Shown: piece by piece, positions 1-54,620 of the stretch
Layout of the letters: the number at the start of each line of letters is the position of its first letter
How positions within the stretch are numbered: position 1 is the first letter of the stretch
Translations under genes and position numbers: made by a program
The notes under the pieces: generated by a model
Seen by the model: the letters and a program-made list of their open reading frames with translations, nothing else
What the model was told of the DNA's origin: nothing
The model's database searches: none
IMG/VR virus record: IMGVR_UViG_3300010885_063515
Span: 1-54,620 of that record
Direction: 5' to 3' (one strand)
Source of the DNA: a virus
Length of the DNA stretch: 54,620 bases

Positions 1-1
1 C

Positions 2-706
2 ACCCTGAAGTCGCAGTTTGCGATTACCCAGGGCGGCGCTCCGGGGCAGCAGGGCCTTTCGACTGAGCTTGAGGGTGGCGTAACCGCTATCGCCAAGAAG
101 CTTCAGAAGACCCTCTTCCAGGGAAACGCTGACACGACTGCTTCGGCAGGTACCGCAACTGAGCTTGGAGCCTACGACGCAAACGGCTTCACTGGTCTTC
201 GCAAGCTCCTCGGGGCTGCGGCGGCTACGGCTCAGATTGTCAACAAGGGCACGGCTGCCTATCTCGCAACGATCAACGACAACGTTGCCAGCATCTTGAA
301 TGCCGGTGGCAACCCGTCCGCGATCCTCTGCACGCCTGCTGACTACGCTGGCCTGGTGAATGAGCTGACGAATCTCGTCCGCTACAACGCCCCAGCGCAG
401 ACCGCACAGACCGCTGGCGCGACTTTCGGGTCGGTCGTCACGGCTGCCGGCGAGCTCCCAATCCTTGCCGTCCCAGGGGACAGCATCGGTGGGTATACGG
501 TTAGCTCGGTAAACTACCGCGATATGTACGTGGTAGACGAGTCGGTCTGGTCGATGCCGTACCTTGGTTCGGACTCAATCACGACGCTCGAGATCCCAGT
601 CGGAACGAACGGTTCCTTGTCACGCCTCTACATCATGTACTGCATGTATGGCTTGGCGAACAAGTCTCCTCAGTTCAACGGTAAGATCCGAGTCACGACC
701 GCGTAA
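2..706 (+). CDS. Major capsid protein, C-terminal part (partial at window start)
   Basis: The reading frame is open from the first base, so the N-terminus lies outside the window; about 234 codons are visible. The visible part contains a segment in which an NAGGNPSAILCTP-type loop is followed by strands and a final strand ending in GKIRVTTA, which resembles the P- and A-domain end of HK97-fold coat proteins (SU10-like or related). It would build the capsid shell. A strong terminator follows directly and the connector genes lie just downstream, the usual place for a coat gene. No ribosome site can be judged. The family assignment rests on pattern and position, not on a database match; a related head protein such as a decoration protein is less likely at this size. 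Confidence 0.75.
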   Translation, partial: TLKSQFAITQGGAPGQQGLSTELEGGVTAIAKKLQKTLFQGNADTTASAGTATELGAYDANGFTGLRKLLGAAAATAQIVNKGTAAYLATINDNVASILNAGGNPSAILCTPADYAGLVNELTNLVRYNAPAQTAQTAGATFGSVVTAAGELPILAVPGDSIGGYTVSSVNYRDMYVVDESVWSMPYLGSDSITTLEIPVGTNGSLSRLYIMYCMYGLANKSPQFNGKIRVTTA

Positions 707-729
707 GCGATCGTTTTGTAGACTTAGTG

Positions 730-763
730 AAGGGGGGCGGGGGAAACCCCGCTCCCCTTTGCT
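730..763 (+). terminator. Strong intrinsic terminator after the capsid gene
   Basis: A 13-bp stem (730-742 pairing with 747-759, one G-U pair) is closed by a GAAA tetraloop and followed by a T-rich stretch (TTTGCTTTT). It lies 24 nt after the capsid stop codon. It probably limits read-through from the highly expressed capsid gene into the less needed connector genes. Confidence 0.85.
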
Positions 764-775
764 TTTGGTGGGAAT

Positions 776-1006
776 ATGGCAAAGCGAAGAAAAAATAGAA
801 AGATATCTCATCACGAAGTAATGGCAAAAAAGGCAATTGCTTATGCTATTGCGCAAAACCCCGAATATTTGGTAGAAATTCACTGGGAATACGGAAACGC
901 AATTATGCTTTCCAATGGAACGTCTATTCGATTTGAGAATGGTCGGGCCAAAATTCCCCTTCGCCTCCTTCCGGAGGTTGAGCAGCACGGGTGCAGGCGC
1001 ATCTAA
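776..1006 (+). CDS. Small basic hypothetical protein
   Basis: Encodes 76 residues. The N-terminus is strongly basic (MAKRRKNRK) and is followed by a predicted helix and a mixed strand region around IHWEYGNAIMLSNG. No known family is recognised. The ATG is preceded by GGTGGGA at a short distance. The gene sits between the capsid terminator and the next head gene, and its 3' end lies just before the ribosome site of the gene at 1021, so it is probably translated. A capsid-associated or DNA-binding accessory role is possible from the charge but is only a guess. Confidence 0.55.
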   Translation: MAKRRKNRKISHHEVMAKKAIAYAIAQNPEYLVEIHWEYGNAIMLSNGTSIRFENGRAKIPLRLLPEVEQHGCRRI

Positions 1007-1020
1007 TAAGGAGAATCATC

Positions 1021-1341
1021 ATGGTAGATTTCACGGATCTTTTTGGTAACGAAAACACTGAAGCAGAGGTCGAGGAAGAGGTGGTTGCTCCTGTCGTTGA
1101 GGCAGCGCCAGCCCCTGTCGTGACGCAAGCACCGGCTCGTGTCGCATCAAATGTCCAGGTTTCTGCCGCAAGCGCGGACGAATGGGAAGTTGCCCCTGGC
1201 GTTTGGCAGATTGTAACTCCAGTCACTGGTGCATTTACTCTCCCAGACGGGACATGGGTTCGACCAACGGAAACCAACGGGGTTTCCCGTGCGGCAGTTC
1301 CAGCCCAGTGGGTTGAGTACGTTCGGGCCCTTCGGGGATAA
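1021..1341 (+). CDS. Hypothetical head-region protein with acidic Ala/Pro/Val-rich N-terminus
   Basis: Encodes 106 residues when started at the ATG at 1021, chosen because AAGGAG stands at a good distance upstream (about 1008-1013); a longer GTG start at 991 has no such site. Residues 1-50 are acidic and then rich in Ala, Pro and Val, which looks disordered. Residues 55-106 hold a compact part with many Trp and Pro residues (for example EVAPGVWQIV and LPDGTWVRP). The family is not recognised. The position between coat and connector genes suggests a capsid decoration, scaffold or head-joining accessory protein, which is inference from order only. Confidence 0.55.
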   Translation: MVDFTDLFGNENTEAEVEEEVVAPVVEAAPAPVVTQAPARVASNVQVSAASADEWEVAPGVWQIVTPVTGAFTLPDGTWVRPTETNGVSRAAVPAQWVEYVRALRG

Positions 1342-1395
1342 TTCGTAGGCAGTCCAATCCTGGACCGCTGAGCAGAGAAAGGCGATAATAGGCAT

Positions 1396-2319
1396 ATGGC
1401 AACTCTTTTGAAGCTCAGCGTTCCCGGGATTGTGACCGACATCGCCACGTATAACCGCCTGCAGGTTGGGCGGGCTACGAACGAGGCTGACGCCACTGCG
1501 CGCACAGGAACCTGGGAGCTCATTGAATATCAAGCCTTAATATCTAACGTTTCAACTTATGAATATACCGACGCAAGCGGGTCTTCTGTACATTGGTACT
1601 CATATCGACTAAATCATTCCGGGACTAATGCCTCGGGATCTTTTTCTACCCCCGAAGTTGGCCGAGTGTACGGCTACATTAGTGTCGGAGAGTTTAAAGA
1701 ATACGAAATTGGGGATTTGTTTAATCCCGACGGCACTGAGGTATCGGATTCAAAGATTCGCCAGATGGTGAAAATGGCAAGCTCTATGATTGACTCATTT
1801 GTTGGCTATTCTTTCGATCACCGTAGATCTACCGAGAAGCATCGTTGGGATCAGCGGACACGAAGAATATATCCAATTCATAAGGGCATCCGGTCGGTTG
1901 ACTCAGTAAGGATTCACGTAAGCGCGATGCAGTCTGCTGCGTTTACGGTCAATGACATCTTTATCAATGACGACCGCGGATATGTTGAAATCACGTCTCT
2001 TGCCAACGTAACCTATTCGCTTTTCCCGGCTATTGTTGCCCTTGGAATGATTGAGCCAGTCGCAGAAATAACCTACACCCATGGGGATAATGCTCCACCC
2101 CAGGATATTAAGGACGCAACTGCGTTGATTGTTGTTGATCTCCTTGCAAAAGATTCCCTTGCAAAGCAGGGGATGCAGGGGATCTCGCGTTTGCGTGTTG
2201 GCGAAATGGAAATCTACGCAGACCCTGCCTCTGTCGGTCCGGCCAGGGTTCCGCTTGCTGCAATCCCGCAAGCCGCGATCCTTATGCTTGACCCATATGT
2301 AAGGACTTCAATTCGATGA
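1396..2319 (+). CDS. Head-tail connector (adaptor) protein, gp6/gp15-like
   Basis: Encodes 307 residues. The C-terminal ~190 residues show the helical connector pattern: a KIRQMVKMASSMIDSFVGYSF helix, a loop with basic residues, strands, then a helix containing PPQDIKDATALIVVDLLA. This arrangement is typical of adaptor proteins that sit under the portal ring. The first ~100 residues look like an added beta domain, making the protein longer than the usual 100-200 residues. It overlaps the next gene by four bases (ATGA), indicating translational coupling in the neck operon. The ribosome site is weak (AAAGG some distance upstream). The assignment rests on pattern and gene order. Confidence 0.65.
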   Translation: MATLLKLSVPGIVTDIATYNRLQVGRATNEADATARTGTWELIEYQALISNVSTYEYTDASGSSVHWYSYRLNHSGTNASGSFSTPEVGRVYGYISVGEFKEYEIGDLFNPDGTEVSDSKIRQMVKMASSMIDSFVGYSFDHRRSTEKHRWDQRTRRIYPIHKGIRSVDSVRIHVSAMQSAAFTVNDIFINDDRGYVEITSLANVTYSLFPAIVALGMIEPVAEITYTHGDNAPPQDIKDATALIVVDLLAKDSLAKQGMQGISRLRVGEMEIYADPASVGPARVPLAAIPQAAILMLDPYVRTSIR

Positions 2320-2639
2320 TTCCTGGCCTTTTTACTATCGTATCTCTCACAAGGCCAGGGCTCACCGGCCAAGATGCAATGGGCAGTCCCATCATTGCCA
2401 ACGCCAGCGTATGGACAAAGCGCGGTCACTATCAGCAAAGCTATCACCAGGAAGGCATCGGCCCAACCGGCAGGTCAACAAAGGATGTTTATAAGTTCTG
2501 GCTTCCATTTGCCACGGGCGACTATCGCCCCCAGGTCGGAGATATCCTGAGCGCAGACAGCCGCAGCTATACCGTAGTTGAAACAGCTCAAGAGAGCCTC
2601 CGCCATCACCTTCTTGTCATTACCCGAATCACAGAGTAG
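2316..2639 (+). CDS. Head closure / stopper protein-like
   Basis: Encodes 107 residues, mostly predicted beta strand, starting in the ATGA overlap with the connector gene. The arrangement (N-terminal strand, a GQDAMGSPI-like loop, a strand with VWTKRGHYQQ, then a VGDILSADSRSYTVVET strand pair and a C-terminal strand) matches the small beta-barrel stoppers of the SPP1 gp16 / HK97 gp7 type, which close the DNA exit channel between connector and tail. It is followed after 2 nt by the gp10-like gene, the expected order for a siphovirus neck. Sequence similarity within this family is always low, so gene order is the main support. Confidence 0.6.
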   Translation: MIPGLFTIVSLTRPGLTGQDAMGSPIIANASVWTKRGHYQQSYHQEGIGPTGRSTKDVYKFWLPFATGDYRPQVGDILSADSRSYTVVETAQESLRHHLLVITRITE

Positions 2640-2641
2640 CC

Positions 2642-3337
2642 ATGGCAAAGGGCTCGGTCACATTCAATATCAAGGCCGCCGAGAGTAGCCTTAGGGCCGT
2701 CCGTAAGACCCTCCAGGAGTCAGTTGACCATCTAAACCCAACATTCCAGGCAGTGGCCGTAGAAATCGTGCAAAACGCCGTCTACGGCGGTCCTAACAGC
2801 CTTGCCGGCATGGCGTCGGAGCTTGCACCCATAGATACCGGGGCGCTGCAGGCTGGCCTTGCCTCCCCGGACTCTAGCGAGGAGTTTGATAAAGGCCGAT
2901 CATCTCAGAGCGTCTTTTCGGTCTCACCAATGGGCAAAGGTGGAGTTCAGTATGTTTCTGTGACCTACGGCACTGACCCGAAGAGGGATGACGGCACCGG
3001 ATATGCTCAATACGTAAAAGAGGATTTCCTATCTGCCCCAGCGGCAAAGTTCCGAACGAATATGGCCAGGCTTGGTACTGACATATCGCAGGCCATTGCA
3101 GCAGTCATTGCAGCCAACGTTCGCGTGGCAGCATCGAAATCCGGAACATACTCAGCTGCGAAAACTCGACTTAGCCCAACAAGCGTATTGAGATTGCTCA
3201 GGCAGTTTGGCTCAATTCCAATAGAGACAACAAGCGGAAGACAGTATGGGTACCGCAGACTTGCATCAATGTCGCGGTCCCAATACCTCAAGATCATGCG
3301 CCAGCGGCGCTATCTTGCCGGCAAACGATCTAGCTAA
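2642..3337 (+). CDS. Neck / minor tail protein, HK97 gp10-like
   Basis: Encodes 231 residues. The N-terminus contains the typical pattern of gp10-like neck proteins: an early strand, a long helix (ESSLRAVRKTLQESVDHL), then an APIDTGALQAGL segment, where P-x-D-T-G-x-L is the hallmark. The last ~60 residues are basic. It would join the neck and tail tube. It lies in the neck operon, and its 3' end overlaps the convergent metallophosphoesterase gene by 8 nt. There is no clear ribosome site; translation is probably coupled to the gene ending 2 nt upstream. It is longer than the usual ~150 residues because of the basic C-terminal extension. Confidence 0.7.
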   Translation: MAKGSVTFNIKAAESSLRAVRKTLQESVDHLNPTFQAVAVEIVQNAVYGGPNSLAGMASELAPIDTGALQAGLASPDSSEEFDKGRSSQSVFSVSPMGKGGVQYVSVTYGTDPKRDDGTGYAQYVKEDFLSAPAAKFRTNMARLGTDISQAIAAVIAANVRVAASKSGTYSAAKTRLSPTSVLRLLRQFGSIPIETTSGRQYGYRRLASMSRSQYLKIMRQRRYLAGKRSS

Positions 3338-4598
3338 GCCTAATCAGGTACTCAGCCGTAACGCCTTCTTTATGCTGGAAAAGCAGCCATTGGCAAGGCT
3401 CGCCAGCTGATGCAAGTTGCTCCTGAGCGTAGGTGTTCGAACTTTCGGTCGACCCGCCGCTCCAGTGAGTAATCCCGTTTAAGTACATCCTTGTTGGCGT
3501 ATGGAAGTGTCCAGCGGCGCTATAGTCAAATCGCGCTACCGTCATGTTCCAACCCTGAAGCTTTTTGCCAAACCCATACCATGGGAATCCAGCAAAGCCC
3601 CCACCAACTTGGTCACCGTGGAACAGGAACCACGTCTTGCCCTTTACCTCGTCTGCCGCAAACCAAGCTCGCTCACCCTCAGCAAGAGTTTCAACCCATT
3701 CGACGTTCTCTTGGCCTTTAAGCAACATTGATGCAATGCGATACATCATTGCGTCTGCGTTGCTCTCTGGATGGAATGTTCCCTTTCGACCAAGGCGGCC
3801 ATGGTTGCCAATGACGCCAACAACTTTGATCTTTTCAAAATCGCTAGAAAGTTTTCTAACCAGGCCGGCAAGGATTTCCCCGCCGTGGAAAATCTGGTTA
3901 TAAAGCGAAGCATCAACTAGGTGCGCCTGCCCAGGGAAAATGTCTTCTCCCTCAATGAGGTCGCCAAGAAGGTAAATTCTTAGCTCACGCACTGGGTGCG
4001 CCTTGCGCTGGATATCAACAAGCTTCTGGACCTTATCGGCAAGCTGCTTGATTCGGTCAGCGCAAACCTCTGAGTTATAGGTCGGAGTAATCTTTCCAAG
4101 CTGCCAATCTGAGAGCAGCAAAATCGCTGTCTCATCATCGCCCTTGCGGCCGTCATGCTTTGGCGCCTTTACCTGCTCAATATTAATCGCCGCTGCGGCT
4201 TCTCGTGCTGCCTGGTAAACAGCCTCAATCAGCTCCTGCTTTTCACGATCCTTGTCATCAAGCTTTCTAAGGGCTTTGCGATGCGCTGCCTTGAGGCGTT
4301 CAATTTCAGAGGTCGCCTCATATGCTGCATTTTCTCGCTCAGCAATTGAGCTAATAATGTCCGGCGTCATGCCAGAATTAATCTTATCTCGGAGTGATCC
4401 CGGTACCGCACTTGGCTTCCCGCCGTTGTTGATTCTCTTGTCAACAAACGATGCCTTGCCGCGAAGCAAATTGTTGCGCATGATTCTCCAGGAATCCCTG
4501 CTACGGTCTGGGTGCGAAGCAGAGAATGCTTCGTACGTCATGTTTATTGCATCCTGTTTTTCCTGCGCGGTCCATGACCGCACGGAGAACTCTGGCAT
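3330..4598 (-). CDS. Calcineurin-like metallophosphoesterase with N-terminal helical region
   Basis: Encodes 422 residues. Residues 1-145 are helical and charged, with a coiled-coil stretch at about 90-140. Residues ~155-422 are a binuclear-metal phosphoesterase domain: LLSDWQLG (D164), LGD (G212-D213), GNH (264-266), HGD (327-329) and GHFH (363-366). Position 166, where most family members have His, is Gln. Other phage members also have Q here, so it may be a subfamily trait. The likely substrate is DNA ends, nucleotides or phosphoprotein; the sequence does not decide. AAGGAG lies just before the ATG. It is encoded opposite to the surrounding virion genes, together with the small gene at 4628, as an inserted accessory cassette. 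Confidence 0.8.
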   Translation of the reverse strand: MPEFSVRSWTAQEKQDAINMTYEAFSASHPDRSRDSWRIMRNNLLRGKASFVDKRINNGGKPSAVPGSLRDKINSGMTPDIISSIAERENAAYEATSEIERLKAAHRKALRKLDDKDREKQELIEAVYQAAREAAAAINIEQVKAPKHDGRKGDDETAILLLSDWQLGKITPTYNSEVCADRIKQLADKVQKLVDIQRKAHPVRELRIYLLGDLIEGEDIFPGQAHLVDASLYNQIFHGGEILAGLVRKLSSDFEKIKVVGVIGNHGRLGRKGTFHPESNADAMMYRIASMLLKGQENVEWVETLAEGERAWFAADEVKGKTWFLFHGDQVGGGFAGFPWYGFGKKLQGWNMTVARFDYSAAGHFHTPTRMYLNGITHWSGGSTESSNTYAQEQLASAGEPCQWLLFQHKEGVTAEYLIRLS

Positions 4599-4627
4599 GA
4601 AAAACTCCTTTGCCGAGGGAGGAAAGA

Positions 4628-4810
4628 CTACTTCTTCCCAGCCGGCTTCTTCTTGGCCGTCTTAGCTGCAGACTTGGCCTTGGGCTTTGGCGCCCGCTCT
4701 ACAAGAGGCTCAGGAGAGCCCAAGAGCTTCAGTTCAACCACGTGGATGGCTCTCTTTAGCGCCTTTTCCACAACTTTTCGTACTCGATTCACTATCTTCT
4801 TCATGTTCAT
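4628..4810 (-). CDS. Small Lys/Ala-rich basic protein (histone H1-tail-like)
   Basis: Encodes 60 residues from the ATG at 4810, which has GGAAGGGAA just upstream; a longer upstream start lacks a ribosome site. Residues 1-30 form a basic amphipathic helix (MKKIVNRVRKVVEKALKRA). Residues 38-60 are a Lys/Ala/Pro tail (PKPKAKSAAKTAKKKPAGKK) like bacterial histone H1-like tails. Binding to nucleic acid or to a polyanionic surface is the reasonable inference. It precedes and is co-oriented with the metallophosphoesterase gene, so the two may act together. No family was recognised beyond composition. Confidence 0.6.
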   Translation of the reverse strand: MNMKKIVNRVRKVVEKALKRAIHVVELKLLGSPEPLVERAPKPKAKSAAKTAKKKPAGKK

Positions 4811-4840
4811 TTCCCTTCCGCCCGTCCTTGGGCAGTTCCT

Positions 4841-4846
4841 AGCATA
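4841..4846 (-). promoter_or_regulatory. Possible -10 box for the leftward pair at 4810
   Basis: On the minus strand TGTGGTATGCTAG contains TATGCT with an upstream TG, about 30 nt before the start of the small basic gene. No convincing -35 was seen. This is a weak call, supported mainly by the need for a leftward promoter here. Confidence 0.3.
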
Positions 4847-4921
4847 CCACATCTGTTAGCGATGCCCTCATGGGCGTAATGAGCGCAGAAGGGGTACGCC
4901 TAGATTGTATGCGTGAATAAA

Positions 4922-4929
4922 TATACCAT
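4922..4929 (+). promoter_or_regulatory. Possible leaderless -10 region before the tail terminator gene
   Basis: TATACCAT contains TACCAT (a TANNNT box) with 6 nt between it and the ATG at 4936. No ribosome binding sequence precedes that ATG. The spacing equals that of the two better leaderless candidates at 45875 and 51764, but the box itself is weaker. Confidence 0.35.
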
Positions 4930-4935
4930 AGCACC

Positions 4936-5334
4936 ATGACCGGAGTATACGAGGCTTTCTTCAGTGCCTTGAGCGGGGATGCCACGCTGCAGACCCTGCT
5001 TTCTGGCACGGCCACGGACAAAAAGGTATATCCCATCAACTTTACGGGTAAAAGTGGCCCTCCGGCCATCCGCGTAGCCATTCTTGGCGGCGGGAGCGAT
5101 GTTGGGTTCGGGATTGACCGTCCAATTGTGGATATTGTAATAGTGAGCAAAATCAGCGCCGCAGAGATAAATACTATTGGCAACAGGGTAGATATAGTGC
5201 TTAATAGGAAGCGTCTTGCGGGTCCAAATGGGGCTGTGCTGCATTTGTCACACAAGATAACGCAAAGGGACTTTTTCGATGACCCAAGCTTGGAATACCG
5301 GCGTGTGATCCGGTACAGCGTCATCAAAACATAA
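4936..5334 (+). CDS. Tail terminator / tail completion protein-like
   Basis: Encodes 132 residues with the alpha/beta pattern of siphovirus tail terminators (DUF3168-like). An initial helix (VYEAFFSALSGDATLQTLLSG) is followed by KKVYPINFTGKSGPPAIRV, a strand with IVDIVIVSK, a helix (INTIGNRVDIVLNRK), and final strands including YRRVIRYSVI. These proteins cap the tail tube and bind the neck. It is followed after 12 nt by the tail tube genes. No Shine-Dalgarno sequence lies before the ATG, so it may be translated from a leaderless transcript. The fold-level assignment is well supported by gene order. Confidence 0.7.
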   Translation: MTGVYEAFFSALSGDATLQTLLSGTATDKKVYPINFTGKSGPPAIRVAILGGGSDVGFGIDRPIVDIVIVSKISAAEINTIGNRVDIVLNRKRLAGPNGAVLHLSHKITQRDFFDDPSLEYRRVIRYSVIKT

Positions 5335-5346
5335 GGGAGAAAACAA

Positions 5347-6009
5347 ATGCTTACACTTGGATCTGGTGTAGTCAAGGTGGCGTTCTGGAAGTCCGGAGCG
5401 GTCATCGGACAGACCTCAAACTATTTTGCTAGCACTTCAGGCTACGGCAACACGGGCCAGCTCGTGACCGTTGGTGAGGTCGGCGGCGATGTCGAGTTCG
5501 ACATTAACTTCCAGGAGCGAGAGTTCTACGGCCAGTCAAACTTCCCAATCGCTAAGGCGTTCTTCGGCGGCAAGGCCGACATTCGCGCCCGCGGTGTGGA
5601 AATCAACTGGGACAACGTAAAGAACCTGTTCCACGTATCGCTTGGTGAGGGCACCACGCTTGACTCAACGGCGTATGCTTATGCACACGACGACTTTACT
5701 GGCGGCTCGTATTCCGTCAACTTCGACCCAGATGGCGGGCGACCAAACTCATCGATTGCGAATGTGACGGCCCTGATGGGTCTGCCACGTCCTCTGTACG
5801 TTAAGTTTGAGCACATCCGTTCAGACGATCCATCGAAGTCAGTGATAATCCATTTGCCAAAGGCGTACAGCATGCAGCTCATGATGCCGTTCACCCGTGA
5901 AGACATTGCCCGACAGGACATTGACTTCTCGGCTGTTGTGGACCGCGACTGCAAGGTCACGTCAGGCTCTTCGAGCGCGACCCCATCGGTCGTACTCATC
6001 GAGGCGTAA
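5347..6009 (+). CDS. Tail tube protein, copy 1
   Basis: Encodes 220 residues. It shares with the next gene the stretches MxTLGSG at the start, then GEVGGDVEFDI...YQEREF..GQ.NFPIAKA.FGGK..IR.RG and a C-terminal part with RSDDPS, H.KA and PFTREDI. It has a good ribosome site (GGGAG) before the ATG. It is a major tail tube protein candidate by its place between tail terminator and tail assembly chaperones and by its beta-rich pattern. Many copies would stack as hexamer rings around the tape measure protein. It lacks the extra domain found in copy 2. Which copy forms the bulk of the tube cannot be told from sequence. Confidence 0.7.
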   Translation: MLTLGSGVVKVAFWKSGAVIGQTSNYFASTSGYGNTGQLVTVGEVGGDVEFDINFQEREFYGQSNFPIAKAFFGGKADIRARGVEINWDNVKNLFHVSLGEGTTLDSTAYAYAHDDFTGGSYSVNFDPDGGRPNSSIANVTALMGLPRPLYVKFEHIRSDDPSKSVIIHLPKAYSMQLMMPFTREDIARQDIDFSAVVDRDCKVTSGSSSATPSVVLIEA

Positions 6010-6030
6010 TAGAAAGAGGGGGTTACAAAT

Positions 6031-6894
6031 ATGTTTACACTTGGTAGCGGTCGACTTCAGGTTGGTACCTGGATTTCCGGCGGTCTTTATACTCAGGTCA
6101 CCGGCGTATCTGTGACCCCCTCAACTGCCTCGGGTTCTCTCCCTGCCGGCACGTACTACGTGCGTGTCGCAGGGAAGAATGCCGCTGGTACAGCCAGCCC
6201 TTCGGCGACGTACATTACTGTACTTTCTGCAACTGGCAAGCTTACAATCAATTGGAGCGCGCTCACTGGAGCAAGCAGCGGTTATGACGTTTATGTTGGC
6301 ACTGTCATCAACTATGACTGGAAGCAGGGCTCTGTTGACGCCGGCACCACGACCTTTGAGCTGACGGCTCTTGTGGACCCTGCAGGGGCAGACCTTGCAC
6401 AATATAAGGGCATGCAGGATATTGGTGAAATTGGTGGCGACGTTGAATTTGACATCAGCTATCAGGAGCGTGAGTTCTTTGGCCAGTACAACTTCCCTAT
6501 TGCAAAGGCCCACTTCGGTGGCAAGTCTGGCATCCGAGTTCGGGGCCTTGAGCTTGACCCTATGCGATTCTCAAAGCTTTTTAGCACCACTGTGACGAAT
6601 AATGCAAGCACGTCGATTTACCCGGGCACGCTGACGTTCCGCGAAAGCCTAAACTTTGGCACCGCGGCGGTCAACCCGCTCGACCTCTCGATGCTCCGAA
6701 ATCGACCTGTTCGATGCGCCTTCTCGCACACGCGATCTGACGACCCTTCGCAGTCTGTCAATATCGTCGCGCACAAGGCATGCATTTACCAGCATAATAT
6801 TCCGTTTACACGTGAGGACATCATCAAGGTTGATCTTGAGTTCAACCTACAGTATGATTCCAGCACGGCGCAGATCGTGACAATCACGGCCTAA
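6031..6894 (+). CDS. Tail tube protein, copy 2, with inserted Ig/Fn3-like domain
   Basis: Encodes 287 residues. Residues 1-20 and ~125-287 match copy 1 closely. Between them is an insertion of roughly 100 residues (about 22-122) of beta type: VSVTPSTASGSLPAGTYYVR, a KNAAGTASPSATY strand-loop, NWSALTGASSGYDVYVG and TTTFELTALVD. This looks like a fibronectin-III or Ig-like domain of the sort displayed on tail surfaces. It follows copy 1 after 21 nt with a strong GAGGGGG ribosome site. It could be a decorated tube subunit or one used only in part of the tail. The relationship by duplication is seen directly; the domain name is inference. Confidence 0.7.
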   Translation: MFTLGSGRLQVGTWISGGLYTQVTGVSVTPSTASGSLPAGTYYVRVAGKNAAGTASPSATYITVLSATGKLTINWSALTGASSGYDVYVGTVINYDWKQGSVDAGTTTFELTALVDPAGADLAQYKGMQDIGEIGGDVEFDISYQEREFFGQYNFPIAKAHFGGKSGIRVRGLELDPMRFSKLFSTTVTNNASTSIYPGTLTFRESLNFGTAAVNPLDLSMLRNRPVRCAFSHTRSDDPSQSVNIVAHKACIYQHNIPFTREDIIKVDLEFNLQYDSSTAQIVTITA

Positions 6895-6936
6895 TCGCCT
6901 AGCTGTAGCGGCCCTTAGGGGCCAGGAGTAGTTCAC

Positions 6937-7230
6937 ATGGCTAGCCTTAATGAAGTGCGCCCAACGCGGGTGCTCACCCTCAATGACCTCGCTGACATCG
7001 AGGATAAGTTCGGAGGTCTTGACAAGGTTGACCTTACGAAGTTCACTGTACTTCGCTACATTTTGTGGCTTGTCCTTAAGAAGGATGACGCCAAGCTTGA
7101 TGAGCGAACAGTTGGTGATCAGTTTTCACTAGACACAATGCGGGAAGAGATCGATAAGGTACTTCGCTCCAGCGGCTTGATCGGCGCGGCCGACGAAGAA
7201 GGCGCTGAGGGAAAAGTAGCGGGGGCGTAA
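6937..7230 (+). CDS. Tail assembly chaperone, short form (lambda gpG-like)
   Basis: Encodes 97 residues, with AGGAG 8 nt before the ATG. It is helical and acidic (LNDLADIEDKFGGLDKVDLT, then LRYILWLVLKK), like other gpG-type chaperones that coat the tape measure protein during tail assembly. Residues 91-93 lie on the slippery sequence G GGA AAA (7209-7215); ribosomes that do not slip read on to the TAA at 7228. Its place between tail tube and tape measure genes is diagnostic. Confidence 0.8.
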   Translation: MASLNEVRPTRVLTLNDLADIEDKFGGLDKVDLTKFTVLRYILWLVLKKDDAKLDERTVGDQFSLDTMREEIDKVLRSSGLIGAADEEGAEGKVAGA

Positions 7231-7493
7231 GCTGGGGAGAGATTGACTGGGGGTCAATCATGGCATCGTACGCAGATGCTTTTGGTTACACCCCAACGGA
7301 GTTCATGCAACTGACGCTCCCACAGCTGAACGCTTACGCAAAGTACGTTGAGAAGCGAGACGATCAAATGAAGAGCGAATCGAAATCAACCCCCGCAAAA
7401 AATAAGGCAAAGTTTGCTGATGGCAAGTCAGGGATGAAAACAATTCAATCCCTTGACCACCTGGCACAAGTATTTGGAAAGCCAGGAGCATAA
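6937..7493 (+). CDS. Tail assembly chaperone, frameshifted long form (lambda gpGT-like)
   Basis: A -1 shift on the heptamer at 7209-7215 joins the 93 codons of the short form to 92 codons in the -1 frame, ending at 7493. The joined frame has no stop and reads SSGGVSWGEIDWGSI into MASYADAFGYTPTEF, the usual W...fGytP.E pattern of T-domain fusions. The T part lacks a convincing ribosome site of its own, although an ATG exists at 7260. As in lambda, the minor long product would bridge the tape measure protein and tail tube subunits. The total is 185 residues. Efficiency cannot be judged from sequence. Confidence 0.8.
7209..7259 (+). promoter_or_regulatory. Programmed -1 ribosomal frameshift site with downstream hairpin
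   Basis: G GGA AAA at 7209-7215 fits the X XXY YYZ rule in the reading frame of the gpG-like gene. A perfect 7-bp hairpin (GATTGAC 7241-7247, loop TGGGG, GTCAATC 7253-7259) starts 25 nt later and ends directly before an ATG. The hairpin is farther away than usual for a stimulator, so its role is uncertain. Confidence 0.75.
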
Positions 7494-7508
7494 CCGGGGG
7501 GAGCGCAC

Positions 7509-10500
7509 GTGGCGGAAGATAATGTAGCAAGAGTTGGCATAGCTCTTGACTCCGCCGCGTTCCAAGACGGTGTATCCCGTGCCCTTCGTGACATCGATCG
7601 TCTCCTTAGCGGCCTAAAGACGCTACAGAACGCCAACCGGCAAATCTCCCTTGCCGCTGGCGGAGGCATGTTTGGTTCCGGATCTAAGTCCCCCGTTTCC
7701 AACTTTGCTAGAGACATAAACCGAAATGCGATACCGGCCCTGCGCGACATGGAACGCAATGCGATCCGTGTTGGCGGGGCCGTTCGCCGTTCCATGATGG
7801 AAATTGGCAGACTGAATGCTGCCGCAGAGCAGGCACAGATTCGGCAAGAACGGGCAGCCATCACAGCTCAGCGAAGGGCCATGAATACATCTTCTCGTCG
7901 CGGAAGGTCCGCTAGGGACGAGGGGCTGTTTGGAACAGTGTCGTCAACCCCATTGTTTGAAGACCCACGTAGCAATTCAGGGAAAATTGCTGCACGCTAT
8001 GTTCTTCGTAGCCTTGAAGAACTCATTACCTCCGAGTCTGAAAAATACCCAAAGATTATGCAACCGCGCCCACGCGGCGGCGGCGGACGAACAGCTAGCC
8101 GAGGCTCCGAAGAGACGGTCCAGAGCGTTGCAACGAAGTTTGCTCCAGGCAAGATCTTTAATACATCTACAAACCTAGAGGAAGGCCTTCCGGTTACAAT
8201 CGTTGGACCGGGCGGAGAGAAGTTTGTTCTTTCTGGAAACGGTCGCGTCATGGGCTTGCGACAGCTTTCCAAGGCACCACAAGGTCGAGTTCCAATCGTT
8301 TCTGCCGTTGAGGGATTCGTTACCGGCAACCCAACTTTGTTTGGCGGTTCTACTGGCGTTGAGGAAACATTAAAGGCAGTTGCAAAAATTGCAAAGGCGA
8401 AGCAAACCCCAATCCTCACGAGGGAGCTCGTAAGCACCATGGCTCAGCTCGGTGAGCGAGAGTCAGGAAAGCTTGGACTTGGCCTGAACACTAGGACCGC
8501 AATGTCTGAATCGGAAATGGCGATGGCCGTCTCCAAGCTTCTTCAGCGTCCCCCTACTGGCCTTGCAAAGGGAACCCCGGGTAAGATCCTTTCCGGTGGC
8601 GGGCAGGCCGTGCAGGAGTTTATTGGCCAGGTACTTGAGGTCCTACCACCACAAGTAGTTCGTTCTAGGTATCAGACTAGCTCGGGCGAGTCCAATAAAC
8701 AATTCCAGCAGCTCCTTGAAGGCGTTGCCATGTCTTCTGCGTACGGAAACAATCCAGCCACAGAGGCAATGATTACCAAGCTTCTTGAGGGCGGAAAATC
8801 AGGTCTTCCTCGAGAAATTGAGGGCGCCCTTCGACGAAACCTTGGCCCACAGCTCACCCTTCGCGGCAGGATTGCCTCTGGCGCAATCCCGGCTGAAATG
8901 GACCCGATTTACAATAACCTCCCGCAGGCCATTGAGCTGCTGGCAAGTGCTGGAAAGTCTTACGGACCAAAGTTTACTTCTGAGCAGATTGGAACACAGC
9001 AGGGGATGGAGCCCGCATCTCCAGAGGCGCTAAGTCTTGCACAGGCCATGCGCAAGGCTGGATCTGCTGGGCTCCCAGCATTCTTTGAGGCAATCGCCCA
9101 GTATGGCCAACGAGCCGTATCAGCCACCGCGCCAACCCTTGGGCTTGACCCGTCTGCGTTTGTTGCGGACCCATCTTCTGCAATAAAGATTGCGTCTGCT
9201 GCTGCTAAAAAGTTTAATGAGACAAGGGCCGCAGAGGCAAAGGCTAAGGCCGCAGCCGTGGCAGCGGGGAAGAGGCCCGCGGCTGCGATTAATCCAGAAC
9301 TACTGACGCAACGAGTAGTAGAGGAAGCTATTAGTCAAATAGCAACCACCGAGGAAATTAAATCAGTAGCTGAAAGCGCATCAAAAAAGGGCACGGCCAA
9401 AGTAAAGAAAGCCGTAGAGCAAAAGGTCGAGCAGGTTGCTGAAGTTGTTGCTGAGGCAGTAGCTGACCCACGGGCCACCACGATGCGCCGGCCAGAGTCA
9501 CAACGATTCTTTAAGGTTGAGCCTCGCGCCATTGGAACTGCAAAAGGTTCTGAAATAATCCGCAAGGGAGGATACCTTCCTTACGGGGAGGCATCAGAGG
9601 CGCAAAAAGGTAAGTACAACATGGCGCTTCTTACTGGGTACCACACAATTGAACGGGAATATGAGGCAGCCAAGAAAATTGAGGCGCTGCAGCCAAACAG
9701 AACTGAACAAGACCCTATACGCCAAAAGGTGGCTGCGATGGCGGCTGAGCTTGAAAGATTAAAGGCAATAATGGTTGAGCGCGGCCTTCACAAGCCAAGC
9801 ATGGCAGAGCAAATTTCGGAGCTATTCCACGGGCCTTCGTCCGGAGCACCTGAGCTAACTCCGACCAGAAGCTCTGGCGGGGGAGGTGGCGGCGGTGGCG
9901 GCGGTCGTCGACGAACAACTTATGGCGGCGGCGGCGGCGGTGAGGAGCCAAAGGTTCCGAAGTGGATTGAGAATTTCCAGAATGCCGTTACGGCGGCAGG
10001 GTTTGATCCACAAAGCCTTCAGTACCTAAATTCGTCATTTAAATTTGGTGGTACAGCCGGGATAGTAGAGCCAGGTTTGCACGGGCAGTCACGAGCCGCC
10101 CTAGGCGCTTTGCAGCAATATGCTGCCGTGCGCCAGATGAGCTTTATGCAAATGTCACGATCTCCTGTCGGCGGAGGCTCAAACGGATTTTGGCAGCCTG
10201 GCCCTGGGGCAGAACAGGGCGGAATCGGCCTTGGGAACCTTGGGGCTAAGACCGCCGCTCCGTTGCTCAGGACGTTCATTCACGAAATAGCACACGGAAC
10301 ATTTAACGCCTTAATGGCTGGTGGATACAAGCCGCAAAGTAAGGTGGAAATGTTTGGACCAAAAGGCGAGGCTCTTGGCCCAGCAGGAGCACGATCCCTT
10401 CTCTCACCGTACCGAGAGTCGACCGCATCTGGCCACGTAGACCCTGCGTTCTATCGATCACAGGCAATGATCAGCAAGGCTGGCGGGGCGCTCCTGCCAC

Positions 10501-13500
10501 AACTTGCGTTCCATAGGATGGTCGAAGAGATCATGCCGCAGGGGCATAACACTCAAGGCATTGGCATGGGCAAGTTCTCGCAACTTCTCACGCCGCACCT
10601 CAAGGAATTTGCCTCACCTGAGCAGGCGCAAGGCGCAGAGGAGTTTGTTAAGTTCTCAGCCCGAATGATGGAGGCAGCAAGCAACTTTACACAAGGGTCG
10701 ATTGGCAGAGGTGGAGCCTTAAGCATCATGTCGGAAGGAATTCAACAGCTTGGGGCTTCCAGTAAGGCATTCCCCTCAACCTTCTTCCTTGAGGCAACAT
10801 CCGTAGTCGGCAACGCCCTCAAGGGACTTGAGGCTGGTGACCCAGCAAACCTAACGAAAATGTCTAACGCCCTCATGAACGCGGCAGCACTTTCCGCAGG
10901 TCCTGGTGAGTTCCGACCAGGAATCGCAGTGGCGTCCAAAGCAGCAGAAGAAGTCGCCAGCTATTTGAGCAACGCAAGCATTGAAGAAAAGGCCGCGATA
11001 GCACTTGGCGCAAATCCAAAACTTCTTGGAGATACATCCTTTAACCCGGGAAATCAAAATCACATTAAGGCTGTTAACGAGGCCATAGCCCAAATAGCTG
11101 CAACTGCTTCTGAGACAGCTCGAGGCGCTTCGGTTGCGCGATTTGCCAATGGCCAAAGAATTGAAACTCCATACGCGGCAACCCAAGGCCTGCTTGGGCC
11201 ATACGCTCCTGGATCGCTTATGTCCCAGACATCTCCACTGCAGTTCCCTGGCGGATCATTCCAGCAGCGCATGCAATGGTATGCAAGCCAGACACCTGGA
11301 CAAAGGGCAGTTGAAGGCCCAATCCCTGGCGCCTATGCAAGAGCTACAGAATCGCGGTTTCTTGGCATTAGTCCTTCTTATCAAAAATCTTACATCCAGA
11401 GCAGAAATCGACTAGAGCTTGAGGCTGGACAGAAATCAAGTGCTCAGCAGCAATTTGTTGAATCTGCCAATGCCTCCGCACGATTCTCTTCTGTTCAAAG
11501 CAAGCTAAACCTTGTCGTACAGGACGGAAGCATTCAGTTTGGCCATCTTTCACGTGCCCTAACGTCTACTGGCGATGGATTTACTGTATCTACCATAAAC
11601 GCATTGAAGTTTGCTGCCGCAATTGCCGTTGGGCAGCAGATTACCGGATCTATCGTTGGAGCGTTTGAGCATCTTAAGGGCGGAATCATTGGATTCAACG
11701 CCATGCTTGAGGCCGCCAGCGTAGGGTTTAACACCCTATTCAAGAACGCCGGCAGATCGATCAAAGAGGCAGAAGCGGAAACAACTAAGACTATTGCGAC
11801 ACTCCGTGACTTTGCCAACGTTACCAACTTTAGGTTTGGAGACCTTGAAACTGCCGCCCTAAGGATGCAGGCGTTCGGATTTGAGGTTGACACTGCCAAG
11901 GCGGCCCTCAAGGGTCAAATGCCCGTCCTTTATGAGGTAAAAAATGTTATCGCAGAAAACGCAAATGGAACTAAACAATTTGCTGGGGCACTGGTAAACA
12001 TCGGCGATGCGGTTGCCGCGCTCGGAGGAGAAGACGACAAGCTGAGAAGGATTACGTACGCCCTTGGACAGATGAACTCTGCTGGGCGCGTATATCAGAA
12101 CGACATGATGCAGCTGGCCAACGCCGGTATTGCCGGATACGATATCCTCGCTAAGGCGTTGCTCCAAGAAATTGAGGCTAGCCCCACCCTGAAGAAGGCC
12201 AATGCTGCCATTTATAACAAGCTGATGAACCCAGCCACCGCGGTCGAAGAGGTCCGCAGGTTGGCAAAGACGGGAAGATTGTTTGGCCCAGGAGCGGTTC
12301 AGGCAATCCTTGGCGGCCTTGAAGAGCGCTACGGCGGGGGAATGAAGGCATTCTCCAGGACCTTTGTTGGTGCATTGACAACCGTAGCAGATACGTCACA
12401 GTCCCTTGTTGCCACATCATTCAATCCGCTATTCTCCGTTGTCAGGGATCTCACTATTCAGCTGGCCGACTTCCTGCAGACAGCCGAGGCAACAACTGCC
12501 GCAACAGGGTTTGCAAAAACTATATCTGGAATTGCTGAGGCTATCCGTTCCGGTTTGCCGTCCGCAATTTCAATGGTCAATAAAGTTGTTTCTGCAGTTA
12601 CTGACACGTTTGGAAAGCTTGCAGGAAGTGCCGTTAGCGGAACCAGCAGTCTTGGTGGATTTTTCCAGAATGCCATTAAGGGGCTTTCAACGATAGGCGA
12701 CGTGTTGCAGAACGACGTCATTAGAAACTTTGGCGCAACACTCGTCACTGCAAAGTTGGTCCTTGGCTTTATATCCTCCAACCCGCTGCTTGCAACTATT
12801 ACCGCATCTACCGCAGCCCTTGGGTTCTTGGCAACAGCAGTTCAGACAAATCAATTTGGTCTGGGGACGGCATTTGATAAGATTTCTGGTCCACTTCAGT
12901 CTTCTCTTAGCAACATTGGCAATAATCTACTTCCAAGCATCTCCGGATCTCTTACCTCTGCCGCCACTGTTATTGGAACTGCAATTGCCTCACTTATTCA
13001 GGCATTTGCGCCATTAATTCAGATAATCCTTGAAATTGTAAATGTTGTGTCCGGAGCGATGAAACCGTTCTCATCGATTCTTGGCATAGCATTGGCACTG
13101 TTTGTCGGAAAGCAAATACTTATCGACGGAGTTGCCTCGGCAATGGCACGATTTGCAATGTTCACTGATAAGGCAGCATCATCTATCGACAAGATGAAAA
13201 TGCAATGGTTTGCCTTCAAGGAGCTGCGGGCATTTGAACGATTTGGCCAACAGACATTTACCGCACAAATGATTGAGCCACAGTACAACAAGGCCGGGGA
13301 GCTTACACGTCAAGGAGAGGTAATTTCTGGTCCGCTTGGCGGTCCAGGGCAAGGTCTGTCGAGCCCGCTACTTTATAAGATTGTAAATGCGCAGCTTGCA
13401 GCAGAGGCGGCTAAGCTTGGACTTAAGTATACCAATCAGAACGAGGGATTGACTGGTGCGCAAAAGATCTCAGCGGAAAGCATGCCAATAGCAGGTGACC

Positions 13501-16500
13501 AGGCGATTACGGCTCTTGCCTGGCTGAAGGGCCTAAAGAAAAGCGATGAGACGGCATATAACCAGGTTCTTAAGGGGGCCACCCCCTCTGAAAGACTGCA
13601 GCTAGAAGAGGCCATGAATGCTGGCATTCGGAATGTAGTTGGCACATTGACTGCTTTCAAGAACTCAGTTATGGCCATTGAGGGGAACTTTAATCGACTT
13701 AAGTTTGTTGCCGCAGCGCTTGCTGAAAAGCTTGGCGGTATTAGTAATCTGGCTACTGGAATGGGTGTTCTTGTCTCAGTGATTGGCTCTCTTACCGGCA
13801 GCGAAAGCCTTCAGCAGCTTGGGGCCACCCTTACCACCCTAGGGATTGCAGGATCTGCTCTTACCGGCGTCTTCAACGGGTTGAAGCTTGCGTTTGGTAT
13901 GTCGTCCCTTGCCGCCGCAATTACAATGGTGATTGCAGCGCTTGGGGTGTGGGCGCTCAATCTGGCTGGAACATATCCGGATAAGAAGAAAAAGCTTGAC
14001 CAAGTAGAGGGCATCTTCAGGGATTACGCGACAAATAAGCAACTTGATTTTAACACCCCGTATGACCAGCTGAATGACCCAGCTCTTAAGTGGTACAGGG
14101 ACAACATAAAGCCGGACATGGGTCTCCTTATTACGGAAATTACCCCAGAGCTGCAAGAATTTATTGATCGCATCCAAGAAATAAATAATCAAGCCGCGAG
14201 TGATCGGGCCGCCATGAATCCCCGCTATCGACGACAGAGGAACGAGTCGCAGATTGAGCAGTATGCAATTAGGGGGTATACACCAGAGCAGATTGCTACA
14301 TTCATGGGTCTTGACCTTACGTATGTAAAAAACTTCTTTAATAAGCTCGTTCAAGACGGTGGTGAGGCCGGTCAGAACATTACAAAGATCCTCACGGCGC
14401 AACTTGATGCTAGCGGTGAGGCCCTAAAGAAGGCACAAGACATTCTAGAAAAAGCCACTGCTGCCTTTGAGCGCCCACTCAACCGCCTCATGTCCCGAGT
14501 CCAGACACTTATCTCGGATCTATTTGCTGACGAGAAGAAGAAGCTGGAGGAGGCAAAGAACTCAGCTCTTGCCAACATTGAGGTTCTCTACAACGGTGAA
14601 ACCATTCGACTTGGCGTACTTCAGGAGCAATACGATGTCCTTTCCGCCCAGAAGAAAGAAATGGAGGACATGCAGAAGCTTGAAGACCTTCGAACCAAGG
14701 CGTCTGAGGCGGCTCTTGGCATGTTTGATGCCGGAACAGACCCCCTTGAACGAGCTCGGGCAGCACGAGATGCTGCGCGGCAACTGTTCTCAGAAGGTGA
14801 GCAGATGCGCCTTGACTCAATGGCAAGCACTATTGAGTCGGCGAAGAAGAGCGTCCCGTATACCGCTACCTCAGAGGACTACGACCAGCGAGTTAAGGCC
14901 CTTGAGGTAGACCAGCAGGAGCGGCAGCGAGTACTGACCGAAACAATTGACGACCTTATGCGCAAGGTAAAAAATGGAAAGCTAACTGCAGCGGAAGCAA
15001 AGAAGATGCTGTACGACGCATTCTCGCAGACAGGACTTGACCTTTCAGTTGCAGCGGCTCAAGGCTATGACTTTATGGACAGCTTCTCTTCCGGGTTTAT
15101 GGGCGCGCTTGAAAAGAACATTGATCGAACGTTTAAGAACTTGCCAAAGTTTATTACCTCTGCCCTGCGCGTGCTCAAAGAGGATGCGGCATACAAGAAG
15201 GCGCAAGATGAGCTAGCTAACATTCTTAACCCGACTGATGACAGCGCAAGAGTTTCTGGGTCAAGGGTCATTGCGGCAAGGGACGCCAGGTTGGGCGAGG
15301 CGAAGAGAATACTCTCCGCTCTTCATCTTGCTGAAAACATGCCTGGCCAAACGCAAGCACAAAAAGACAAGCTTGTTCAGCAAATGTCGCAGCTTGCAAT
15401 ATACATTTCTAAACTTGAAAAGACCAACATTTCCGCTGATCAAACATACCCACAGAACGACCTCACCCTTATCATGGAAAACTTTACTGCCAATACGTCT
15501 GGCATCCTCAAGATGCTTTATGCGTTGTTTGGATACCAGCAGACACAGAGCTGGTGGCAGAGCGGCGTTCCGCTTGCAAACCGACCAGGGGATCTGATTC
15601 CATCAAATTACAGGGCATCCGGTGGACCTGTTGGCGCCGGAACCTACATGGTCGGAGAGCGCGGACCAGAGATGCTGCAAATGTTCCCAAATGGCGGAGG
15701 CTATGTTGTCCCTAACCACAAGCTGCCTTCCGGCATGCGTTCATCCGCTGCTGCCCTTGGCGGCGGCATCATGGGCCGAGCATGGGGCGGTGGCGTAGGG
15801 CCAGTAAACCCAGAAGACCCATGGACCAGCAGGGCTCCAGTTGTTTCCGGACCAACTGGTGGTGGAATTAACGATTGGCATGATTGGGCAATTCGATTCA
15901 ACGACCGAGAGGGGATGAAGTATTCGTTTGACTGGGGCGACGTAGTTATTGACGAGGACGCATTTGACAATATTGGCGAGGTAAAGAAATTCTTGGAAGG
16001 GATAAGCGCTCGAGTAAGAAAGTCAATTGCAGCAGCCCCCGAGGGAACGTTTGATCCAAGAAATCCTCGCACCAGGCCGCAAGTACATGTTGTTGCTAGG
16101 GGACCCGCCTCCTTCGCTAACGGTGCCATAGCGCAAATGGCGTCAACGCTCACAAATAAGATTGCACTGTACGGCGAAACGTGGTCAGAGAAGGAAAAAG
16201 ACTGGAGGCCAAATCACCCAACAGAAATGCTTGATAGTATCCCGCATGAATTTGGACATATTGTTCATGGCAGGATAAATGCAAACAAGCATGCCGCCAG
16301 CAGGGCTGGATTTATGGATTACCTTGCCTCAATTGGGGGCGTAATCGGCGGTGGATATCGTCCTAGACCGGGACAGGGGCCAGGACCAGCATTCTTTGAC
16401 GCCATGTTGCGAATGAGCCCAGAGCTTGGTTTGTATGATGCAGCAAAAGAAATTCCCGGTAATCGATCTATTATTGATTCTATTGACGCCATTGGAAAGC

Positions 16501-18335
16501 GAAACGGCAGAAAAAATACCTTCTTCTCTCCCGGACATTACGAACAAAATTACGGCGAAATGTATGCGCAGCTTTTCCAAAACTGGGTAGACAGCGACAT
16601 GGGAAGAATGAAAATGGTCGGTGTGCCAGGAGGAGCAAACGAGTACCTGAGGAACTTGGCGGCGCAGCAGGGTTGGAGGTCCTACGTAGGCACGGACGCA
16701 TCTAAGCTGCCAGCGCTACGCGGAAAAGTTTCTTCCCCAGGATACGGACTAAGACCAGGAAACATTCTTTATAATAATAGGGCGCAGGCAGGAATAGGAT
16801 CGCTGCTTGACATCGGTCAAATGGCGGCAACTGGCACGTTGAGCACGGCCGGTGTTGCTGCATCTGCGGGGCTCAATGCGATGAGCTTAATCCCAAAGAT
16901 TGGCGGCCCGCTTTCTGCGGTTGCCGGCCTTGGACTCACTGCGGCGACTGGCGGGAATGTCATGCGTGCCCTGTTCTCAACAGTTGGCTCAATCGGCGGT
17001 GGACTGCTCGGCGGCCTGCTTGGATCGTTCCTTGCCCCGGGAGTTGGAACGGTTGCCCTTGGGTATGGGGCTTCAATGGCTGGCGGCGCGCTTGGTGGAT
17101 CACTCTATGACCTCCTCTTTGGCGGCCCTGGTGGCTCAACGGTGCAAGGCTCCTTCCGCAAGGGCGCATTTGACATTCCCGGCAAGGCGTGGGGCGGGGC
17201 GGTAGGTCCGTCCGGCCCTGAAGGGGCTAACTTTACAAACTTTGGCGACAAGGGCAGGACTACTGGGAAAATGCCAGCTGCATTCCTTGATCGGTTCATG
17301 AAGTATGGGATGCAAGGCCTATACAACACTCCGTGGGAAAAATATATTGGTGGCAGCTACATGCCGGTCTACGGTAATGCCGTAAATGCTTGGTGGGACC
17401 GCCTCACGGTAGCCTCTTCAGTTCCATTTAGCTCACTTCCTAAGTACCAGCAACTGAACGAGATTATGTCTGGAGCATATCTTCCTCCAGAGTTTTACAC
17501 CGGAAACAAGGAAAACCTTTCATATGCAGAGCTGATGGCGTCTCGTGGGGCCAAGTTCCCCGGCGTGGTACAGGGGTGGCTGACAGCGTTTGGCGACAAG
17601 CCACCCGTCACCTATTGGGACCGAGAGACCAGGGAGAACAACCCAGAGAACGCAGAATACCTTAAATACAATAAGCTTTACAACTGGTGGCGGAAAGTCG
17701 GACAGTTTGGAAACTATAAGGGGTATGACGACCCGTACTACCGCTGGACCAAAACTATTGATCCAAAAACAGGCACCCTTACGGACACATGGCCAGAAAC
17801 TGCCCTAAGCAGGAAATCTAAAAGGGTTCAGGATCTCATCCCTGAAATTTCCACATGGATGCTTACCCATGCGGGCCCAATGACGCAAGGCTGGTTTGGC
17901 AAGGAGTGGACCATGGACCAGTATAAGTCTTCCCCATGGGGTAAGAAAATGTTTGGGCCATGGAAGGACATCATGTTTGGCGAGGGCGGGTTTGTAGGCG
18001 ACATAGAGAAATACTCGCAGAGAGTACAGCAGGGGTGGATGGGTGAGCGCTATGCGGCAGGGGGAAGCTATCGACAAAATCGAGCATTCCTTGTTGGCGA
18101 AAATGGCCCAGAGATCATGGTTCCGGGTGGGCTAGGAGGATCAATCATCCCTAACCACAAGCTGCGCGGACCAGGAAACATCGGGTCAATGGCCAGCGGC
18201 CAGAGCGTCAACGCCTCTGTCATTATCAACAATCCAACCGTGTCAAACAGCGCAGATATTGATAAACTAGCTGCAAAGGTAAGCGAGGCTCAAACACGAG
18301 CCCTGCGTGCAGCTGGATATGTAAGGCCGTCATAA
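7509..18335 (+). CDS. Giant tape measure protein with embedded enzyme-like domains
   Basis: Encodes 3,608 residues from a GTG with GGGGGAG upstream. It sets tail length and is ejected with the DNA. N-terminal helical repeats are followed by a GNGR motif (243-246) in a context like ddrB/ParB-type domains of phage polyvalent proteins, an Ala/Lys-rich helix region near 560-650, and a Gly/Arg linker near 788-812. A zincin-type HEIAH (925-929) comes next, then long helical and Gly-rich hydrophobic segments typical of tape measures. A second HEFGHIVH motif lies at 2913-2920. The tape-measure C-terminal signature GExGPE followed by PNHKL occurs twice (near 2716 and 3530). Position after the chaperones confirms the role; the domain calls are motif-level only. 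Confidence 0.9.
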   Translation: MAEDNVARVGIALDSAAFQDGVSRALRDIDRLLSGLKTLQNANRQISLAAGGGMFGSGSKSPVSNFARDINRNAIPALRDMERNAIRVGGAVRRSMMEIGRLNAAAEQAQIRQERAAITAQRRAMNTSSRRGRSARDEGLFGTVSSTPLFEDPRSNSGKIAARYVLRSLEELITSESEKYPKIMQPRPRGGGGRTASRGSEETVQSVATKFAPGKIFNTSTNLEEGLPVTIVGPGGEKFVLSGNGRVMGLRQLSKAPQGRVPIVSAVEGFVTGNPTLFGGSTGVEETLKAVAKIAKAKQTPILTRELVSTMAQLGERESGKLGLGLNTRTAMSESEMAMAVSKLLQRPPTGLAKGTPGKILSGGGQAVQEFIGQVLEVLPPQVVRSRYQTSSGESNKQFQQLLEGVAMSSAYGNNPATEAMITKLLEGGKSGLPREIEGALRRNLGPQLTLRGRIASGAIPAEMDPIYNNLPQAIELLASAGKSYGPKFTSEQIGTQQGMEPASPEALSLAQAMRKAGSAGLPAFFEAIAQYGQRAVSATAPTLGLDPSAFVADPSSAIKIASAAAKKFNETRAAEAKAKAAAVAAGKRPAAAINPELLTQRVVEEAISQIATTEEIKSVAESASKKGTAKVKKAVEQKVEQVAEVVAEAVADPRATTMRRPESQRFFKVEPRAIGTAKGSEIIRKGGYLPYGEASEAQKGKYNMALLTGYHTIEREYEAAKKIEALQPNRTEQDPIRQKVAAMAAELERLKAIMVERGLHKPSMAEQISELFHGPSSGAPELTPTRSSGGGGGGGGGGRRRTTYGGGGGGEEPKVPKWIENFQNAVTAAGFDPQSLQYLNSSFKFGGTAGIVEPGLHGQSRAALGALQQYAAVRQMSFMQMSRSPVGGGSNGFWQPGPGAEQGGIGLGNLGAKTAAPLLRTFIHEIAHGTFNALMAGGYKPQSKVEMFGPKGEALGPAGARSLLSPYRESTASGHVDPAFYRSQAMISKAGGALLPQLAFHRMVEEIMPQGHNTQGIGMGKFSQLLTPHLKEFASPEQAQGAEEFVKFSARMMEAASNFTQGSIGRGGALSIMSEGIQQLGASSKAFPSTFFLEATSVVGNALKGLEAGDPANLTKMSNALMNAAALSAGPGEFRPGIAVASKAAEEVASYLSNASIEEKAAIALGANPKLLGDTSFNPGNQNHIKAVNEAIAQIAATASETARGASVARFANGQRIETPYAATQGLLGPYAPGSLMSQTSPLQFPGGSFQQRMQWYASQTPGQRAVEGPIPGAYARATESRFLGISPSYQKSYIQSRNRLELEAGQKSSAQQQFVESANASARFSSVQSKLNLVVQDGSIQFGHLSRALTSTGDGFTVSTINALKFAAAIAVGQQITGSIVGAFEHLKGGIIGFNAMLEAASVGFNTLFKNAGRSIKEAEAETTKTIATLRDFANVTNFRFGDLETAALRMQAFGFEVDTAKAALKGQMPVLYEVKNVIAENANGTKQFAGALVNIGDAVAALGGEDDKLRRITYALGQMNSAGRVYQNDMMQLANAGIAGYDILAKALLQEIEASPTLKKANAAIYNKLMNPATAVEEVRRLAKTGRLFGPGAVQAILGGLEERYGGGMKAFSRTFVGALTTVADTSQSLVATSFNPLFSVVRDLTIQLADFLQTAEATTAATGFAKTISGIAEAIRSGLPSAISMVNKVVSAVTDTFGKLAGSAVSGTSSLGGFFQNAIKGLSTIGDVLQNDVIRNFGATLVTAKLVLGFISSNPLLATITASTAALGFLATAVQTNQFGLGTAFDKISGPLQSSLSNIGNNLLPSISGSLTSAATVIGTAIASLIQAFAPLIQIILEIVNVVSGAMKPFSSILGIALALFVGKQILIDGVASAMARFAMFTDKAASSIDKMKMQWFAFKELRAFERFGQQTFTAQMIEPQYNKAGELTRQGEVISGPLGGPGQGLSSPLLYKIVNAQLAAEAAKLGLKYTNQNEGLTGAQKISAESMPIAGDQAITALAWLKGLKKSDETAYNQVLKGATPSERLQLEEAMNAGIRNVVGTLTAFKNSVMAIEGNFNRLKFVAAALAEKLGGISNLATGMGVLVSVIGSLTGSESLQQLGATLTTLGIAGSALTGVFNGLKLAFGMSSLAAAITMVIAALGVWALNLAGTYPDKKKKLDQVEGIFRDYATNKQLDFNTPYDQLNDPALKWYRDNIKPDMGLLITEITPELQEFIDRIQEINNQAASDRAAMNPRYRRQRNESQIEQYAIRGYTPEQIATFMGLDLTYVKNFFNKLVQDGGEAGQNITKILTAQLDASGEALKKAQDILEKATAAFERPLNRLMSRVQTLISDLFADEKKKLEEAKNSALANIEVLYNGETIRLGVLQEQYDVLSAQKKEMEDMQKLEDLRTKASEAALGMFDAGTDPLERARAARDAARQLFSEGEQMRLDSMASTIESAKKSVPYTATSEDYDQRVKALEVDQQERQRVLTETIDDLMRKVKNGKLTAAEAKKMLYDAFSQTGLDLSVAAAQGYDFMDSFSSGFMGALEKNIDRTFKNLPKFITSALRVLKEDAAYKKAQDELANILNPTDDSARVSGSRVIAARDARLGEAKRILSALHLAENMPGQTQAQKDKLVQQMSQLAIYISKLEKTNISADQTYPQNDLTLIMENFTANTSGILKMLYALFGYQQTQSWWQSGVPLANRPGDLIPSNYRASGGPVGAGTYMVGERGPEMLQMFPNGGGYVVPNHKLPSGMRSSAAALGGGIMGRAWGGGVGPVNPEDPWTSRAPVVSGPTGGGINDWHDWAIRFNDREGMKYSFDWGDVVIDEDAFDNIGEVKKFLEGISARVRKSIAAAPEGTFDPRNPRTRPQVHVVARGPASFANGAIAQMASTLTNKIALYGETWSEKEKDWRPNHPTEMLDSIPHEFGHIVHGRINANKHAASRAGFMDYLASIGGVIGGGYRPRPGQGPGPAFFDAMLRMSPELGLYDAAKEIPGNRSIIDSIDAIGKRNGRKNTFFSPGHYEQNYGEMYAQLFQNWVDSDMGRMKMVGVPGGANEYLRNLAAQQGWRSYVGTDASKLPALRGKVSSPGYGLRPGNILYNNRAQAGIGSLLDIGQMAATGTLSTAGVAASAGLNAMSLIPKIGGPLSAVAGLGLTAATGGNVMRALFSTVGSIGGGLLGGLLGSFLAPGVGTVALGYGASMAGGALGGSLYDLLFGGPGGSTVQGSFRKGAFDIPGKAWGGAVGPSGPEGANFTNFGDKGRTTGKMPAAFLDRFMKYGMQGLYNTPWEKYIGGSYMPVYGNAVNAWWDRLTVASSVPFSSLPKYQQLNEIMSGAYLPPEFYTGNKENLSYAELMASRGAKFPGVVQGWLTAFGDKPPVTYWDRETRENNPENAEYLKYNKLYNWWRKVGQFGNYKGYDDPYYRWTKTIDPKTGTLTDTWPETALSRKSKRVQDLIPEISTWMLTHAGPMTQGWFGKEWTMDQYKSSPWGKKMFGPWKDIMFGEGGFVGDIEKYSQRVQQGWMGERYAAGGSYRQNRAFLVGENGPEIMVPGGLGGSIIPNHKLRGPGNIGSMASGQSVNASVIINNPTVSNSADIDKLAAKVSEAQTRALRAAGYVRPS

Positions 18336-18336
18336 T

Positions 18337-21300
18337 ATGCCAACATCAAGCGTAACCGGTTCAATCTCCGTACTGCTGCAGCCAAAGCTGCTTAACCACA
18401 CCCCCCTGGGTGATGGCTTCTTTGACATAACTAAGCGGGTCATGTTCTCTGAGTCCGGAAACGACTCAACCTTTGAGTTTGTTCAGAGCTCGGACGGAAA
18501 CCAGTCCACGGCAAAGTTTTCTCTTTTTACAATGTTTCCAATCTCTGCCACCAGGTGGTCGGGGTACTCTGGTGCTACTGTTGACAATAAGGTTGCCAAC
18601 GCGCTAGTCGATCCAACGTTTGACTTTGAAATCCCCTCCCGCACAGAGGTAAAGATCTACGAAGGCGATGACCTCGTATTCGGCGGCATCGTTACCGAAG
18701 TCTCAAGGGTGCGCCAGGGCGGCATGATTATCATGGAAGTGAAGTGCGCAGACTACACCGCGCTGCTTGACGAGCTCGTGATTGACCGCTATAAGGTTCC
18801 ATACCTTGCCAAGGACTACGAGATCATCAAGGGCGGCTTTAGTACTGACGCTGACGAGAACGCCATAAAGATTACCAAACTGAACGACGGGGGCTCTGGG
18901 TCTGTCCGGGAGATCGTCGTATCACTTGATGACGCCCACGACCTTACGGTTGGCCAAGAGGTCATCATTGACAAGACAACAAACTACAACGGCACATGGA
19001 CTGTATCCGAGATACTCTCCTTGTTTGCATACAAAGCCACAAAGAGCGGGACCGCCCCATACAGCGCAAGCAGCGAGACCAGCGGACGCCACATCCCAAG
19101 GACCATCTCGTTCTTTGACGACATCCGAACAACTGATCCGTATTCGGGGGCAACCTTCAATGCCGGGATCACCTTTGATTCGTCCAGCGTCAAGGAGGAG
19201 CTAAGCCAGGTACGCTTCAGCCCGGTCACCTATCTTCCCGATCCCAAGTTCCCTGAGCAGCTTGGGGCAAAGATATGGATACCATTTGGAGATCCGAAAT
19301 CTAGCTCCGGACGCCTTACATTTGACCCAAAGAGTGGCGACACCACTACGGACCTTCGGCTTGCGCGCATTGAGAGCACGATTGTTGAGCGATACGCGAT
19401 AAAGTCCATATCAACAACGGCACAAGGAACTTCACCTGACCTGTACTACACCGTTACAATTATGGGAACGCACTACATCACTGACGGCACCAGGGTTGGC
19501 ATTCAGAACGCACTCTTTGGCGACCCTAACAACGTGACGCAAATGTTTAGGGTTGATAATGTTGCAAGCGATACAACGTTGCGAATCTACACTGAGCAAG
19601 GCGTCAATATCACTCCGATTACTGCCACCATTACCGCGGCTACCAGCGCTAACGGAAAAACAACATACACTGCGGTTAATACATTCAAGGTTGGGGACTT
19701 TGTTGGAATCTCTGACATTACTCAGTCTGGATCAACTGGAACGTTTAACATCCCCATGGGCACGATTACTTCGTGCACGCCCACCTCATTTACTATTAAC
19801 AACACGACTACTAATACGTATACATCTGGAGGGTTTGCAAGCGTAAGCTTTGTGACAATATCTGATCCTGCAAGCCTTCAGGCAGCAGAAAAGCGATTCC
19901 GCATAGTGGCCGGATGCAGGCCAAACATTACTGCAACAGACGATATCCCGTCAGACTCATCGGGAATTGGCGAGATTTGGTTTGACGCAAAAATTGGAAT
20001 CGCTGGAACCCCTACAGGGAAATATTTTAATAAGAATGAAATAGCATTTATATCTAAGTCAAATCAATTTGACGGAAGGATTCGTGTAGAGGCAAACGAT
20101 GACGACTCCGGTTCTGGGCTAGAAGAGAACTACTACGTTGCAAGGTGGAAGCGAAGAAAAAATATTGTCACGCTTCAGGTGGCAAGAAAAGCAGCTGACG
20201 GTAAAATAAAGTTCACCCGACGTCATCCATTTGAAAAAGGTTCAATTATCACAATCTCCGGGACAACTGGTCCAGCAGGTGGCAGCACTAACGCACCAAA
20301 TGCCAATGACGTTACTATTACCAATATCGTAGATGGAATGATTCAGTATGAAGATGCTGGAAAGCCACATCCAAAGCTTCTGAACTTGACTCAAGCACAA
20401 CGAGCTGTGACTAGCGTTACTATCTCATCGGCCGTCTTGACCAAGCCGTATGTCATGTATGCAGACTCACGAGAGGGAACTGGAAACACCTACGGACAAA
20501 CGCCTGAGCGCATTGGCTATAACGCCGTGCTTTCGCACTTCCAGTGGGAGTGGCAGGCTGTGGCGGGAGGAGATCGAGCCGCGGGCACCCCAAGCCCTAT
20601 ATTCACCACAATGCCATACGATGCGCTTGAATACATTGGTGGAAGACAGGGTGTAAAGTTTGTTGGAAGCAAGTATAACGCTGTGTCGTCAGCGATGCGA
20701 TCAGAGATCTACAGCGTCAAGCGATCAGGAACATTGGTCACCGTGCAAACATATGCCCCCGTATGGTTTCCCGAGGGCGGAGTTGTGCGAGTAGACAGTG
20801 GGGTATCCTCAGTCAACGGTACATTTACTGTCGTTGACGTCTCGACTGAGGATACTACCCCTGGATTTACCTATAACACTGCAACCTCAGGAACAGTGTC
20901 AGAAACGGTAACAACCGGATACGCATATAATGAGCACAACGGGTTCTGGGCAATGGGTAAATCATTCTCTGCAATCTGCGTGGTCCGCGTCAATGACAGC
21001 CTTCCTTCTGCTAGCCAGTTTTACACCATATGGCATCACGGATCTATTACAACCGGACAGAGAAGAGAACTAAAAGTTGATAGCACGGGGCAAATTATCT
21101 TTAGCCCAACTTCGTCTACTAACGTTTCTACCGGCCTTACGCTTCTTGCTGACGAAGATGCAATGATTTACGTTTCTCTTGATCATACAAACGGTAATTT
21201 GAGAGTTAGAAAAAACGATGAAACTCCATACACGACGACGCTTGGATCTAACTACAGCGGCACTACTGACCCTCGAACCAACGGAGATGTTGCCTCAAAT

Positions 21301-23550
21301 CTAACCATTGGCCATGGCTATAGCTCATCTTCTGTTCCAAACAATTTCCTTAATGCCACGCTTGGGGATTTTATTGTTTCATCTAAGTGCCTGAATAACA
21401 ACGACGAGCTGCAATTTATTTCCTGGCTTGCTCACTGGTACACGCTACAAGATAAACTACAAGACGATAACGATTATCGTGACATTATAAATCTTCCAGG
21501 CAAGACCAGGACAAATCGAGCCAAGGAGCCGTTCAATGGCATGACGCTCCGCCAGGCCATGGACTATATTTGCAAGAAAACTGGATGCCAATATTGGGTA
21601 GACCAGACTAAGACGTTGCACTATGTGCGAAGAGATATAAAAAATCTTGTCAAGAACCCGACGTTTGAGGACACGTACGGTGGGTTCAGCATGGCCAACT
21701 GGACAACTGGGTCAGGGTTCTCTATTACCTCACGAACTGGAGGCCCATACGGATATGGATATGCGATGCAATGCTCTGGAACAACGGCCGTTCATTCGTA
21801 CTCTAATCTTTTTGCCGTAAGCCCCGGGAATGCATTGTGGGCATCCGCAATGATCAAATCATCAGATGTTTCAAAGAGTCGCCTAAAGATTAGATTTTTT
21901 AATGCTTCCGGTGTTCAGGTTGGAGCAGATAAAACCATTGGGTCTGGTCTTGACGAAGATAACACGTGGCAAAAAATGTGGGGCATTGTTGATGTCCCGT
22001 CTAGCGCATCTATTACGCAAGCTGCTGTGGTATTTGACCACAATAGCAAGGTTGTCACATACACCGACTATTATGCAGATCCAATTTGCGTCATTCTTGA
22101 CGGAGAGTTTGGGTTTGCCGACTACGGCAGAGCACCAGGTTCCAGCTACGAACTGCTGTTTGACCCACAATTTAATGACCCTTCAACAGGAATCTACGCA
22201 CTTAAGACATTTGAAACGCCGCAAAACATTAGCCAGCATGGAAGCCAGTCAAACCGACTGTACGTTTATGCTAAGGCAACCTCGGTAGACCGAACTGGCG
22301 ACGTAATAATGGACAATGTGGTTGCCGGTCAGGTAATACGTTATACCTTTGACTTTGTTCAAGGCGTCTGGGCATCCCACGGAAAGCTCATTGAGGCCTC
22401 TACGACAAATTCAGACGTTGAAACGCTGGCGGATGCAACAAAAGCTGCATCAACATTTTGGGCGGAAAATGGCCAGGCCATCCAGTCGTATGAGTTTGAC
22501 CACTCAACCAATGCTTCCAGCGGAAGGCTTTCTGTCGGATCTGTTGTCCCGTACCTTTGGACAGAAGTTGGAATTACCGAACCTCTTGTTGTTAAGTCCC
22601 AGACTACAAGACTGATTGGCGGAGAGTTCTACTATTCGGTGCAACTTGCTGGAGAACCAGCATTCCAACAGAACGCTATTATCCTTGTAAAGAAGGATAA
22701 GCTAACAGTCAGCCTTGGAAGCGGTCAGCTTGCGTATACTCGTCCAACCTCTATCTCTAGTGTGTTAGCCACAGCCCAGGACGAAGATGGCCTAATTAGC
22801 GCCAACGATTTGCGCGTCTTGTTGCAATGGAGCTTTGACGACAATGATCCTCGCAACACGCTTGTTAAGGGATTTGAGGTGCAGCGACGAGCACAAAAGC
22901 TTGCCAAAAAGGCCATTGGTCCAGGTGGTTTGACTAACCGATCTCTGATCGGAGATGTGGCAATTCGCCGTACCGCTGCACTTGCAGGGAAATACTCAAC
23001 AGTAAAGCTTGCACTTTCAAATGCCAGCGCTATTCGAGTTGGCGATCTGATCACTATTGATAACTGGAAAAACGCCAAAAAGTTTACAAAGGGAAATCCA
23101 AGTATTAATGGAACATGGTCGGTAACATCTGTTCAGAATTCTGGGCGGGTCGTTTGCTTTAAGATGCTTGCCCATGCCGACACCGCAATAGCGGTATCAG
23201 CTCAGACTAAGGCGCAAGTTGCAGCCCAATGCCCGAGCCTCGTCATTAAATGGCGAGAGCATGGAGCTGCCGAGGCGGCGACTGAATGGCTTGGCTTCAA
23301 TAGCCTTGTGACCACAAAGAGCTTCTCTGACGATGGGGAGTTTGTTGGGGCCGGCAAAAGCAGCATCAATTATCGTTACCAGTATAGAATCCGGGCCGTT
23401 GCAATTACTAGTGATGATGCTAAACTGTATGGAGACTGGACTTACGTTCCAGAAACCTCCGTCAGTTCGCTTGTTGACAGCAGCTGGATCTATGTAACAC
23501 GTGATTTGCGCGTTGCGGCAGCCGCGCCGGTCGAAGAGGACCTCACATGA
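18337..23550 (+). CDS. Large tail tip / baseplate hub protein with lectin-like domains
   Basis: Encodes 1,737 residues and begins 1 nt after the tape measure stop. Residues ~1-145 resemble the hub N-terminal domain of Dit/Tal-like proteins (strands around VKIYEGDDLVFGGIVTEV and a CADYTALLDELV segment). Beta domains follow. About 866-1050 looks like a LamG/concanavalin-type domain (WAMGKSFSAICVVRVND and later LGDFIVSSKCL). About 1106-1260 looks like a carbohydrate-binding beta-sandwich (NPTFEDTYGGFSMANW). The C-terminal ~220 residues are Fn3-like. The protein would form the tail tip and contact the host surface. The stop overlaps the fibre gene start (ATGA). Domain names are inference from residue pattern; the hub role is well supported by order. 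Confidence 0.75.
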   Translation: MPTSSVTGSISVLLQPKLLNHTPLGDGFFDITKRVMFSESGNDSTFEFVQSSDGNQSTAKFSLFTMFPISATRWSGYSGATVDNKVANALVDPTFDFEIPSRTEVKIYEGDDLVFGGIVTEVSRVRQGGMIIMEVKCADYTALLDELVIDRYKVPYLAKDYEIIKGGFSTDADENAIKITKLNDGGSGSVREIVVSLDDAHDLTVGQEVIIDKTTNYNGTWTVSEILSLFAYKATKSGTAPYSASSETSGRHIPRTISFFDDIRTTDPYSGATFNAGITFDSSSVKEELSQVRFSPVTYLPDPKFPEQLGAKIWIPFGDPKSSSGRLTFDPKSGDTTTDLRLARIESTIVERYAIKSISTTAQGTSPDLYYTVTIMGTHYITDGTRVGIQNALFGDPNNVTQMFRVDNVASDTTLRIYTEQGVNITPITATITAATSANGKTTYTAVNTFKVGDFVGISDITQSGSTGTFNIPMGTITSCTPTSFTINNTTTNTYTSGGFASVSFVTISDPASLQAAEKRFRIVAGCRPNITATDDIPSDSSGIGEIWFDAKIGIAGTPTGKYFNKNEIAFISKSNQFDGRIRVEANDDDSGSGLEENYYVARWKRRKNIVTLQVARKAADGKIKFTRRHPFEKGSIITISGTTGPAGGSTNAPNANDVTITNIVDGMIQYEDAGKPHPKLLNLTQAQRAVTSVTISSAVLTKPYVMYADSREGTGNTYGQTPERIGYNAVLSHFQWEWQAVAGGDRAAGTPSPIFTTMPYDALEYIGGRQGVKFVGSKYNAVSSAMRSEIYSVKRSGTLVTVQTYAPVWFPEGGVVRVDSGVSSVNGTFTVVDVSTEDTTPGFTYNTATSGTVSETVTTGYAYNEHNGFWAMGKSFSAICVVRVNDSLPSASQFYTIWHHGSITTGQRRELKVDSTGQIIFSPTSSTNVSTGLTLLADEDAMIYVSLDHTNGNLRVRKNDETPYTTTLGSNYSGTTDPRTNGDVASNLTIGHGYSSSSVPNNFLNATLGDFIVSSKCLNNNDELQFISWLAHWYTLQDKLQDDNDYRDIINLPGKTRTNRAKEPFNGMTLRQAMDYICKKTGCQYWVDQTKTLHYVRRDIKNLVKNPTFEDTYGGFSMANWTTGSGFSITSRTGGPYGYGYAMQCSGTTAVHSYSNLFAVSPGNALWASAMIKSSDVSKSRLKIRFFNASGVQVGADKTIGSGLDEDNTWQKMWGIVDVPSSASITQAAVVFDHNSKVVTYTDYYADPICVILDGEFGFADYGRAPGSSYELLFDPQFNDPSTGIYALKTFETPQNISQHGSQSNRLYVYAKATSVDRTGDVIMDNVVAGQVIRYTFDFVQGVWASHGKLIEASTTNSDVETLADATKAASTFWAENGQAIQSYEFDHSTNASSGRLSVGSVVPYLWTEVGITEPLVVKSQTTRLIGGEFYYSVQLAGEPAFQQNAIILVKKDKLTVSLGSGQLAYTRPTSISSVLATAQDEDGLISANDLRVLLQWSFDDNDPRNTLVKGFEVQRRAQKLAKKAIGPGGLTNRSLIGDVAIRRTAALAGKYSTVKLALSNASAIRVGDLITIDNWKNAKKFTKGNPSINGTWSVTSVQNSGRVVCFKMLAHADTAIAVSAQTKAQVAAQCPSLVIKWREHGAAEAATEWLGFNSLVTTKSFSDDGEFVGAGKSSINYRYQYRIRAVAITSDDAKLYGDWTYVPETSVSSLVDSSWIYVTRDLRVAAAAPVEEDLT

Positions 23551-26500
23551 GCGAAAAGATAACATCAGCTCTCCTACAGTCACCTAACGGTGGTCTATTT
23601 TCCACGCTCCAAGTTGACGGGGCGGGAATCGTCATTAAGAACGCCTCTGATGACCAGCGGTCAGACGGAACCTTTGTTCCAGCTGGGTCAGACACCCTTG
23701 TCCTTTCAGCCGTAGGAGAAAGTAGTTTCCTTAACGCAAGCTACATGAAGGTTGGCGTTCTTGATGCCAGCCTGCTCCGCACAGGCCTCCTCCAGACAGT
23801 TGCCTCTTGGAATTCTAAGTGGTACGGAAGTGCCGAGGACTCCATGGATGTTCAGCAGGGTTTTTCTGGCGGAAAGTTTGCAGCTACATCCATAAGCACC
23901 ACTACAAACTCGGTCACACTTTCTGCCGTGGAAAGCCCGACTGGGGCAAACCATAACATTACTACCGGTGATTATGTTCGAGTAAGCGGGCTTATCTTTG
24001 GTGACGATACTTATGGGAATGTTGGAGTTGACTCACCTGGCGTGGGGGTTAAAGACTATGCTGAGGTTACCGATCACACATCAACATCTTTAACATACGA
24101 GCTTACTGGCGTTGGTTCCGGAAAAACTACCCTTGACCCCTATGCGCTTCCATTTGTCTCAAAAGTTGTTCCTTTGGTTTCCATATCTCGAGTATACGAC
24201 GATGAGGTAACCAACGAAAACCCAGGAGAACTCAGTAAGGTTACAGTTGTTACTGCTTCTGCCCATGGGCTATCTGAAGGGAACTACGTTGAGCTTGCAG
24301 GAGTTGAGGACAGCCTGAACGGCGTGTGGCGAGTTTCTGGAGCCCCCGACAGCACAACGTTTGAGTTTTGGCAGCGATTTGTTGAAGACATTGACTGGGA
24401 AGACGATGGATCAATAAGCCTTCCCGAGTATGGAGCCCCGGTTGCCATTGAGGTTTCCAAGTCTTACCGTGTGACATCTGACGGAACCCTAATGGCGTAT
24501 GGCGCTGTATTTAATCCTGCTGGTACCAGGCGTTCCGCCATTCTGCTTCGCGGTGGCGGTACCCAGGGAGATATTGCCGTACCAGCTGACGAAACGCTGC
24601 AGATAGGGTACCGAGACGGCGCAGGTGGTCTTGGCGGCACATTCACTTCAATTATGACCATTAATACACCTGCAAGCGGCAATCAAGGGGCGACTGTCAT
24701 CAATGGGTCGCTGACCGTAGATACGCTTACTGCAACGACAATCAACGGCGGCACTGGTACTGCATCTGTTCCTGACGACATCACCGCCCACACCATAACG
24801 ACCACTGCTGGAAATATTCGAATCCGACCCTATGAAAATGATGGCAGCGCTGCCGATAAGCGTGGGGAGCTGGAGTTCTATACGCAGATTGCAAGTACTG
24901 GGTACTATACCAGCCGTGTAATGGCCTTTTCCGACAAAGACTATGGCAATGCCTTAGTAATAGACCCAGACCTTAGGGTGCTCGGCGATGCCCAGGTTGT
25001 AGGGGATTTGGCGGTTTCTGGAGCGCTTACAGCTGGATCATTCAGCATTGGGACCCTAAATGCAACAACCGTCAATGCAAGCAGCGGATACTACAACTAT
25101 CTAGACGTAGGAAACGTGGCCACAAAGCATGCCGTTATCCAGCCGAATGGACAGCTAACTGTTAACAACGACACCAACTCAACCTCTGCAAACACCGGCG
25201 CCGTTGTGATTAAGGGTGGCGCGTATGTCGCACAAGACCTTCGTGTTGCCGGATCTATTTACGTCAGCGTATTCAGTCCAGACTCCATCACCATGGGTGT
25301 CGGGAACAATATCATTAGCCAGGGGTATGTCTCCGCAAGCGCTGGATATTACGGATCTATGATTGTCGGAACTGGCGTCAGCTCCAAAATGGAGGTTGGT
25401 GTAAGCGGACAACTTACCCTGAATAACTCCACTGCTGCTACTTCCGTTGCCGGTGCGCTGTATATCCCTACCGGCGGCATTCGGGCCCTGACGGGAAACA
25501 TTGGAACGCTTACTGTTACCTCAACATTCTCCCCTGCCTCGCTTTCTATTAGTGGCGGTGGTGGAATTTCTGTGACCGGTGGTGGCGACATTTCAACTAC
25601 ATCAAGCGCAACTGCCACTACTATGTCGGCAACTAACGGATACTACTTAAACTTTGCCGCAGGATCGACCACCAAAGCGCTGATCGGCCTAACTGGCCAG
25701 CTGACTGTTCAAAATACCGCCACTTCGACAAGTAAGTCTGGTCTTGGCGCAACGGGGTCGGTTGTTGTTGCTGGGGATGTCTCTGTTGCCAAAAAGATAT
25801 GGGCAGCAGATCTGGATATTACTGGATCACTTACTGGAGGATTTACCCTTGGGGCGATTACCCCTAGCTCTGTTGTTTCTTCCTATGGTTACTACACCAG
25901 CCTTAACGGGACAACGCTTTCTATGGGATCATCAACTGCAACAACCATTGGTGCAGCCGGCAAAGTCACTATTGCCAACACCACCGCAGCCGTCAGCACT
26001 ACCAGCGGTGCCCTAGAAGTAGCTGGTGGAGTTGGGATTACCGGAAATCTGCACGTAGGCGGGAGCATCAATGGAACTATCACGCTCCCCTCTACCATCT
26101 CTGCGAGTAGCGGATACTATCAAACGCTTGGCTCCACCACGCTGGATGTTGGTTCCGTTGCGACTGGAACACGTGTCACTATTGGATCTGGTGGTGTACT
26201 AACAGTCACCAATGTCACTCAAGCGAGCTCTACTGGCCCTGTTGGGTCAATCGTGACATCTGGTGGCGTGTACATTGCCAAGGACCTTGTTGTAGGAGGA
26301 AGCATCAGTGGAACTATTACGCTTCCTTCCACTATTACCCTTAGCTCTGTTGTTTCTTCCTATGGTTACTACACCAACCTTAACGGGACAGCGCTTTCTA
26401 TTGGATCATCAACTGCGGCAACCATTAGTTCAGCCGGCAAAGTCACTATTGCCAACACCGCCATAGCAAATAGTACTACCAGCGGTGCCCTAGAAGTAGC

Positions 26501-27494
26501 TGGTGGAGTTGGGATTACCGGCAACCTGCACGTAGGCGGAAGCATCAATGGAACTATCACGTTGCCAAGCGCCCCAACGTTTAGTGGAACAGTTACCGCC
26601 AACAAACTACAAGCCTCAACCGGATACTATTCTGGAGCGCTAACCGCCGGTGCCATAAGTGCAGCAAGTATTGATGCCACTGGAGCAATTAGTGGTGACA
26701 CACTTCAAATTGGCGGGACGACCACTAATGCAACAATTACCACTGGAGGTGCCATAAGTGCAGTAAGTATTGATGCCAGTGGGGCCCTTAGCGGATCCAC
26801 TCTTTCTATTTCCGGAAACGGTACCGTCGACGGAAATCTTACCATTTCAGGAACGCTGACCCCAACAACAACTGGGCAAAATTATACTGGCGACGTTACT
26901 GTTGGCAGGGAAACTGCTGGAACCGGAACCCCGAGTGATTTTGGGGTGTACGTTAATAATGGCGGTACAGTATTGGCTGCAACGACTCGTGGTGGAACGG
27001 CAAACTCCGATAGGACATTTGTTGCTATTTTTAAGACTACTAGCGGAAGCCCCCAAAGTGCTGACGCGGTTGGGGTATATAACACTCCGAATACAAGCTC
27101 AAACACTGCGGCGCGTGCCGGAGGGCTAACCCTTAATGCATCGGGGGTTGTCGGGATAAATGGGGCATCAGATTATAGGTTAAAAGAAAATATTATTGAT
27201 GCAAGCTCCGTTTATGATTGGTATGATATTTTTAAATCATTGAAAGTTCGTCAATTTAATTGGAAGGGAAATTCTATTTCTGCCGTTGGCTACATTGCCC
27301 ATGAAGTTCAATCCGTCCTTCCCGAACTTGTTGTCGGGGAAAAAGACGCTGTTGATGAAAATGGAGGAATTGTTCCGCAAAGTTTGAACCTTTTAGACAT
27401 ACTTCCGCACGTAGTTGGTGCACTAGGGAAAATTGTTAACCATGTTGAGCAACTTGAGGCGAGAATTGCAGAATTAGAAGGCAATGCCGCATAA
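23547..27494 (+). CDS. Tail fibre with C-terminal S74 self-cleaving chaperone
   Basis: Encodes 1,315 residues. The body consists of beta-rich repeats (for example GALEVAGGVGITGNLHVGGS occurs twice), typical of trimeric fibres. The last 108 residues form an intramolecular chaperone of the peptidase S74 type: GASDYRLKENI, with Ser1208 and Lys1213 five residues apart as in the catalytic dyad, then VGYIAHEVQSVLPELV and a C-terminal coiled coil (HVEQLEARIAELEG). Cleavage before Ser1208 would release the chaperone after trimerisation. It follows the hub gene with an ATGA overlap and is the last virion gene of the rightward block. Receptor specificity cannot be read from the sequence. Confidence 0.88.
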   Translation: MSEKITSALLQSPNGGLFSTLQVDGAGIVIKNASDDQRSDGTFVPAGSDTLVLSAVGESSFLNASYMKVGVLDASLLRTGLLQTVASWNSKWYGSAEDSMDVQQGFSGGKFAATSISTTTNSVTLSAVESPTGANHNITTGDYVRVSGLIFGDDTYGNVGVDSPGVGVKDYAEVTDHTSTSLTYELTGVGSGKTTLDPYALPFVSKVVPLVSISRVYDDEVTNENPGELSKVTVVTASAHGLSEGNYVELAGVEDSLNGVWRVSGAPDSTTFEFWQRFVEDIDWEDDGSISLPEYGAPVAIEVSKSYRVTSDGTLMAYGAVFNPAGTRRSAILLRGGGTQGDIAVPADETLQIGYRDGAGGLGGTFTSIMTINTPASGNQGATVINGSLTVDTLTATTINGGTGTASVPDDITAHTITTTAGNIRIRPYENDGSAADKRGELEFYTQIASTGYYTSRVMAFSDKDYGNALVIDPDLRVLGDAQVVGDLAVSGALTAGSFSIGTLNATTVNASSGYYNYLDVGNVATKHAVIQPNGQLTVNNDTNSTSANTGAVVIKGGAYVAQDLRVAGSIYVSVFSPDSITMGVGNNIISQGYVSASAGYYGSMIVGTGVSSKMEVGVSGQLTLNNSTAATSVAGALYIPTGGIRALTGNIGTLTVTSTFSPASLSISGGGGISVTGGGDISTTSSATATTMSATNGYYLNFAAGSTTKALIGLTGQLTVQNTATSTSKSGLGATGSVVVAGDVSVAKKIWAADLDITGSLTGGFTLGAITPSSVVSSYGYYTSLNGTTLSMGSSTATTIGAAGKVTIANTTAAVSTTSGALEVAGGVGITGNLHVGGSINGTITLPSTISASSGYYQTLGSTTLDVGSVATGTRVTIGSGGVLTVTNVTQASSTGPVGSIVTSGGVYIAKDLVVGGSISGTITLPSTITLSSVVSSYGYYTNLNGTALSIGSSTAATISSAGKVTIANTAIANSTTSGALEVAGGVGITGNLHVGGSINGTITLPSAPTFSGTVTANKLQASTGYYSGALTAGAISAASIDATGAISGDTLQIGGTTTNATITTGGAISAVSIDASGALSGSTLSISGNGTVDGNLTISGTLTPTTTGQNYTGDVTVGRETAGTGTPSDFGVYVNNGGTVLAATTRGGTANSDRTFVAIFKTTSGSPQSADAVGVYNTPNTSSNTAARAGGLTLNASGVVGINGASDYRLKENIIDASSVYDWYDIFKSLKVRQFNWKGNSISAVGYIAHEVQSVLPELVVGEKDAVDENGGIVPQSLNLLDILPHVVGALGKIVNHVEQLEARIAELEGNAA
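25865..26089 (+). repeat. Internal direct repeat, copy 1, in the S74 fibre gene
   Basis: About 225 bp, closely similar to the copy at 26342; the offset of 477 bp equals 159 codons, so the repeat is in frame. Both copies encode SSVVSSYGYYT through GNLHVGGSINGT. Confidence 0.85.
26342..26566 (+). repeat. Internal direct repeat, copy 2, in the S74 fibre gene
   Basis: Second copy of the 225-bp repeat. Differences from copy 1 are scattered substitutions without a frameshift, with near identity across the GALEVAGGVGITGNLHVGG segment. This suggests recent duplication or gene conversion within the fibre shaft. Confidence 0.85.
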
Positions 27495-27546
27495 CTATCT
27501 TGGGCTTATCATTATTTAGCCTAAGGGCATATATATGGAGGTTTCT

Positions 27547-28149
27547 ATGCAGCTTCGCATTAAGTCCCAGCTCCCATACGTGGAGAAGGGTGGAATTCTT
27601 GACGATTGCGGTCCATGCAGCACGGCTGCGGCCGTCTCCTGGGCTCTCGGCTATGCTCAGGACTTTACCGGTCTTGACGGCATCAAGGCAAAGGAAAAGG
27701 CAACAGGTTACGTTGATAAGCAGGGCGTGTCCGATAACGGATCTAACCTTTCCCAACTGGCTAAGGCAGCAAAGGTCCTTGGTGGCGAGGGACGATACGC
27801 AAAGAACTGGGATGACGTCCTGTCCGCAGGCAAGAAGGGCGCAGCTATTATCATCAACGTTCAGGCTCCACGTGGTTACCCGGTACAGGCCATCTCTTCA
27901 TGGAATAAGAAATGGGCTGACTACTGGGGCAAGAAAGACCCAAAGGTTGTTAAGGAGGGCTATGGTCATATGACTTGCGCCGCCTATGACAAGGAGCTTG
28001 GATGGCAGTTTGCCGATCCGACATTTAGCGGAAAGGGCAAAGAACAGTTTGCTGCCCTTATCACCGAAGCTGACCTTAAGGCGATTGCCTCAGGGAAGGG
28101 CGACAAGGCAGGGCCACATGTGCGCTGTCTTATTGTGACAAAGAAGTAG
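27547..28149 (+). CDS. Papain/C39-like cysteine peptidase, probable endolysin
   Basis: Encodes 200 residues from the ATG at 27547, chosen because GGAGG (27537-27541) stands 5 nt upstream; an ATG at 27535 overlaps that site. A CGPCS motif at Cys21-Ser25 begins a helix (TAAAVSWALG). His141 lies in GYGHMTCAAYD and Asp157 in FADPT, giving the Cys-His-Asp order of C39/papain-fold peptidases. There is no signal peptide and no obvious cell wall binding domain. The gene is directly followed by a holin-like gene with shared spacing, so a lysis role, cutting peptidoglycan cross-bridges, is the best inference. A protein-processing peptidase carried by the virion is the alternative. Confidence 0.7.
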   Translation: MQLRIKSQLPYVEKGGILDDCGPCSTAAAVSWALGYAQDFTGLDGIKAKEKATGYVDKQGVSDNGSNLSQLAKAAKVLGGEGRYAKNWDDVLSAGKKGAAIIINVQAPRGYPVQAISSWNKKWADYWGKKDPKVVKEGYGHMTCAAYDKELGWQFADPTFSGKGKEQFAALITEADLKAIASGKGDKAGPHVRCLIVTKK

Positions 28150-28158
28150 GAGAATATT

Positions 28159-28590
28159 GTGGGAGCATTTAAGAGTGGCGTTCTTTGGATCATTAATAAC
28201 ACGGGCATCGACGAGATGCTCCTTGAAGCAGCACGGGCATTTATAGCAACGGCAATCGCTGTTGCGCTTGGCCTGGGTATTCCGCTTCTTGACATTAGCG
28301 ATGGCGATTTTCGCGTGGTAGTCTCCGCAGGGCTTGCGGCGTGCTTGCAAGTCATTGTTCGCGCCCTTAACCCCGAGGATGGAAAGTTTGGCGTTGGCAA
28401 GGCAAAGGCTGCCCGAGCTGAAGAGGCTGCGGCATCAGAAAATCGCGGTGGCGGGAGTGGTGGATACTATTACTCGGCAGAGGTAGACGCTAGCGACCCC
28501 GAGCATCCAGACAATCACCCGCTTGAGTCAACTGTAGTTGAGGGCGGAGATCTTTTTGCTCAGGAAGTAATGTCCGAAAAGCAGGACTGA
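28159..28590 (+). CDS. Holin-like protein (r1t-type pattern)
   Basis: Encodes 143 residues from a GTG with AGGAG upstream (28148-28152). Residues ~24-43 (ARAFIATAIAVALGLGIPLL) and ~52-70 (FRVVVSAGLAACLQVIVRAL) are two hydrophobic segments joined by a short acidic loop. The pattern ER/EAAR-x-F...T followed by V..A..A...Q resembles r1t-type holins of Gram-positive phages. The C-terminal half is hydrophilic, with Gly-rich and acidic parts, and longer than usual. It follows the probable lysin gene by 9 nt and ends before a terminator, as expected for a lysis pair. Pore formation is inferred, not shown. Confidence 0.65.
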   Translation: MGAFKSGVLWIINNTGIDEMLLEAARAFIATAIAVALGLGIPLLDISDGDFRVVVSAGLAACLQVIVRALNPEDGKFGVGKAKAARAEEAAASENRGGGSGGYYYSAEVDASDPEHPDNHPLESTVVEGGDLFAQEVMSEKQD

Positions 28591-28603
28591 TCAAGGTATA
28601 AAT

Positions 28604-28631
28604 AAAAGGGCCGGCTTTTGCCGGCTCTTTT
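28604..28631. terminator. Bidirectional intrinsic terminator between convergent blocks
   Basis: A 12-bp stem (AAAAGGGCCGGC pairing with GCCGGCTCTTTT, one G-U pair) has a TTTT loop, with A-runs and T-runs on the two sides so it can act in both directions. It lies 13 nt after the holin-like stop and reaches into the stop codon of the leftward gene at 28630. Confidence 0.88.
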
Positions 28632-28878
28632 ATTTTGCCTTAAATGCCTTACGTTGAGTTGTTAGTTGCTTTCGTCTTCCCTTTGCGGTGGTTGCCCATC
28701 GTAGCCTGTCTCGCTCTTGGCGACGCTTGATGTACTCAGCGCTTCTATTGCGCTTGCCATCTCCTGGTCGACCAGCCTCTCGCTCGCAAGCAATGCACCA
28801 TGGAGTTTGACTTGATCGGAAAAACTCTGTGTCTGGAGGCCATGCATCATTGCATCTTGTGCATACCCTTGTCCTCAT
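28630..28878 (-). CDS. Small zinc-finger protein with basic C-terminus
   Basis: Encodes 82 residues. Two CxxC pairs (CTRC near residue 6 and CIAC near residue 28) make a likely zinc ribbon, and the remaining residues are Arg/Lys-rich helix. It resembles short HNH-like or zinc-finger accessory proteins of phages, but the histidines of an HNH nuclease are absent. Its start codon follows the stop of the upstream glycosyltransferase gene without a gap (TAGATG), so translation is probably coupled. It is the last gene of the long leftward block, and its stop codon lies in the terminator stem. A nucleic acid binding role is inferred from zinc ligands and charge. Confidence 0.65.
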   Translation of the reverse strand: MRTRVCTRCNDAWPPDTEFFRSSQTPWCIACEREAGRPGDGKRNRSAEYIKRRQERDRLRWATTAKGRRKQLTTQRKAFKAK

Positions 28879-29661
28879 CTATTCAATGGTCCATCCATCG
28901 TTGAGCATTTTGATGGACAAGTCGCCATCCCAAATCATTGGGAAGTGCGTGGAGTGCGCAGTTCTGGCATCAAGCTTGAGCCAAATTTTACCGCCGAGCT
29001 CGCGCCAATCCTTACAGAATGTCCAGTCTTCCCCAACAAAATACTGATCCTTGTCCCTGGAGTACCTAAAATATTCAAACACGTCTTCATCCGGCCCACC
29101 GTAGTGCTCCTTATACCTTCTGTCTGGGTGCCCCTTCTGAAACTCAAGGAATACTTTTCTATTAATAATCATAGCCCCGGTAGCGGTGCTGTCGGCTTGC
29201 GCAAAACCTAGTTCGCGTATTTCTTTTGGTGTCGATTCTTGGTCTTCCGACAGCTTAAATGCCCCCGGCGACATGCCTGCATGGAATGCCATTGCGCCGC
29301 TATCGGCATATTTCACAATGTTCTGTACTGACTTATCTGTGGAAAATGTTCTCTTGCAATATGGTAAAGCCGTAAACTTTAACCCTGACTTCATGCAATC
29401 AATAACGTCCTGGGGCGACAGTCCAACGTCTGCGTCAAGAAGCAAGGCATGGGAGAAGCCAGATTGCATAAAGTTGTGAATGCATCGATTTCTTGCAACT
29501 GGCAAGATCGAGTTTCCCGCCAGTGGGTACCAATGAACCGGTATGCCTTCTTTTCCAGCAAGATTAATGATTGAAACTACGGTTGTAACGTATTCCATAC
29601 TAAATGAGCCGTGAATGCTCGGGGTAGTGATAAATAAAGATGGCTTATTTTGCTCTGCCAT
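28879..29661 (-). CDS. GT-A-fold glycosyltransferase-like protein, paralogue 1
   Basis: Encodes 260 residues with GGAGG before the ATG. Motifs are PVARNRCIHNFM (near residue 55), LLLDADV (a DxD-type metal site, near 73), a TGAMIINRKV segment and GEDWTFCKDW near the C-terminus. The same set, in the same order, occurs in the proteins encoded at 52676 and 53679, so these three are paralogues. It would transfer a sugar from a nucleotide sugar; the acceptor could be phage DNA, virion protein or host surface glycan. It has no signal peptide or membrane segment. Catalytic activity is inferred from the motif set. Confidence 0.7.
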   Translation of the reverse strand: MAEQNKPSLFITTPSIHGSFSMEYVTTVVSIINLAGKEGIPVHWYPLAGNSILPVARNRCIHNFMQSGFSHALLLDADVGLSPQDVIDCMKSGLKFTALPYCKRTFSTDKSVQNIVKYADSGAMAFHAGMSPGAFKLSEDQESTPKEIRELGFAQADSTATGAMIINRKVFLEFQKGHPDRRYKEHYGGPDEDVFEYFRYSRDKDQYFVGEDWTFCKDWRELGGKIWLKLDARTAHSTHFPMIWDGDLSIKMLNDGWTIE

Positions 29662-29705
29662 GACACCTCCTGCAGGGCACCTGGCCCCGCAGGAATGGTA
29701 TCACA

Positions 29706-29882
29706 TCAGTCTTCGTTGCGCCAACGGAGTGGTCCGGTTACCAGCCACGCTGTTGACAGCGCAAGAAGGATTGATCCAACAACGTTTCGGGTTTCACCCT
29801 CTGGAAGAACTGCCCAAGCAATGGCAAGACCAAAGATGGTCCAGCCCCCCGAGATAATGTCGTTTACTGCATTTTTAATCAT
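29706..29882 (-). CDS. Small two-helix membrane protein
   Basis: A short gene of 58 residues: it starts at the ATG at 29882 with AAGGA upstream, overlaps the stop of the stalk protein gene in an ATGA, and ends at the TGA at 29706. The product has two hydrophobic stretches ([15 protein letters not shown] and [17 protein letters not shown]) separated by PEGETRN, and ends in charged LRWRNED. The hairpin layout is like small holins or anti-holins. It lies in the leftward block, about 1.2 kb from the rightward lysis pair. Function is not proven. Confidence 0.7.
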
Positions 29883-31264
29883 GTTCCTTTTCTCCCTGAT
29901 TTACTTCCGCTTGAGCCCGAAGGTCCCGATGACCCCCTGCCCGCTACGGCACTTGCAGCTGAAGCCGCTGCCTGTGCAATTTGTGTGATAACGACAGAAG
30001 CAACCACGACTGGCTGCGCTTCCTTTTTTTGCTCTGGAGATAGATCATTTCCAAGGTTAGTTACTGCCGATACGGCTTCACCTACCGCTTCTGCCGCAGC
30101 CTCTGCAGCTTGGCCCACGGCCTCTACGGTTGCACTGACTGCTTCTACCGCCGCATCAGCTGCGCTGGAAAACGCTTCCCCAACAGCTGCTACGGCTTCT
30201 CCAACAGCTTCGCCGACCGCAGCTGCCACCTCTCCTACATCCGGCAGAGGGGGCTGTGTTGGCTCAGGAGTAGGAACAGGGCTGGGATCAGGAGAAGGGG
30301 CAGGAGACGGCGAAACACTTGGCTCCACGGTTCCTCCGGGCGTCGGCTCGGGTGAGGTAGACGGGTTCGGTGTTGGTCCATTTGTGGCCTCCGGGCTAGG
30401 CGTCGGGGTCGGCACGATTGACGGCTCCGGCGTTGGTGTCGCTATCGGGTACGGTGGCTCATCAGTTGGCGCAGGGCTTGGGGTGGGGTTCGGCGTAGGT
30501 GGCGGCGGAGTTGGCGTGGGCATAGGGGTCGGGGTTGGCTCTATAGAAGGCTCTGGCGTAGGGGTAGGAGCCACGCTAGGGCTAGGTGTGGGCGGTTCTG
30601 GTGTCTGCGTAGGTGTCGGCTCAGGAGTCGGCTCTACGGTCGGTTCTGGGGTGGGTTCCGGTGTGGGCTCAGGCGTTGGGCTTGGCGTAGGCTCAATAGA
30701 CGGTTCCGAGGTCGGCTCAGGCGTTGGGAGGATAGAAGGAATGGCGGTAGGGACAACGGTCGGCGGGTTGGGGTCGCGGAGCAGCGCCGTCGTGGTCAGG
30801 AGTTGATAGTGCCCACCCTCAGGGAATGGATCTTCAGGCCAGAAACATGATCCGTCGTGGCAGTTGAAGCGACCAGCACGAAGGCGATACACGCCAGCCT
30901 CAAGCTGGATGCTGATGAAGGAGTGCCACGACTGACCGCCAGTGCGAGGATCATCGTCGTTTGCCGTGAGTTCGGAGCCAGCGGCGTCATATAGCCACAG
31001 CACGGAGTCGGTAAAGCTGCCACCTTGCTCTGGTCGGTCACACCAGAAGGATGTCGTGTTGTCGCAAAGATCGGTCTCAGCCGTGAAGGTAGACGGAACA
31101 TCAATCACAACAAAATAATCGCCAGTCTCAGAGACGAGCGTGCTGTAAGGATACTCGGTGCCGTCGTAGCCATCCGCACCATATACCGGAGAGGTTACGA
31201 AACCAAACAGGAAGATCAACGTGACAAGCCAAACAATAGCAGCAACGACAAGACGATTAACCAT
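29879..31264 (-). CDS. Secreted Pro/Thr/Glu-rich stalk protein
   Basis: Encodes 461 residues from the ATG at 31264 (TAATG overlap with the upstream gene). Residues 1-29 form a signal peptide with cleavage near VYG-AD. Residues ~35-160 form a beta domain with an acidic DDDPRTGG loop, like pre-peptidase C-terminal domains. Residues ~165-340 are a long PTPEP-type repeat stalk. Then comes an Ala/Val/Glu heptad-like region ([13 protein letters not shown]), a hydrophobic stretch ([19 protein letters not shown]) and a Ser/Gly/Arg-rich tail. The layout implies export across the host membrane with a stalk through the wall. Roles in superinfection exclusion, lysis or adhesion are possible; none is shown. 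It is unusual for a phage. Confidence 0.7.
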
Positions 31265-31449
31265 TACTTGCCCTGTGCTGCAAGCCACGCCGCGAGGGAA
31301 CTAATCCCCGTCAGGCCAAGAAGTCCTACAATGAATTTTCCAAGGCGAAATGCCCCGCGGGTTTCCGCCATTTCAATACGCATGGAGGAAAGATCTTCGT
31401 CAATCTTGTCGAGCCGATCAATAATCTGTTGAATATTGTTTGCGGTCAT
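31264..31449 (-). CDS. Coiled-coil plus membrane helix protein (XhlA-like layout)
   Basis: Encodes 61 residues from the ATG at 31449, chosen because GGAGG lies 4-5 nt upstream; the longer frame to 31515 lacks a ribosome site. Residues 3-30 make a coiled coil ([20 protein letters not shown]) and residues 37-58 a hydrophobic helix ([20 protein letters not shown]). This layout is that of XhlA-type proteins, which associate with holins at the membrane. It is immediately followed by the secreted stalk gene (TAATG overlap), so both may act at the host envelope. Confidence 0.6.
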
Positions 31450-31478
31450 GTGGCCTCCATATGTTGTGCAAAAGATTG

Positions 31479-31488
31479 GTGTGCACAC
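31479..31488. promoter_or_regulatory. Perfect 10-bp palindrome at a promoter
   Basis: GTGTGCACAC is perfectly self-complementary and shares its last two bases with the predicted -10 box of the leftward promoter at 31487-31515. Its place fits an operator for a repressor, which is inference. Confidence 0.35.
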
Positions 31489-31515
31489 TATATAGAAAGC
31501 TTTACATGACCGCAA
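31487..31515 (-). promoter_or_regulatory. Predicted leftward promoter for the membrane/stalk gene set
   Basis: On the minus strand TTGCGG (31510-31515) and TATAGT (31487-31492) are separated by 17 bp. The -10 matches five of six consensus positions; the -35 matches three. The start codon of the XhlA-like gene is 38 nt after the -10, with GGAGG before it. Confidence 0.5.
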
Positions 31516-31521
31516 TAAAAG

Positions 31522-31707
31522 CTACTTCTGCTTTTTCTGCTCCGGATCGACCGCCTTAATATCATCAACAATAACTTCATCTGCCTGCAGGCGCGTAATT
31601 TCTGCTTGCAATGTCCGAATAGTTTCAGCTGCTACATCAAGTTGGATTGACATAAACCCAATCTTTTTGAGCATATCTTCAATTGAGACCCGTCCGTCGT
31701 CTGGCAT
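31522..31707 (-). CDS. Small acidic coiled-coil protein
   Basis: Encodes 61 residues from the ATG at 31707, which has AAGGAG 6 nt upstream. Residues ~8-40 form a helix with heptad spacing (IQLDVAAETIRTLQAEITRL), and the end is charged (DPEQKKQK). The family is not recognised. It lies between the GlcNAc-transferase-like gene and the predicted promoter of the membrane-protein set. A scaffold or partner role is possible from the coiled coil, nothing more. Confidence 0.55.
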   Translation of the reverse strand: MPDDGRVSIEDMLKKIGFMSIQLDVAAETIRTLQAEITRLQADEVIVDDIKAVDPEQKKQK

Positions 31708-31754
31708 GTCTTTCTCCTTTACAATACTTCCCATTATGCCAATTAGCACAATGG

Positions 31755-32816
31755 CTATGATTGGCTAACTATAGCACCACGTCCTGAATATTTAGTTTGG
31801 TATGCAACTGATTTTCCGTCTTTTAGCTTAAACGGTCTAAGTGTTGCAGTTCTAAGTTCAATCCCGGCATATTCTTCGTATGCCCTCACTTCTTCTGCGT
31901 GGCCTAGATAAAAAGATTCCATATTTTGACTCATCTTATCGTTCCACCATTCTAGCGTAGTTCCAGCAAGTTCGCAAATCTCTACCGGGCTGGCTCGCTC
32001 CCCGTATCCTGGTATTGCCCACTCACCCATCATGTGGTAAAAAGGGGACTCTATCCACGGGTACACTAGCGAAAATCCGTTGTTAATAAAATTTATTGAT
32101 TGGATAATCTCTTCCTCCCAAAATAGAATATCTTCTGGAAGAAGCGAGTGCCTTGGCAAATTATAATTACCAAACATAAAAGCTCCAGATACTTTTATGG
32201 CCGGGGCAAATGAGTGATTTTTAATGTATTTACTGAGTGAATGTGATTTGTTTTCAGGGTCCATATGTCCCCATTTTGGCACAAGGTTTGGAACAACAAA
32301 CCTACCAACATCCGCGACATTCTCCTTTACATCCCAACTTTTATTTGCCCAAAACGGATATCCAACTTTTGTTATTGGAATTGTCATTTCTGATTGACCC
32401 ATTTCTGGGTGAACGTATTCAGTCGGAACTCCAGTCATAATAACCCTGTCATGACCGATCGCATTAATAGATCGGTTAAAAGCATCAACAAGTTTTGAGT
32501 CCCAATTGTTGGCAAAATACGTATGCGCATCCACCTGAAGCACGTAGTCTTCTGCGCTGTACATTGACATCGCAGCGTTTCTACCCCTGCCAATTCCAAA
32601 ATAGCTGCCTATTGGGAACAGCTTCATTGTCACGTTGTTTAAATAATTTATTTCTGGAACGTCGGCCAAGGCCTGCTTATATCCCTCCTCGGTCCCAACA
32701 AAGGCAATTCCCATTCTTATGTCATGATCTCCTGACCTATTCTGAAAAGCGGAGCATACCGTTGTCGCAAGCTCGGTATCCCAACCACCCAAGGCAACCG
32801 ATACGTATATAGACAT
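31755..32816 (-). CDS. GlcNAc-transferase-like glycosyltransferase (PF11397-type)
   Basis: Encodes 353 residues. The N-terminus has the pattern ISV.LGGWD.E...T, then GRGRNAAMSMY, DYVLQVDAHTYFANNWD (a DAH metal motif where other GTs have DxD) and a later FGNYNLP..SLLPEDILFWEEE segment. This order matches the family that includes Skp1 hydroxyproline N-acetylglucosaminyltransferases. In that family the acceptor is a hydroxylated protein residue; the phage acceptor is unknown. Its start follows the stop of the DUF6065-like gene closely, with no strong ribosome site, so translation is probably coupled to that cassette. No membrane segment is visible. Confidence 0.72.
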   Translation of the reverse strand: MSIYVSVALGGWDTELATTVCSAFQNRSGDHDIRMGIAFVGTEEGYKQALADVPEINYLNNVTMKLFPIGSYFGIGRGRNAAMSMYSAEDYVLQVDAHTYFANNWDSKLVDAFNRSINAIGHDRVIMTGVPTEYVHPEMGQSEMTIPITKVGYPFWANKSWDVKENVADVGRFVVPNLVPKWGHMDPENKSHSLSKYIKNHSFAPAIKVSGAFMFGNYNLPRHSLLPEDILFWEEEIIQSINFINNGFSLVYPWIESPFYHMMGEWAIPGYGERASPVEICELAGTTLEWWNDKMSQNMESFYLGHAEEVRAYEEYAGIELRTATLRPFKLKDGKSVAYQTKYSGRGAIVSQS

Positions 32817-32819
32817 GTA

Positions 32820-33638
32820 TCACTTAAACTCTTTCTTTGACCAGAAAAACTTTCTGTACGGGGCGTGAAAGACTGTGCTCAACTTTGCAAATATTTCAGA
32901 CTTCTTCTTCTCAACCTCCTGCCTATCCTCTTCAGAGTCTGAAATGTAAGATGACCATGCCTCTCTTTTAAACGGTATAACCTGAGCAATTGGCGTTCCT
33001 GCCGGTATAATCCCATGAAACTTTGGGTCCTTGTACGCCAACATAAAGTTTATTTTAGGAAAAAATACATCTGTGTCCATAACTCCTGGCACCACCTCAA
33101 AATATGGGTTTGGGTTATTTAGTGGATTTGTGATAATGCTTGAATACCCTGGCGGAGTCATAAAAAGCCACGGCGTATAAACTTTCTGCATCCTCTGTCC
33201 GTGCTTTTGCTGGAGCGGGTGCGTTAAGGCCTGGCCATATTCGTGCCAGGTGATATCGCTTTGGGGTAGGCCGGAAAGCCTAACTGGGTAAGTTGAGTTT
33301 AAAACAAATTCTTCCTGGGGGCATGAAGCTGCGCTAGCGCTCATGTCCCCCTCAAACGGCAAGACATAAATTTCCGACACCGTGGTCACAATGTAGCCCA
33401 TAAGCATTGAGTCAAGAACAGGAATGCACCGCTTGATTGTTGCATAGTCACCTGCGCTGCTAAATTCTATCTTTGCCGTATTTGACTCTGGTGCGCCACT
33501 ATAGCCGCCATATGGGCTCATGTCTCTCCACCATTGCGGCAAGGATTCGGCCCCTGGCTTTGGAAATGAACCATCCGGAACTGGGTGGTAGTTCAATATC
33601 TTTATAATATTTGGTCTCTTCGGCTTTATATTAAACAT
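32820..33638 (-). CDS. DUF6065-like protein, paralogue C
   Basis: Encodes 272 residues from the ATG at 33638, which overlaps the stop of the methyltransferase-like gene by 8 nt; a start at 33671 has no ribosome site either. It has the shared core of the three paralogues: PQWWRDM near residue 35, TIKRCIPVLDS, FMTPPGYSSII, NPNPYFEVVPGVMDTD, IIPAGTPIAQVIPFKREAW and a C-terminal FFWSKKEFK. The GTPIAQV strand recalls dUTPase-fold barrels, but this is only a resemblance. I place the family near DUF6065 from memory of the TPPGYS and VDTD pattern. Function is unknown. It lies between the MidA-like and GlcNAc-transferase-like genes. Confidence 0.65.
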   Translation of the reverse strand: MFNIKPKRPNIIKILNYHPVPDGSFPKPGAESLPQWWRDMSPYGGYSGAPESNTAKIEFSSAGDYATIKRCIPVLDSMLMGYIVTTVSEIYVLPFEGDMSASAASCPQEEFVLNSTYPVRLSGLPQSDITWHEYGQALTHPLQQKHGQRMQKVYTPWLFMTPPGYSSIITNPLNNPNPYFEVVPGVMDTDVFFPKINFMLAYKDPKFHGIIPAGTPIAQVIPFKREAWSSYISDSEEDRQEVEKKKSEIFAKLSTVFHAPYRKFFWSKKEFK

Positions 33639-34539
33639 TGCAAGTCTCGTGCCCGGGTCGGGGCCCCTCATTTTTCACGGTGACAACCGTTACGGCCAGT
33701 GCATTGTATCGTTCCATTTGTATGCTGGACCTTCTATTGTAAATGTATTTCCAATTAACGGCCCACCCAGCAAAGCTCACTGTCGCCCCAAAACTACTCG
33801 CAACAGATGAAATCCATTCGGTTGGCACTGAAGCATGCAGCACACCACCTTCGCTTATGCCGTGTACAAAATGTTCTTCAGTCATTTCTGCTGACCAATC
33901 CATAACCAGTAGATGCGTTGTCCCCCTCCTTGCCAGTACTGTCTTTAGGTAATTTGCTCGGGATGGCGAATAGACAAATGGGTTTCCAATACGAACATTA
34001 TCAAGGATGGCAGATTTATCAATAATGTTGGTATTCCATCCAAAAGGCAAGTAATATCTGCGCCCATCGTCTGCGATGCAGAGTTCCTCGTAGTATCCTG
34101 TTTTCATATCCTGCCTAAGCACCGTGAACGGCAATGCATCAATAAATTGATTTGCTATGACTACCATCTCGCCCCCCTGCACTGATTGCGAAATTCCGTC
34201 TACCATAATGTGGTCATAGGGGATCATCCCGAGCCTGGCAATTGATTCACGCAATACGGGGTTAAATTCAGAAGCCCATGCCCCCTGCGGGTTGCCCCAT
34301 CCAATTTTTCTAAGCACTCCTGAAGAAAACTCTCCAGACCCCTCCCCGTCAAATCTTATGTGATCTATGGGGCCAAGAGAAAGAACCCACTCGGACACAG
34401 CGTCCTGCCAGTGGTCTCCGGTTGATGCATTATATGATTTATCGGCGACCCACTGTGCGGATCCGTTATATTGCCCCGATTCCCCGGTAAGCTTGTCTAT
34501 GGCTCGAAAGAAAAACCTATCCGATATTATTCTTGTCAT
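33631..34539 (-). CDS. MidA/NDUFAF7-type SAM-dependent methyltransferase-like protein
   Basis: Encodes 302 residues; AGGA precedes the ATG, which overlaps the zinc-ribbon gene. Motifs fit the PF02636 family (Methyltransf_28): FDGEGSGEFS at 63-72 in place of the glycine-rich SAM loop, ASEFNPVLRESIARLG near 89-104 for the acidic residue binding ribose, and VVIANQFIDALPFTVL at 126-141, close to the family hallmark NExxDALP. Family members in mitochondria methylate an arginine of a complex I subunit. A protein substrate is therefore plausible here, perhaps a product of neighbouring genes. NQF instead of NEF is a change in the hallmark, so activity is uncertain. Confidence 0.68.
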   Translation of the reverse strand: MTRIISDRFFFRAIDKLTGESGQYNGSAQWVADKSYNASTGDHWQDAVSEWVLSLGPIDHIRFDGEGSGEFSSGVLRKIGWGNPQGAWASEFNPVLRESIARLGMIPYDHIMVDGISQSVQGGEMVVIANQFIDALPFTVLRQDMKTGYYEELCIADDGRRYYLPFGWNTNIIDKSAILDNVRIGNPFVYSPSRANYLKTVLARRGTTHLLVMDWSAEMTEEHFVHGISEGGVLHASVPTEWISSVASSFGATVSFAGWAVNWKYIYNRRSSIQMERYNALAVTVVTVKNEGPRPGHETCNV

Positions 34540-34741
34540 TTTCCTGACCCCACTTTTCTACCGGACACTCAGCATGAGGCAACTGCGCCTTGAGCTTCAT
34601 GAAGCACAGGCACTTTTTGCATTGACCCGAAAGCTTAATGAAGTGTTCGCATGAACGGCACATATTCATGCGGCGCTCAAATGCCTCATCCGAAACCCTG
34701 CCTATGTTTGGATTAATCATGTCCCACGGCTTAGCGGTCAT
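34517..34741 (-). CDS. Cys-rich zinc-ribbon protein
   Basis: Encodes 74 residues. It contains CRSC (near 28), CKKCLCF (near 41) and a later CPVEKW (near 60), the pattern C..C / C..C.C / CP seen in small phage zinc ribbons. Its ATG overlaps the stop of paralogue B by four bases (ATGA), and its own end overlaps the methyltransferase-like gene. It is therefore part of the tightly coupled cassette. Binding of zinc is expected; a partner for protein or nucleic acid is not known. Confidence 0.65.
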   Translation of the reverse strand: MTAKPWDMINPNIGRVSDEAFERRMNMCRSCEHFIKLSGQCKKCLCFMKLKAQLPHAECPVEKWGQENDKNNIG

Positions 34742-35556
34742 TTTGCTTCACCCTCATGAGTTGCTCCAGTTACCGGGCACTTCTCTGCAACGTCTAGGTA
34801 GTTCTTCTTTTTCCAAAACCTTGACCTGTAAGCTCCGGAAAAAATGTTCCTTGTCAAATTTACGTACTTAAGCCGATGCGACTCTGAGTACGGGAGTAAT
34901 GATGCGTGCCAATCGGCTCTCTGGAATGGTATGACTTGGAATATTGGCGTACCCATAGGGATAGTGCCAACAAAATCTTCTCGCAAATAGAATGTTATCT
35001 CCGAGCGCATGGGAAAATCATCAGAGTCAACAACTGCCGACATTGTTTGGAATGGAAGGTCAAATCTGTTTAGGGGGTGAGTGATTAGCACAGACCAGCC
35101 TTTTGGAATCCCAAATTCAAATGGTTGAACCCAAAGAAATGGGTTGGGCTTAAACCCTTGCGGGTGTTTAAATCCGTTCATTGCCATTGGGTTTCTTGGC
35201 GGGCGGACTGGCTCCCAGAAGTTTTGCCTGGGCCAATTGATAATAGATTCACCGGTGTGATTTTTAGAGACCAGCAAATCTGCGTTGAGTTCCTGGATAA
35301 ACCCCGAAGAAAACGCATCAACAAGCGGGACGCATGCCTTTACCGTATGGTTATATTCACCAGTCATGAGATTCATTGTCGGGTGGTCGTGTGCAATTTT
35401 AGGAATATCCTTATACCACTGCGGAATGTATTCCTTTGCCGGTTTGGGGTGAGAAAATCCAGTACCTTCCATTGTCTGGTGCTCAGGTCTCCATGTAATA
35501 TTCTGCGAAATTTGCTTTGGCGCAATTCCCAACATTCGCTTGATAGTGTCAATCAC
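34738..35556 (-). CDS. DUF6065-like protein, paralogue B
   Basis: Encodes 272 residues from the GTG at 35556, chosen because AGGAAGGAG lies 5 nt upstream and the GTGA overlaps the stop of paralogue A. It is the most divergent copy: PQWYKDI, TVKACVPLVDA, a WPRQNFWEP insertion, PKGWSVLITHPLNR instead of TPPGYS, AVVDSDDF instead of VVDTD, then GTPIFQVIPFQRADW. The C-terminus has FWKKKNY followed by an extra tail with CPVTGATHEGE. Loss of the TPPGYS motif suggests a changed or lost active site if the motif is functional. It sits between paralogue A and the zinc ribbon. Confidence 0.62.
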   Translation of the reverse strand: MIDTIKRMLGIAPKQISQNITWRPEHQTMEGTGFSHPKPAKEYIPQWYKDIPKIAHDHPTMNLMTGEYNHTVKACVPLVDAFSSGFIQELNADLLVSKNHTGESIINWPRQNFWEPVRPPRNPMAMNGFKHPQGFKPNPFLWVQPFEFGIPKGWSVLITHPLNRFDLPFQTMSAVVDSDDFPMRSEITFYLREDFVGTIPMGTPIFQVIPFQRADWHASLLPYSESHRLKYVNLTRNIFSGAYRSRFWKKKNYLDVAEKCPVTGATHEGEAK

Positions 35557-36320
35557 TTGAACTCCTTCCTGCTCCAAAATACCCTTCGGTAAGACGAGCT
35601 GATGTAGGTAAAGAACTTTCTTTGTGCCCGCGACACTTTGTCCGCGTCTTCTGGGCTTGTCTCGGTAACCAACTTCCAGCTCTCTCGCTTAAACGGAAAC
35701 ACCTGGCAGATTGGAGTTCCGGCAGGGATAATTGTTTCAATTTCCTTTGCATCCATTACAAAAGGAAAATTTACACAGTTTGTGTACGTGTCGGTATCAA
35801 CGACTCCAGGAAGTACCTCAAAATATCCATTTGGGTTGTTCATGGGCGGCATAAAAAGAGTTGAGTACCCTGGCGGAGTAATGATATGCCATGGATTAAT
35901 CATTTTAAACACGTCTCGCCCAGGAAACAACTTTGCCATTGGGTGGTGCTTTGCTTGGCCAAATTGGTGGCCCTCTACGGCCTTGGTGTCCCCGTCCCAG
36001 TGGCGCCAGCTAAATTCAAGCTTGGTTGGCTCGTCTGGGTTGTCAAAATCTTCCTTAGGGCTGATCTTAACAAAGATATCCTTATCGGTTTTTAAAACAT
36101 ACCCAAGGGAAAGGCTGTCTAGAACAGGAACGCACCTTTTAATTGTTGAGTTATATGTTGCGCTGGCATCAAGCCTCTTCTCTTCTGGCTCAGCCCCATT
36201 GTACCCGCCATATGATGGCATATCTTTCCACCAGTCCGGCATGTTTTTACCTATTGGCGTTGGCCAAAACTCCTCCAGGACTTGTCGGTCCGCAATAAAC
36301 TTAATAAGTTTATCCGCCAT
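35553..36320 (-). CDS. DUF6065-like protein, paralogue A
   Basis: Encodes 255 residues from the ATG at 36320 (GAGAGGG upstream; overlap of 11 nt with the thioredoxin-like gene). It has PDWWKDM, TIKRCVPVLDS, IITPPGYSTLF, NPNGYFEVLPGVVDTD, IIPAGTPICQVFPFKRESW and FWSRKEFK. It is most similar to paralogue C. Invariant Trp, Asp and Pro residues among the three copies suggest a shared fold. It is the first of the set after the fibres and thioredoxin-like gene in transcription order. Function unknown; an enzyme or binding barrel is possible. Confidence 0.65.
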   Translation of the reverse strand: MADKLIKFIADRQVLEEFWPTPIGKNMPDWWKDMPSYGGYNGAEPEEKRLDASATYNSTIKRCVPVLDSLSLGYVLKTDKDIFVKISPKEDFDNPDEPTKLEFSWRHWDGDTKAVEGHQFGQAKHHPMAKLFPGRDVFKMINPWHIITPPGYSTLFMPPMNNPNGYFEVLPGVVDTDTYTNCVNFPFVMDAKEIETIIPAGTPICQVFPFKRESWKLVTETSPEDADKVSRAQRKFFTYISSSYRRVFWSRKEFK

Positions 36321-36846
36321 TGTTTTCCCTCTCGTTGAGCATGATCCTTCTAAGGTCAACAATCTCTCTTCGGATTGATTGCAGCTCAACCGCAAGATTT
36401 TCCGCAAGCTCGGCTATGGCTGAATTGTCCTTCTTCCCACAGCCCTCGCATGTGGGGTCGGACTCACTTGCATCTAGTCCTGGCTTTGTCTGGAATATGT
36501 CAGTGAGCCCAAGCCTCGCCTCGATGTCCCGCTCTGAGCCATCTCCCCACCCAACAACTCGATTAATAGAATTCCCCCCTGCAGTCATAACAAGAACGGG
36601 AACTCCGGTTACGCTGGCAGAAGTTGCAATGTCTGCATTCTTAATTGTGTCAACAGCAATAACCTTCAAATTGCTCTCTGCATATTTTCTTTCAATTGCT
36701 TCAATCCATGGATATGCTTTTTGACAAAAAGTACATTCAGTTGATGAGAAGTAATAAAGAACGTGCCCGTTGTGGGACTCTGAATGCAACAGCCTGTCCC
36801 ATGGTGAGAGGTGATCGTTGATCGGTGCGTCAATCGTGTGCGGCAT
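36310..36846 (-). CDS. Thioredoxin-like protein with extra CxxC and coiled coil
   Basis: Encodes 178 residues with AGGAGG 5 nt before the ATG. A thioredoxin fold is indicated by VLYYFSSTECTFC (active site C38-T-F-C41), a VIAVDT strand and the cis-proline segment TGVPVLV (P83). Residues 133-136 are a second pair, CEGC, and the C-terminal ~40 residues form a helix (AVELQSIRREIVDLRRIM), perhaps for oligomerisation. It would exchange disulfides in the cytoplasm. It lies directly downstream of a gene for a fibre with 25 cysteines, which makes a link to that protein's folding or to reduction in the neighbouring cassette reasonable, though unproven. Confidence 0.78.
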   Translation of the reverse strand: MPHTIDAPINDHLSPWDRLLHSESHNGHVLYYFSSTECTFCQKAYPWIEAIERKYAESNLKVIAVDTIKNADIATSASVTGVPVLVMTAGGNSINRVVGWGDGSERDIEARLGLTDIFQTKPGLDASESDPTCEGCGKKDNSAIAELAENLAVELQSIRREIVDLRRIMLNERENNGG

Positions 36847-36871
36847 GATGCCTCCTAGCTACTGGTTGCCC

Positions 36872-38383
36872 CTATCCAACGATAATTCCTACGCTATCGC
36901 CTGAGGCAATGTAGCTAGTATACCAGTAGTCTATCTGTTGCGTCTCTCCTGGGTTTTGGTCCCCAAGCGGGGCAACCCCCATCCCGTGACCAACCGAGGA
37001 GAGGTAGTCTGTCTGGCCAGAGGCTTGAGATCCCGACGTCGCAGCGGATGTCGTCCACGCGGCATCGGTATACACCGTAGCGGTGTACGAGCCACCAACC
37101 GTGACTGCCTTGACAGATCCCCATGTTTGAGTTGAAGATGTGCTGTCATAGAGAGCAGCTGAGGTGTAGTGGTTTACCCTGGAACCAGAGGCAATCCTGT
37201 CCACCTTCAGGTAGTACCTGTACTGATAGGCTGGAACTGTTGACAGGCATGAATCGTAGCAGTCCACCCCACTTGTCGGAACGCATGTCCCGCATGCATT
37301 TGTATTGCCTCCGCCTGCAGTGCAAGTGCACGCTCGTGTATACTCTTTTCCAGTTGTTCCACAAGATACACAGGAATAGCTTGCGGCGGCGCACGTAACG
37401 TTTCCGCAAACAAAATTTGAAGCAGCTGTTGCAGTGCATCCCGTTGCGCAAGTTCCAACCGAGTACGTTGCAGCAAGGCATCGGTATCTCTGCGTAGGGT
37501 TTCCCCCGCTGGCGTAATTTCCACCGCTCGCATAATTACCGCCAGCAGATTTCACATTGCCACCGCTTGCATAAGTACCGCCACCCTTTGGCGTCCCGCC
37601 TCCGGATTGGTTTCCACCGCCCTTAACATTTCCAGGACTCGGAGAAAATTTTGCAGCCCCACCAAACGCAAATCCATTTTGCACTGTGCTTGGAGCATTA
37701 TAATTGAGAGCATTGTAGGTTATTGTATTATATGTCAACGGATTATAGTTAGTTGCGTTGTACGTAGTAGCGTTGTAGTTAATTGTATTATAATTAGTTG
37801 TTGAGTACGTCACATACGGGTCGCATGTTTCTGCGCTATTTCCGGTAAGCTGAGCGCAATTTGCATCACCACACACTCTGGCAGTTTCACTTGCCGTTCC
37901 AATTGACCTTGTTGGCGTTGCTCCCGAACAAGAACACGTTCCGTGGGTTGTTGTGGTGCAGCCGCATGCGACTGTGCCGACATAGTTGGTGGTTTCCCCT
38001 GAGGTGTAGGTTACTGGATTAACATTTCCCCCGCCGCAGCCAACGCACGACGTGCAAGAGTAGTAACCTCCAACACAGGTTGTTCCGCTTTGATATCTTT
38101 CACCATATACATAAGCAATCCAATAATTGCTTGCATCTTTTACCCAAAACGCGGCCCCAACACCATTTCCTAGCGTCGCCCCAACCCCGGTCTCAACGCC
38201 AACTTCTGCGTCTGAGTTTGGGATAACGCACCACGCAACGTCAGATGCCTGCGTGTTGTTTGCCGCATTGGTAGAAATGTTCCACTGGGTGGCGTTTTGC
38301 CACGCAAGATTACCTGTGTCAGTTGAACCAAGAGTTCCTTGGCTTGTATTTGCCCTGTTAAATGTATCGGATACCGTTGCCAT
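36872..38383 (-). CDS. Cys-rich fibre-like protein with Tyr-Asn pentapeptide repeats
   Basis: Encodes 503 residues, with a TAATG overlap with the upstream fibre gene. Residues ~1-80 look like a LamG-type beta domain (DTFNRANTSQGTLGSTDTGN, then AAFWVKDASNYWIAYVYG). Residues ~85-185 and ~290-390 are Cys-rich, with 25 Cys in total (for example CTSCVGCGGGN). Residues ~190-230 are seven x-[NT]-Y-N-x repeats, followed by a Gly/Asn region (NYASGGNYASGGN). The C-terminal ~120 residues are beta-rich (VNHYTSAALYDS, GSYTATVYTDAAW). Many disulfides are possible outside the cell, or metal binding. It is probably displayed on the tail, from its place in the fibre operon. Confidence 0.68.
   Translation of the reverse strand: MATVSDTFNRANTSQGTLGSTDTGNLAWQNATQWNISTNAANNTQASDVAWCVIPNSDAEVGVETGVGATLGNGVGAAFWVKDASNYWIAYVYGERYQSGTTCVGGYYSCTSCVGCGGGNVNPVTYTSGETTNYVGTVACGCTTTTHGTCSCSGATPTRSIGTASETARVCGDANCAQLTGNSAETCDPYVTYSTTNYNTINYNATTYNATNYNPLTYNTITYNALNYNAPSTVQNGFAFGGAAKFSPSPGNVKGGGNQSGGGTPKGGGTYASGGNVKSAGGNYASGGNYASGGNPTQRYRCLAATYSVGTCATGCTATAASNFVCGNVTCAAASYSCVSCGTTGKEYTRACTCTAGGGNTNACGTCVPTSGVDCYDSCLSTVPAYQYRYYLKVDRIASGSRVNHYTSAALYDSTSSTQTWGSVKAVTVGGSYTATVYTDAAWTTSAATSGSQASGQTDYLSSVGHGMGVAPLGDQNPGETQQIDYWYTSYIASGDSVGIIVG
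37695..37814 (-). repeat. Tandem 15-bp repeats encoding Tyr-Asn pentapeptides
   Basis: Eight consecutive 15-bp units, each roughly GxATTATAxxTxxxx on the plus strand, encode the pattern x-[NT]-Y-N-x on the minus strand; the unit at 37800-37814 is degenerate. Periodicity is exact, without spacers. Confidence 0.85.
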
Positions 38384-39777
38384 TAGTAGGTGGCCTCCAC
38401 GGTGACTGAAAGATCTGCACCTGAAGTTCCAGCGCTTACAATCTCAACTTGCAATATGTCGCCAATCGCAAGCGACGTTACCGTGCTTAGGGATGTGGTG
38501 ACCACCGCCGCCCCCACGGTGGCGCTTGTATTGCCGTTGGTAGAGCCGTTTTTTACAAGGCGATAGGTCACGCCAGAGCCGCCACCAGCGTAGGCTCGAG
38601 CGTTTACTAGCGTACAGGCGATTGGGGAGATAAACCTTGGCTGCTTAACTCCAGCTGTCAAGGTTCCAGAGATGTGGAATGAAATTGGCATGTAAAGCGT
38701 TTGAAGCTTGGTGTAATGAGCAGAGCTCATGGAGCCAGCAGCCGACCCTGTTGCCGCAGAGATTGAAAGCGTGTTCCCAGACTTTGAGAGTGGTGCGGTC
38801 GTCGTAATGGTTGAGACACCAGTGAACTGCGTCCAAACAATTGCGTCGGTTCCAATGCGAATTGCGCGAGTTGGGGTTGTTGCCGTCCCGACTGAGTTCA
38901 TGATCCAGCCCTGACCAACGTTAGTTGTCCCGTGGGTGATGAACGTAAAGTCTCCTGGGAAAACCTCTCCAGCAATTGAGTTGTCAAAGTCAGTCGCTCG
39001 GGTAAGCACCCAAGGGGCGCTTCCGCTACCAATGGCAGTCACGGTATAAATACCGTTCTGCGTGGTCGTTGCCTGATCCTTTACAAGGATACGGTCGTCT
39101 ACGGCTGCTGCAACGGAGTCAACCGTTAGTGCAACGTTGGTCGTAGAGGTCAGCGTTGCTCCTACGCCAGTACCCTGGCTTGCGTCTGCAGAACCAGCCG
39201 CGTAGGTTGCGGTGAGAGCAGCAGTAGTTGCTAGTTTCACCGATGCGTGTGTGTTCACTCCAGCCGTAACGTTATCCACGTATGCCTTTGTCGCTGCGTG
39301 GCTTGCTGAGGTTGGAGTTCCAACAGTGACTAGGTTTGCTGAGAAGTTTCCGCTTGCATCACGAGCCACAATTGCGCTGGCAGTGTTTGCCGAGGTTGCT
39401 GTGGTCTGGGCATTGAGGACAGTCAGCGTATTGCTATTTCCGTCAATCGTCTTGCCTGTCAGGGTCTGGGTATTTGTCGTGCCGACTATCGCCCCGGTAG
39501 CACCATGGGTAGCGGTGAGCCCAGCATGGGTGCTGACCTTGGTCGTTGCATCCGAAGCCGCAGATGAGATGGCATCCGACTCAGCGGTGTCGGCTTTTGC
39601 CTGGGCCCCGTCTGGGCTTTCGGTTGAGAAGGGGAGCGACGACCACGCAGTGCTGCCAGTTCCAATCTTGAACTGCTTGTTGGTGCTGTCGTAGCCAATC
39701 TCGCCAGCCGCAAGGGTTGGGTTGACCGAGGCCCAGTTGGCCGCAGTGTCCCTTCTTGGCTTAATGATGTTTGCCAT
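38383..39777 (-). CDS. Tail fibre protein, module-sharing copy 1
   Basis: Encodes 464 residues. Residues 1-50 contain the attachment-type N-terminus common to phage fibres (KPRRDTAANWASVNPTLAAG, then GEIGYDSTNKQFKIGTG). About 80-150 is an Ala/Ser/Thr-rich shaft. About 160-320 is a module with KAYVDNVTAGVN, DRILVKDQ, NGIYTVTAIG and WTQFTG that also occurs in the two fibres upstream. The C-terminal ~90 residues form a beta tip (LYMPISFHISGTLTAG). It overlaps both neighbours by TAATG, which implies coupled translation in a fibre operon. Receptor is not known. Confidence 0.75.
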   Translation of the reverse strand: MANIIKPRRDTAANWASVNPTLAAGEIGYDSTNKQFKIGTGSTAWSSLPFSTESPDGAQAKADTAESDAISSAASDATTKVSTHAGLTATHGATGAIVGTTNTQTLTGKTIDGNSNTLTVLNAQTTATSANTASAIVARDASGNFSANLVTVGTPTSASHAATKAYVDNVTAGVNTHASVKLATTAALTATYAAGSADASQGTGVGATLTSTTNVALTVDSVAAAVDDRILVKDQATTTQNGIYTVTAIGSGSAPWVLTRATDFDNSIAGEVFPGDFTFITHGTTNVGQGWIMNSVGTATTPTRAIRIGTDAIVWTQFTGVSTITTTAPLSKSGNTLSISAATGSAAGSMSSAHYTKLQTLYMPISFHISGTLTAGVKQPRFISPIACTLVNARAYAGGGSGVTYRLVKNGSTNGNTSATVGAAVVTTSLSTVTSLAIGDILQVEIVSAGTSGADLSVTVEATY

Positions 39778-42700
39778 TACGCGCTCCCGCCGTCAATTGT
39801 CTCGTTGGCTATGCTCAAAGTATACCAGGAAACATTTGTTCCGTTTGTTGTCAAAAGTTTTCCGCTGTTGCTTGCCTGAGAGGGTAGCAGGGCATTTATT
39901 GCTCCGGTTGCGGTGGTCTGACCTGTGCCGCCGTAAGCAATGCCCACCGCTGATCCCTGCCATGTGCCAGTCCCAATCGTTCCAACGCTTGTTAGCGATG
40001 ATGATGTTACGCCAGAACCTAGTGCATTAACAGATAATACTTGCGCCCCATCAATTTTAAAGACAGATCCGCTTGGCAGCTCAATTGAAGAAGGGGAAAT
40101 TGTCGCAGCGATTGTTTCGCTGGAAGTGCTATTTCCCGTAACTGCAATTTCTAGCTTTGCGCCGTATGCAGAATTTGTAAAGTTCTGCGTTGCCTTTCCC
40201 CTTACCTCAATTGAGTGACCGCTAGCAAATGTGCTAGCGCCATATCCAATCATGGTAATTTTCCCGATACCGTCTCCTGACTGTATTGCGGATTGCGAAG
40301 CGCCAGTTCCCCTAGAGGAACGAAGTGCTATTTCACTATCAGATCCGGTTCCGTAAGAATCAATAACGATCACATTGTCTTGGGAATTATTTCCCACAAG
40401 ATGGATTGATGCGGTTGTGTCGTACTCAAGCAGGGAGGCCGGGGATGAAGGGTTGTTGTCAATCAGGAGCTTTCCGGTAACTGATGGGTTTTCAGCTGCA
40501 GCATACGATGGGGAAACCCATCCGAGGCCGTTGGCGTTGCTATACACCGACATGAGAATTGTTCCATCATTGCCCGGTGTCAAGGTTGAAGGAACGCTAT
40601 CCGCTGTTGCGGTAATTATTGCCCCTTTTCCTGTGAGCAGGCTTTTTGCAGTCTTAGTGTCTGCGTGGTCGTATGTGCTCTTTATTGCCAAGGAGCTTGC
40701 GGCAACAGTCTGAGAGCTACTGCTGGTTGAGTCGCTAAGTTTTACCGCAACATTTCCGCCAACAAACTCAAGACCTGTTCCAATTGAAACATTTATTGTA
40801 TTTCCTGTTGCGTCTATTCCGTCACCAGAGAGAAATGTTGCCGATCCAGTGAATTGATACCATGTTAAATCGCTTGTCCCTATAATATGATTTCCTTCGT
40901 CATCCTCGCCTACGGATGCAAGAATAAATCCCTGAAATGCATTTGCTACTCCGTATCCTGGAAGAGTGAAAACAGCATCCCCTGAGGCTATCTGCCCGGC
41001 TATTCTATTGTTTGCATCAGTTGATCTTGTTAATAGCCAGGTTGAACCAGCTGATCCAGCATTTGTAACAACATAAATTCCGTTTTTGGTTTGATCAGCC
41101 TGGTTTTTTACAAGCACTCTTTTTCCTGCTGAAGGATTTCCACCATCAATAATAAGTGCCCCATTTGTTGTTCCGGCCAATGTGGCGCCAATGCCGTACC
41201 CTCCATCGGCACCTATTGTCCCAGGGGTGTACGAAGGAGAGTTTGGAAGTATCGCAGCCGTTGCATAGTGCACCGATGAATGCCAATTCATACCAGCAAT
41301 GAGGGTGTCGGCATAGTTTTTTGTTGCAATGGTGGATGTATCAACGCTAAGAGTTGCAGACCCGCTTGAAGCGCCGCCAGTAAGCCCTGTCCCGGCAACA
41401 ACATCGGTGATGTCACCTGTTGGGGTCACCCACGAAAGAACGCCAGAACCGTCTGTCGCAAGGACCTGATCTGCAGTACCATCGGTATCTGGAAGTGTGA
41501 GCGTGACGTTGGATGCAAGGGTTGCTGGAGATTTAAGCGCAACATAGTTGCTGCTGTCCAGGTCGCCAAGCCTGACCTCTCCCTGTGCGTTGACAGTAAG
41601 CTGCGTTGCTGTTGCAGAGCCAATATTTGGAGTTACAAGCGTTGGGCTGGTGGCACGGACGCTTGCCCCAGTGCCTGTTGCTGTTGAGCCGCCAAGGAAA
41701 TACACGCCCCACGAGGCAGCGGTTGTTCCGCTTGCGGTCACGCAAATAAACTCCGCTGCCTGTCCCGATGCAAGCGTCGCAACAAGATTCCCTCCACTGG
41801 AGTTTACTGTTACGGCTCCAGTGCTATCGTTGCGAATCCAAAGCCAAGAACCAAGATACGAAGTATCCAAGACAATTGTATGCGTTGTTGATCCAATTAT
41901 CCTGACATGCGCATCAAGAGTGCTGCTTACGGATGTACTTCCAGCGCTTGCAGTAATTACGGAGGGCGTGATAATGATTGCGTCAGAAAATGTTGCCCTA
42001 GATGAAAAAGTTGGAGCAGCAATAGAGGGACTGCTGCTAAGCACTACTGCGCTACTCCCCGTTACTCCGTTGCCTGAAATAAAACGCGAACTCCACGAGG
42101 CAGCCGTTGTTCCCGATGCGAGAATGCAAGTAATTATGTATACATATCCAGTTGGAACAGACTGAACGGTATTTGCTCCAGATGATTGGACTGTAATAGT
42201 TACACTGGAGTTGTTAACAATCCAGAAACTTTGCCCAAGAGTGCTGGCAACTGGCAATTGCACAATTTGCCCGCTGGTTGATCCAGTAAAGTATTGATAA
42301 TAGCCTGATGTGCTTGTAAGCGTAAGCGTTGAGGCGGACGTGACAGTTGTGGCATATCCAAGTTTAGGATTGTCAATAACTGGAAGCGAAAGCGTTGGTC
42401 CAGTTCCAAATACCAGCAAGCCAGATCCAGTCTCGTCTGAAACAACTCCAGCAAGTTCTGCGGATGTAGTAGAAGCAAACGAAGACAGCTTATCGGTCTT
42501 GCGAGCAACAACAGTGGTGTCAATTGCCACATCGTCAGCATTGACGGTAATGCCTGTTCCCGCACCTACGGTGAGGGTGGCAGACCCAGAAGTTGCGCCG
42601 CCCGTTAGACCAGCACCAGCAACGACATCAGTGATGTCTCCTGCTCCGCCACCGCTAGCACCAAGGTCAACCCAGGCACCGTTTACTCGTGCGTATACGA

Positions 42701-42797
42701 TGTGATCCGTGGTGTTGTAGTAGATATCCCCGTTTGCTGGGGACGACGGGGCGCTGGCGTAATTAGGTAGATTTGTCTTATTTAGTAACTTAGGCAC
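39777..42797 (-). CDS. Tail fibre protein, module-sharing copy 2 (long)
   Basis: Encodes 1,006 residues from a GTG with GGAGG upstream. The N-terminus (LPNYASAPSSPANGDIYYNT) is a fibre attachment motif with a GDITDVVAGAGLTGG repeat that recurs near residue 460. The middle has low-complexity beta repeats with SGTTAASW motifs. The shared module (MNWHSSVHYATAAILPN, KRVLVKNQADQTKNGIYVV, WYQFTG) lies near 490-660. The C-terminus has SLTSVGTIGTGTWQGS and ends in SLLSIANE-like tip residues. It is the largest fibre of the leftward set. No S74 chaperone or lyase motif was seen. Confidence 0.75.
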   Translation of the reverse strand: MPKLLNKTNLPNYASAPSSPANGDIYYNTTDHIVYARVNGAWVDLGASGGGAGDITDVVAGAGLTGGATSGSATLTVGAGTGITVNADDVAIDTTVVARKTDKLSSFASTTSAELAGVVSDETGSGLLVFGTGPTLSLPVIDNPKLGYATTVTSASTLTLTSTSGYYQYFTGSTSGQIVQLPVASTLGQSFWIVNNSSVTITVQSSGANTVQSVPTGYVYIITCILASGTTAASWSSRFISGNGVTGSSAVVLSSSPSIAAPTFSSRATFSDAIIITPSVITASAGSTSVSSTLDAHVRIIGSTTHTIVLDTSYLGSWLWIRNDSTGAVTVNSSGGNLVATLASGQAAEFICVTASGTTAASWGVYFLGGSTATGTGASVRATSPTLVTPNIGSATATQLTVNAQGEVRLGDLDSSNYVALKSPATLASNVTLTLPDTDGTADQVLATDGSGVLSWVTPTGDITDVVAGTGLTGGASSGSATLSVDTSTIATKNYADTLIAGMNWHSSVHYATAAILPNSPSYTPGTIGADGGYGIGATLAGTTNGALIIDGGNPSAGKRVLVKNQADQTKNGIYVVTNAGSAGSTWLLTRSTDANNRIAGQIASGDAVFTLPGYGVANAFQGFILASVGEDDEGNHIIGTSDLTWYQFTGSATFLSGDGIDATGNTINVSIGTGLEFVGGNVAVKLSDSTSSSSQTVAASSLAIKSTYDHADTKTAKSLLTGKGAIITATADSVPSTLTPGNDGTILMSVYSNANGLGWVSPSYAAAENPSVTGKLLIDNNPSSPASLLEYDTTASIHLVGNNSQDNVIVIDSYGTGSDSEIALRSSRGTGASQSAIQSGDGIGKITMIGYGASTFASGHSIEVRGKATQNFTNSAYGAKLEIAVTGNSTSSETIAATISPSSIELPSGSVFKIDGAQVLSVNALGSGVTSSSLTSVGTIGTGTWQGSAVGIAYGGTGQTTATGAINALLPSQASNSGKLLTTNGTNVSWYTLSIANETIDGGSA

Positions 42798-42817
42798 GGG
42801 TTACCTCCATGGGGAGT

Positions 42818-44584
42818 TTACCCGATTATAACAACCCTGTACTGGTTGGTTGTAGGCGCAGCGGAGAACACGAAGTCAGTTGTGTCCACGGTTGCATGAA
42901 CGATGTCAGGATAGACCTTCTGGTACGGGCTGGCGACCTCATACGCCTCAACGGCCACATCCAGGGTGTTGAAGTTGTGGGTTACCGTAATGGTTGTCGC
43001 GGAGTTATCCCCGATAGTTGCCGCGTACTTTCGCGTGCCGCCAAGGGCCGCAAGTGCTGCTGCTGCCGTCGTCTGACCAGTACCACCGTTTGTAATGGCA
43101 AGGGCGCCAGTGACCGCAGATGCGGAGCTGACGTCAACTGCGCCAAACGCAGGTGCGCCGCCGCCGCTTGGGACACGAAGAACCTGATTGGCAGTTCCCG
43201 CAGTCGTCGCGGCAAGTGCGCCAGTTCCTGCGCCAATGATGACGCCGTTGCTGGTAAGTGTCGTTGCACCAGTACCGCCGTTGGCAACTGGGAGCGTGCC
43301 GCTTACTTCAGTTGTAAGCGAGACGGTGCTTCCCGTTGTCAGCGCATCAGTTCCGCCTGTGGACTTAACGATACCAGCGGTAAACGTTGCTGCACCAGTA
43401 CCGCCGCGAGCAACACCGAGGGTGCCGCTTGTAAGCTTATCGGTGCTGTGGCTTGGGATGTCCGAAGCGACAAGCGCTCGGAACGATGGGGCGGAGGGCC
43501 CGCCAGTTGCTGGCCCTGCGAAGACGGTGTTATCAGAAGCGGTTGTTGCTCCAGTACCGCCCTTGGCAACTGGAAGAGTTCCAGTTACTGTTGAGGTTGA
43601 GACATCAACAGCGCTGGTTGCAAGCTTTGCTGCAGTAATCCCAGCGTCCTTGACGCGAAGGGTGTCAGAGGAAATCTCAATGGTTGAGTCATCAACGTTG
43701 ACCGCAAGGTCAGTTCCAGTGAGGGTAAGTCCAGCTCCGCCCGTAATTGAGCCAGAACCAGAGAACTGCGTAAATACAAGTGCAGTAGTGCCAAGCGTAA
43801 TTGGGTTGTCGGTAGTAATAACCCAACCAGTGTTTCCGTTGGCGGTTCCCTCTTCAACGAAGGTGAAGAGCCCTGCGGTTACCTCTACGCTTGCGTCGGC
43901 ATCGGTTGCACGAACTGCAGCACCAGAAGACTGGACAACGTAGATACCGTTTTCGGAACCAGTTGACTGATTCTTAACAAGGACGCGGTTGCCAGTGGCA
44001 AGCGTAATCCCGTCAATTACATCTCCGTTTTCAAGGGCGGTGGACAGTGCGACGTTTGCAGTCGTGGCGACTCGTACGGACGCCTTAACATCAAGGCCAG
44101 ATGCCACCCCGTCAACGTACGCCTTGGTTGCTGCGTCGGTTGCGTTAGTGACAGATCCCGAGATGCTTACGCTGGTTGCGCTAACGGTTCCGGCGGTAAA
44201 GTTTCCAGAAGCGTCGCGCTTAACAATCGTGCTTGCGGTGTTGGCATCAGTTGCGTTATTAACAAGCGTATAGTGAGCAGCGGACATTGAGCCAGCTGCG
44301 GCGCCGCTTGCGGCGGAAATAGAAATGGTGACGGTTCCGCCCGAAGTGGACTTCTGGATTGGCCCAGTTACATCGATGCCGTCAATGGAGCCGACAGCCT
44401 CCCAGGTAGCGCCGTTGTAGACCAATAGGCCGACAGCACCGTCGTTGGAGTCTGAGTTGTAGTAGATTTGACCGGTAGTAGGACTTGCAGGTGGGGTCGC
44501 AAGAACCTGAATGACAGCATTGCGTAGCTCATTCTTATTGAGGTCTAGGTAGCTTCTTAGGTCTAGATGCGTCAGTATCTTCAC
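42818..44584 (-). CDS. Tail fibre protein, module-sharing copy 3
   Basis: Encodes 588 residues from a GTG with GAGGAG upstream. The N-terminus LDLRSYLDLNKNELRNAVIQ is followed by ATPPASPTTGQIYYNSDSN, a phage fibre attachment element. The shared module (KAYVDGVASGLDVKASV, NRVLVKNQ, NGIYVVQSSG, VFTQFSG) lies at ~150-275. The rest is shaft with GTLPVAKGGTGATT-type repeats, known from many tail fibres. The C-terminal ~50 residues (ATTITVTHNFNTLDVAVEAY) are a beta tip similar to the protein encoded next upstream. It is the first fibre of the operon in transcription order. Confidence 0.75.
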   Translation of the reverse strand: MKILTHLDLRSYLDLNKNELRNAVIQVLATPPASPTTGQIYYNSDSNDGAVGLLVYNGATWEAVGSIDGIDVTGPIQKSTSGGTVTISISAASGAAAGSMSAAHYTLVNNATDANTASTIVKRDASGNFTAGTVSATSVSISGSVTNATDAATKAYVDGVASGLDVKASVRVATTANVALSTALENGDVIDGITLATGNRVLVKNQSTGSENGIYVVQSSGAAVRATDADASVEVTAGLFTFVEEGTANGNTGWVITTDNPITLGTTALVFTQFSGSGSITGGAGLTLTGTDLAVNVDDSTIEISSDTLRVKDAGITAAKLATSAVDVSTSTVTGTLPVAKGGTGATTASDNTVFAGPATGGPSAPSFRALVASDIPSHSTDKLTSGTLGVARGGTGAATFTAGIVKSTGGTDALTTGSTVSLTTEVSGTLPVANGGTGATTLTSNGVIIGAGTGALAATTAGTANQVLRVPSGGGAPAFGAVDVSSASAVTGALAITNGGTGQTTAAAALAALGGTRKYAATIGDNSATTITVTHNFNTLDVAVEAYEVASPYQKVYPDIVHATVDTTDFVFSAAPTTNQYRVVIIG

Positions 44585-44594
44585 GATGTACTCC

Positions 44595-44888
44595 TCAATT
44601 CAGGTATGCGTAACCGCCAAATGCGCTTACGAATGACACTGTAATAGCGTTATCGGAGACATACAATACCTCTCCGATCTGGACATTCCCCCCGCTGTCT
44701 ACAATTGTTACAGCAGGACGGCAGTTAAGGTTGTGGACAATGCTCCAAGTGTTTGATGGGCTAGCTTGATTGTGGGTATACGTTGCGTGGGCGTTATCTG
44801 GCGAAAATCCAGCTGCAATGCTGGCCACATTGCTGCTTGTGCTAACTGAAACTTGGCTTACGCTCTCCGTTACGGTTATTTCGCTCAC
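44595..44888 (-). CDS. Fibre-tip-like small protein
   Basis: Encodes 97 residues from a GTG overlapping the upstream stop (GTGA), with GAGG before it. The second half, NTWSIVHNLNCRPAVTIVDS and later strands, is the HNLN..P.V tip pattern found at the end of many phage fibres, including the end of the 588-residue fibre downstream. The first half is Ser/Thr-rich. It may be a separately encoded tip or a baseplate-side adaptor. Confidence 0.65.
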   Translation of the reverse strand: MSEITVTESVSQVSVSTSSNVASIAAGFSPDNAHATYTHNQASPSNTWSIVHNLNCRPAVTIVDSGGNVQIGEVLYVSDNAITVSFVSAFGGYAYLN

Positions 44889-45232
44889 CTTGTCACCTCG
44901 CCGGTGATATCAAACTTTCCAGAAAGAATCTTTTTGACAAATCCGCCAGACTCGATAACTTCCAGGTCGTAAACATAGCTTCCTGCCGGAATACGTGCCA
45001 TTGCAGAGGCAGAAATGCTTATGACAATTGTGCCCGCCGCACCGCCAAGGGTCAATCCGCTGCTTTGGGTCAGCGTCAAGTAAGCGCTATCCGATGAATA
45101 CGTTCTACGAACCTGCATCCTGGCGGAGTACCCGGTCAAATTGACCAAGACTGAGCTGGAATTGCGGTACGTAACGGTAGTCAAATAGTCGCTGCCCTGT
45201 TCCGCGGTGATGTCATAGATGGAAAGTGCCAT
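44885..45232 (-). CDS. Ig-like baseplate/fibre adaptor protein (BppU N-domain-like)
   Basis: Encodes 115 residues. The pattern EQGSDYLTTVTYRNSSS, VNLTGYSARMQVRR, a central strand, IPAGSYVYDLEVIE and KKILSGKFDITGEVTR is that of the N-terminal Ig-like domain found in baseplate upper proteins and many phage tail adaptors. It precedes the fibre genes in the operon, consistent with an anchor that holds fibres on the tail tip. The ribosome site is weak. The assignment is on pattern; it may also be a fibre decoration protein. Confidence 0.65.
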   Translation of the reverse strand: MALSIYDITAEQGSDYLTTVTYRNSSSVLVNLTGYSARMQVRRTYSSDSAYLTLTQSSGLTLGGAAGTIVISISASAMARIPAGSYVYDLEVIESGGFVKKILSGKFDITGEVTR

Positions 45233-45279
45233 GCCCGAATACTAGGGCAAATACGGTTAATAGGCAACGATTTTAAGTT

Positions 45280-45624
45280 CTACCCGCCAAGCGTCTTCTT
45301 GAGCTCGTTAAGGCTTCTGGCAGCCTTCTCAAACGCTATCACTTGCTGCTCAATGGCGTCCACGAGGTTTTTGCTCAAGGCGGCGACCTGAATCATTGCC
45401 GTGGCCTCCTCGTACTCAATCTGAGTAAGCCGGTTTCGGATCTTGGTATATGCCTTGCTTCTCATCGGAACCCCAGATGAGGCGTAGCACCTCATGGTTT
45501 CCGAGGTCAGCCCGTATGTCTGGGCAGCTGCGGCGCAAGCGTCCTTGATAGACCTGTACTTTGGGAAATCTTTTGCCAGGAGCCTTTGTAGGTCCCCTCC
45601 GTCGATTGGGTCTCTTGACATCAT
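45280..45624 (-). CDS. Small putative DNA-binding protein
   Basis: Encodes 114 residues from the ATG at 45624; a second ATG follows at once at 45621, with GAGG 5 nt upstream, so either may be used. It starts just after the stop of the zinc-ribbon gene. Residues ~8-70 are helical, with a possible helix-turn-helix (ACAAAAQTYGLTSETMRCYASSG), and ~70-114 form a second helical part ending in EKAARSLNELKKTLGG. The family is not recognised. Its position next to the divergent terminase promoters allows a regulator role, which is a guess. Confidence 0.5.
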   Translation of the reverse strand: MMSRDPIDGGDLQRLLAKDFPKYRSIKDACAAAAQTYGLTSETMRCYASSGVPMRSKAYTKIRNRLTQIEYEEATAMIQVAALSKNLVDAIEQQVIAFEKAARSLNELKKTLGG

Positions 45625-45628
45625 AACC

Positions 45629-45817
45629 TCAATAGTAGTCGGAACACGATGCAAAATATCCGCATTCGCATCGAAGCTTACATTTTTCATCTTTCATTGT
45701 CTTGCCGCAATTTAGGCAAGTTCGCACCATATCTTCGGGGGAGCTGGGGTAATCATAGCAAAGATCACCATGCTGCTCATCCTGGCACACGGTTTCCTTT
45801 GCGTTATTGCTATCCAT
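45629..45817 (-). CDS. Zinc-ribbon protein, possibly leaderless
   Basis: Encodes 62 residues. It has CLNCGK (near 34), then CKLRCECG (near 46) and a final C near residue 58, enough for one zinc ribbon. The ATG has no ribosome site, and a TATAAT box lies 8 nt upstream, so translation from a leaderless or near-leaderless mRNA is likely. It is the first gene of the long leftward block that includes all the downstream fibres, so it may be a regulator, but this is only inference from place. Confidence 0.6.
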   Translation of the reverse strand: MDSNNAKETVCQDEQHGDLCYDYPSSPEDMVRTCLNCGKTMKDEKCKLRCECGYFASCSDYY

Positions 45818-45825
45818 TCCATGTA

Positions 45826-45831
45826 ATTATA
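45826..45831 (-). promoter_or_regulatory. Leftward -10 box (TATAAT) of the fibre-side block
   Basis: Perfect TATAAT on the minus strand, 8 nt before the ATG at 45817. A second perfect TATAAT stands at 45848-45853. Both are within GATATAAT. No good -35 was seen. Confidence 0.55.
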
Positions 45832-45874
45832 TCCTAAAACCTATCGCATTATATCTTGGAACAAGATGATATGG

Positions 45875-45880
45875 TATATT
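45875..45880 (+). promoter_or_regulatory. Rightward extended -10 box of the terminase operon
   Basis: TGGTATATT holds TATATT with a TG two bases before it; 6 nt separate it from the ATG at 45887, so transcription should start at or near the A of the start codon. No ribosome site is present. Confidence 0.6.
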
Positions 45881-45886
45881 GACGTC

Positions 45887-46402
45887 ATGGCTAAACGTGG
45901 TCGCGTAGGGGCTGAACAGCTTGCCTCTCTCCGAGAGAAGATTAAGGGTCTGCATCTTCAGGGCGTTCCGACACCTGAAATTGCAACTGCTGTTGATCTC
46001 TCCCCAGAGACAGTTCGTAAGCATATCTACGCCATTAGAAAGCAGTGGTCCGAAGAGGGGCCCGACTCAGCCGCCAACAGGCTAGAGTTGATTCAGCGTG
46101 CCAATCTTATTGCCAAAATGGCTGCCGGCGGTGCCGCCAGAGCCAGGGGGACTAAGGATGAGGCAACATTCCTCAAGCTTCAGCTAGAGGTCATTGATAG
46201 GATCGCTAAGCTCACGGGGTCGTATGCAAGCGAGCGGCAAACAGGCGACACAAACGTTGCAATACAAATTAATAATACCGTTCACGAAATAGACCAGCTT
46301 GCGCCAGGGGACCTAGCAGCTAGGCTGCAGATGTGGGCCTCTGAGATAGAGGGAAAGGCAGTGCTCCTTGAGTCAAGCCCAGACGGTCAACCAGAGATAT
46401 AG
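45887..46402 (+). CDS. Terminase small subunit
   Basis: Encodes 171 residues from the ATG at 45887, directly after a -10 box, with no ribosome site; an upstream ATG at 45866 overlaps the promoter and is rejected. A helix-turn-helix near residues 25-50 (LQGVPTPEIATAVDLSPETV) is followed by helical oligomerisation segments and an acidic C-terminus. It would recognise packaging sites and deliver DNA to the large subunit, whose gene overlaps its end by 35 nt. Fast translation from a leaderless transcript fits the layout. Other HTH regulators are less likely because the large subunit follows. Confidence 0.78.
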   Translation: MAKRGRVGAEQLASLREKIKGLHLQGVPTPEIATAVDLSPETVRKHIYAIRKQWSEEGPDSAANRLELIQRANLIAKMAAGGAARARGTKDEATFLKLQLEVIDRIAKLTGSYASERQTGDTNVAIQINNTVHEIDQLAPGDLAARLQMWASEIEGKAVLLESSPDGQPEI

Positions 46403-47795
46403 GGATTGGCTTCGGGTTAAGGCCGCAACCTCCGACGCTGCATTTGCAGAGTATATAAGCGGACTTGTCTTCCCCAAGCACCTGAGAGAGATGGAAGCGT
46501 TTCTCGACGAGAATGACCGAGCGCTTGTGTTGATGCCCAGAGGTCACGCCAAGACCACCCAACTCATCCACCGTGCCGCTCGCGTTATTGGTGCTACTCA
46601 CGGAAAAGTTCGCATTGGCATTTTGACTTCCGTAATGTCTGACGCCCTTGCCCGATCAAGGGCAATAAAGACAATCATTGAGTCTCCGCATTTCGCTGAG
46701 GTGTTTCCGTGGGCGAGGGAGGGCGTTGTCGGATCTAAGTGGACCGATGAGGTGTGGACCGTAAAGGGGGCAAACCTTGGCAAGGACTCCACGTGCTTTG
46801 CTGATGGACTCGGCTCTATTAAGCCCGGAGCCCGTCTTGACGTTCTATTTGCAGACGACCTTGTTGGCATGAAGGAAAATGCTACGGCTGTTCAGCGACA
46901 AAAGGCAAGTGAAACATATTGGCAGGTTGTTGACCCAATGCTTGTCCCTGGCGCAAAGCGATGGTATATCGGCACTCGATGGCACGAAGATGACTTTTAC
47001 GCCGAGCTCATGAGGAAAGAGGTTTCTTTCTATCAGCGAAGGGCAGTTGAAGGCGAAAATGTTCTTTGGCCAGAAATGTACACAATGGCCGACATGGAGC
47101 AAAAAAAGATGGAGCTTGGAGGACCAATCTTCATGCTTCAGTTCCAAAACGACGTTACCTCAATGGGTGGCAACATTTTCCGCTACGAGTATTTCCAACG
47201 GGTTGATAGAGTTCCGGAAGGCGCCAGGAGAATCGGTGTCGACCTTGCGTCTTCCGCAAGCGAGCGCAGCGACTATACCGCTGCGGTTGAGGTCCTGGAG
47301 GACGATCAACACAACCTATACATTATTGGCTGCTGGAAGGCGCGGCTACAAGAGGGCCATAAGGCTTGGCTTACTGGGATTGATAACAATAATGAAATGG
47401 TGCAAGACGCAGGGCCAAGAATGATGTGGCCGCAACGACTGCTTGGACTGAAGGGCCTAGATATGGAGCTGGACTCTCCACGATTCTTTGAGTCGCTGAA
47501 CATTGAGGCAGTTCAGCACCAGAGCACGTTTGTGCGTGAAATTCTTTCTACTACCAGGCTTCCGGCTCGACCTATTCGCCCCGACAGGGATAAGGTCACT
47601 AGGTCTAGGGCCCTTTCGGCAAGGTATGAGGCCGGGAAAGTGTTCCACGTTAACGGAGCCCCAGGCATTGAGGACCTAGAGTCTAATATGCTGGCGTTCC
47701 CAAACGGGACCCATGACGACCTGGTTGACGCTCTTGTGTATGCTGCCGACCTTGGTGGCGACGGGTTTTATTTCACCTCGGCAAAGAGGTACTAG
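46368..47795 (+). CDS. terL: Terminase large subunit
   Basis: Encodes 475 residues from a TTG that overlaps the small subunit gene. It carries the ATPase Walker A PRGHAKTT (57-64), a Walker B region VLFADD (159-164), and a RNase-H-fold nuclease with VDLASSASERSDYTA (Asp292) and HDDLVDA (449-455). These are the motor and cutting parts of the packaging enzyme that pumps DNA into the head through the portal. The length is usual. The upstream AGGGAAAGG is about 10 nt from the TTG. The type of ends made cannot be told without a phylogeny. It lies far from the capsid gene, an unusual order. Confidence 0.92.
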   Translation: MSQAQTVNQRYRDWLRVKAATSDAAFAEYISGLVFPKHLREMEAFLDENDRALVLMPRGHAKTTQLIHRAARVIGATHGKVRIGILTSVMSDALARSRAIKTIIESPHFAEVFPWAREGVVGSKWTDEVWTVKGANLGKDSTCFADGLGSIKPGARLDVLFADDLVGMKENATAVQRQKASETYWQVVDPMLVPGAKRWYIGTRWHEDDFYAELMRKEVSFYQRRAVEGENVLWPEMYTMADMEQKKMELGGPIFMLQFQNDVTSMGGNIFRYEYFQRVDRVPEGARRIGVDLASSASERSDYTAAVEVLEDDQHNLYIIGCWKARLQEGHKAWLTGIDNNNEMVQDAGPRMMWPQRLLGLKGLDMELDSPRFFESLNIEAVQHQSTFVREILSTTRLPARPIRPDRDKVTRSRALSARYEAGKVFHVNGAPGIEDLESNMLAFPNGTHDDLVDALVYAADLGGDGFYFTSAKRY

Positions 47796-48109
47796 AACCC
47801 TTCTTCTATAATTGGCTGAGACTGAATCCTTGCAAATACTGGCATTCCCGGCTCTATAAAAGCGCCCTCTACGTTGAACGATATGTACTCGTCAGCTTCT
47901 GAGTAGAAGTTTTCTTCTTCCATCTCCGAGGTTCTGGAGCCAACCTCAACGTGGTCGTCACTCATTTGCTTTGCCAATCGTTCAACCATTTTATTCCTAT
48001 CGTAAATTGCAACAGTCTTTGGTCCATCGCTTCCATGAAAAATAGACCCGTGTCCTATAAGGCAATCGTCCCACCCATCGGCATAAAGAACATCATCAAG
48101 CTTTTCCAT
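47792..48109 (-). CDS. Acidic hypothetical protein
   Basis: Encodes 105 residues with AGGAG 7 nt before the ATG. It is acidic and contains GWDDCLIGHGSIFHGSDGP and a repeated-helix middle (MVERLAKQMSDDHVEV), with a C-terminal YISFNVEGAFIEPG. This kind of short acidic protein occurs in many actinophage and other phage genomes without a known function. Its stop overlaps the terminase end by four bases. It is the last gene of the leftward set that starts at 51757. Confidence 0.6.
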   Translation of the reverse strand: MEKLDDVLYADGWDDCLIGHGSIFHGSDGPKTVAIYDRNKMVERLAKQMSDDHVEVGSRTSEMEEENFYSEADEYISFNVEGAFIEPGMPVFARIQSQPIIEEGF

Positions 48110-48111
48110 TT

Positions 48112-48471
48112 TCAGCTCCTATACTCAAACGTGCGCTTCTTTCCACAAGGAACGCAGTATGTTGTTGCATGATTTGGGGATATAGTATTAGATACAATCT
48201 TATCCCTATCCTTCTCAATGGCCCCGCATCCGCTGCAAATCCACCCGCCCCTTCGATTCATGTCAACAACCACTAGTCGGTATTGCCATGACTTCTTTGA
48301 GGGGTCCGGGTTTTGCCTTGTCTCAATAATATAGCCGTCCTTCCTAAGCTCCTCAATCCTGGCGCCGAATCTTTCTCCTCCTACCGTGACGTCCAAGAGG
48401 AGCTTGGAATCTACCCATGTATTCTTTTTGTCTTGGAGAATTTTTAATATCTCCTGCTTCTTGCTAATCAC
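48112..48471 (-). CDS. Winged-helix plus zinc-ribbon DNA-binding-type protein
   Basis: Encodes 119 residues if started at the GTG at 48471 that overlaps the stop of the next upstream gene (GTGA); a longer ATG start at 48513 gives 133 residues. Residues 1-55 have winged-helix spacing (KKQEILKILQDKKNTWVD, then RIEELRKDGYIIETR). Residues ~70-115 have CSGC and CVPC pairs, a zinc ribbon. The combination suggests a DNA-binding regulator or replication accessory. Family unknown. Confidence 0.6.
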   Translation of the reverse strand: MISKKQEILKILQDKKNTWVDSKLLLDVTVGGERFGARIEELRKDGYIIETRQNPDPSKKSWQYRLVVVDMNRRGGWICSGCGAIEKDRDKIVSNTISPNHATTYCVPCGKKRTFEYRS

Positions 48472-48818
48472 TTTGACTTGTACCTTAGATTTGTAATTGC
48501 ATGGTTCGCCCATGAGTGAACGAAAAGCTCACACCCATTTATAGTTGGCTGCTGGAATGTCACCGAAATGCGATTGTCGCCGATATTCATACCGGCATGA
48601 CCATGAAACTTCCTTGTTTTTGAGTTCTTTGCGATATAGCAAAACCCCTCGCTGCTCTTTGACATTGATCCCTCTTCTACGGTAGCGTTAGAGGCTACGA
48701 CGTCGAGGAACCCGGCAAGGGAGTCTGCAGCACTTCTTGCCTTACTATTCTCAACCGAATAGTCTCTATTTGTCGGGGTAGGATCTGCCCACCCGGCAGA
48801 GCTATTCCTCTTTTTCAC
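48468..48818 (-). CDS. Hypothetical protein with basic N-terminus
   Basis: Encodes 116 residues from the GTG at 48818, which has GGGAG 5 nt upstream and overlaps the stop of the next gene upstream; a frame extension to 48956 lacks support. The N-terminal ~50 residues are polar, and ~60-116 contain GFCYIAKNSKTRKFHGHAG and ISVTFQQPTINGCELFVH strands. No family is recognised. It is a member of a chain of small overlapping genes. Confidence 0.5.
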   Translation of the reverse strand: MKKRNSSAGWADPTPTNRDYSVENSKARSAADSLAGFLDVVASNATVEEGSMSKSSEGFCYIAKNSKTRKFHGHAGMNIGDNRISVTFQQPTINGCELFVHSWANHAITNLRYKSK

Positions 48819-48990
48819 TTGGGCTCCCAATGTTCTTATACGCGATCCGGGCGTCACTGGCGGCATCGTCTGCGCTTTGGGATGTCCCAATTCCGTAGAC
48901 ATACCTGCTCCCCCTGCCAATAAGCGCCCACATCCACATTCCGCTTTCGTCGTCACGATTAAACACTGTCCAGATTTGTGGCTCTGTCAT
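48802..48990 (-). CDS. Small hypothetical protein
   Basis: Encodes 62 residues. AAGGGG precedes the ATG, and a four-base ATGA overlap couples it to the upstream gene. The N-terminal half is beta-like (IWTVFNRDDESGMWMWALIG) and the C-terminal half helical (SADDAASDARIAYKNIG). No function can be inferred. Confidence 0.5.
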   Translation of the reverse strand: MTEPQIWTVFNRDDESGMWMWALIGRGSRYVYGIGTSQSADDAASDARIAYKNIGSPSEKEE

Positions 48991-49208
48991 ATGTCGCCCC
49001 TTCGTGCTGCTTCAATAATTGTCATGAACGATACGTTCAGGCCATCCACATAGCCGCGATTGTATTCCCCTTCGTATTGCTTTTCAATCATTGACTTCCT
49101 TTTTTCTTCGATATGTTCAGACAGTTTACGTAATGCATCAATTTTTCCAGCAATTCTGCCCTGGTGCGCGGCTGCTGCAAGTATGTCTGCCATTCCGTTC
49201 TTGCTCAT
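48987..49208 (-). CDS. Small helical protein
   Basis: Encodes 73 residues, with GAAGG upstream of the ATG and four-base overlaps with both neighbours. It is helical and charged (IDALRKLSEHIEEKRKSMIE), with a C-terminal GYVDGLNVSFMTIIEAARRG. No family recognised. It resembles small early-gene products of phages in size and layout. Confidence 0.5.
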   Translation of the reverse strand: MSKNGMADILAAAAHQGRIAGKIDALRKLSEHIEEKRKSMIEKQYEGEYNRGYVDGLNVSFMTIIEAARRGDI

Positions 49209-49666
49209 TGCTGGCCCTTCAGCTGGTACTTGCTAAAGGCGCGGAGTGGGCACCCCTTGTCCCAGCAGTACCCGCCCTCTTCGGGGGTTTCTCCGGCGCA
49301 AACACCGCACATCTTGTCAATTGCCTTCTGCATTAACTCGCCCTGCTTTGCCGACTGCAGCATTTTCTTTGTTGCGGGTCGACTCGGTGAGGACATCTTT
49401 ATGCGCTGAATGATTTGGTTTGCTTCGGTGCGGTTCTTGGAGGCAATATGCTGAATAAAATCCAGCAGGAACTTGTCGGTTATCCTGCGATGGCCATACA
49501 AGAACGCTAGCACAGAGCTTTTGCTGTATCCATTGAGCTCAGTTGCCAGCTTTAGGGCGGCATCTCGCTTGGTCATTCCCGGGTACAGCTCCTTGAGCTC
49601 GTACGCAAACTGCGTATAATCCAGCTCAATCCTATCTTTTTGCTCAGACACGTTATCGATTTCCAA
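49205..49666 (-). CDS. HTH and Cys-cluster protein
   Basis: Encodes 153 residues from a TTG at 49666; a GTG at 49651 is an alternative since neither has a clear ribosome site. Residues ~20-75 have helix-turn-helix spacing (KRDAALKLATELNGYSKSSV, VLAFLYGHRRITDKF). Residues ~118-143 have CGVC and CWDKGC, a likely metal cluster. It overlaps the gene upstream by 14 nt. A transcriptional regulator is the best guess. Confidence 0.6.
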   Translation of the reverse strand: MEIDNVSEQKDRIELDYTQFAYELKELYPGMTKRDAALKLATELNGYSKSSVLAFLYGHRRITDKFLLDFIQHIASKNRTEANQIIQRIKMSSPSRPATKKMLQSAKQGELMQKAIDKMCGVCAGETPEEGGYCWDKGCPLRAFSKYQLKGQQ

Positions 49667-49997
49667 TTTCCGACTTTAGCGGCCGCCCCCATTTACCTCT
49701 TCGTAGCGCAATCGCAATCAAGGCGTAGTTGGCAATGTCAAGAAGTGTGTCTTCAAGGGACTCCTCTTCGTCGTCGTCCATAGGTGCCAGCTTTACCTGT
49801 CCGCCAACGATTGTTCCGTTCATAAACTTCTTTGCCCTTGCCACCTTATCGTGCGCAATTCTGCTGATCACGCCGTGCAGTCCAAGCTGCTCGATGTTTG
49901 AATCTCCATATCGCGCCTGCTTCTGACAGAGCAGCTGAAACGCCTCGTCGTAAATTTCTTCAAAGGTTTCTTCGAATGTTTGCTGCTTGCTTGTCAT
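49653..49997 (-). CDS. DUF1599 / Nmad1-like protein
   Basis: Encodes 114 residues with AGGAGGG before the ATG. The pattern KQARYGDSNIEQLGLHGVIS, RIAHDKVARAKKFMNG and ESLEDTLLDIANYALIAIAL fits nucleotide modification associated domain 1 (DUF1599), a helical family found near base-modification genes and related in pattern to MazG-like pyrophosphatases. A role in nucleotide metabolism is likely; the substrate is unknown. The adjoining sugar genes make a link with sugar-modified bases or glycans possible. Confidence 0.65.
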   Translation of the reverse strand: MTSKQQTFEETFEEIYDEAFQLLCQKQARYGDSNIEQLGLHGVISRIAHDKVARAKKFMNGTIVGGQVKLAPMDDDEEESLEDTLLDIANYALIAIALRRGKWGRPLKSEIGNR

Positions 49998-50005
49998 CTT
50001 CCCTC

Positions 50006-50890
50006 CTAGGAAATCTTCTTCATGTGTTTTAGCGCTCGTGCGATACCCTCGTCCAGGTCAATCTTTGGCTTGTATACCTTTGACATTTCAGTGGTATCTG
50101 CGACGCGCCAGTTGACGCCTTCGGGCTTATCCTTAAGCAATTGGTACTTTGGGAAATATCCAGAGTGCTTGGCCACCATTTCCGCTAAGTCCATAAAGCT
50201 TGTAGCATGGCCTGTTCCTATGTTTAGTGGACCATCATACTCCATCGATACCGCTGCTTCAACACAGCCAACAACGTCAGAGATATGAACGAAATCTCTC
50301 GTCTGCGTTCCGTCCCCCCATATAACAAACGGGTTGTCTCGGTCAAGGCCACGCTTAATAAACGAAGGAAATGGGTAGTCCAATGCCTGGTCTTCTCCGT
50401 AGCCGGAGAATGGACGGAATATGTGAACCTTAACACCCTCAGCTTTTGCAAATTGAGCAAGGTATTCTCCGGTGAGCTTTGACCACCCGTACGTCAAGTC
50501 TGGATTTCTGATGTTGTTAAGGTTGATGTCGGCCTCCTTGAGCTTCTGGTGCGCTTCTTTTCTTTGCAAATCGATTGGGTATGCTGCAGAAGAAGAGAAG
50601 TACACGACCCGCGGCTGCTTTGTCCTAATAACCCACTGCCACATCTCCGCATCGATTGAAAGGTCTACTGCAACAGACAGCGGATTTCCCTCAATCTTTG
50701 CCCTTCCGCCAACGACGGCGGCAAGGTGTACCACGAGGTCAAACTTAGTGTGGTTGGCAAAAGAAAAGAACTTCCTTACGTCCAATGCATCTACGATGTC
50801 TACCCCAAGAACCTTGTGACCCTGGTCCTCATAGAACTTTTGGAAGTGGCGACCAACAAAGCCCCTGTTGCCAGTAATTAAAATGTTCAT
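50006..50890 (-). CDS. NAD-dependent sugar-nucleotide epimerase/dehydratase
   Basis: Encodes 294 residues, an extended short-chain dehydrogenase: GNRGFVG at 7-13 binds NAD(P), LVVHLAAVVGG follows at 52-62, and the catalytic pair lies in TYGWSKLTGEYLA (Tyr134, Lys138), with YFSSSAAYP near 97-105. The pattern is near GDP-fucose synthase and UDP-glucose epimerase groups; the precise reaction cannot be told. It would make a sugar donor for the glycosyltransferases nearby. Its ATG overlaps the upstream glycosyltransferase gene by four bases. The length is near normal. Confidence 0.82.
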   Translation of the reverse strand: MNILITGNRGFVGRHFQKFYEDQGHKVLGVDIVDALDVRKFFSFANHTKFDLVVHLAAVVGGRAKIEGNPLSVAVDLSIDAEMWQWVIRTKQPRVVYFSSSAAYPIDLQRKEAHQKLKEADINLNNIRNPDLTYGWSKLTGEYLAQFAKAEGVKVHIFRPFSGYGEDQALDYPFPSFIKRGLDRDNPFVIWGDGTQTRDFVHISDVVGCVEAAVSMEYDGPLNIGTGHATSFMDLAEMVAKHSGYFPKYQLLKDKPEGVNWRVADTTEMSKVYKPKIDLDEGIARALKHMKKIS

Positions 50891-51543
50891 AGCCCCAGTA
50901 TCTTTCTAATGTCATTAGAGAATTGAGTTGTCATGTAGCGATGAAATGACTCCGAATCAATTGCGTACATCGATTCATTGTTTGTCTCCATATATGTTGC
51001 GTCTGGCTTGGACTTTCCGTTGAGGTGATGCATGTGCTCAATAATTATGTCTTCACGGTATCTTAGGTTACCAAGCGACTTTCCAAGCTCAAGCCAGAAG
51101 TTGTCCATATACATGTGCACAAGCACCGGCGGAACCATATAGCCTATTTTCTTAACAATTGATGACGACATCACTACGGCTGTAGGCAGCAGATTCCCTT
51201 GCAATAGGTCGTTGCCGTAAGCAACCCCCGCATCTGGCCCAATGGCCTCGGCAAGGGTCCTATCCCAGCCCACAGTCCTTGGTCTATGGTCATCCCCCAT
51301 GAATGCTAGGTAGTCATATTTATCGGCGTTTCTGGCCGCTATGAGGTTAAGCGTTCCGCCCATGCGAAGCCTTGGGTTTTTTTCGGCCCTAGCCAACACT
51401 TCGTCGGAGTATTGAGACTCGTCATCGTCGTCTAGGCCAAATATTATTTCTGCAATTTCAGAAGTCTTCTTGAATTCCTCAAGCAGCTGGTCGCACGACT
51501 CTGGCCTCTTTCGGCTTGGAACGATAAGCAACATGCTAGACAT
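50887..51543 (-). CDS. Glycosyltransferase-like protein (GT-A pattern)
   Basis: Encodes 218 residues with AGGAG before the ATG. It begins LLIVPSRKRPESCDQLLEEF, as in family 2-type transferases. LIAARNADKYDYLAFMGDDH gives a metal-binding GDD in place of DxD, and later HMYMDNFWLELGKSLG gives a further acidic motif. It differs from the three paralogues at 28879, 52676 and 53679. Likely partner: the epimerase encoded next (ATGA overlap). Acceptor unknown. Confidence 0.7.
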   Translation of the reverse strand: MSSMLLIVPSRKRPESCDQLLEEFKKTSEIAEIIFGLDDDDESQYSDEVLARAEKNPRLRMGGTLNLIAARNADKYDYLAFMGDDHRPRTVGWDRTLAEAIGPDAGVAYGNDLLQGNLLPTAVVMSSSIVKKIGYMVPPVLVHMYMDNFWLELGKSLGNLRYREDIIIEHMHHLNGKSKPDATYMETNNESMYAIDSESFHRYMTTQFSNDIRKILGL

Positions 51544-51757
51544 TTACGCTCCTGTACTTCATGTCCATAAGCCACTGTGCCTCAAGCTCAGATAGCCGGA
51601 CAAACTCTCCCTCTGGGTTCTGCCCGCCAAACATGACGGCGTAGGGCTCTTCATCATCGATCCATCGTGGGGACAGGGTGATGAGCACATTAAACGCCGA
51701 TGCCCATAGGTACCAGATTGCCGAAGCCTTTTGGCTTGGCGGGGTGGATGATTCCAT
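51536..51757 (-). CDS. Small hypothetical protein from a leaderless start
   Basis: Encodes 73 residues from the ATG at 51757. TATAGT lies 6 nt before it, and no ribosome site exists, so transcription is expected to start on the ATG. Extension to 51820 would cross the promoter and is rejected. The sequence has IWYLWASAFNVLITLSPRWI and LSELEAQWLMDMKY. No family is recognised. It is the first gene of the leftward operon of small DNA-binding and sugar genes. Confidence 0.6.
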   Translation of the reverse strand: MESSTPPSQKASAIWYLWASAFNVLITLSPRWIDDEEPYAVMFGGQNPEGEFVRLSELEAQWLMDMKYRSVNV

Positions 51758-51763
51758 GACTGG

Positions 51764-51769
51764 ACTATA
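51764..51769 (-). promoter_or_regulatory. Leftward extended -10 box with leaderless spacing
   Basis: TGTGGTATAGTC on the minus strand holds TATAGT (five of six consensus positions), 6 nt before the ATG at 51757. The spacing equals that at the terminase promoter. Confidence 0.6.
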
Positions 51770-51796
51770 CCACAAGGCTTGTAGATTGCACCAAGA

Positions 51797-51825
51797 TTGA
51801 CCCGGGCAGCTCCTGGGCATACCCT
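51797..51825 (+). promoter_or_regulatory. Rightward promoter of the small Cys-rich gene set
   Basis: TTGACC (51797-51802) and TACCCT (51820-51825) are separated by 17 bp. The -35 matches five of six consensus positions; the -10 fits TANNNT. The ribosome site GGAGAGG (51851-51857) and ATG at 51862 follow. Confidence 0.5.
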
Positions 51826-51861
51826 AATTGCTCGGGCATGGTCCCGGTATGGAGAGGTTAT

Positions 51862-52086
51862 ATGTCTGTAAAGAATAATGTAAAGACCGCAACCAAGTCA
51901 GCGCCACCGCGGGTTGTTTCGACCAGGCACAGCTGCGCCAAGTGCGAGGCAGCCATTATGTCTAACGACATTGCCTCATGGCTTCATGTCTGGTATGAAG
52001 GCTCTGCATCTAAGCGCTCGACCATGCGCCAGTACCACAAGAAGTGTGCCCCATCTGTCAACGCAGAAACGAGCAAGTCGAGATGA
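51862..52086 (+). CDS. Small zinc-finger-like protein
   Basis: Encodes 74 residues from the ATG at 51862, chosen over the one at 51838 because GGAGAGG lies 4 nt before it. It has a CAKC pair (near residue 25), a WLHVWYEG segment and a YHKKC (near 62), giving C..C...H...C for one zinc site. N-terminal residues are basic and polar. Its stop overlaps the next ATG (ATGA). It is probably an early phage protein that binds nucleic acid or protein; no family is recognised. Confidence 0.6.
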   Translation: MSVKNNVKTATKSAPPRVVSTRHSCAKCEAAIMSNDIASWLHVWYEGSASKRSTMRQYHKKCAPSVNAETSKSR

Positions 52087-52259
52087 TTGCAGAATACGTA
52101 CCTTTTGACGAAAATGCTGAACCTGCCGAAGAGGAGTGCGGAGACATATGCGGCCTTGCTCTGGCGGAGCGCGTTTGTGAAGTTTGCGAGGATGTATACG
52201 TTGCGTGCTACGAGCACGAGCGGTGGGTTCTGACCTGCGAAGTTTGCCGTGAGGTCTAA
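52083..52259 (+). CDS. Acidic Cys-rich mini-protein
   Basis: Encodes 58 residues from the ATG in the ATGA overlap. It has CGDIC, CEVC, CYEH and CEVC elements, seven Cys and one His in 58 residues, likely one or two zinc sites. Its N-terminus is acidic (FDENAEPAEEE). Its end overlaps the next gene by 11 nt. No family is recognised. Confidence 0.55.
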   Translation: MIAEYVPFDENAEPAEEECGDICGLALAERVCEVCEDVYVACYEHERWVLTCEVCREV

Positions 52260-52689
52260 GAAAGAAGAGCGCAATCAGGAAATTTGCGCACTCTTCCTTG
52301 AAGGATATACCGCCAATGATATTGGCAGGATGTACGGAATTAGTAAGCAGCGCGTTTCATTTATACTGCACGGCCTTGGGATTCGAGCGGACGAAGAATT
52401 CACAACCGTGATTTTGCCAGATCCGTATATTGTTGGGATTGATTTTGGCGATGACCTTAGCTCCACGATGATGGACTGGTCCGGGAAACAAATTCTCCCC
52501 CAGTTTGACGAAGTTATACTAACAACCCCAGAAACAATCCACGGCTCCCTGAGGAAGCTTGGAAAGATGGATCATGTTGTTGCATATGTTCCAGTTGCTG
52601 AGGGGGCTGCAATTCCCGGTCGTGAAATCAAATCGAGCTGGCTGGTCTATGCCTACCCGATGCAGGAGTCTCGCTTTAAGAATTCTTGA
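52249..52689 (+). CDS. HTH-domain protein with C-terminal alpha/beta domain
   Basis: Encodes 146 residues from a GTG inside the end of the preceding gene. Residues ~5-45 are a helix-turn-helix (ICALFLEGYTANDIGRMYGIS, then KQRVSFILHGLG) like sigma region 4 or resolvase-type HTH. The rest has YIVGIDFGDDLSS, LTTPETIHGSLRKLG and VAYVPVAEG, strands typical of an alpha/beta domain. It is possibly a regulator. Its 3' end overlaps a convergent glycosyltransferase gene by 14 nt. Confidence 0.6.
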   Translation: MRSKKEERNQEICALFLEGYTANDIGRMYGISKQRVSFILHGLGIRADEEFTTVILPDPYIVGIDFGDDLSSTMMDWSGKQILPQFDEVILTTPETIHGSLRKLGKMDHVVAYVPVAEGAAIPGREIKSSWLVYAYPMQESRFKNS

Positions 52690-53437
52690 CGTACTTTGAC
52701 ATGTCGCTGACCGCCATGGCATCAAAATACATATCGATAAACCCAACATGGCCAGTCTTGGCATCAATCTTTGCCTTTAGGGTTACCCCTGCCTCTTTTG
52801 CCAACATGCAAAATCCAACGTCCTCTCCCGAATAGGTCAGCGAGAGCTCGTCAAACCTGTAGCCAAAGAACTTATAAAGAAGTCGCTCTTTCTTTTCCGA
52901 GTAATACACGGCTGAAGGGTCGTGATCCATAATTTTCTGGATGGCACCCCTACTAACTAGCATGATACCAGTGCCGATCCATGGAACGTCTACTAGCCCG
53001 TTGTCGTCTGGCTGGACGGTATCGTTTTCAATTCCAAAGTTTGCGTCTCCGAGGATTGAAGTAATCTGCTCAACCGGGAAACCGGGGTTGTCCCTAACGA
53101 ACTTTATTGCTCGCTCCCATTGCGGGAATTTTCTGGAACAGGGGAATCCAATAATTGAGTCACCAAGAACCTTGAGTGCGTCTACTACGTCAGTTGGCTG
53201 ATAGGTAATGTCAGCGTCAACCAGCAGCACGGCCTCGGCATCACTTTCAATAAAGTCCTGCATCAGGTGGTTTCTGGCGCTAAACAGAATAGAGTTTCCT
53301 TTGTGGAACCTTGCGCTGCAATTTACTTTGTTTTCAAAAAGTCGACTCTTAAGCCCGACCAAAGAAGAGACGTATTCGATGCTCACTTTGCCGTCGAGGC
53401 TCGGGGTTACAACCAGAAGCTTCTTGATCCCCTCCAT
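52676..53437 (-). CDS. GT-A-fold glycosyltransferase-like protein, paralogue 2
   Basis: Encodes 253 residues starting at the ATG in a TGATG overlap with the small membrane protein gene. It has VVTPSLDGKVSIEYV, LFSARNHLMQDFI, AVLLVDADITY, GTGIMLVSRGA and SGEDVGFC, in the order seen in paralogues 1 and 3. ARNH replaces ARNR, and the C-terminal FC is not followed by xDW, so it is the most divergent copy. It probably uses a nucleotide sugar with a metal; acceptor unknown. Confidence 0.7.
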   Translation of the reverse strand: MEGIKKLLVVTPSLDGKVSIEYVSSLVGLKSRLFENKVNCSARFHKGNSILFSARNHLMQDFIESDAEAVLLVDADITYQPTDVVDALKVLGDSIIGFPCSRKFPQWERAIKFVRDNPGFPVEQITSILGDANFGIENDTVQPDDNGLVDVPWIGTGIMLVSRGAIQKIMDHDPSAVYYSEKKERLLYKFFGYRFDELSLTYSGEDVGFCMLAKEAGVTLKAKIDAKTGHVGFIDMYFDAMAVSDMSKYVKNS

Positions 53438-53679
53438 CAGTTGAGCTTCTTCCCTTGTGCGCGTTGTGGCTTTACCGGAGCCTTTGCCTCTTCTCCTGCA
53501 GTTTCTTGATTTGCGTGCAGGTGCCGGTGCAGCATCTCAATGGCTCCAATGTCCGATACGCCCTCGATCCATCCCTTCCTTCGTGCCTCGTTAATCTTGA
53601 CCGTTGCGCCAGACGAGACTATCAGTCCACTCAAGAAAAATCCTGCGCCGAAAATTATGATTCCCGTTGTCAGGTCCAT
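53437..53679 (-). CDS. Small N-terminally anchored membrane protein
   Basis: Encodes 80 residues with GGAGGAG upstream of the ATG in a TAATG overlap. Residues 3-26 are a hydrophobic helix (GIIIFGAGFFLSGLIVSSGA), then a charged cytoplasmic-type segment (INEARRKGWIEGVSDIG) and a basic Pro/Lys tail. It lies between two glycosyltransferase paralogues with overlaps on both sides, so it may bring them to the membrane, which is inference from layout. Confidence 0.6.
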   Translation of the reverse strand: MDLTTGIIIFGAGFFLSGLIVSSGATVKINEARRKGWIEGVSDIGAIEMLHRHLHANQETAGEEAKAPVKPQRAQGKKLN

Positions 53680-54497
53680 TACTCCTCCGATGCCAGCGCG
53701 CGAAGCGCTTGTAGATCGTACCGCAAGCTGATTTCTGCGCTATGCGATGTCTCTCCGTCAACCTTCACAAACACCTTACCACCTATTGATCTCCAGTCGT
53801 CGCAAAAAGTGTAGTCCTCACCAATGAAAGTTTCATCTCTCCTGCCGTACCTGAAGTATTCAATGGTCCTGGTCTTTTTTCCGTTTACATATTCATAGTA
53901 CCACCGTTCTGGAAATGCACGCGCATACCTCTCCAAGGCCCGCCTGGAAATAACCATGCACCCGGTGCCAGCATGCGTTGCCTCCATGAGCCCAAGCATT
54001 GCCTCTTCTTCGTTTGGCAAAGGGGCATCAGGGTCAAGAATAAAGTTTGGCTGTCCAAGAACCGACTGAATTGCCGCGGCGTCAACGTCAGGCCTTGATC
54101 TAACCAAAGCAACTGCTCGTTCCCAGTCAACACTGCGCTTGATGCATGGGAGCGCCACGATATCCTTGCCGGAGGATAGCGCGGCCATAACTCCTTCCCA
54201 TTGCACCGAAATATCTGCGTCAAGGAAAAGCATATGTGTCGCGGTCGCCTCTTCCATAAATTTTGCGACGCATCGATTGCGAGCTGCAACCAGCATTGAA
54301 TTTCCGATTACAAACGACCAATTAAATGGTATGCCGATTCTTTCGCAGGCCCGCTGAATCCCCAGAAGTGAATTGACATATCCATGATTTACTTTCCCGT
54401 CGATGATCGGAGTTATTGAAAGTAAAGAGATTGGCGCGGTCTGGGGGGCAGCTCCGTGCTCTTTTCTCAGTTGCTTTCGTCGTGATTGCTTTCCCAC
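53679..54497 (-). CDS. GT-A-fold glycosyltransferase-like protein, paralogue 3
   Basis: Encodes 272 residues from the GTG at 54497, chosen because GGAGG lies 5 nt upstream; a longer ATG start at 54521 would cover that site. The N-terminus is basic (GKQSRRKQLRKEHG). The core has SITPIIDGKVNHGYV, MLVAARNRCVAKFM, MLFLDADISVQ, GTGCMVISRRA, RTIEYFRYGRRDETFIGEDY and FCDDW. It is close to paralogue 1. The stop overlaps the membrane protein gene. A sugar transfer role is inferred from motifs. Confidence 0.7.
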   Translation of the reverse strand: MGKQSRRKQLRKEHGAAPQTAPISLLSITPIIDGKVNHGYVNSLLGIQRACERIGIPFNWSFVIGNSMLVAARNRCVAKFMEEATATHMLFLDADISVQWEGVMAALSSGKDIVALPCIKRSVDWERAVALVRSRPDVDAAAIQSVLGQPNFILDPDAPLPNEEEAMLGLMEATHAGTGCMVISRRALERYARAFPERWYYEYVNGKKTRTIEYFRYGRRDETFIGEDYTFCDDWRSIGGKVFVKVDGETSHSAEISLRYDLQALRALASEE

Positions 54498-54620
54498 TTT
54501 CACCTCCGGGACGGACAGCATACACCATTTTTTTGCGTGCGCCGCCCCCGTTTTTGGGGGAAGGGGGGGGAACCTTTAAGGCGGGGGGGGCTGGGGGGCT
54601 CAGGAATCTGGGGATCTGGG
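54498..54620. other. Right-end stretch with G-rich low-complexity sequence
   Basis: After the ribosome site and a possible -10 (TATGCT on the minus strand, 54517-54522), bases ~54540-54620 are dominated by C- and G-runs, including CCCCC-GTTTTT-GGGGG. No gene is visible here. The base composition differs sharply from the rest of the window. Confidence 0.5.

What the first reader, a model, noticed from the sequence alone, without database searches (positions are those of the whole stretch)
7509..18335. Tape measure protein with two zincin motifs and a ddrB-like GNGR segment
HEIAH at residues 925-929 and HEFGHIVH at 2913-2920 fit metallopeptidase zinc sites, and GNGR at 243-246 stands in a context like ddrB-type domains. 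Such domains are known from phage polyvalent proteins injected with DNA. Embedding several in a tape measure suggests delivery of enzymes or cutting of the host envelope on entry.
Basis: partly seen in the sequence, partly recalled or inferred. Interest (0 to 1): 0.7.

Follow-up and report, generated by a model that had tools for sequence, protein, structure and literature searches.

The report
Phage tape measure carrying swappable enzymes
The protein that sets the length of this virus's tail, and that is thought to be pushed into the bacterium ahead of the viral DNA, has enzyme-type domains built into it, and related viruses carry different ones in the same place, so the tail ruler may double as an injection vehicle for enzymes.

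Summary
ORF 7509-18335 (3608 aa) is a tape measure protein (TMP) with GNGR 243-246, HEIAH 925-929 and HEFGHIVH 2913-2920. GNGR lies in a ddrB-ParB domain (PF18763, E 6.9e-9, above cut-off). In every fetched relative where a profile finds either metallopeptidase region, its HExxH is present. Third-ligand candidates: [H/E]xDPxF in zincin 1, Ex[YF]A in zincin 2. Zincin 2 resembles known zincins, weakly; zincin 1's fold is unconfirmed.

Among 36 complete family TMPs the region before a conserved core runs from 68 to 2969 aa. Core clades carry largely different cargo: ddrB plus zincin 1, or a kinase-like domain plus two HExxH regions. In one close pair the zincin-2 module is replaced by another. 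In Bacillus phage Eoghan's TMP the core match starts at residue 80.

Best reading: a TMP carrying polyvalent-type enzyme cassettes delivered on infection. Delivery and activity are inferred. Precedent: P23-45's RNA-polymerase-fused TMP. Envelope cutting is not supported.

The parts
7509..18335 (+). Tape measure protein, 3608 aa, GTG start, with embedded enzyme-type domains
7509..7808 (+). N-terminal cap (res about 1-100; boundary approximate), shared within the ddrB group and with the L020/L013 group
   Evidence: L008/L010 51-52% identical to the window over res 5-85; L009 and L012 caps match those of L013, L020, L022 (best E 1.9e-8); not evident by eye in the mid-size group
7935..8600 (+). 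ddrB-like ParB domain (res 143-364; Pfam match res 158-255; SGNGR at 242-246)
   Evidence: PF18763 E 6.9e-9 above cut-off; alignment A3; profile-profile E 1.3e-26 with ddrB domains of 10 non-TMP phage ORFs
10065..11153 (+). Zincin 1 region (res 853-1215): HEIAH 925-929, candidate third ligand H976 in GHVDPAF
   Evidence: HExxH and DPxF in 11 of 11 rows, H at the ligand position in 9 and E in 2; AF2 mean pLDDT 77.7; no zincin fold match above noise
11523..13148 (+). Conserved TMP core, first part (res 1339-1880), with hydrophobic segments between 1760 and 1878
14376..15800 (+). TMP core, second part (res about 2290-2764; boundary approximate)
   Evidence: BLAST match to at least part of it in 22 of 36 complete non-redundant members, window included (my count)
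15960..16832 (+). Zincin 2 cassette (res 2818-3108): HEFGH 2913-2917, candidate third ligand E3017 in EMYAQLF
18054..18335 (+). TMP C-terminal tail (res 3516-3608) and stop codon
   Evidence: BLAST match in 29 of 36 complete non-redundant members, window included (my count); up to 69% identical in L003, whose core is 39%

Best explanation
The gene encodes a tape measure protein that carries polyvalent-protein-type enzyme cassettes. A short N-terminal cap, the hydrophobic core and a C-tail are retained. Between cap and core sits a cargo block (ddrB-like ParB domain, linkers, zincin 1); between core and C-tail sits a second cassette (zincin 2). Likely mechanism: the TMP fills the tail tube during assembly; on adsorption it leaves the tail ahead of the DNA, its hydrophobic core helps form the entry channel, and the cargo reaches the cell with it. 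There the ddrB-like domain would act on DNA or nucleotides, and the zincins would cut proteins, either freeing cargo from the TMP or attacking host proteins. Shown by sequence: domain identities (ddrB firmly, zincin 2 moderately, zincin 1 by motif), conserved putative catalytic residues, position relative to the core, cargo differences between clades. Inferred: virion incorporation, delivery into the cytoplasm, catalytic activity, targets.
For: (1) Domains: Pfam ddrB-ParB, found in 6 of 18 records searched (3 over the cut-off), each time inside the TMP frame; zincin 2 likeness; conserved HExxH and third-ligand candidates. (2) Position: the core match begins at residue 80 in Eoghan's TMP (window 1433 pairs with Eoghan residue 92), and the core starts near residue 68 in relative L039 but near 1339 here. 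(3) Modularity: in 36 complete non-redundant TMPs the pre-core region runs from 68 to 2969 aa; HExxH occurs somewhere in the protein in 18 of 22 with at least 1270 aa before the core, 1 of 4 with 1199-1263 aa, and 0 of 10 with under 600. Core clades have largely different cargo: between the ddrB group and the L020/L013 group BLAST finds only the cap (L009, L012) and one segment of 50-64 aa; the tree is. (4) Cassette replacement: L022 and L038 are 67.5% identical over about 4740 aa, then unrelated over about 500 aa (zincin 2 in L038, another module in L022), then 62.5% identical; L012 has about 750 aa with zincin 2 where L009 has a 175-aa linker, flanks 60% and 88% identical. (5) L020 and L022 hold a Pfam PI3/PI4-kinase match (34.3 and 27.9 bits, cut-off 27.1); L038 and L074 show the same DRHxxN...IDN stretch by eye (motif meaning recalled). 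(6) Precedent: the TMP of Thermus phage P23-45 has an RNA polymerase at its N-terminus (PMC10770324, abstract, passages and Discussion).
Against: No experiment shows the protein in virions, intact, or injected. Zincin 1's fold is unconfirmed: Foldseek and VIA gave mostly unrelated helical matches. Zincin 2's model is poor outside its first about 100 residues (mean pLDDT 50.7), its best Foldseek E is 2.6 and best VIA Z 7.2, inside the range the tool calls middling. Plain alignment puts Q3013, not a Glu, at its third-ligand column; only a profile made without the window favours E3017. Zincins could be maturation enzymes acting before release. Folded domains are hard to fit inside a tail tube (general knowledge). 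Relatives are metagenomic contigs without known hosts; core boundaries were set by hand.
Confidence: 0.6

Rival explanations
1. The zincins are maturation proteases: they process the TMP itself (for example trimming it or releasing the cargo) during tail assembly and are not meant for the host.
For: Iyer et al. 2017 propose autoproteolysis by the zincin of P1 DdrB, whose processed form enters the head (PMC5512222 passages). Zincin 2 lies next to the TMP C-tail.
Against: Zincin 2 is absent or replaced in complete relatives that keep core and C-tail (L008, L009, L010, L013, L022), and none of the 10 complete TMPs with a short pre-core region has an HExxH, so it is not a general need of tail maturation. 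It would not explain ddrB or the kinase-like domain.
Confidence: 0.2
2. Envelope-penetrating enzymes: the metallopeptidases open the cell wall or outer layers on entry.
For: Metallopeptidase domains are called characteristic of many TMPs (PMC10770324 passages).
Against: No M23, transglycosylase or amidase family was listed (20 of the 42 relatives' pre-core pieces listed were scanned). Zincin 2's neighbours are protein-cutting peptidases. ddrB-type domains are predicted to act on DNA or nucleotides (PMC5512222 section 15). The C-terminal 4431 of 5002 residues of the P23-45 TMP hold no HExxH, so that protein's peptidase is probably of another type.
Confidence: 0.1
3. Ornamental or decayed domains: relics of recombination with polyvalent-protein genes that do nothing.
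For: Cargo is not universal: L039 has only 68 aa before the core. The window's own zincin 2 departs from the usual third-ligand alignment.
Against: The HExxH residues stay invariant in rows mostly 20-33% identical to the window.
Confidence: 0.08

Closest known systems
Thermus phage P23-45 gp96, RNA-polymerase-fused tape measure (Chaban et al. 2024, PMC10770324)
   Same: Giant TMP with a catalytic domain at its N-terminus and a metallopeptidase annotation.
   Different: Cargo there is an RNA polymerase; no HExxH in the C-terminal 4431 residues examined, and no match above 3.6 bits to this family's core, ddrB or zincin profiles. Here the cargo is ddrB plus zincins and differs between clades.
Polyvalent proteins (Iyer et al. 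2017, PMC5512222), e.g. P1 DdrB
   Same: ddrB-like ParB, zincin and kinase domains in very long polypeptides near late genes.
   Different: In the passages and sections I read they are separate proteins or fused to MuF, lysozyme or RNA polymerase domains; a search for words beginning 'tape' in that paper's main text gave 0. Here the array is part of the tape measure. Whether our kinase-like domain belongs to their kinase clade was not tested.
Other TMPs (Bacillus phage Eoghan; TP901-1)
   Same: Core homology to Eoghan (2.5e-34). [quoted passage not shown]
   Different: In Eoghan the core match starts at residue 80, so no large block precedes it.
Catalytic domain of lethal factor and other gluzincin-type peptidases
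   Same: Zincin 2 model: the nine best VIA rows are this domain (Z 6.8-7.2, about 157 aligned); profile hits at E 0.016 and weaker over the third-ligand helix.
   Different: No Pfam match, identity about 13%, Z under 8; a fold likeness only, with no sign that it acts on animals.

Membership tests
Tail tape measure protein | Sequence match to TMP families | tested here: met
   phrog_305 E 1.3e-4; TMP_3 E 7.8e-8 but below Pfam cut-off; relatives up to 4.7e-17 (L069); Eoghan TMP 2.5e-34 with the family core profile
Tail tape measure protein | Hydrophobic segments and position among tail genes | tested here: met
   Hydrophobic segments between 1760 and 1878, at 2134-2152 and 3166-3184; phrog_2115 'tail protein' E 1.8e-5 just upstream at 6937-7230; fibre-type protein with S74 domain at 23547-27494
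Tail tape measure protein | Sets tail length in the virion | not testable with these tools
   needs mutants and microscopy
ddrB-like ParB domain | Match above the curated cut-off and conserved Arg | tested here: met
   36.3 bits vs 27.6; Arg of SGN[GA]R invariant in 7 of 7 aligned and in every profile hit; that this is the active-site Arg of PMC5512222 section 15 is my reading
ddrB-like ParB domain | DNase/NTPase activity | not testable with these tools
   needs protein; in the paper itself it is a prediction
Polyvalent proteins | Several domains of unrelated biochemistry in one polypeptide, near virion genes | tested here: met
   ddrB plus zincin-like domain; virion genes around
Polyvalent proteins | Injected with the DNA | not testable with these tools
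   inferred from TMP biology
Zincin metallopeptidase (zincin 2) | HExxH plus downstream Glu ligand | tested here: inconclusive
   HExxH in 11 of 11 rows; E-x-[YF]-A-[ED]-x-[FY] in 10 of 10 relatives, EMYAQLF in the window by a profile built without it; plain MAFFT alignment instead sets Q3013 at that column. Met for the relatives; ambiguous for the window's own copy
Zincin metallopeptidase (zincin 2) | Zincin fold | tested here: inconclusive
   VIA rows nearly all metallopeptidases but Z at most 7.2; Foldseek E 2.6 or worse; pLDDT 63-84 over residues 1-100 and low beyond
Zincin metallopeptidase (zincin 1) | HExxH plus third-ligand candidate | tested here: met
   HExxH 11 of 11; H in 9 and E in 2 of 11 at the [HE]xDPxF position; that this residue binds zinc is inferred
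Zincin metallopeptidase (zincin 1) | Zincin fold | tested here: inconclusive
   AF2 pLDDT 77.7, but no significant fold match

The most novel reading that the evidence does not exclude
A lineage of long-tailed environmental phages uses the tape measure protein as a general protein-delivery chassis: cap, core and tail with swappable enzyme cassettes (ddrB-like ParB, zincins, a kinase-like domain, and many unrecognised modules) loaded into the tail and discharged with or before the DNA.
Probability: 0.5. Interest if true: 0.82.

Novelty: new variant of a known kind. Interest (0 to 1): 0.66.

Why it matters
Polyvalent proteins are predicted to be among the first phage products a cell meets. If the tape measure itself can be the carrier, delivery is built into the tail, and each cassette is a candidate early counter-defence or takeover enzyme. 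The family offers natural cassette swaps between close relatives and long pre-core blocks with no recognised domain. It also asks whether cargo adds to tail length: complete members run from 1536 to 5594 aa, so tails would be alike if cargo is not measured and several-fold different if it is.

Tried and rejected
A relative search with the zincin 1 region alone found nothing. Megablast against named phages found nothing; tblastn of residues 1-1600 found 14 Bacillus phage TMP records through the core, and residues 2765-3608 found none. Single-sequence PDB searches of both zincin regions gave nothing. The zincin 1 profile hit a repeat protein (E 0.0045) and other proteins, mostly over its helical part, taken as spurious. 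The ddrB profile found no meaningful PDB match; L020 cargo gave one weak match (E 0.05). The zincin 1 model gave no zincin above noise: SprT-like viral proteins at E 2.0 and 2.5 (ranks 27, 38) and BepA at VIA Z 5.3. The top viral row (E 4.6e-20) is a 93% identical protein named 'DdrB-like domain-containing protein' from an uncultured phage, so public annotation already flags the ddrB part. Profile comparison of HExxH regions of different clades was weak and motif-driven (best 69% probability, zincin 1 with zincin 2), so common descent of all HExxH cassettes is not claimed. Host search: two distant MAG loci only. Contractile sheath: 0 of 18 records, control positive in 3 of 14 genomes; the records may be fragments. 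Eight post-core stretches against Pfam: one SHOCT match in L064. A DNA-ligase match in L064 cargo (E 0.0069, below cut-off) was not pursued. The kinase match covers only positions 131-175 of a 241-position model. An idea that zincin 2 lost its third ligand (Q3013) was weighed and left open. Comparisons of L003/L007 and L006/L007 listed no match for the first about 885 residues although their first 110 look nearly identical; not resolved, not used. The first script for the profile comparison printed the wrong lines; redone.

Rows dropped: of 52 non-redundant ORFs, 43 with a core position set by hand from BLAST matches entered the cargo counts, 36 complete ones the length table, 29 sequences the core alignment and tree. 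Core starts may be off by some tens of residues. The HExxH shuffles of cargo (27 observed in 43 pieces, mean 0.24, maximum 4 over 500 shuffles; rest of the same proteins 10 observed, mean 0.10) ignore relatedness. The alignments A1 and A2 took rows picked by their HExxH; two searches were the check without that choice, with profiles built from those rows.

Full report
Observation. The window is a 54,620-base virus record. The protein is a tape measure: phrog_305 over 1337-1728, TMP_3 below its cut-off, hydrophobic segments in the core. The four relatives scanned match PHROG TMPs, and a profile of the family core matches the annotated TMP of Bacillus phage Eoghan at 2.5e-34. Chance does not give two HExxH here (0 of 5000 shuffles).

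ddrB segment. Pfam ddrB-ParB matches residues 158-255 above its cut-off. In seven aligned family members QPR-x-R, the L-x-EG motif and SGN[GA]R are kept. An alignment search returned 25 loci, of which L106-L117 lie outside the TMP family. Their ddrB domains sit in 10 distinct ORFs, 7 of them 2071-4216 aa and the others 645, 955 and 1793 aa, the last two running into contig ends; 5 of the 10 have an HExxH. Profile comparison with these 10 gives E 1.3e-26, and the TMP core profile finds nothing in them. So the same domain occurs both in separate large proteins and in this TMP. In 18 records searched with the Pfam model, 6 match, each once and inside the TMP frame, 3 over the cut-off.

Zincin 1. 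HEIAH is kept as HE[IL][AS]H in the 10 relatives aligned, and about 50 residues on all have D-P-x-F, preceded by H in 9 of 11 rows and E in 2 (L009, L012). I take this H/E as the third ligand; the likeness to a SprT pattern is recalled, not tested. These rows were picked by motif, but every profile hit in all fetched loci also holds an HExxH. AlphaFold gives pLDDT 77.7; Foldseek, VIA and the viral library give no zincin above noise, the long helical part dominating the VIA matches. Status: metal site likely, fold open.

Zincin 2. HExGH is kept in the 10 relatives aligned, and all 10 have E-x-[YF]-A-[ED]-x-[FY] downstream. A profile made without the window sets window EMYAQLF (E3017) there, weakly; plain MAFFT alignments set Q3013. 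The profile's six PDB hits are all lethal factor chains (best E 0.016). The model is fair only in its first about 100 residues. Of the top four Foldseek rows three are HExxH zinc proteins (VgrG2b recalled as such), at E 2.6-7. The 50 VIA rows are nearly all metallopeptidases, lethal factor's catalytic domain first (Z 6.8-7.2). Z is below 8, so this is a fold likeness.

A family of cargo-bearing tape measures. A search with the whole protein found 76 related loci in viral contigs; 52 non-redundant ORFs remain, the window included. In 36 complete ones total length runs from 1536 to 5594 aa and the region before the core from 68 to 2969 aa. By BLAST to the window, 29 of 36 show the C-tail and 22 of 36 part of the second core stretch (counted). 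HExxH occurs somewhere in 18 of the 22 with at least 1270 aa before the core, 1 of 4 with 1199-1263 (L054, in its post-core part), and 0 of 10 with under 600. In Eoghan the core match begins at residue 80, so the long N-termini are insertions behind a cap, or the short ones are deletions.

Cargo by clade. In the mid-size group no such cap is evident by eye. On the core tree of 29 rows the ddrB group (100/99), the L013/L020/L022 group (100/100), the L043/L044/L064/L066 group (100/100), the short group (100/99) and the mid-size group (94/93, not starred) each form a cluster; L039 is a long lone branch. Cargo size class thus follows core clades, 3 changes on the tree.

Cassette exchange among close relatives. 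L022 and L038 share 67.5% identity up to residue about 4740 and 62.5% over the last about 155 residues; between lies zincin 2 in L038 and an unrelated module in L022, and that module also occurs in L013 and L017. L012 has about 750 aa with zincin 2 where L009 has 175 aa. Zincin 2 is found in the ddrB group, the L020 group and L054. L020 and L022 cargo match Pfam PI3_PI4_kinase over the catalytic loop (E 3.1e-8 and 2.7e-6); L038 and L074 show the same stretch.

How it works. [quoted passage not shown] PMC10770324 Discussion). In TP901-1 the N-terminal 154 residues, the C-terminal 60 and the first hydrophobic region are the minimum for infectivity (PMC5099701 abstract). Here comparable parts are the ones kept within a group while the blocks between them change, which reads as tail-work plus cargo. 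The ddrB domain is predicted by Iyer et al. to be an NTP-regulated DNase or NTP-sensing domain (PMC5512222 section 15). Zincins are the commonest domain of polyvalent proteins, proposed to process the polypeptide or act on targets (PMC5512222 passages). Which applies here is open.

Novelty. Fusion of an enzyme to a TMP is shown for P23-45's RNA polymerase (PMC10770324, abstract, passages, Discussion). Polyvalent arrays are known (PMC5512222, abstract, passages, sections 10, 15, 32), but words beginning with 'tape' occur 0 times in that main text. Searches pairing tape measure with polyvalent protein, metallopeptidase, enzymatic domain, zincin, virion RNA polymerase or effector, and polyvalent proteins with ddrB, listed no paper that by title or abstract start describes ddrB, zincin or kinase cassettes in TMPs. 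I read passages of PMC7824862, PMC11318856, PMC13299392, PMC8472413 and PMC9206674: none places such domains in a TMP in the passages shown. The library is open-access only, so absence there is not proof. I rate it a new variant of a known kind.

Confidence in the best explanation was lowered from 0.62 to 0.60 and the 'decayed domain' rival raised from 0.06 to 0.08, because the window's own zincin-2 third ligand is ambiguous.

Noticed in passing
38383-44584 (- strand): Three adjacent large proteins each match the PHROG head-decoration family phrog_2647, two of them also tail-fibre or virion-structural families.
   Followed up: no
31755-32816, 50006-50890 and 52676-53437 (- strand): Glycosyltransferase-like, nucleotide-sugar epimerase-like and weakly Anp1-like (below cut-off) genes, suggesting sugar modification by the phage.
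   Followed up: no
3330-4598 (- strand): Exonuclease-type gene (phrog_284, E 2.4e-46) on the opposite strand between head-tail and tail genes.
   Followed up: no
23547-27494: 1315-aa tail-fibre-type protein ending in an S74 intramolecular chaperone domain (residues 1208-1262).
   Followed up: no
36310-36846 (- strand): Thioredoxin-like gene (Pfam Thioredoxin E 3.8e-11).
   Followed up: no
L045, L049, L053, L062, L065, L069, L076 (region before the TMP core): Seven complete TMPs with about 1200-1700 aa before the core and no HExxH. In the six of them scanned against Pfam (all but L076) no family reached its cut-off: possible undescribed cargo.
   Followed up: partly

Follow-up and report, generated by a model that had tools for sequence, protein, structure and literature searches.

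The operon analyzed here, seven genes read leftward within a viral DNA stretch of 54,620 nucleotides (IMG/VR record IMGVR_UViG_3300010885_063515, positions 1 to 54,620; hereafter the window), is probably a fibre-linked cassette for the post-translational modification and maturation of proteins. Genes of the cassette are found grouped next to fibre genes in other phages, and cassette and receptor-binding fibres are exchanged as one block; the encoded enzymes would act on these fibres, or on accompanying Pro/Thr-rich proteins, as assembly proceeds.

Organization of the operon

All seven ORFs lie on the minus strand at 31755-36846, where the preliminary description had placed them, in the order thioredoxin, DUF6065-a, DUF6065-b, DUF6171, MidA-like methyltransferase, DUF6065-c, and PF11397 glycosyltransferase (GT; Table 1). 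The cassette is downstream of the fibre genes, the nearest being the Cys-rich fib53, and the successive gaps and overlaps from fib53 to the GT are -25, +11, +4, +4, +23, +8, and -3 bp (+8 being the 8-bp overlap of the MidA-like and DUF6065-c genes), bearing out the proposal of one coupled leftward unit that includes the GT. Probable corrected starts are ATG 36320 for DUF6065-a, GTG 35556 for DUF6065-b, and ATG 33638 for DUF6065-c. The four fibre genes described before the cassette are present, but the exchangeable island leaves out the first (42818-44584), which is conserved flank, and takes in just the other three (36872-42797). Pfam scores above cut-off upheld the PF11397 GT (49.7 versus 21 bits), the Cys-rich ribbon, identified as DUF6171 (36.8 versus 27 bits), and the thioredoxin-like protein (PF00085, 43.4 versus 23.5 bits), in which a second CxxC lies near the C-terminus.

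Table 1. Features of the cassette and its surroundings in the window.
Feature	Coordinates	Strand	Evidence or remark
Thioredoxin-fold protein, first cassette gene	36310..36846	-	PF00085 E 4e-11; CxxC motifs CTFC and CEGC (second)
DUF6065-a (P0003), predicted dUTPase-like fold	35553..36320	-	phrog_7084 E 1e-50; AlphaFold2 pLDDT 92.5
DUF6065-b (P0002)	34738..35556	-	phrog_7084 E 9e-29
DUF6171, small Cys-rich zinc-ribbon-like protein	34517..34741	-	PF19668 E 5e-9; phrog_13558 E 1e-13
Divergent MidA-like methyltransferase (P0004)	33631..34539	-	PF02636 sub-threshold; hhalign Prob 94
DUF6065-c (P0001)	32820..33638	-	phrog_7084 E 2e-41
PF11397 GlcNAc-transferase-like glycosyltransferase, GT60 type	31755..32816	-	PF11397 E 5e-13; QVDAHT motif
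fib53, Cys-rich fibre-like protein	36872..38383	-	directly upstream of thioredoxin gene
Two more tail-fibre genes, in exchangeable island	38383-39777, 39777-42797	-	tail-fibre and structural PHROGs
Fibre gene outside island, conserved flank	42818..44584	-	96% amino acid identity to L310
Pro/Thr-rich mucin-like protein, (PTPEP)n	29879..31288	-	downstream of GT

The DUF6065 proteins

In agreement with the earlier recognition of three DUF6065-like paralogues, all three proteins matched phrog_7084, and a search with DUF6065-a retrieved the other two window copies (E 6e-57 and 2e-19). Only DUF6065-a passed the Pfam DUF6065 cut-off (27.3 versus 26.6 bits); DUF6065-c matched weakly (E 0.012) and the Pfam scan of DUF6065-b gave no DUF6065 match. 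In the tree, DUF6065-a is the orthologue of the first copy of locus L006, DUF6065-b of the second copies of L006 and L008 (support 100/99), and DUF6065-c of the third copy of L006 (support 100/99). This topology, reported here for the first time, points to three old orthologous lineages in the window and ruled out a recent tandem duplication.

The AlphaFold2 model of DUF6065-a was confident, and the 50 listed Foldseek hits in the PDB were dUTPases and one dCTP deaminase (probability 1.00, best E 1e-4), with TM-scores normalised by target of 0.4-0.7 confining the likeness to the level of the fold. Among the folds put forward previously, a dUTPase-like fold, i.e., that of an enzyme superfamily, is thus newly predicted for DUF6065, while cupin and oxygenase were ruled out as the wrong fold. 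The dUTPase motifs 3 and 4 are in register (GVVDTD and GTPxxQV), but the canonical motif 1 Asp, motif 2 Ser, and Gly-rich motif 5 are not conserved, ruling out DUF6065 as the phage's own dUTPase. Comparison with the dUTPase profile was weak (Prob 6, P 0.006) and a PF00692 search of the window gave zero matches. Residues K61, C63, D68, S153, D175, D177, Q206, R212, and K252 are near-invariant across 79 DUF6065 homologues, and the three copies of the window retain every one of them; these polar positions look like a ligand or active site.

These features bear on a role in nucleotide or DNA metabolism, in which DUF6065 would be a (d)NTP-processing enzyme of the dUTPase superfamily and the oxygenases found in related cassettes would act with the GT on modified DNA bases. 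The fold with its alignable motifs, the proximity of DUF6065 to ribonucleotide reductase in HRTV-8/HF2 and S-RIM4, and the DNA-repair role proposed for cyanophage 2OG oxygenases (PMC3686209) would fit. Such a role is nevertheless improbable given the absent motifs, the canonical dUTPase already encoded by 9/10 host genomes searched and by HRTV-8, the solved structures nearest to the oxygenases, which are protein hydroxylases, and a location and exchange that go with fibres.

The MidA-like methyltransferase

The MidA-like protein carries the motifs DGEGSGEFS and ANQFIDALPF. Its assignment as a MidA-type methyltransferase found support in a match to a profile of ten cellular MidA proteins (hhalign Prob 94.3, P 1e-7, 199 columns) but not in Pfam, since the PF02636 scores of the window (14.7), L006 (20.2), and L310 (19.4) proteins all fell below the 23.3-bit cut-off. 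AlphaFold2 with a three-sequence input reached pLDDT 39, and the profile retrieved nothing useful from PDB sequences. Neither tblastn against 50,697 phage records nor a viral-contig scan with the single sequence gave a match; a two-sequence alignment recovered four loci from the viral contigs, all of the L006 lineage, and the gene is confined to one cassette lineage.

Recurrence of the cassette and association with oxygenases

The GT protein had no tblastn match in the 50,697 phage records, and its profile retrieved nothing useful from PDB sequences. Its homologues were collapsed at 60% identity into 24 groups, and all 23/23 representatives scanned matched PF11397. Within four genes of the GT, an oxygenase was found in 13/24 groups, DUF6065 in 13/24, DUF6171 in 10/24, and any of these in 19/24. 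Compared with genes at least seven positions away in the same GT loci, a background that does not fully correct for relatedness, enrichment within four genes was observed for DUF6065 (19/187 versus 0/224 genes, P 2e-7), oxygenases (19/187 versus 4/224, P 3e-4), and DUF6171 (10/187 versus 0/224, P 3e-4). Genes labelled by fibre models were this close in only 3/24 groups, with several large unlabelled neighbours. The survey of co-occurrence proposed earlier gave a strongly positive answer: DUF6065, DUF6171, and PF11397 repeatedly occur with oxygenases of the protein-hydroxylase type, in many cases next to fibres, and the cassette, as first described here, is found as a conserved operon on independent contigs of uncultured phages, in which 2OG-Fe(II) oxygenases usually accompany it.

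The solved structures nearest to the oxygenase profile were prolyl-4-hydroxylases (E 7e-15), PHD2, and prolyl-3- and collagen lysyl hydroxylases. The oxygenase and PF11397 genes adjoin each other in many relatives and are adjacent or close in L310, L251, L256, and L260, and the L310 protein has an intact HxD...H triad and 2OG Arg (PF13640 E 1e-8, above cut-off). Iron ligands are missing from the L191 oxygenase and the 2OG-binding Arg from that of L202, so that the gene may have decayed in these relatives, in which case the GT cannot strictly need the oxygenase. No PF13640-type 2OG oxygenase was found in the whole window record (E<=1), and the overlap of the MidA-like and DUF6065-c genes leaves no space for one between them.

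DUF6065 loci were also collapsed at 70% identity; cellular loci were left out of the automatic neighbour clustering due to shadow ORFs in GC-rich DNA. Among the 48 non-redundant loci, tail-fibre and tail-fibre-assembly PHROGs lay upstream of DUF6065, and 24/70, 14/70, and 11/70 downstream genes matched oxygenase-type PHROGs, a PHROG labelled 'ferrochelatase' matching the same proteins; a first adjacency test was modest (14/48 versus a permutation mean of 6.6 and maximum of 12). DUF6065 often directly adjoins fibre genes, as in L006 and L007 where it sits between two with overlapping start and stop codons, or in the Hafunaviridae where it adjoins the host-range fibre block (PMC8651126, PMC7230728), and many phages have it without oxygenase or GT. 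Such contexts are as expected if DUF6065 were a fibre assembly factor or minor virion component, its dUTPase-like fold presumably forming a trimer that clamps the trimeric fibres, with the remaining genes as loosely associated morons. We consider this rather unlikely, as the near-invariant polar residues suggest a ligand or active site, the association with oxygenase and GT is statistically clear, and no fibres were found near the Rhizobiales chromosomal copies examined. DUF6065 also occurs away from fibres in two cyanophages (Sf-CH5 and S-RIM4).

Exchange with the fibre genes

Comparison with L310, a close relative, shows that the fibres and the cassette were exchanged en bloc, as newly reported here. 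Flanking DNA is about 82-95% identical between L310 and the window in the covered flank bins. The L310 island between these flanks, comprising the exchanged fibre genes and everything up to the glycosyltransferases, matches a third phage, L309 (mostly 87-99% identical), rather than the window, whose fibre genes at 38383-42797 have diverged from it between conserved flanks. The left switch point falls at L310 4020-4140 and the right one where the first exchanged fibre gene starts. In addition, L310 has two glycosyltransferases that the window lacks, a GT25 and a Caps_synth enzyme (its third glycosyltransferase), as well as the intact oxygenase, and the window cassette is best read as a reduced version without these three genes.

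Linkage by exchange indicates shared function or host adaptation and is not proof of the fibre as substrate. It fits equally well with modification of the host surface for superinfection exclusion, where GTs alter host glycans and sit with fibres since both follow the receptor type. Glycosyltransferases of the pelagimyophage host-recognition cluster have been read in this way (PMC7029224), and the families of the L310 GT25 and Caps_synth proteins include LPS or capsule members. This explanation is unlikely: the characterised relatives named here of GT60, of the prolyl/lysyl-hydroxylase-type oxygenases, and of MidA all act on proteins, and no role in making glycolipids is apparent for thioredoxin or DUF6065.

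Proposed function and candidate substrates

Under the favoured reading as a protein modification and maturation cassette, the thioredoxin would service disulfides of the Cys-rich fib53, a candidate client with 25 Cys in 503 amino acids, NYN repeats, and conserved N- and C-terminal parts, which is followed by thioredoxin in 14/14 loci with a full-length homologue. The GT60-type enzyme would transfer HexNAc onto Thr and, in oxygenase-bearing relatives rather than the window, onto hydroxylated Pro or Lys; further glycosyltransferases (the L310 GT25 and capsule-type enzymes) would extend or diversify the glycan, and the MidA-like enzyme would methylate a protein side chain. DUF6065 may be an accessory enzyme with the dUTPase fold or a factor that binds clients, its three diverged copies serving different ones. 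A possible substrate is the Pro/Thr-rich protein downstream of the GT, which has a hydrophobic stretch close to each terminus. Proteins of a similar kind are encoded near the cassettes of L202, L191, L309, and L310. Pro-rich proteins also adjoin oxygenase and GT in L251, with (PTPVA)n repeats, and in L226, where (APTPAP)n is joined by GPP repeats, although Pro-rich neighbours occur in only 6/24 GT groups.

The modification pathway for fibres suggested in the preliminary description thus gained from co-occurrence and exchange but is narrower in the window, where the hydroxyproline half is missing although relatives have the oxygenase; MidA belongs to one cassette lineage only, DUF6065 also occurs away from fibres, and a specifically hydroxyproline-GlcNAc linkage is only a possibility. 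More tentatively, such islands might be exchangeable units of receptor-binding protein plus decoration, in which co-inherited enzymes hydroxylate, glycosylate (with GT60 initiation), methylate, and disulfide-mature the fibres, DUF6065 being a new enzyme of dUTPase fold or a factor that recognises clients, and the whole a prokaryotic-virus counterpart of Skp1/collagen-type hydroxylation-glycosylation. If so, host recognition would not be legible from fibre sequence alone, phage-encoded chemistry being part of the adhesin and travelling with it, and several genes that are common in aquatic phages but lack an explanation (fibre-adjacent 2OG-Fe(II) oxygenases, PF11397, DUF6065, and DUF6171) would gain a concrete function, some of them so far having been read as DNA-repair or LPS genes.

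Comparison with known systems

DUF6065 resembles the dUTPase superfamily in predicted fold and alignable motifs 3 and 4 and differs in its unconserved motifs 1, 2, and 5, an extra N-terminal part, the invariant Cys63, and a C-terminal FWxKKxYK-like tail. The Hafunaviridae homologues (HF2, HRTV-8) likewise lie beside a host-range fibre block, but as a single copy on the opposite strand with no cassette partners annotated nearby. The window methyltransferase shares with MidA/NDUFAF7, of which NDUFAF7 methylates protein arginine (PMC3829151), profile similarity including the glycine-rich SAM motif region and ANxFxDAxP, but is about 300 amino acids long, below the Pfam cut-off, and present in one cassette lineage only. 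The pelagimyophage host recognition cluster (PMC7029224) is also a hypervariable fibre region with glycosyltransferases, there GT8-rich and read as LPS modification, in contrast to the protein-directed families and conserved operon swapped en bloc here. Mycobacteriophages provide a precedent in which virion proteins, those of the capsid and tail tube, are glycosylated by phage-encoded means (Freeman et al., 2023, cited in PMC12619734), compared with which the present system is fibre-linked and combines PF11397 enzymes, protein hydroxylases, a MidA-like methyltransferase, and DUF6065. The known GT60 acceptor is Skp1 hydroxyproline, and a T. cruzi polypeptide GlcNAc-transferase belongs to the same family (PMC6939170). 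Like the Skp1 PhyA and Gnt1 (GT60) pathway of Dictyostelium and Toxoplasma (PMC6939170), relatives of the cassette pair a prolyl-hydroxylase-type oxygenase with PF11397, with extra glycosyltransferases in L310; the window differs in having no oxygenase, which may be decayed in L191 and L202, and the substrates of this cassette would be phage structural proteins.

Exchange of the cassette with fibre genes

The 54.6-kb uncultured virus record maintained the cassette on the minus strand directly downstream of the fibre genes (table), in agreement with the gene order, paralogues, and families of the preliminary description. Junctions in order from the Cys-rich fibre gene fib53 measured -25, +11, +4, +4, +23, +8, and -3 bp, such that the unit looks translationally coupled. 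Profile-to-profile comparison of the MidA-like protein with ten cellular MidA proteins gave Prob 94 and P 1e-7.

Cassette genes and neighbouring candidate substrates in the window
Feature	Coordinates	Strand	Assignment
Thioredoxin	36310-36846	-	Pfam above cut-off
DUF6065-a	35553-36320	-	phrog_7084
DUF6065-b	34738-35556	-	phrog_7084
DUF6171 zinc ribbon	34517-34741	-	above cut-off
MidA-like methyltransferase	33631-34539	-	below Pfam cut-off; profile-profile match to cellular MidA
DUF6065-c	32820-33638	-	phrog_7084
PF11397 glycosyltransferase (GT)	31755-32816	-	above cut-off
fib53	36872-38383		Cys-rich fibre
(PTPEP)n protein	29879-31288		Pro/Thr-rich

The 91-kb contig L310 is a close relative of the window, with protein identities of ~90-97% for flanking genes (window genes 27535, 28159, 28879, 31264, 31522, and 42818), and this relation breaks from 4.1 kb to ~16 kb of L310. 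The L310 island mostly matched a third phage, L309, at 87-99% (one 600-bp bin poorly covered) compared to 61-78% for the cassette genes, with much unaligned, and 64-94% for the fibres against the window. The left switch lay within ~100 bp between two genes, and the right one where the first exchanged fibre gene begins. Mapped onto the window, the island (~31755-42797) comprised three fibre genes and the whole cassette with no other genes. L310 island genes missing from the window encoded an oxygenase (PF13640, E 1e-8), a GT25 (E 7e-16), and a Caps_synth-type glycosyltransferase (E 7e-36). Of all the evidence linking cassette function to the fibres or the receptor that they serve, this exchange of fibres and cassette as one block is the strongest. 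The cassette is probably a fibre-linked protein-modification cassette, and modification of host-surface glycans is unlikely.

Recurrence in other phages

The uncultured viral contig L006 and its relatives carried the order fibre, DUF6065, fibre, Cys-rich fibre, thioredoxin, DUF6065, DUF6171, MidA-like, DUF6065, 2OG-Fe(II) oxygenase, and PF11397, with smaller versions in L008 and L010 (fibre, DUF6065, fibre, Cys-rich fibre, thioredoxin, (DUF6065), DUF6171). Across 48 non-redundant loci, DUF6065 neighbours matched tail-fibre PHROGs upstream and oxygenase-type PHROGs downstream. Starting independently from the GT, with homologues collapsed to 24 groups at 60% identity, an oxygenase was found at most four genes away in 13 groups, DUF6065 in 13, DUF6171 in 10, and any of the three in 19, with enrichment relative to distant genes of the same loci (oxygenase P 3e-4, DUF6065 P 2e-7, DUF6171 P 3e-4); all 23 GT representatives scanned matched PF11397. 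Arrangements included fibre-oxygenase-oxygenase-GT-lysozyme (L242-L251), fibre-oxygenase-oxygenase-DUF6065-DUF6171-GT (L260), and, in L263 (2773-10111), a Gly-rich fibre gene adjoined by DUF6065, a GT60-type gene, and seven oxygenase-like ORFs in a row; given this variation, the association has been assembled repeatedly.

A 1119-aa protein with carbohydrate-binding modules (CBM_4_9) was encoded directly 3' of DUF6065-GT-DUF6065-oxygenase in L203 (9316-12675). The GT-A-like family phrog_1574 had three window copies (28879-29661, 53679-54521, and 52676-53437) and also adjoined DUF6065 in several marine contigs, e.g., L026, L039, L043, L049, and L072.

Oxygenase, glycosyltransferase, and possible substrates

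The nearest solved relatives of the cassette oxygenase profile were bacterial prolyl-4-hydroxylase (E 7e-15), PHD2/EGLN1, prolyl-3-hydroxylase, and collagen lysyl hydroxylases. EGLN3-like oxygenases are widespread in marine phages (PMC12774648), and DNA repair or nucleic-acid modification was earlier proposed for phage oxygenases (PMC3686209, PMC7029224); for the cassette, nucleotide or DNA chemistry is very improbable. Proteins resembling 2OG-Fe(II) oxygenases attract the PHROG names ferrochelatase (phrog_3531/phrog_2954) and endonuclease (phrog_2297/phrog_274) in these loci, and those names are probably misleading.

Within the window's lineage, the oxygenase was intact in L310 (7488-8111), had lost the 2OG-binding Arg in L202 (6402-6983) and the iron ligands in L191 (5571-6188), and its gene was not found in the window record by PF13640 search; the GT is therefore retained without it. 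The proposal of a phage-encoded modification pathway, perhaps for fibres, stands in part and gains genomic evidence from recurrence and exchange with fibres. The Trypanosoma cruzi polypeptide GlcNAc-transferase acts on Thr of mucins and, with the GT kept without an oxygenase, Thr-rich proteins would be a reasonable alternative to hydroxyproline as acceptors. Hydroxyproline is a known GT60 acceptor, and the T. cruzi enzyme belongs to the same family (PMC6939170). A hydroxyproline-GlcNAc form is possible but doubtful in the relatives and less likely still in the window.

The fib53 product contains 25 Cys (5%; locus proteins: median 0.6%, 99th percentile 5.0%) and the thioredoxin gene follows it in 14/14 loci with a full-length homologue, two having one methyltransferase-like gene between, making fib53 a likely candidate disulfide client. 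It also displays CxxC motifs, NYN and GGN repeats, and a hypervariable middle between conserved ends.

The (PTPEP)n protein has hydrophobic segments near both ends and counterparts near the cassette in L202, L191, L309, and L310; a (PTPVA)n protein lies directly upstream of oxygenase-oxygenase-GT in L251. An (APTPAP)n protein with C-terminal GPPGPPGPP repeats (L226, 2263-3819) adjoins two PF11397 ORFs, one of 910 aa, and an oxygenase-like ORF of 415 aa in which several HxD motifs occur. Such neighbours, flagged in 6/24 GT groups and invariably on the GT strand, are suggestive only as putative substrates. Pro-rich proteins directly 5' of oxygenase genes in L251 (3976-5697) and L260 (2953-4728) carry a Hint/intein-like domain at the C-terminus, matched weakly by Pfam in L251 and indicated by C-terminal similarity in L260.

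DUF6065 lineages and predicted fold

A profile-based scan of viral contigs identified at least 565 DUF6065 relatives. Named viruses with DUF6065 were chiefly Hafunaviridae haloviruses, holding a single copy adjoining a fibre block that correlates with host range (PMC8651126, PMC7230728); two cyanophages had weak matches not adjoining fibres. Cellular members were mostly from Rhizobiales plus some other Proteobacteria, and in the Rhizobiales chromosomes L120 and L092 a single DUF6065 lay near ORFs resembling an ECF sigma/anti-sigma pair and a secreted repetitive protein. The window copies formed three separate tree lineages, each shared with L006 (support 85/80 for a, 100/99 for b, and 100/99 for c), which rules out recent duplication in the window.

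The AlphaFold2 model (79 sequences) was confident (pLDDT 92.5, pTM 0.86), and the Foldseek matches listed from the PDB were all dUTPases apart from a single dCTP deaminase (best E 1e-4, prob 1.00). GVVDTDTY...IPAGTPIxQV aligned with dUTPase motifs 3 and 4, but the canonical motif 1 Asp, motif 2 Ser, and Gly-rich motif 5 were not conserved, and a canonical dUTPase was additionally encoded in 9/10 host genomes searched and in HRTV-8. DUF6065 is thus predicted to share the dUTPase-like fold but falls outside the dUTPase family. The near-invariant K61, C63, D68, S153, D175, D177, Q206, R212, and K252, all present in the three window copies, favor a predicted ligand or active site; a pure fibre assembly factor, compatible with protein modification by the cassette, is a rather unlikely role.

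Comparison with known systems

Full-text literature search found no paper naming DUF6065, and none of the literature examined described this gene combination. Precedents are virion glycosylation in mycobacteriophages (as cited in PMC12619734) and glycosyltransferases in fibre islands (PMC7029224).
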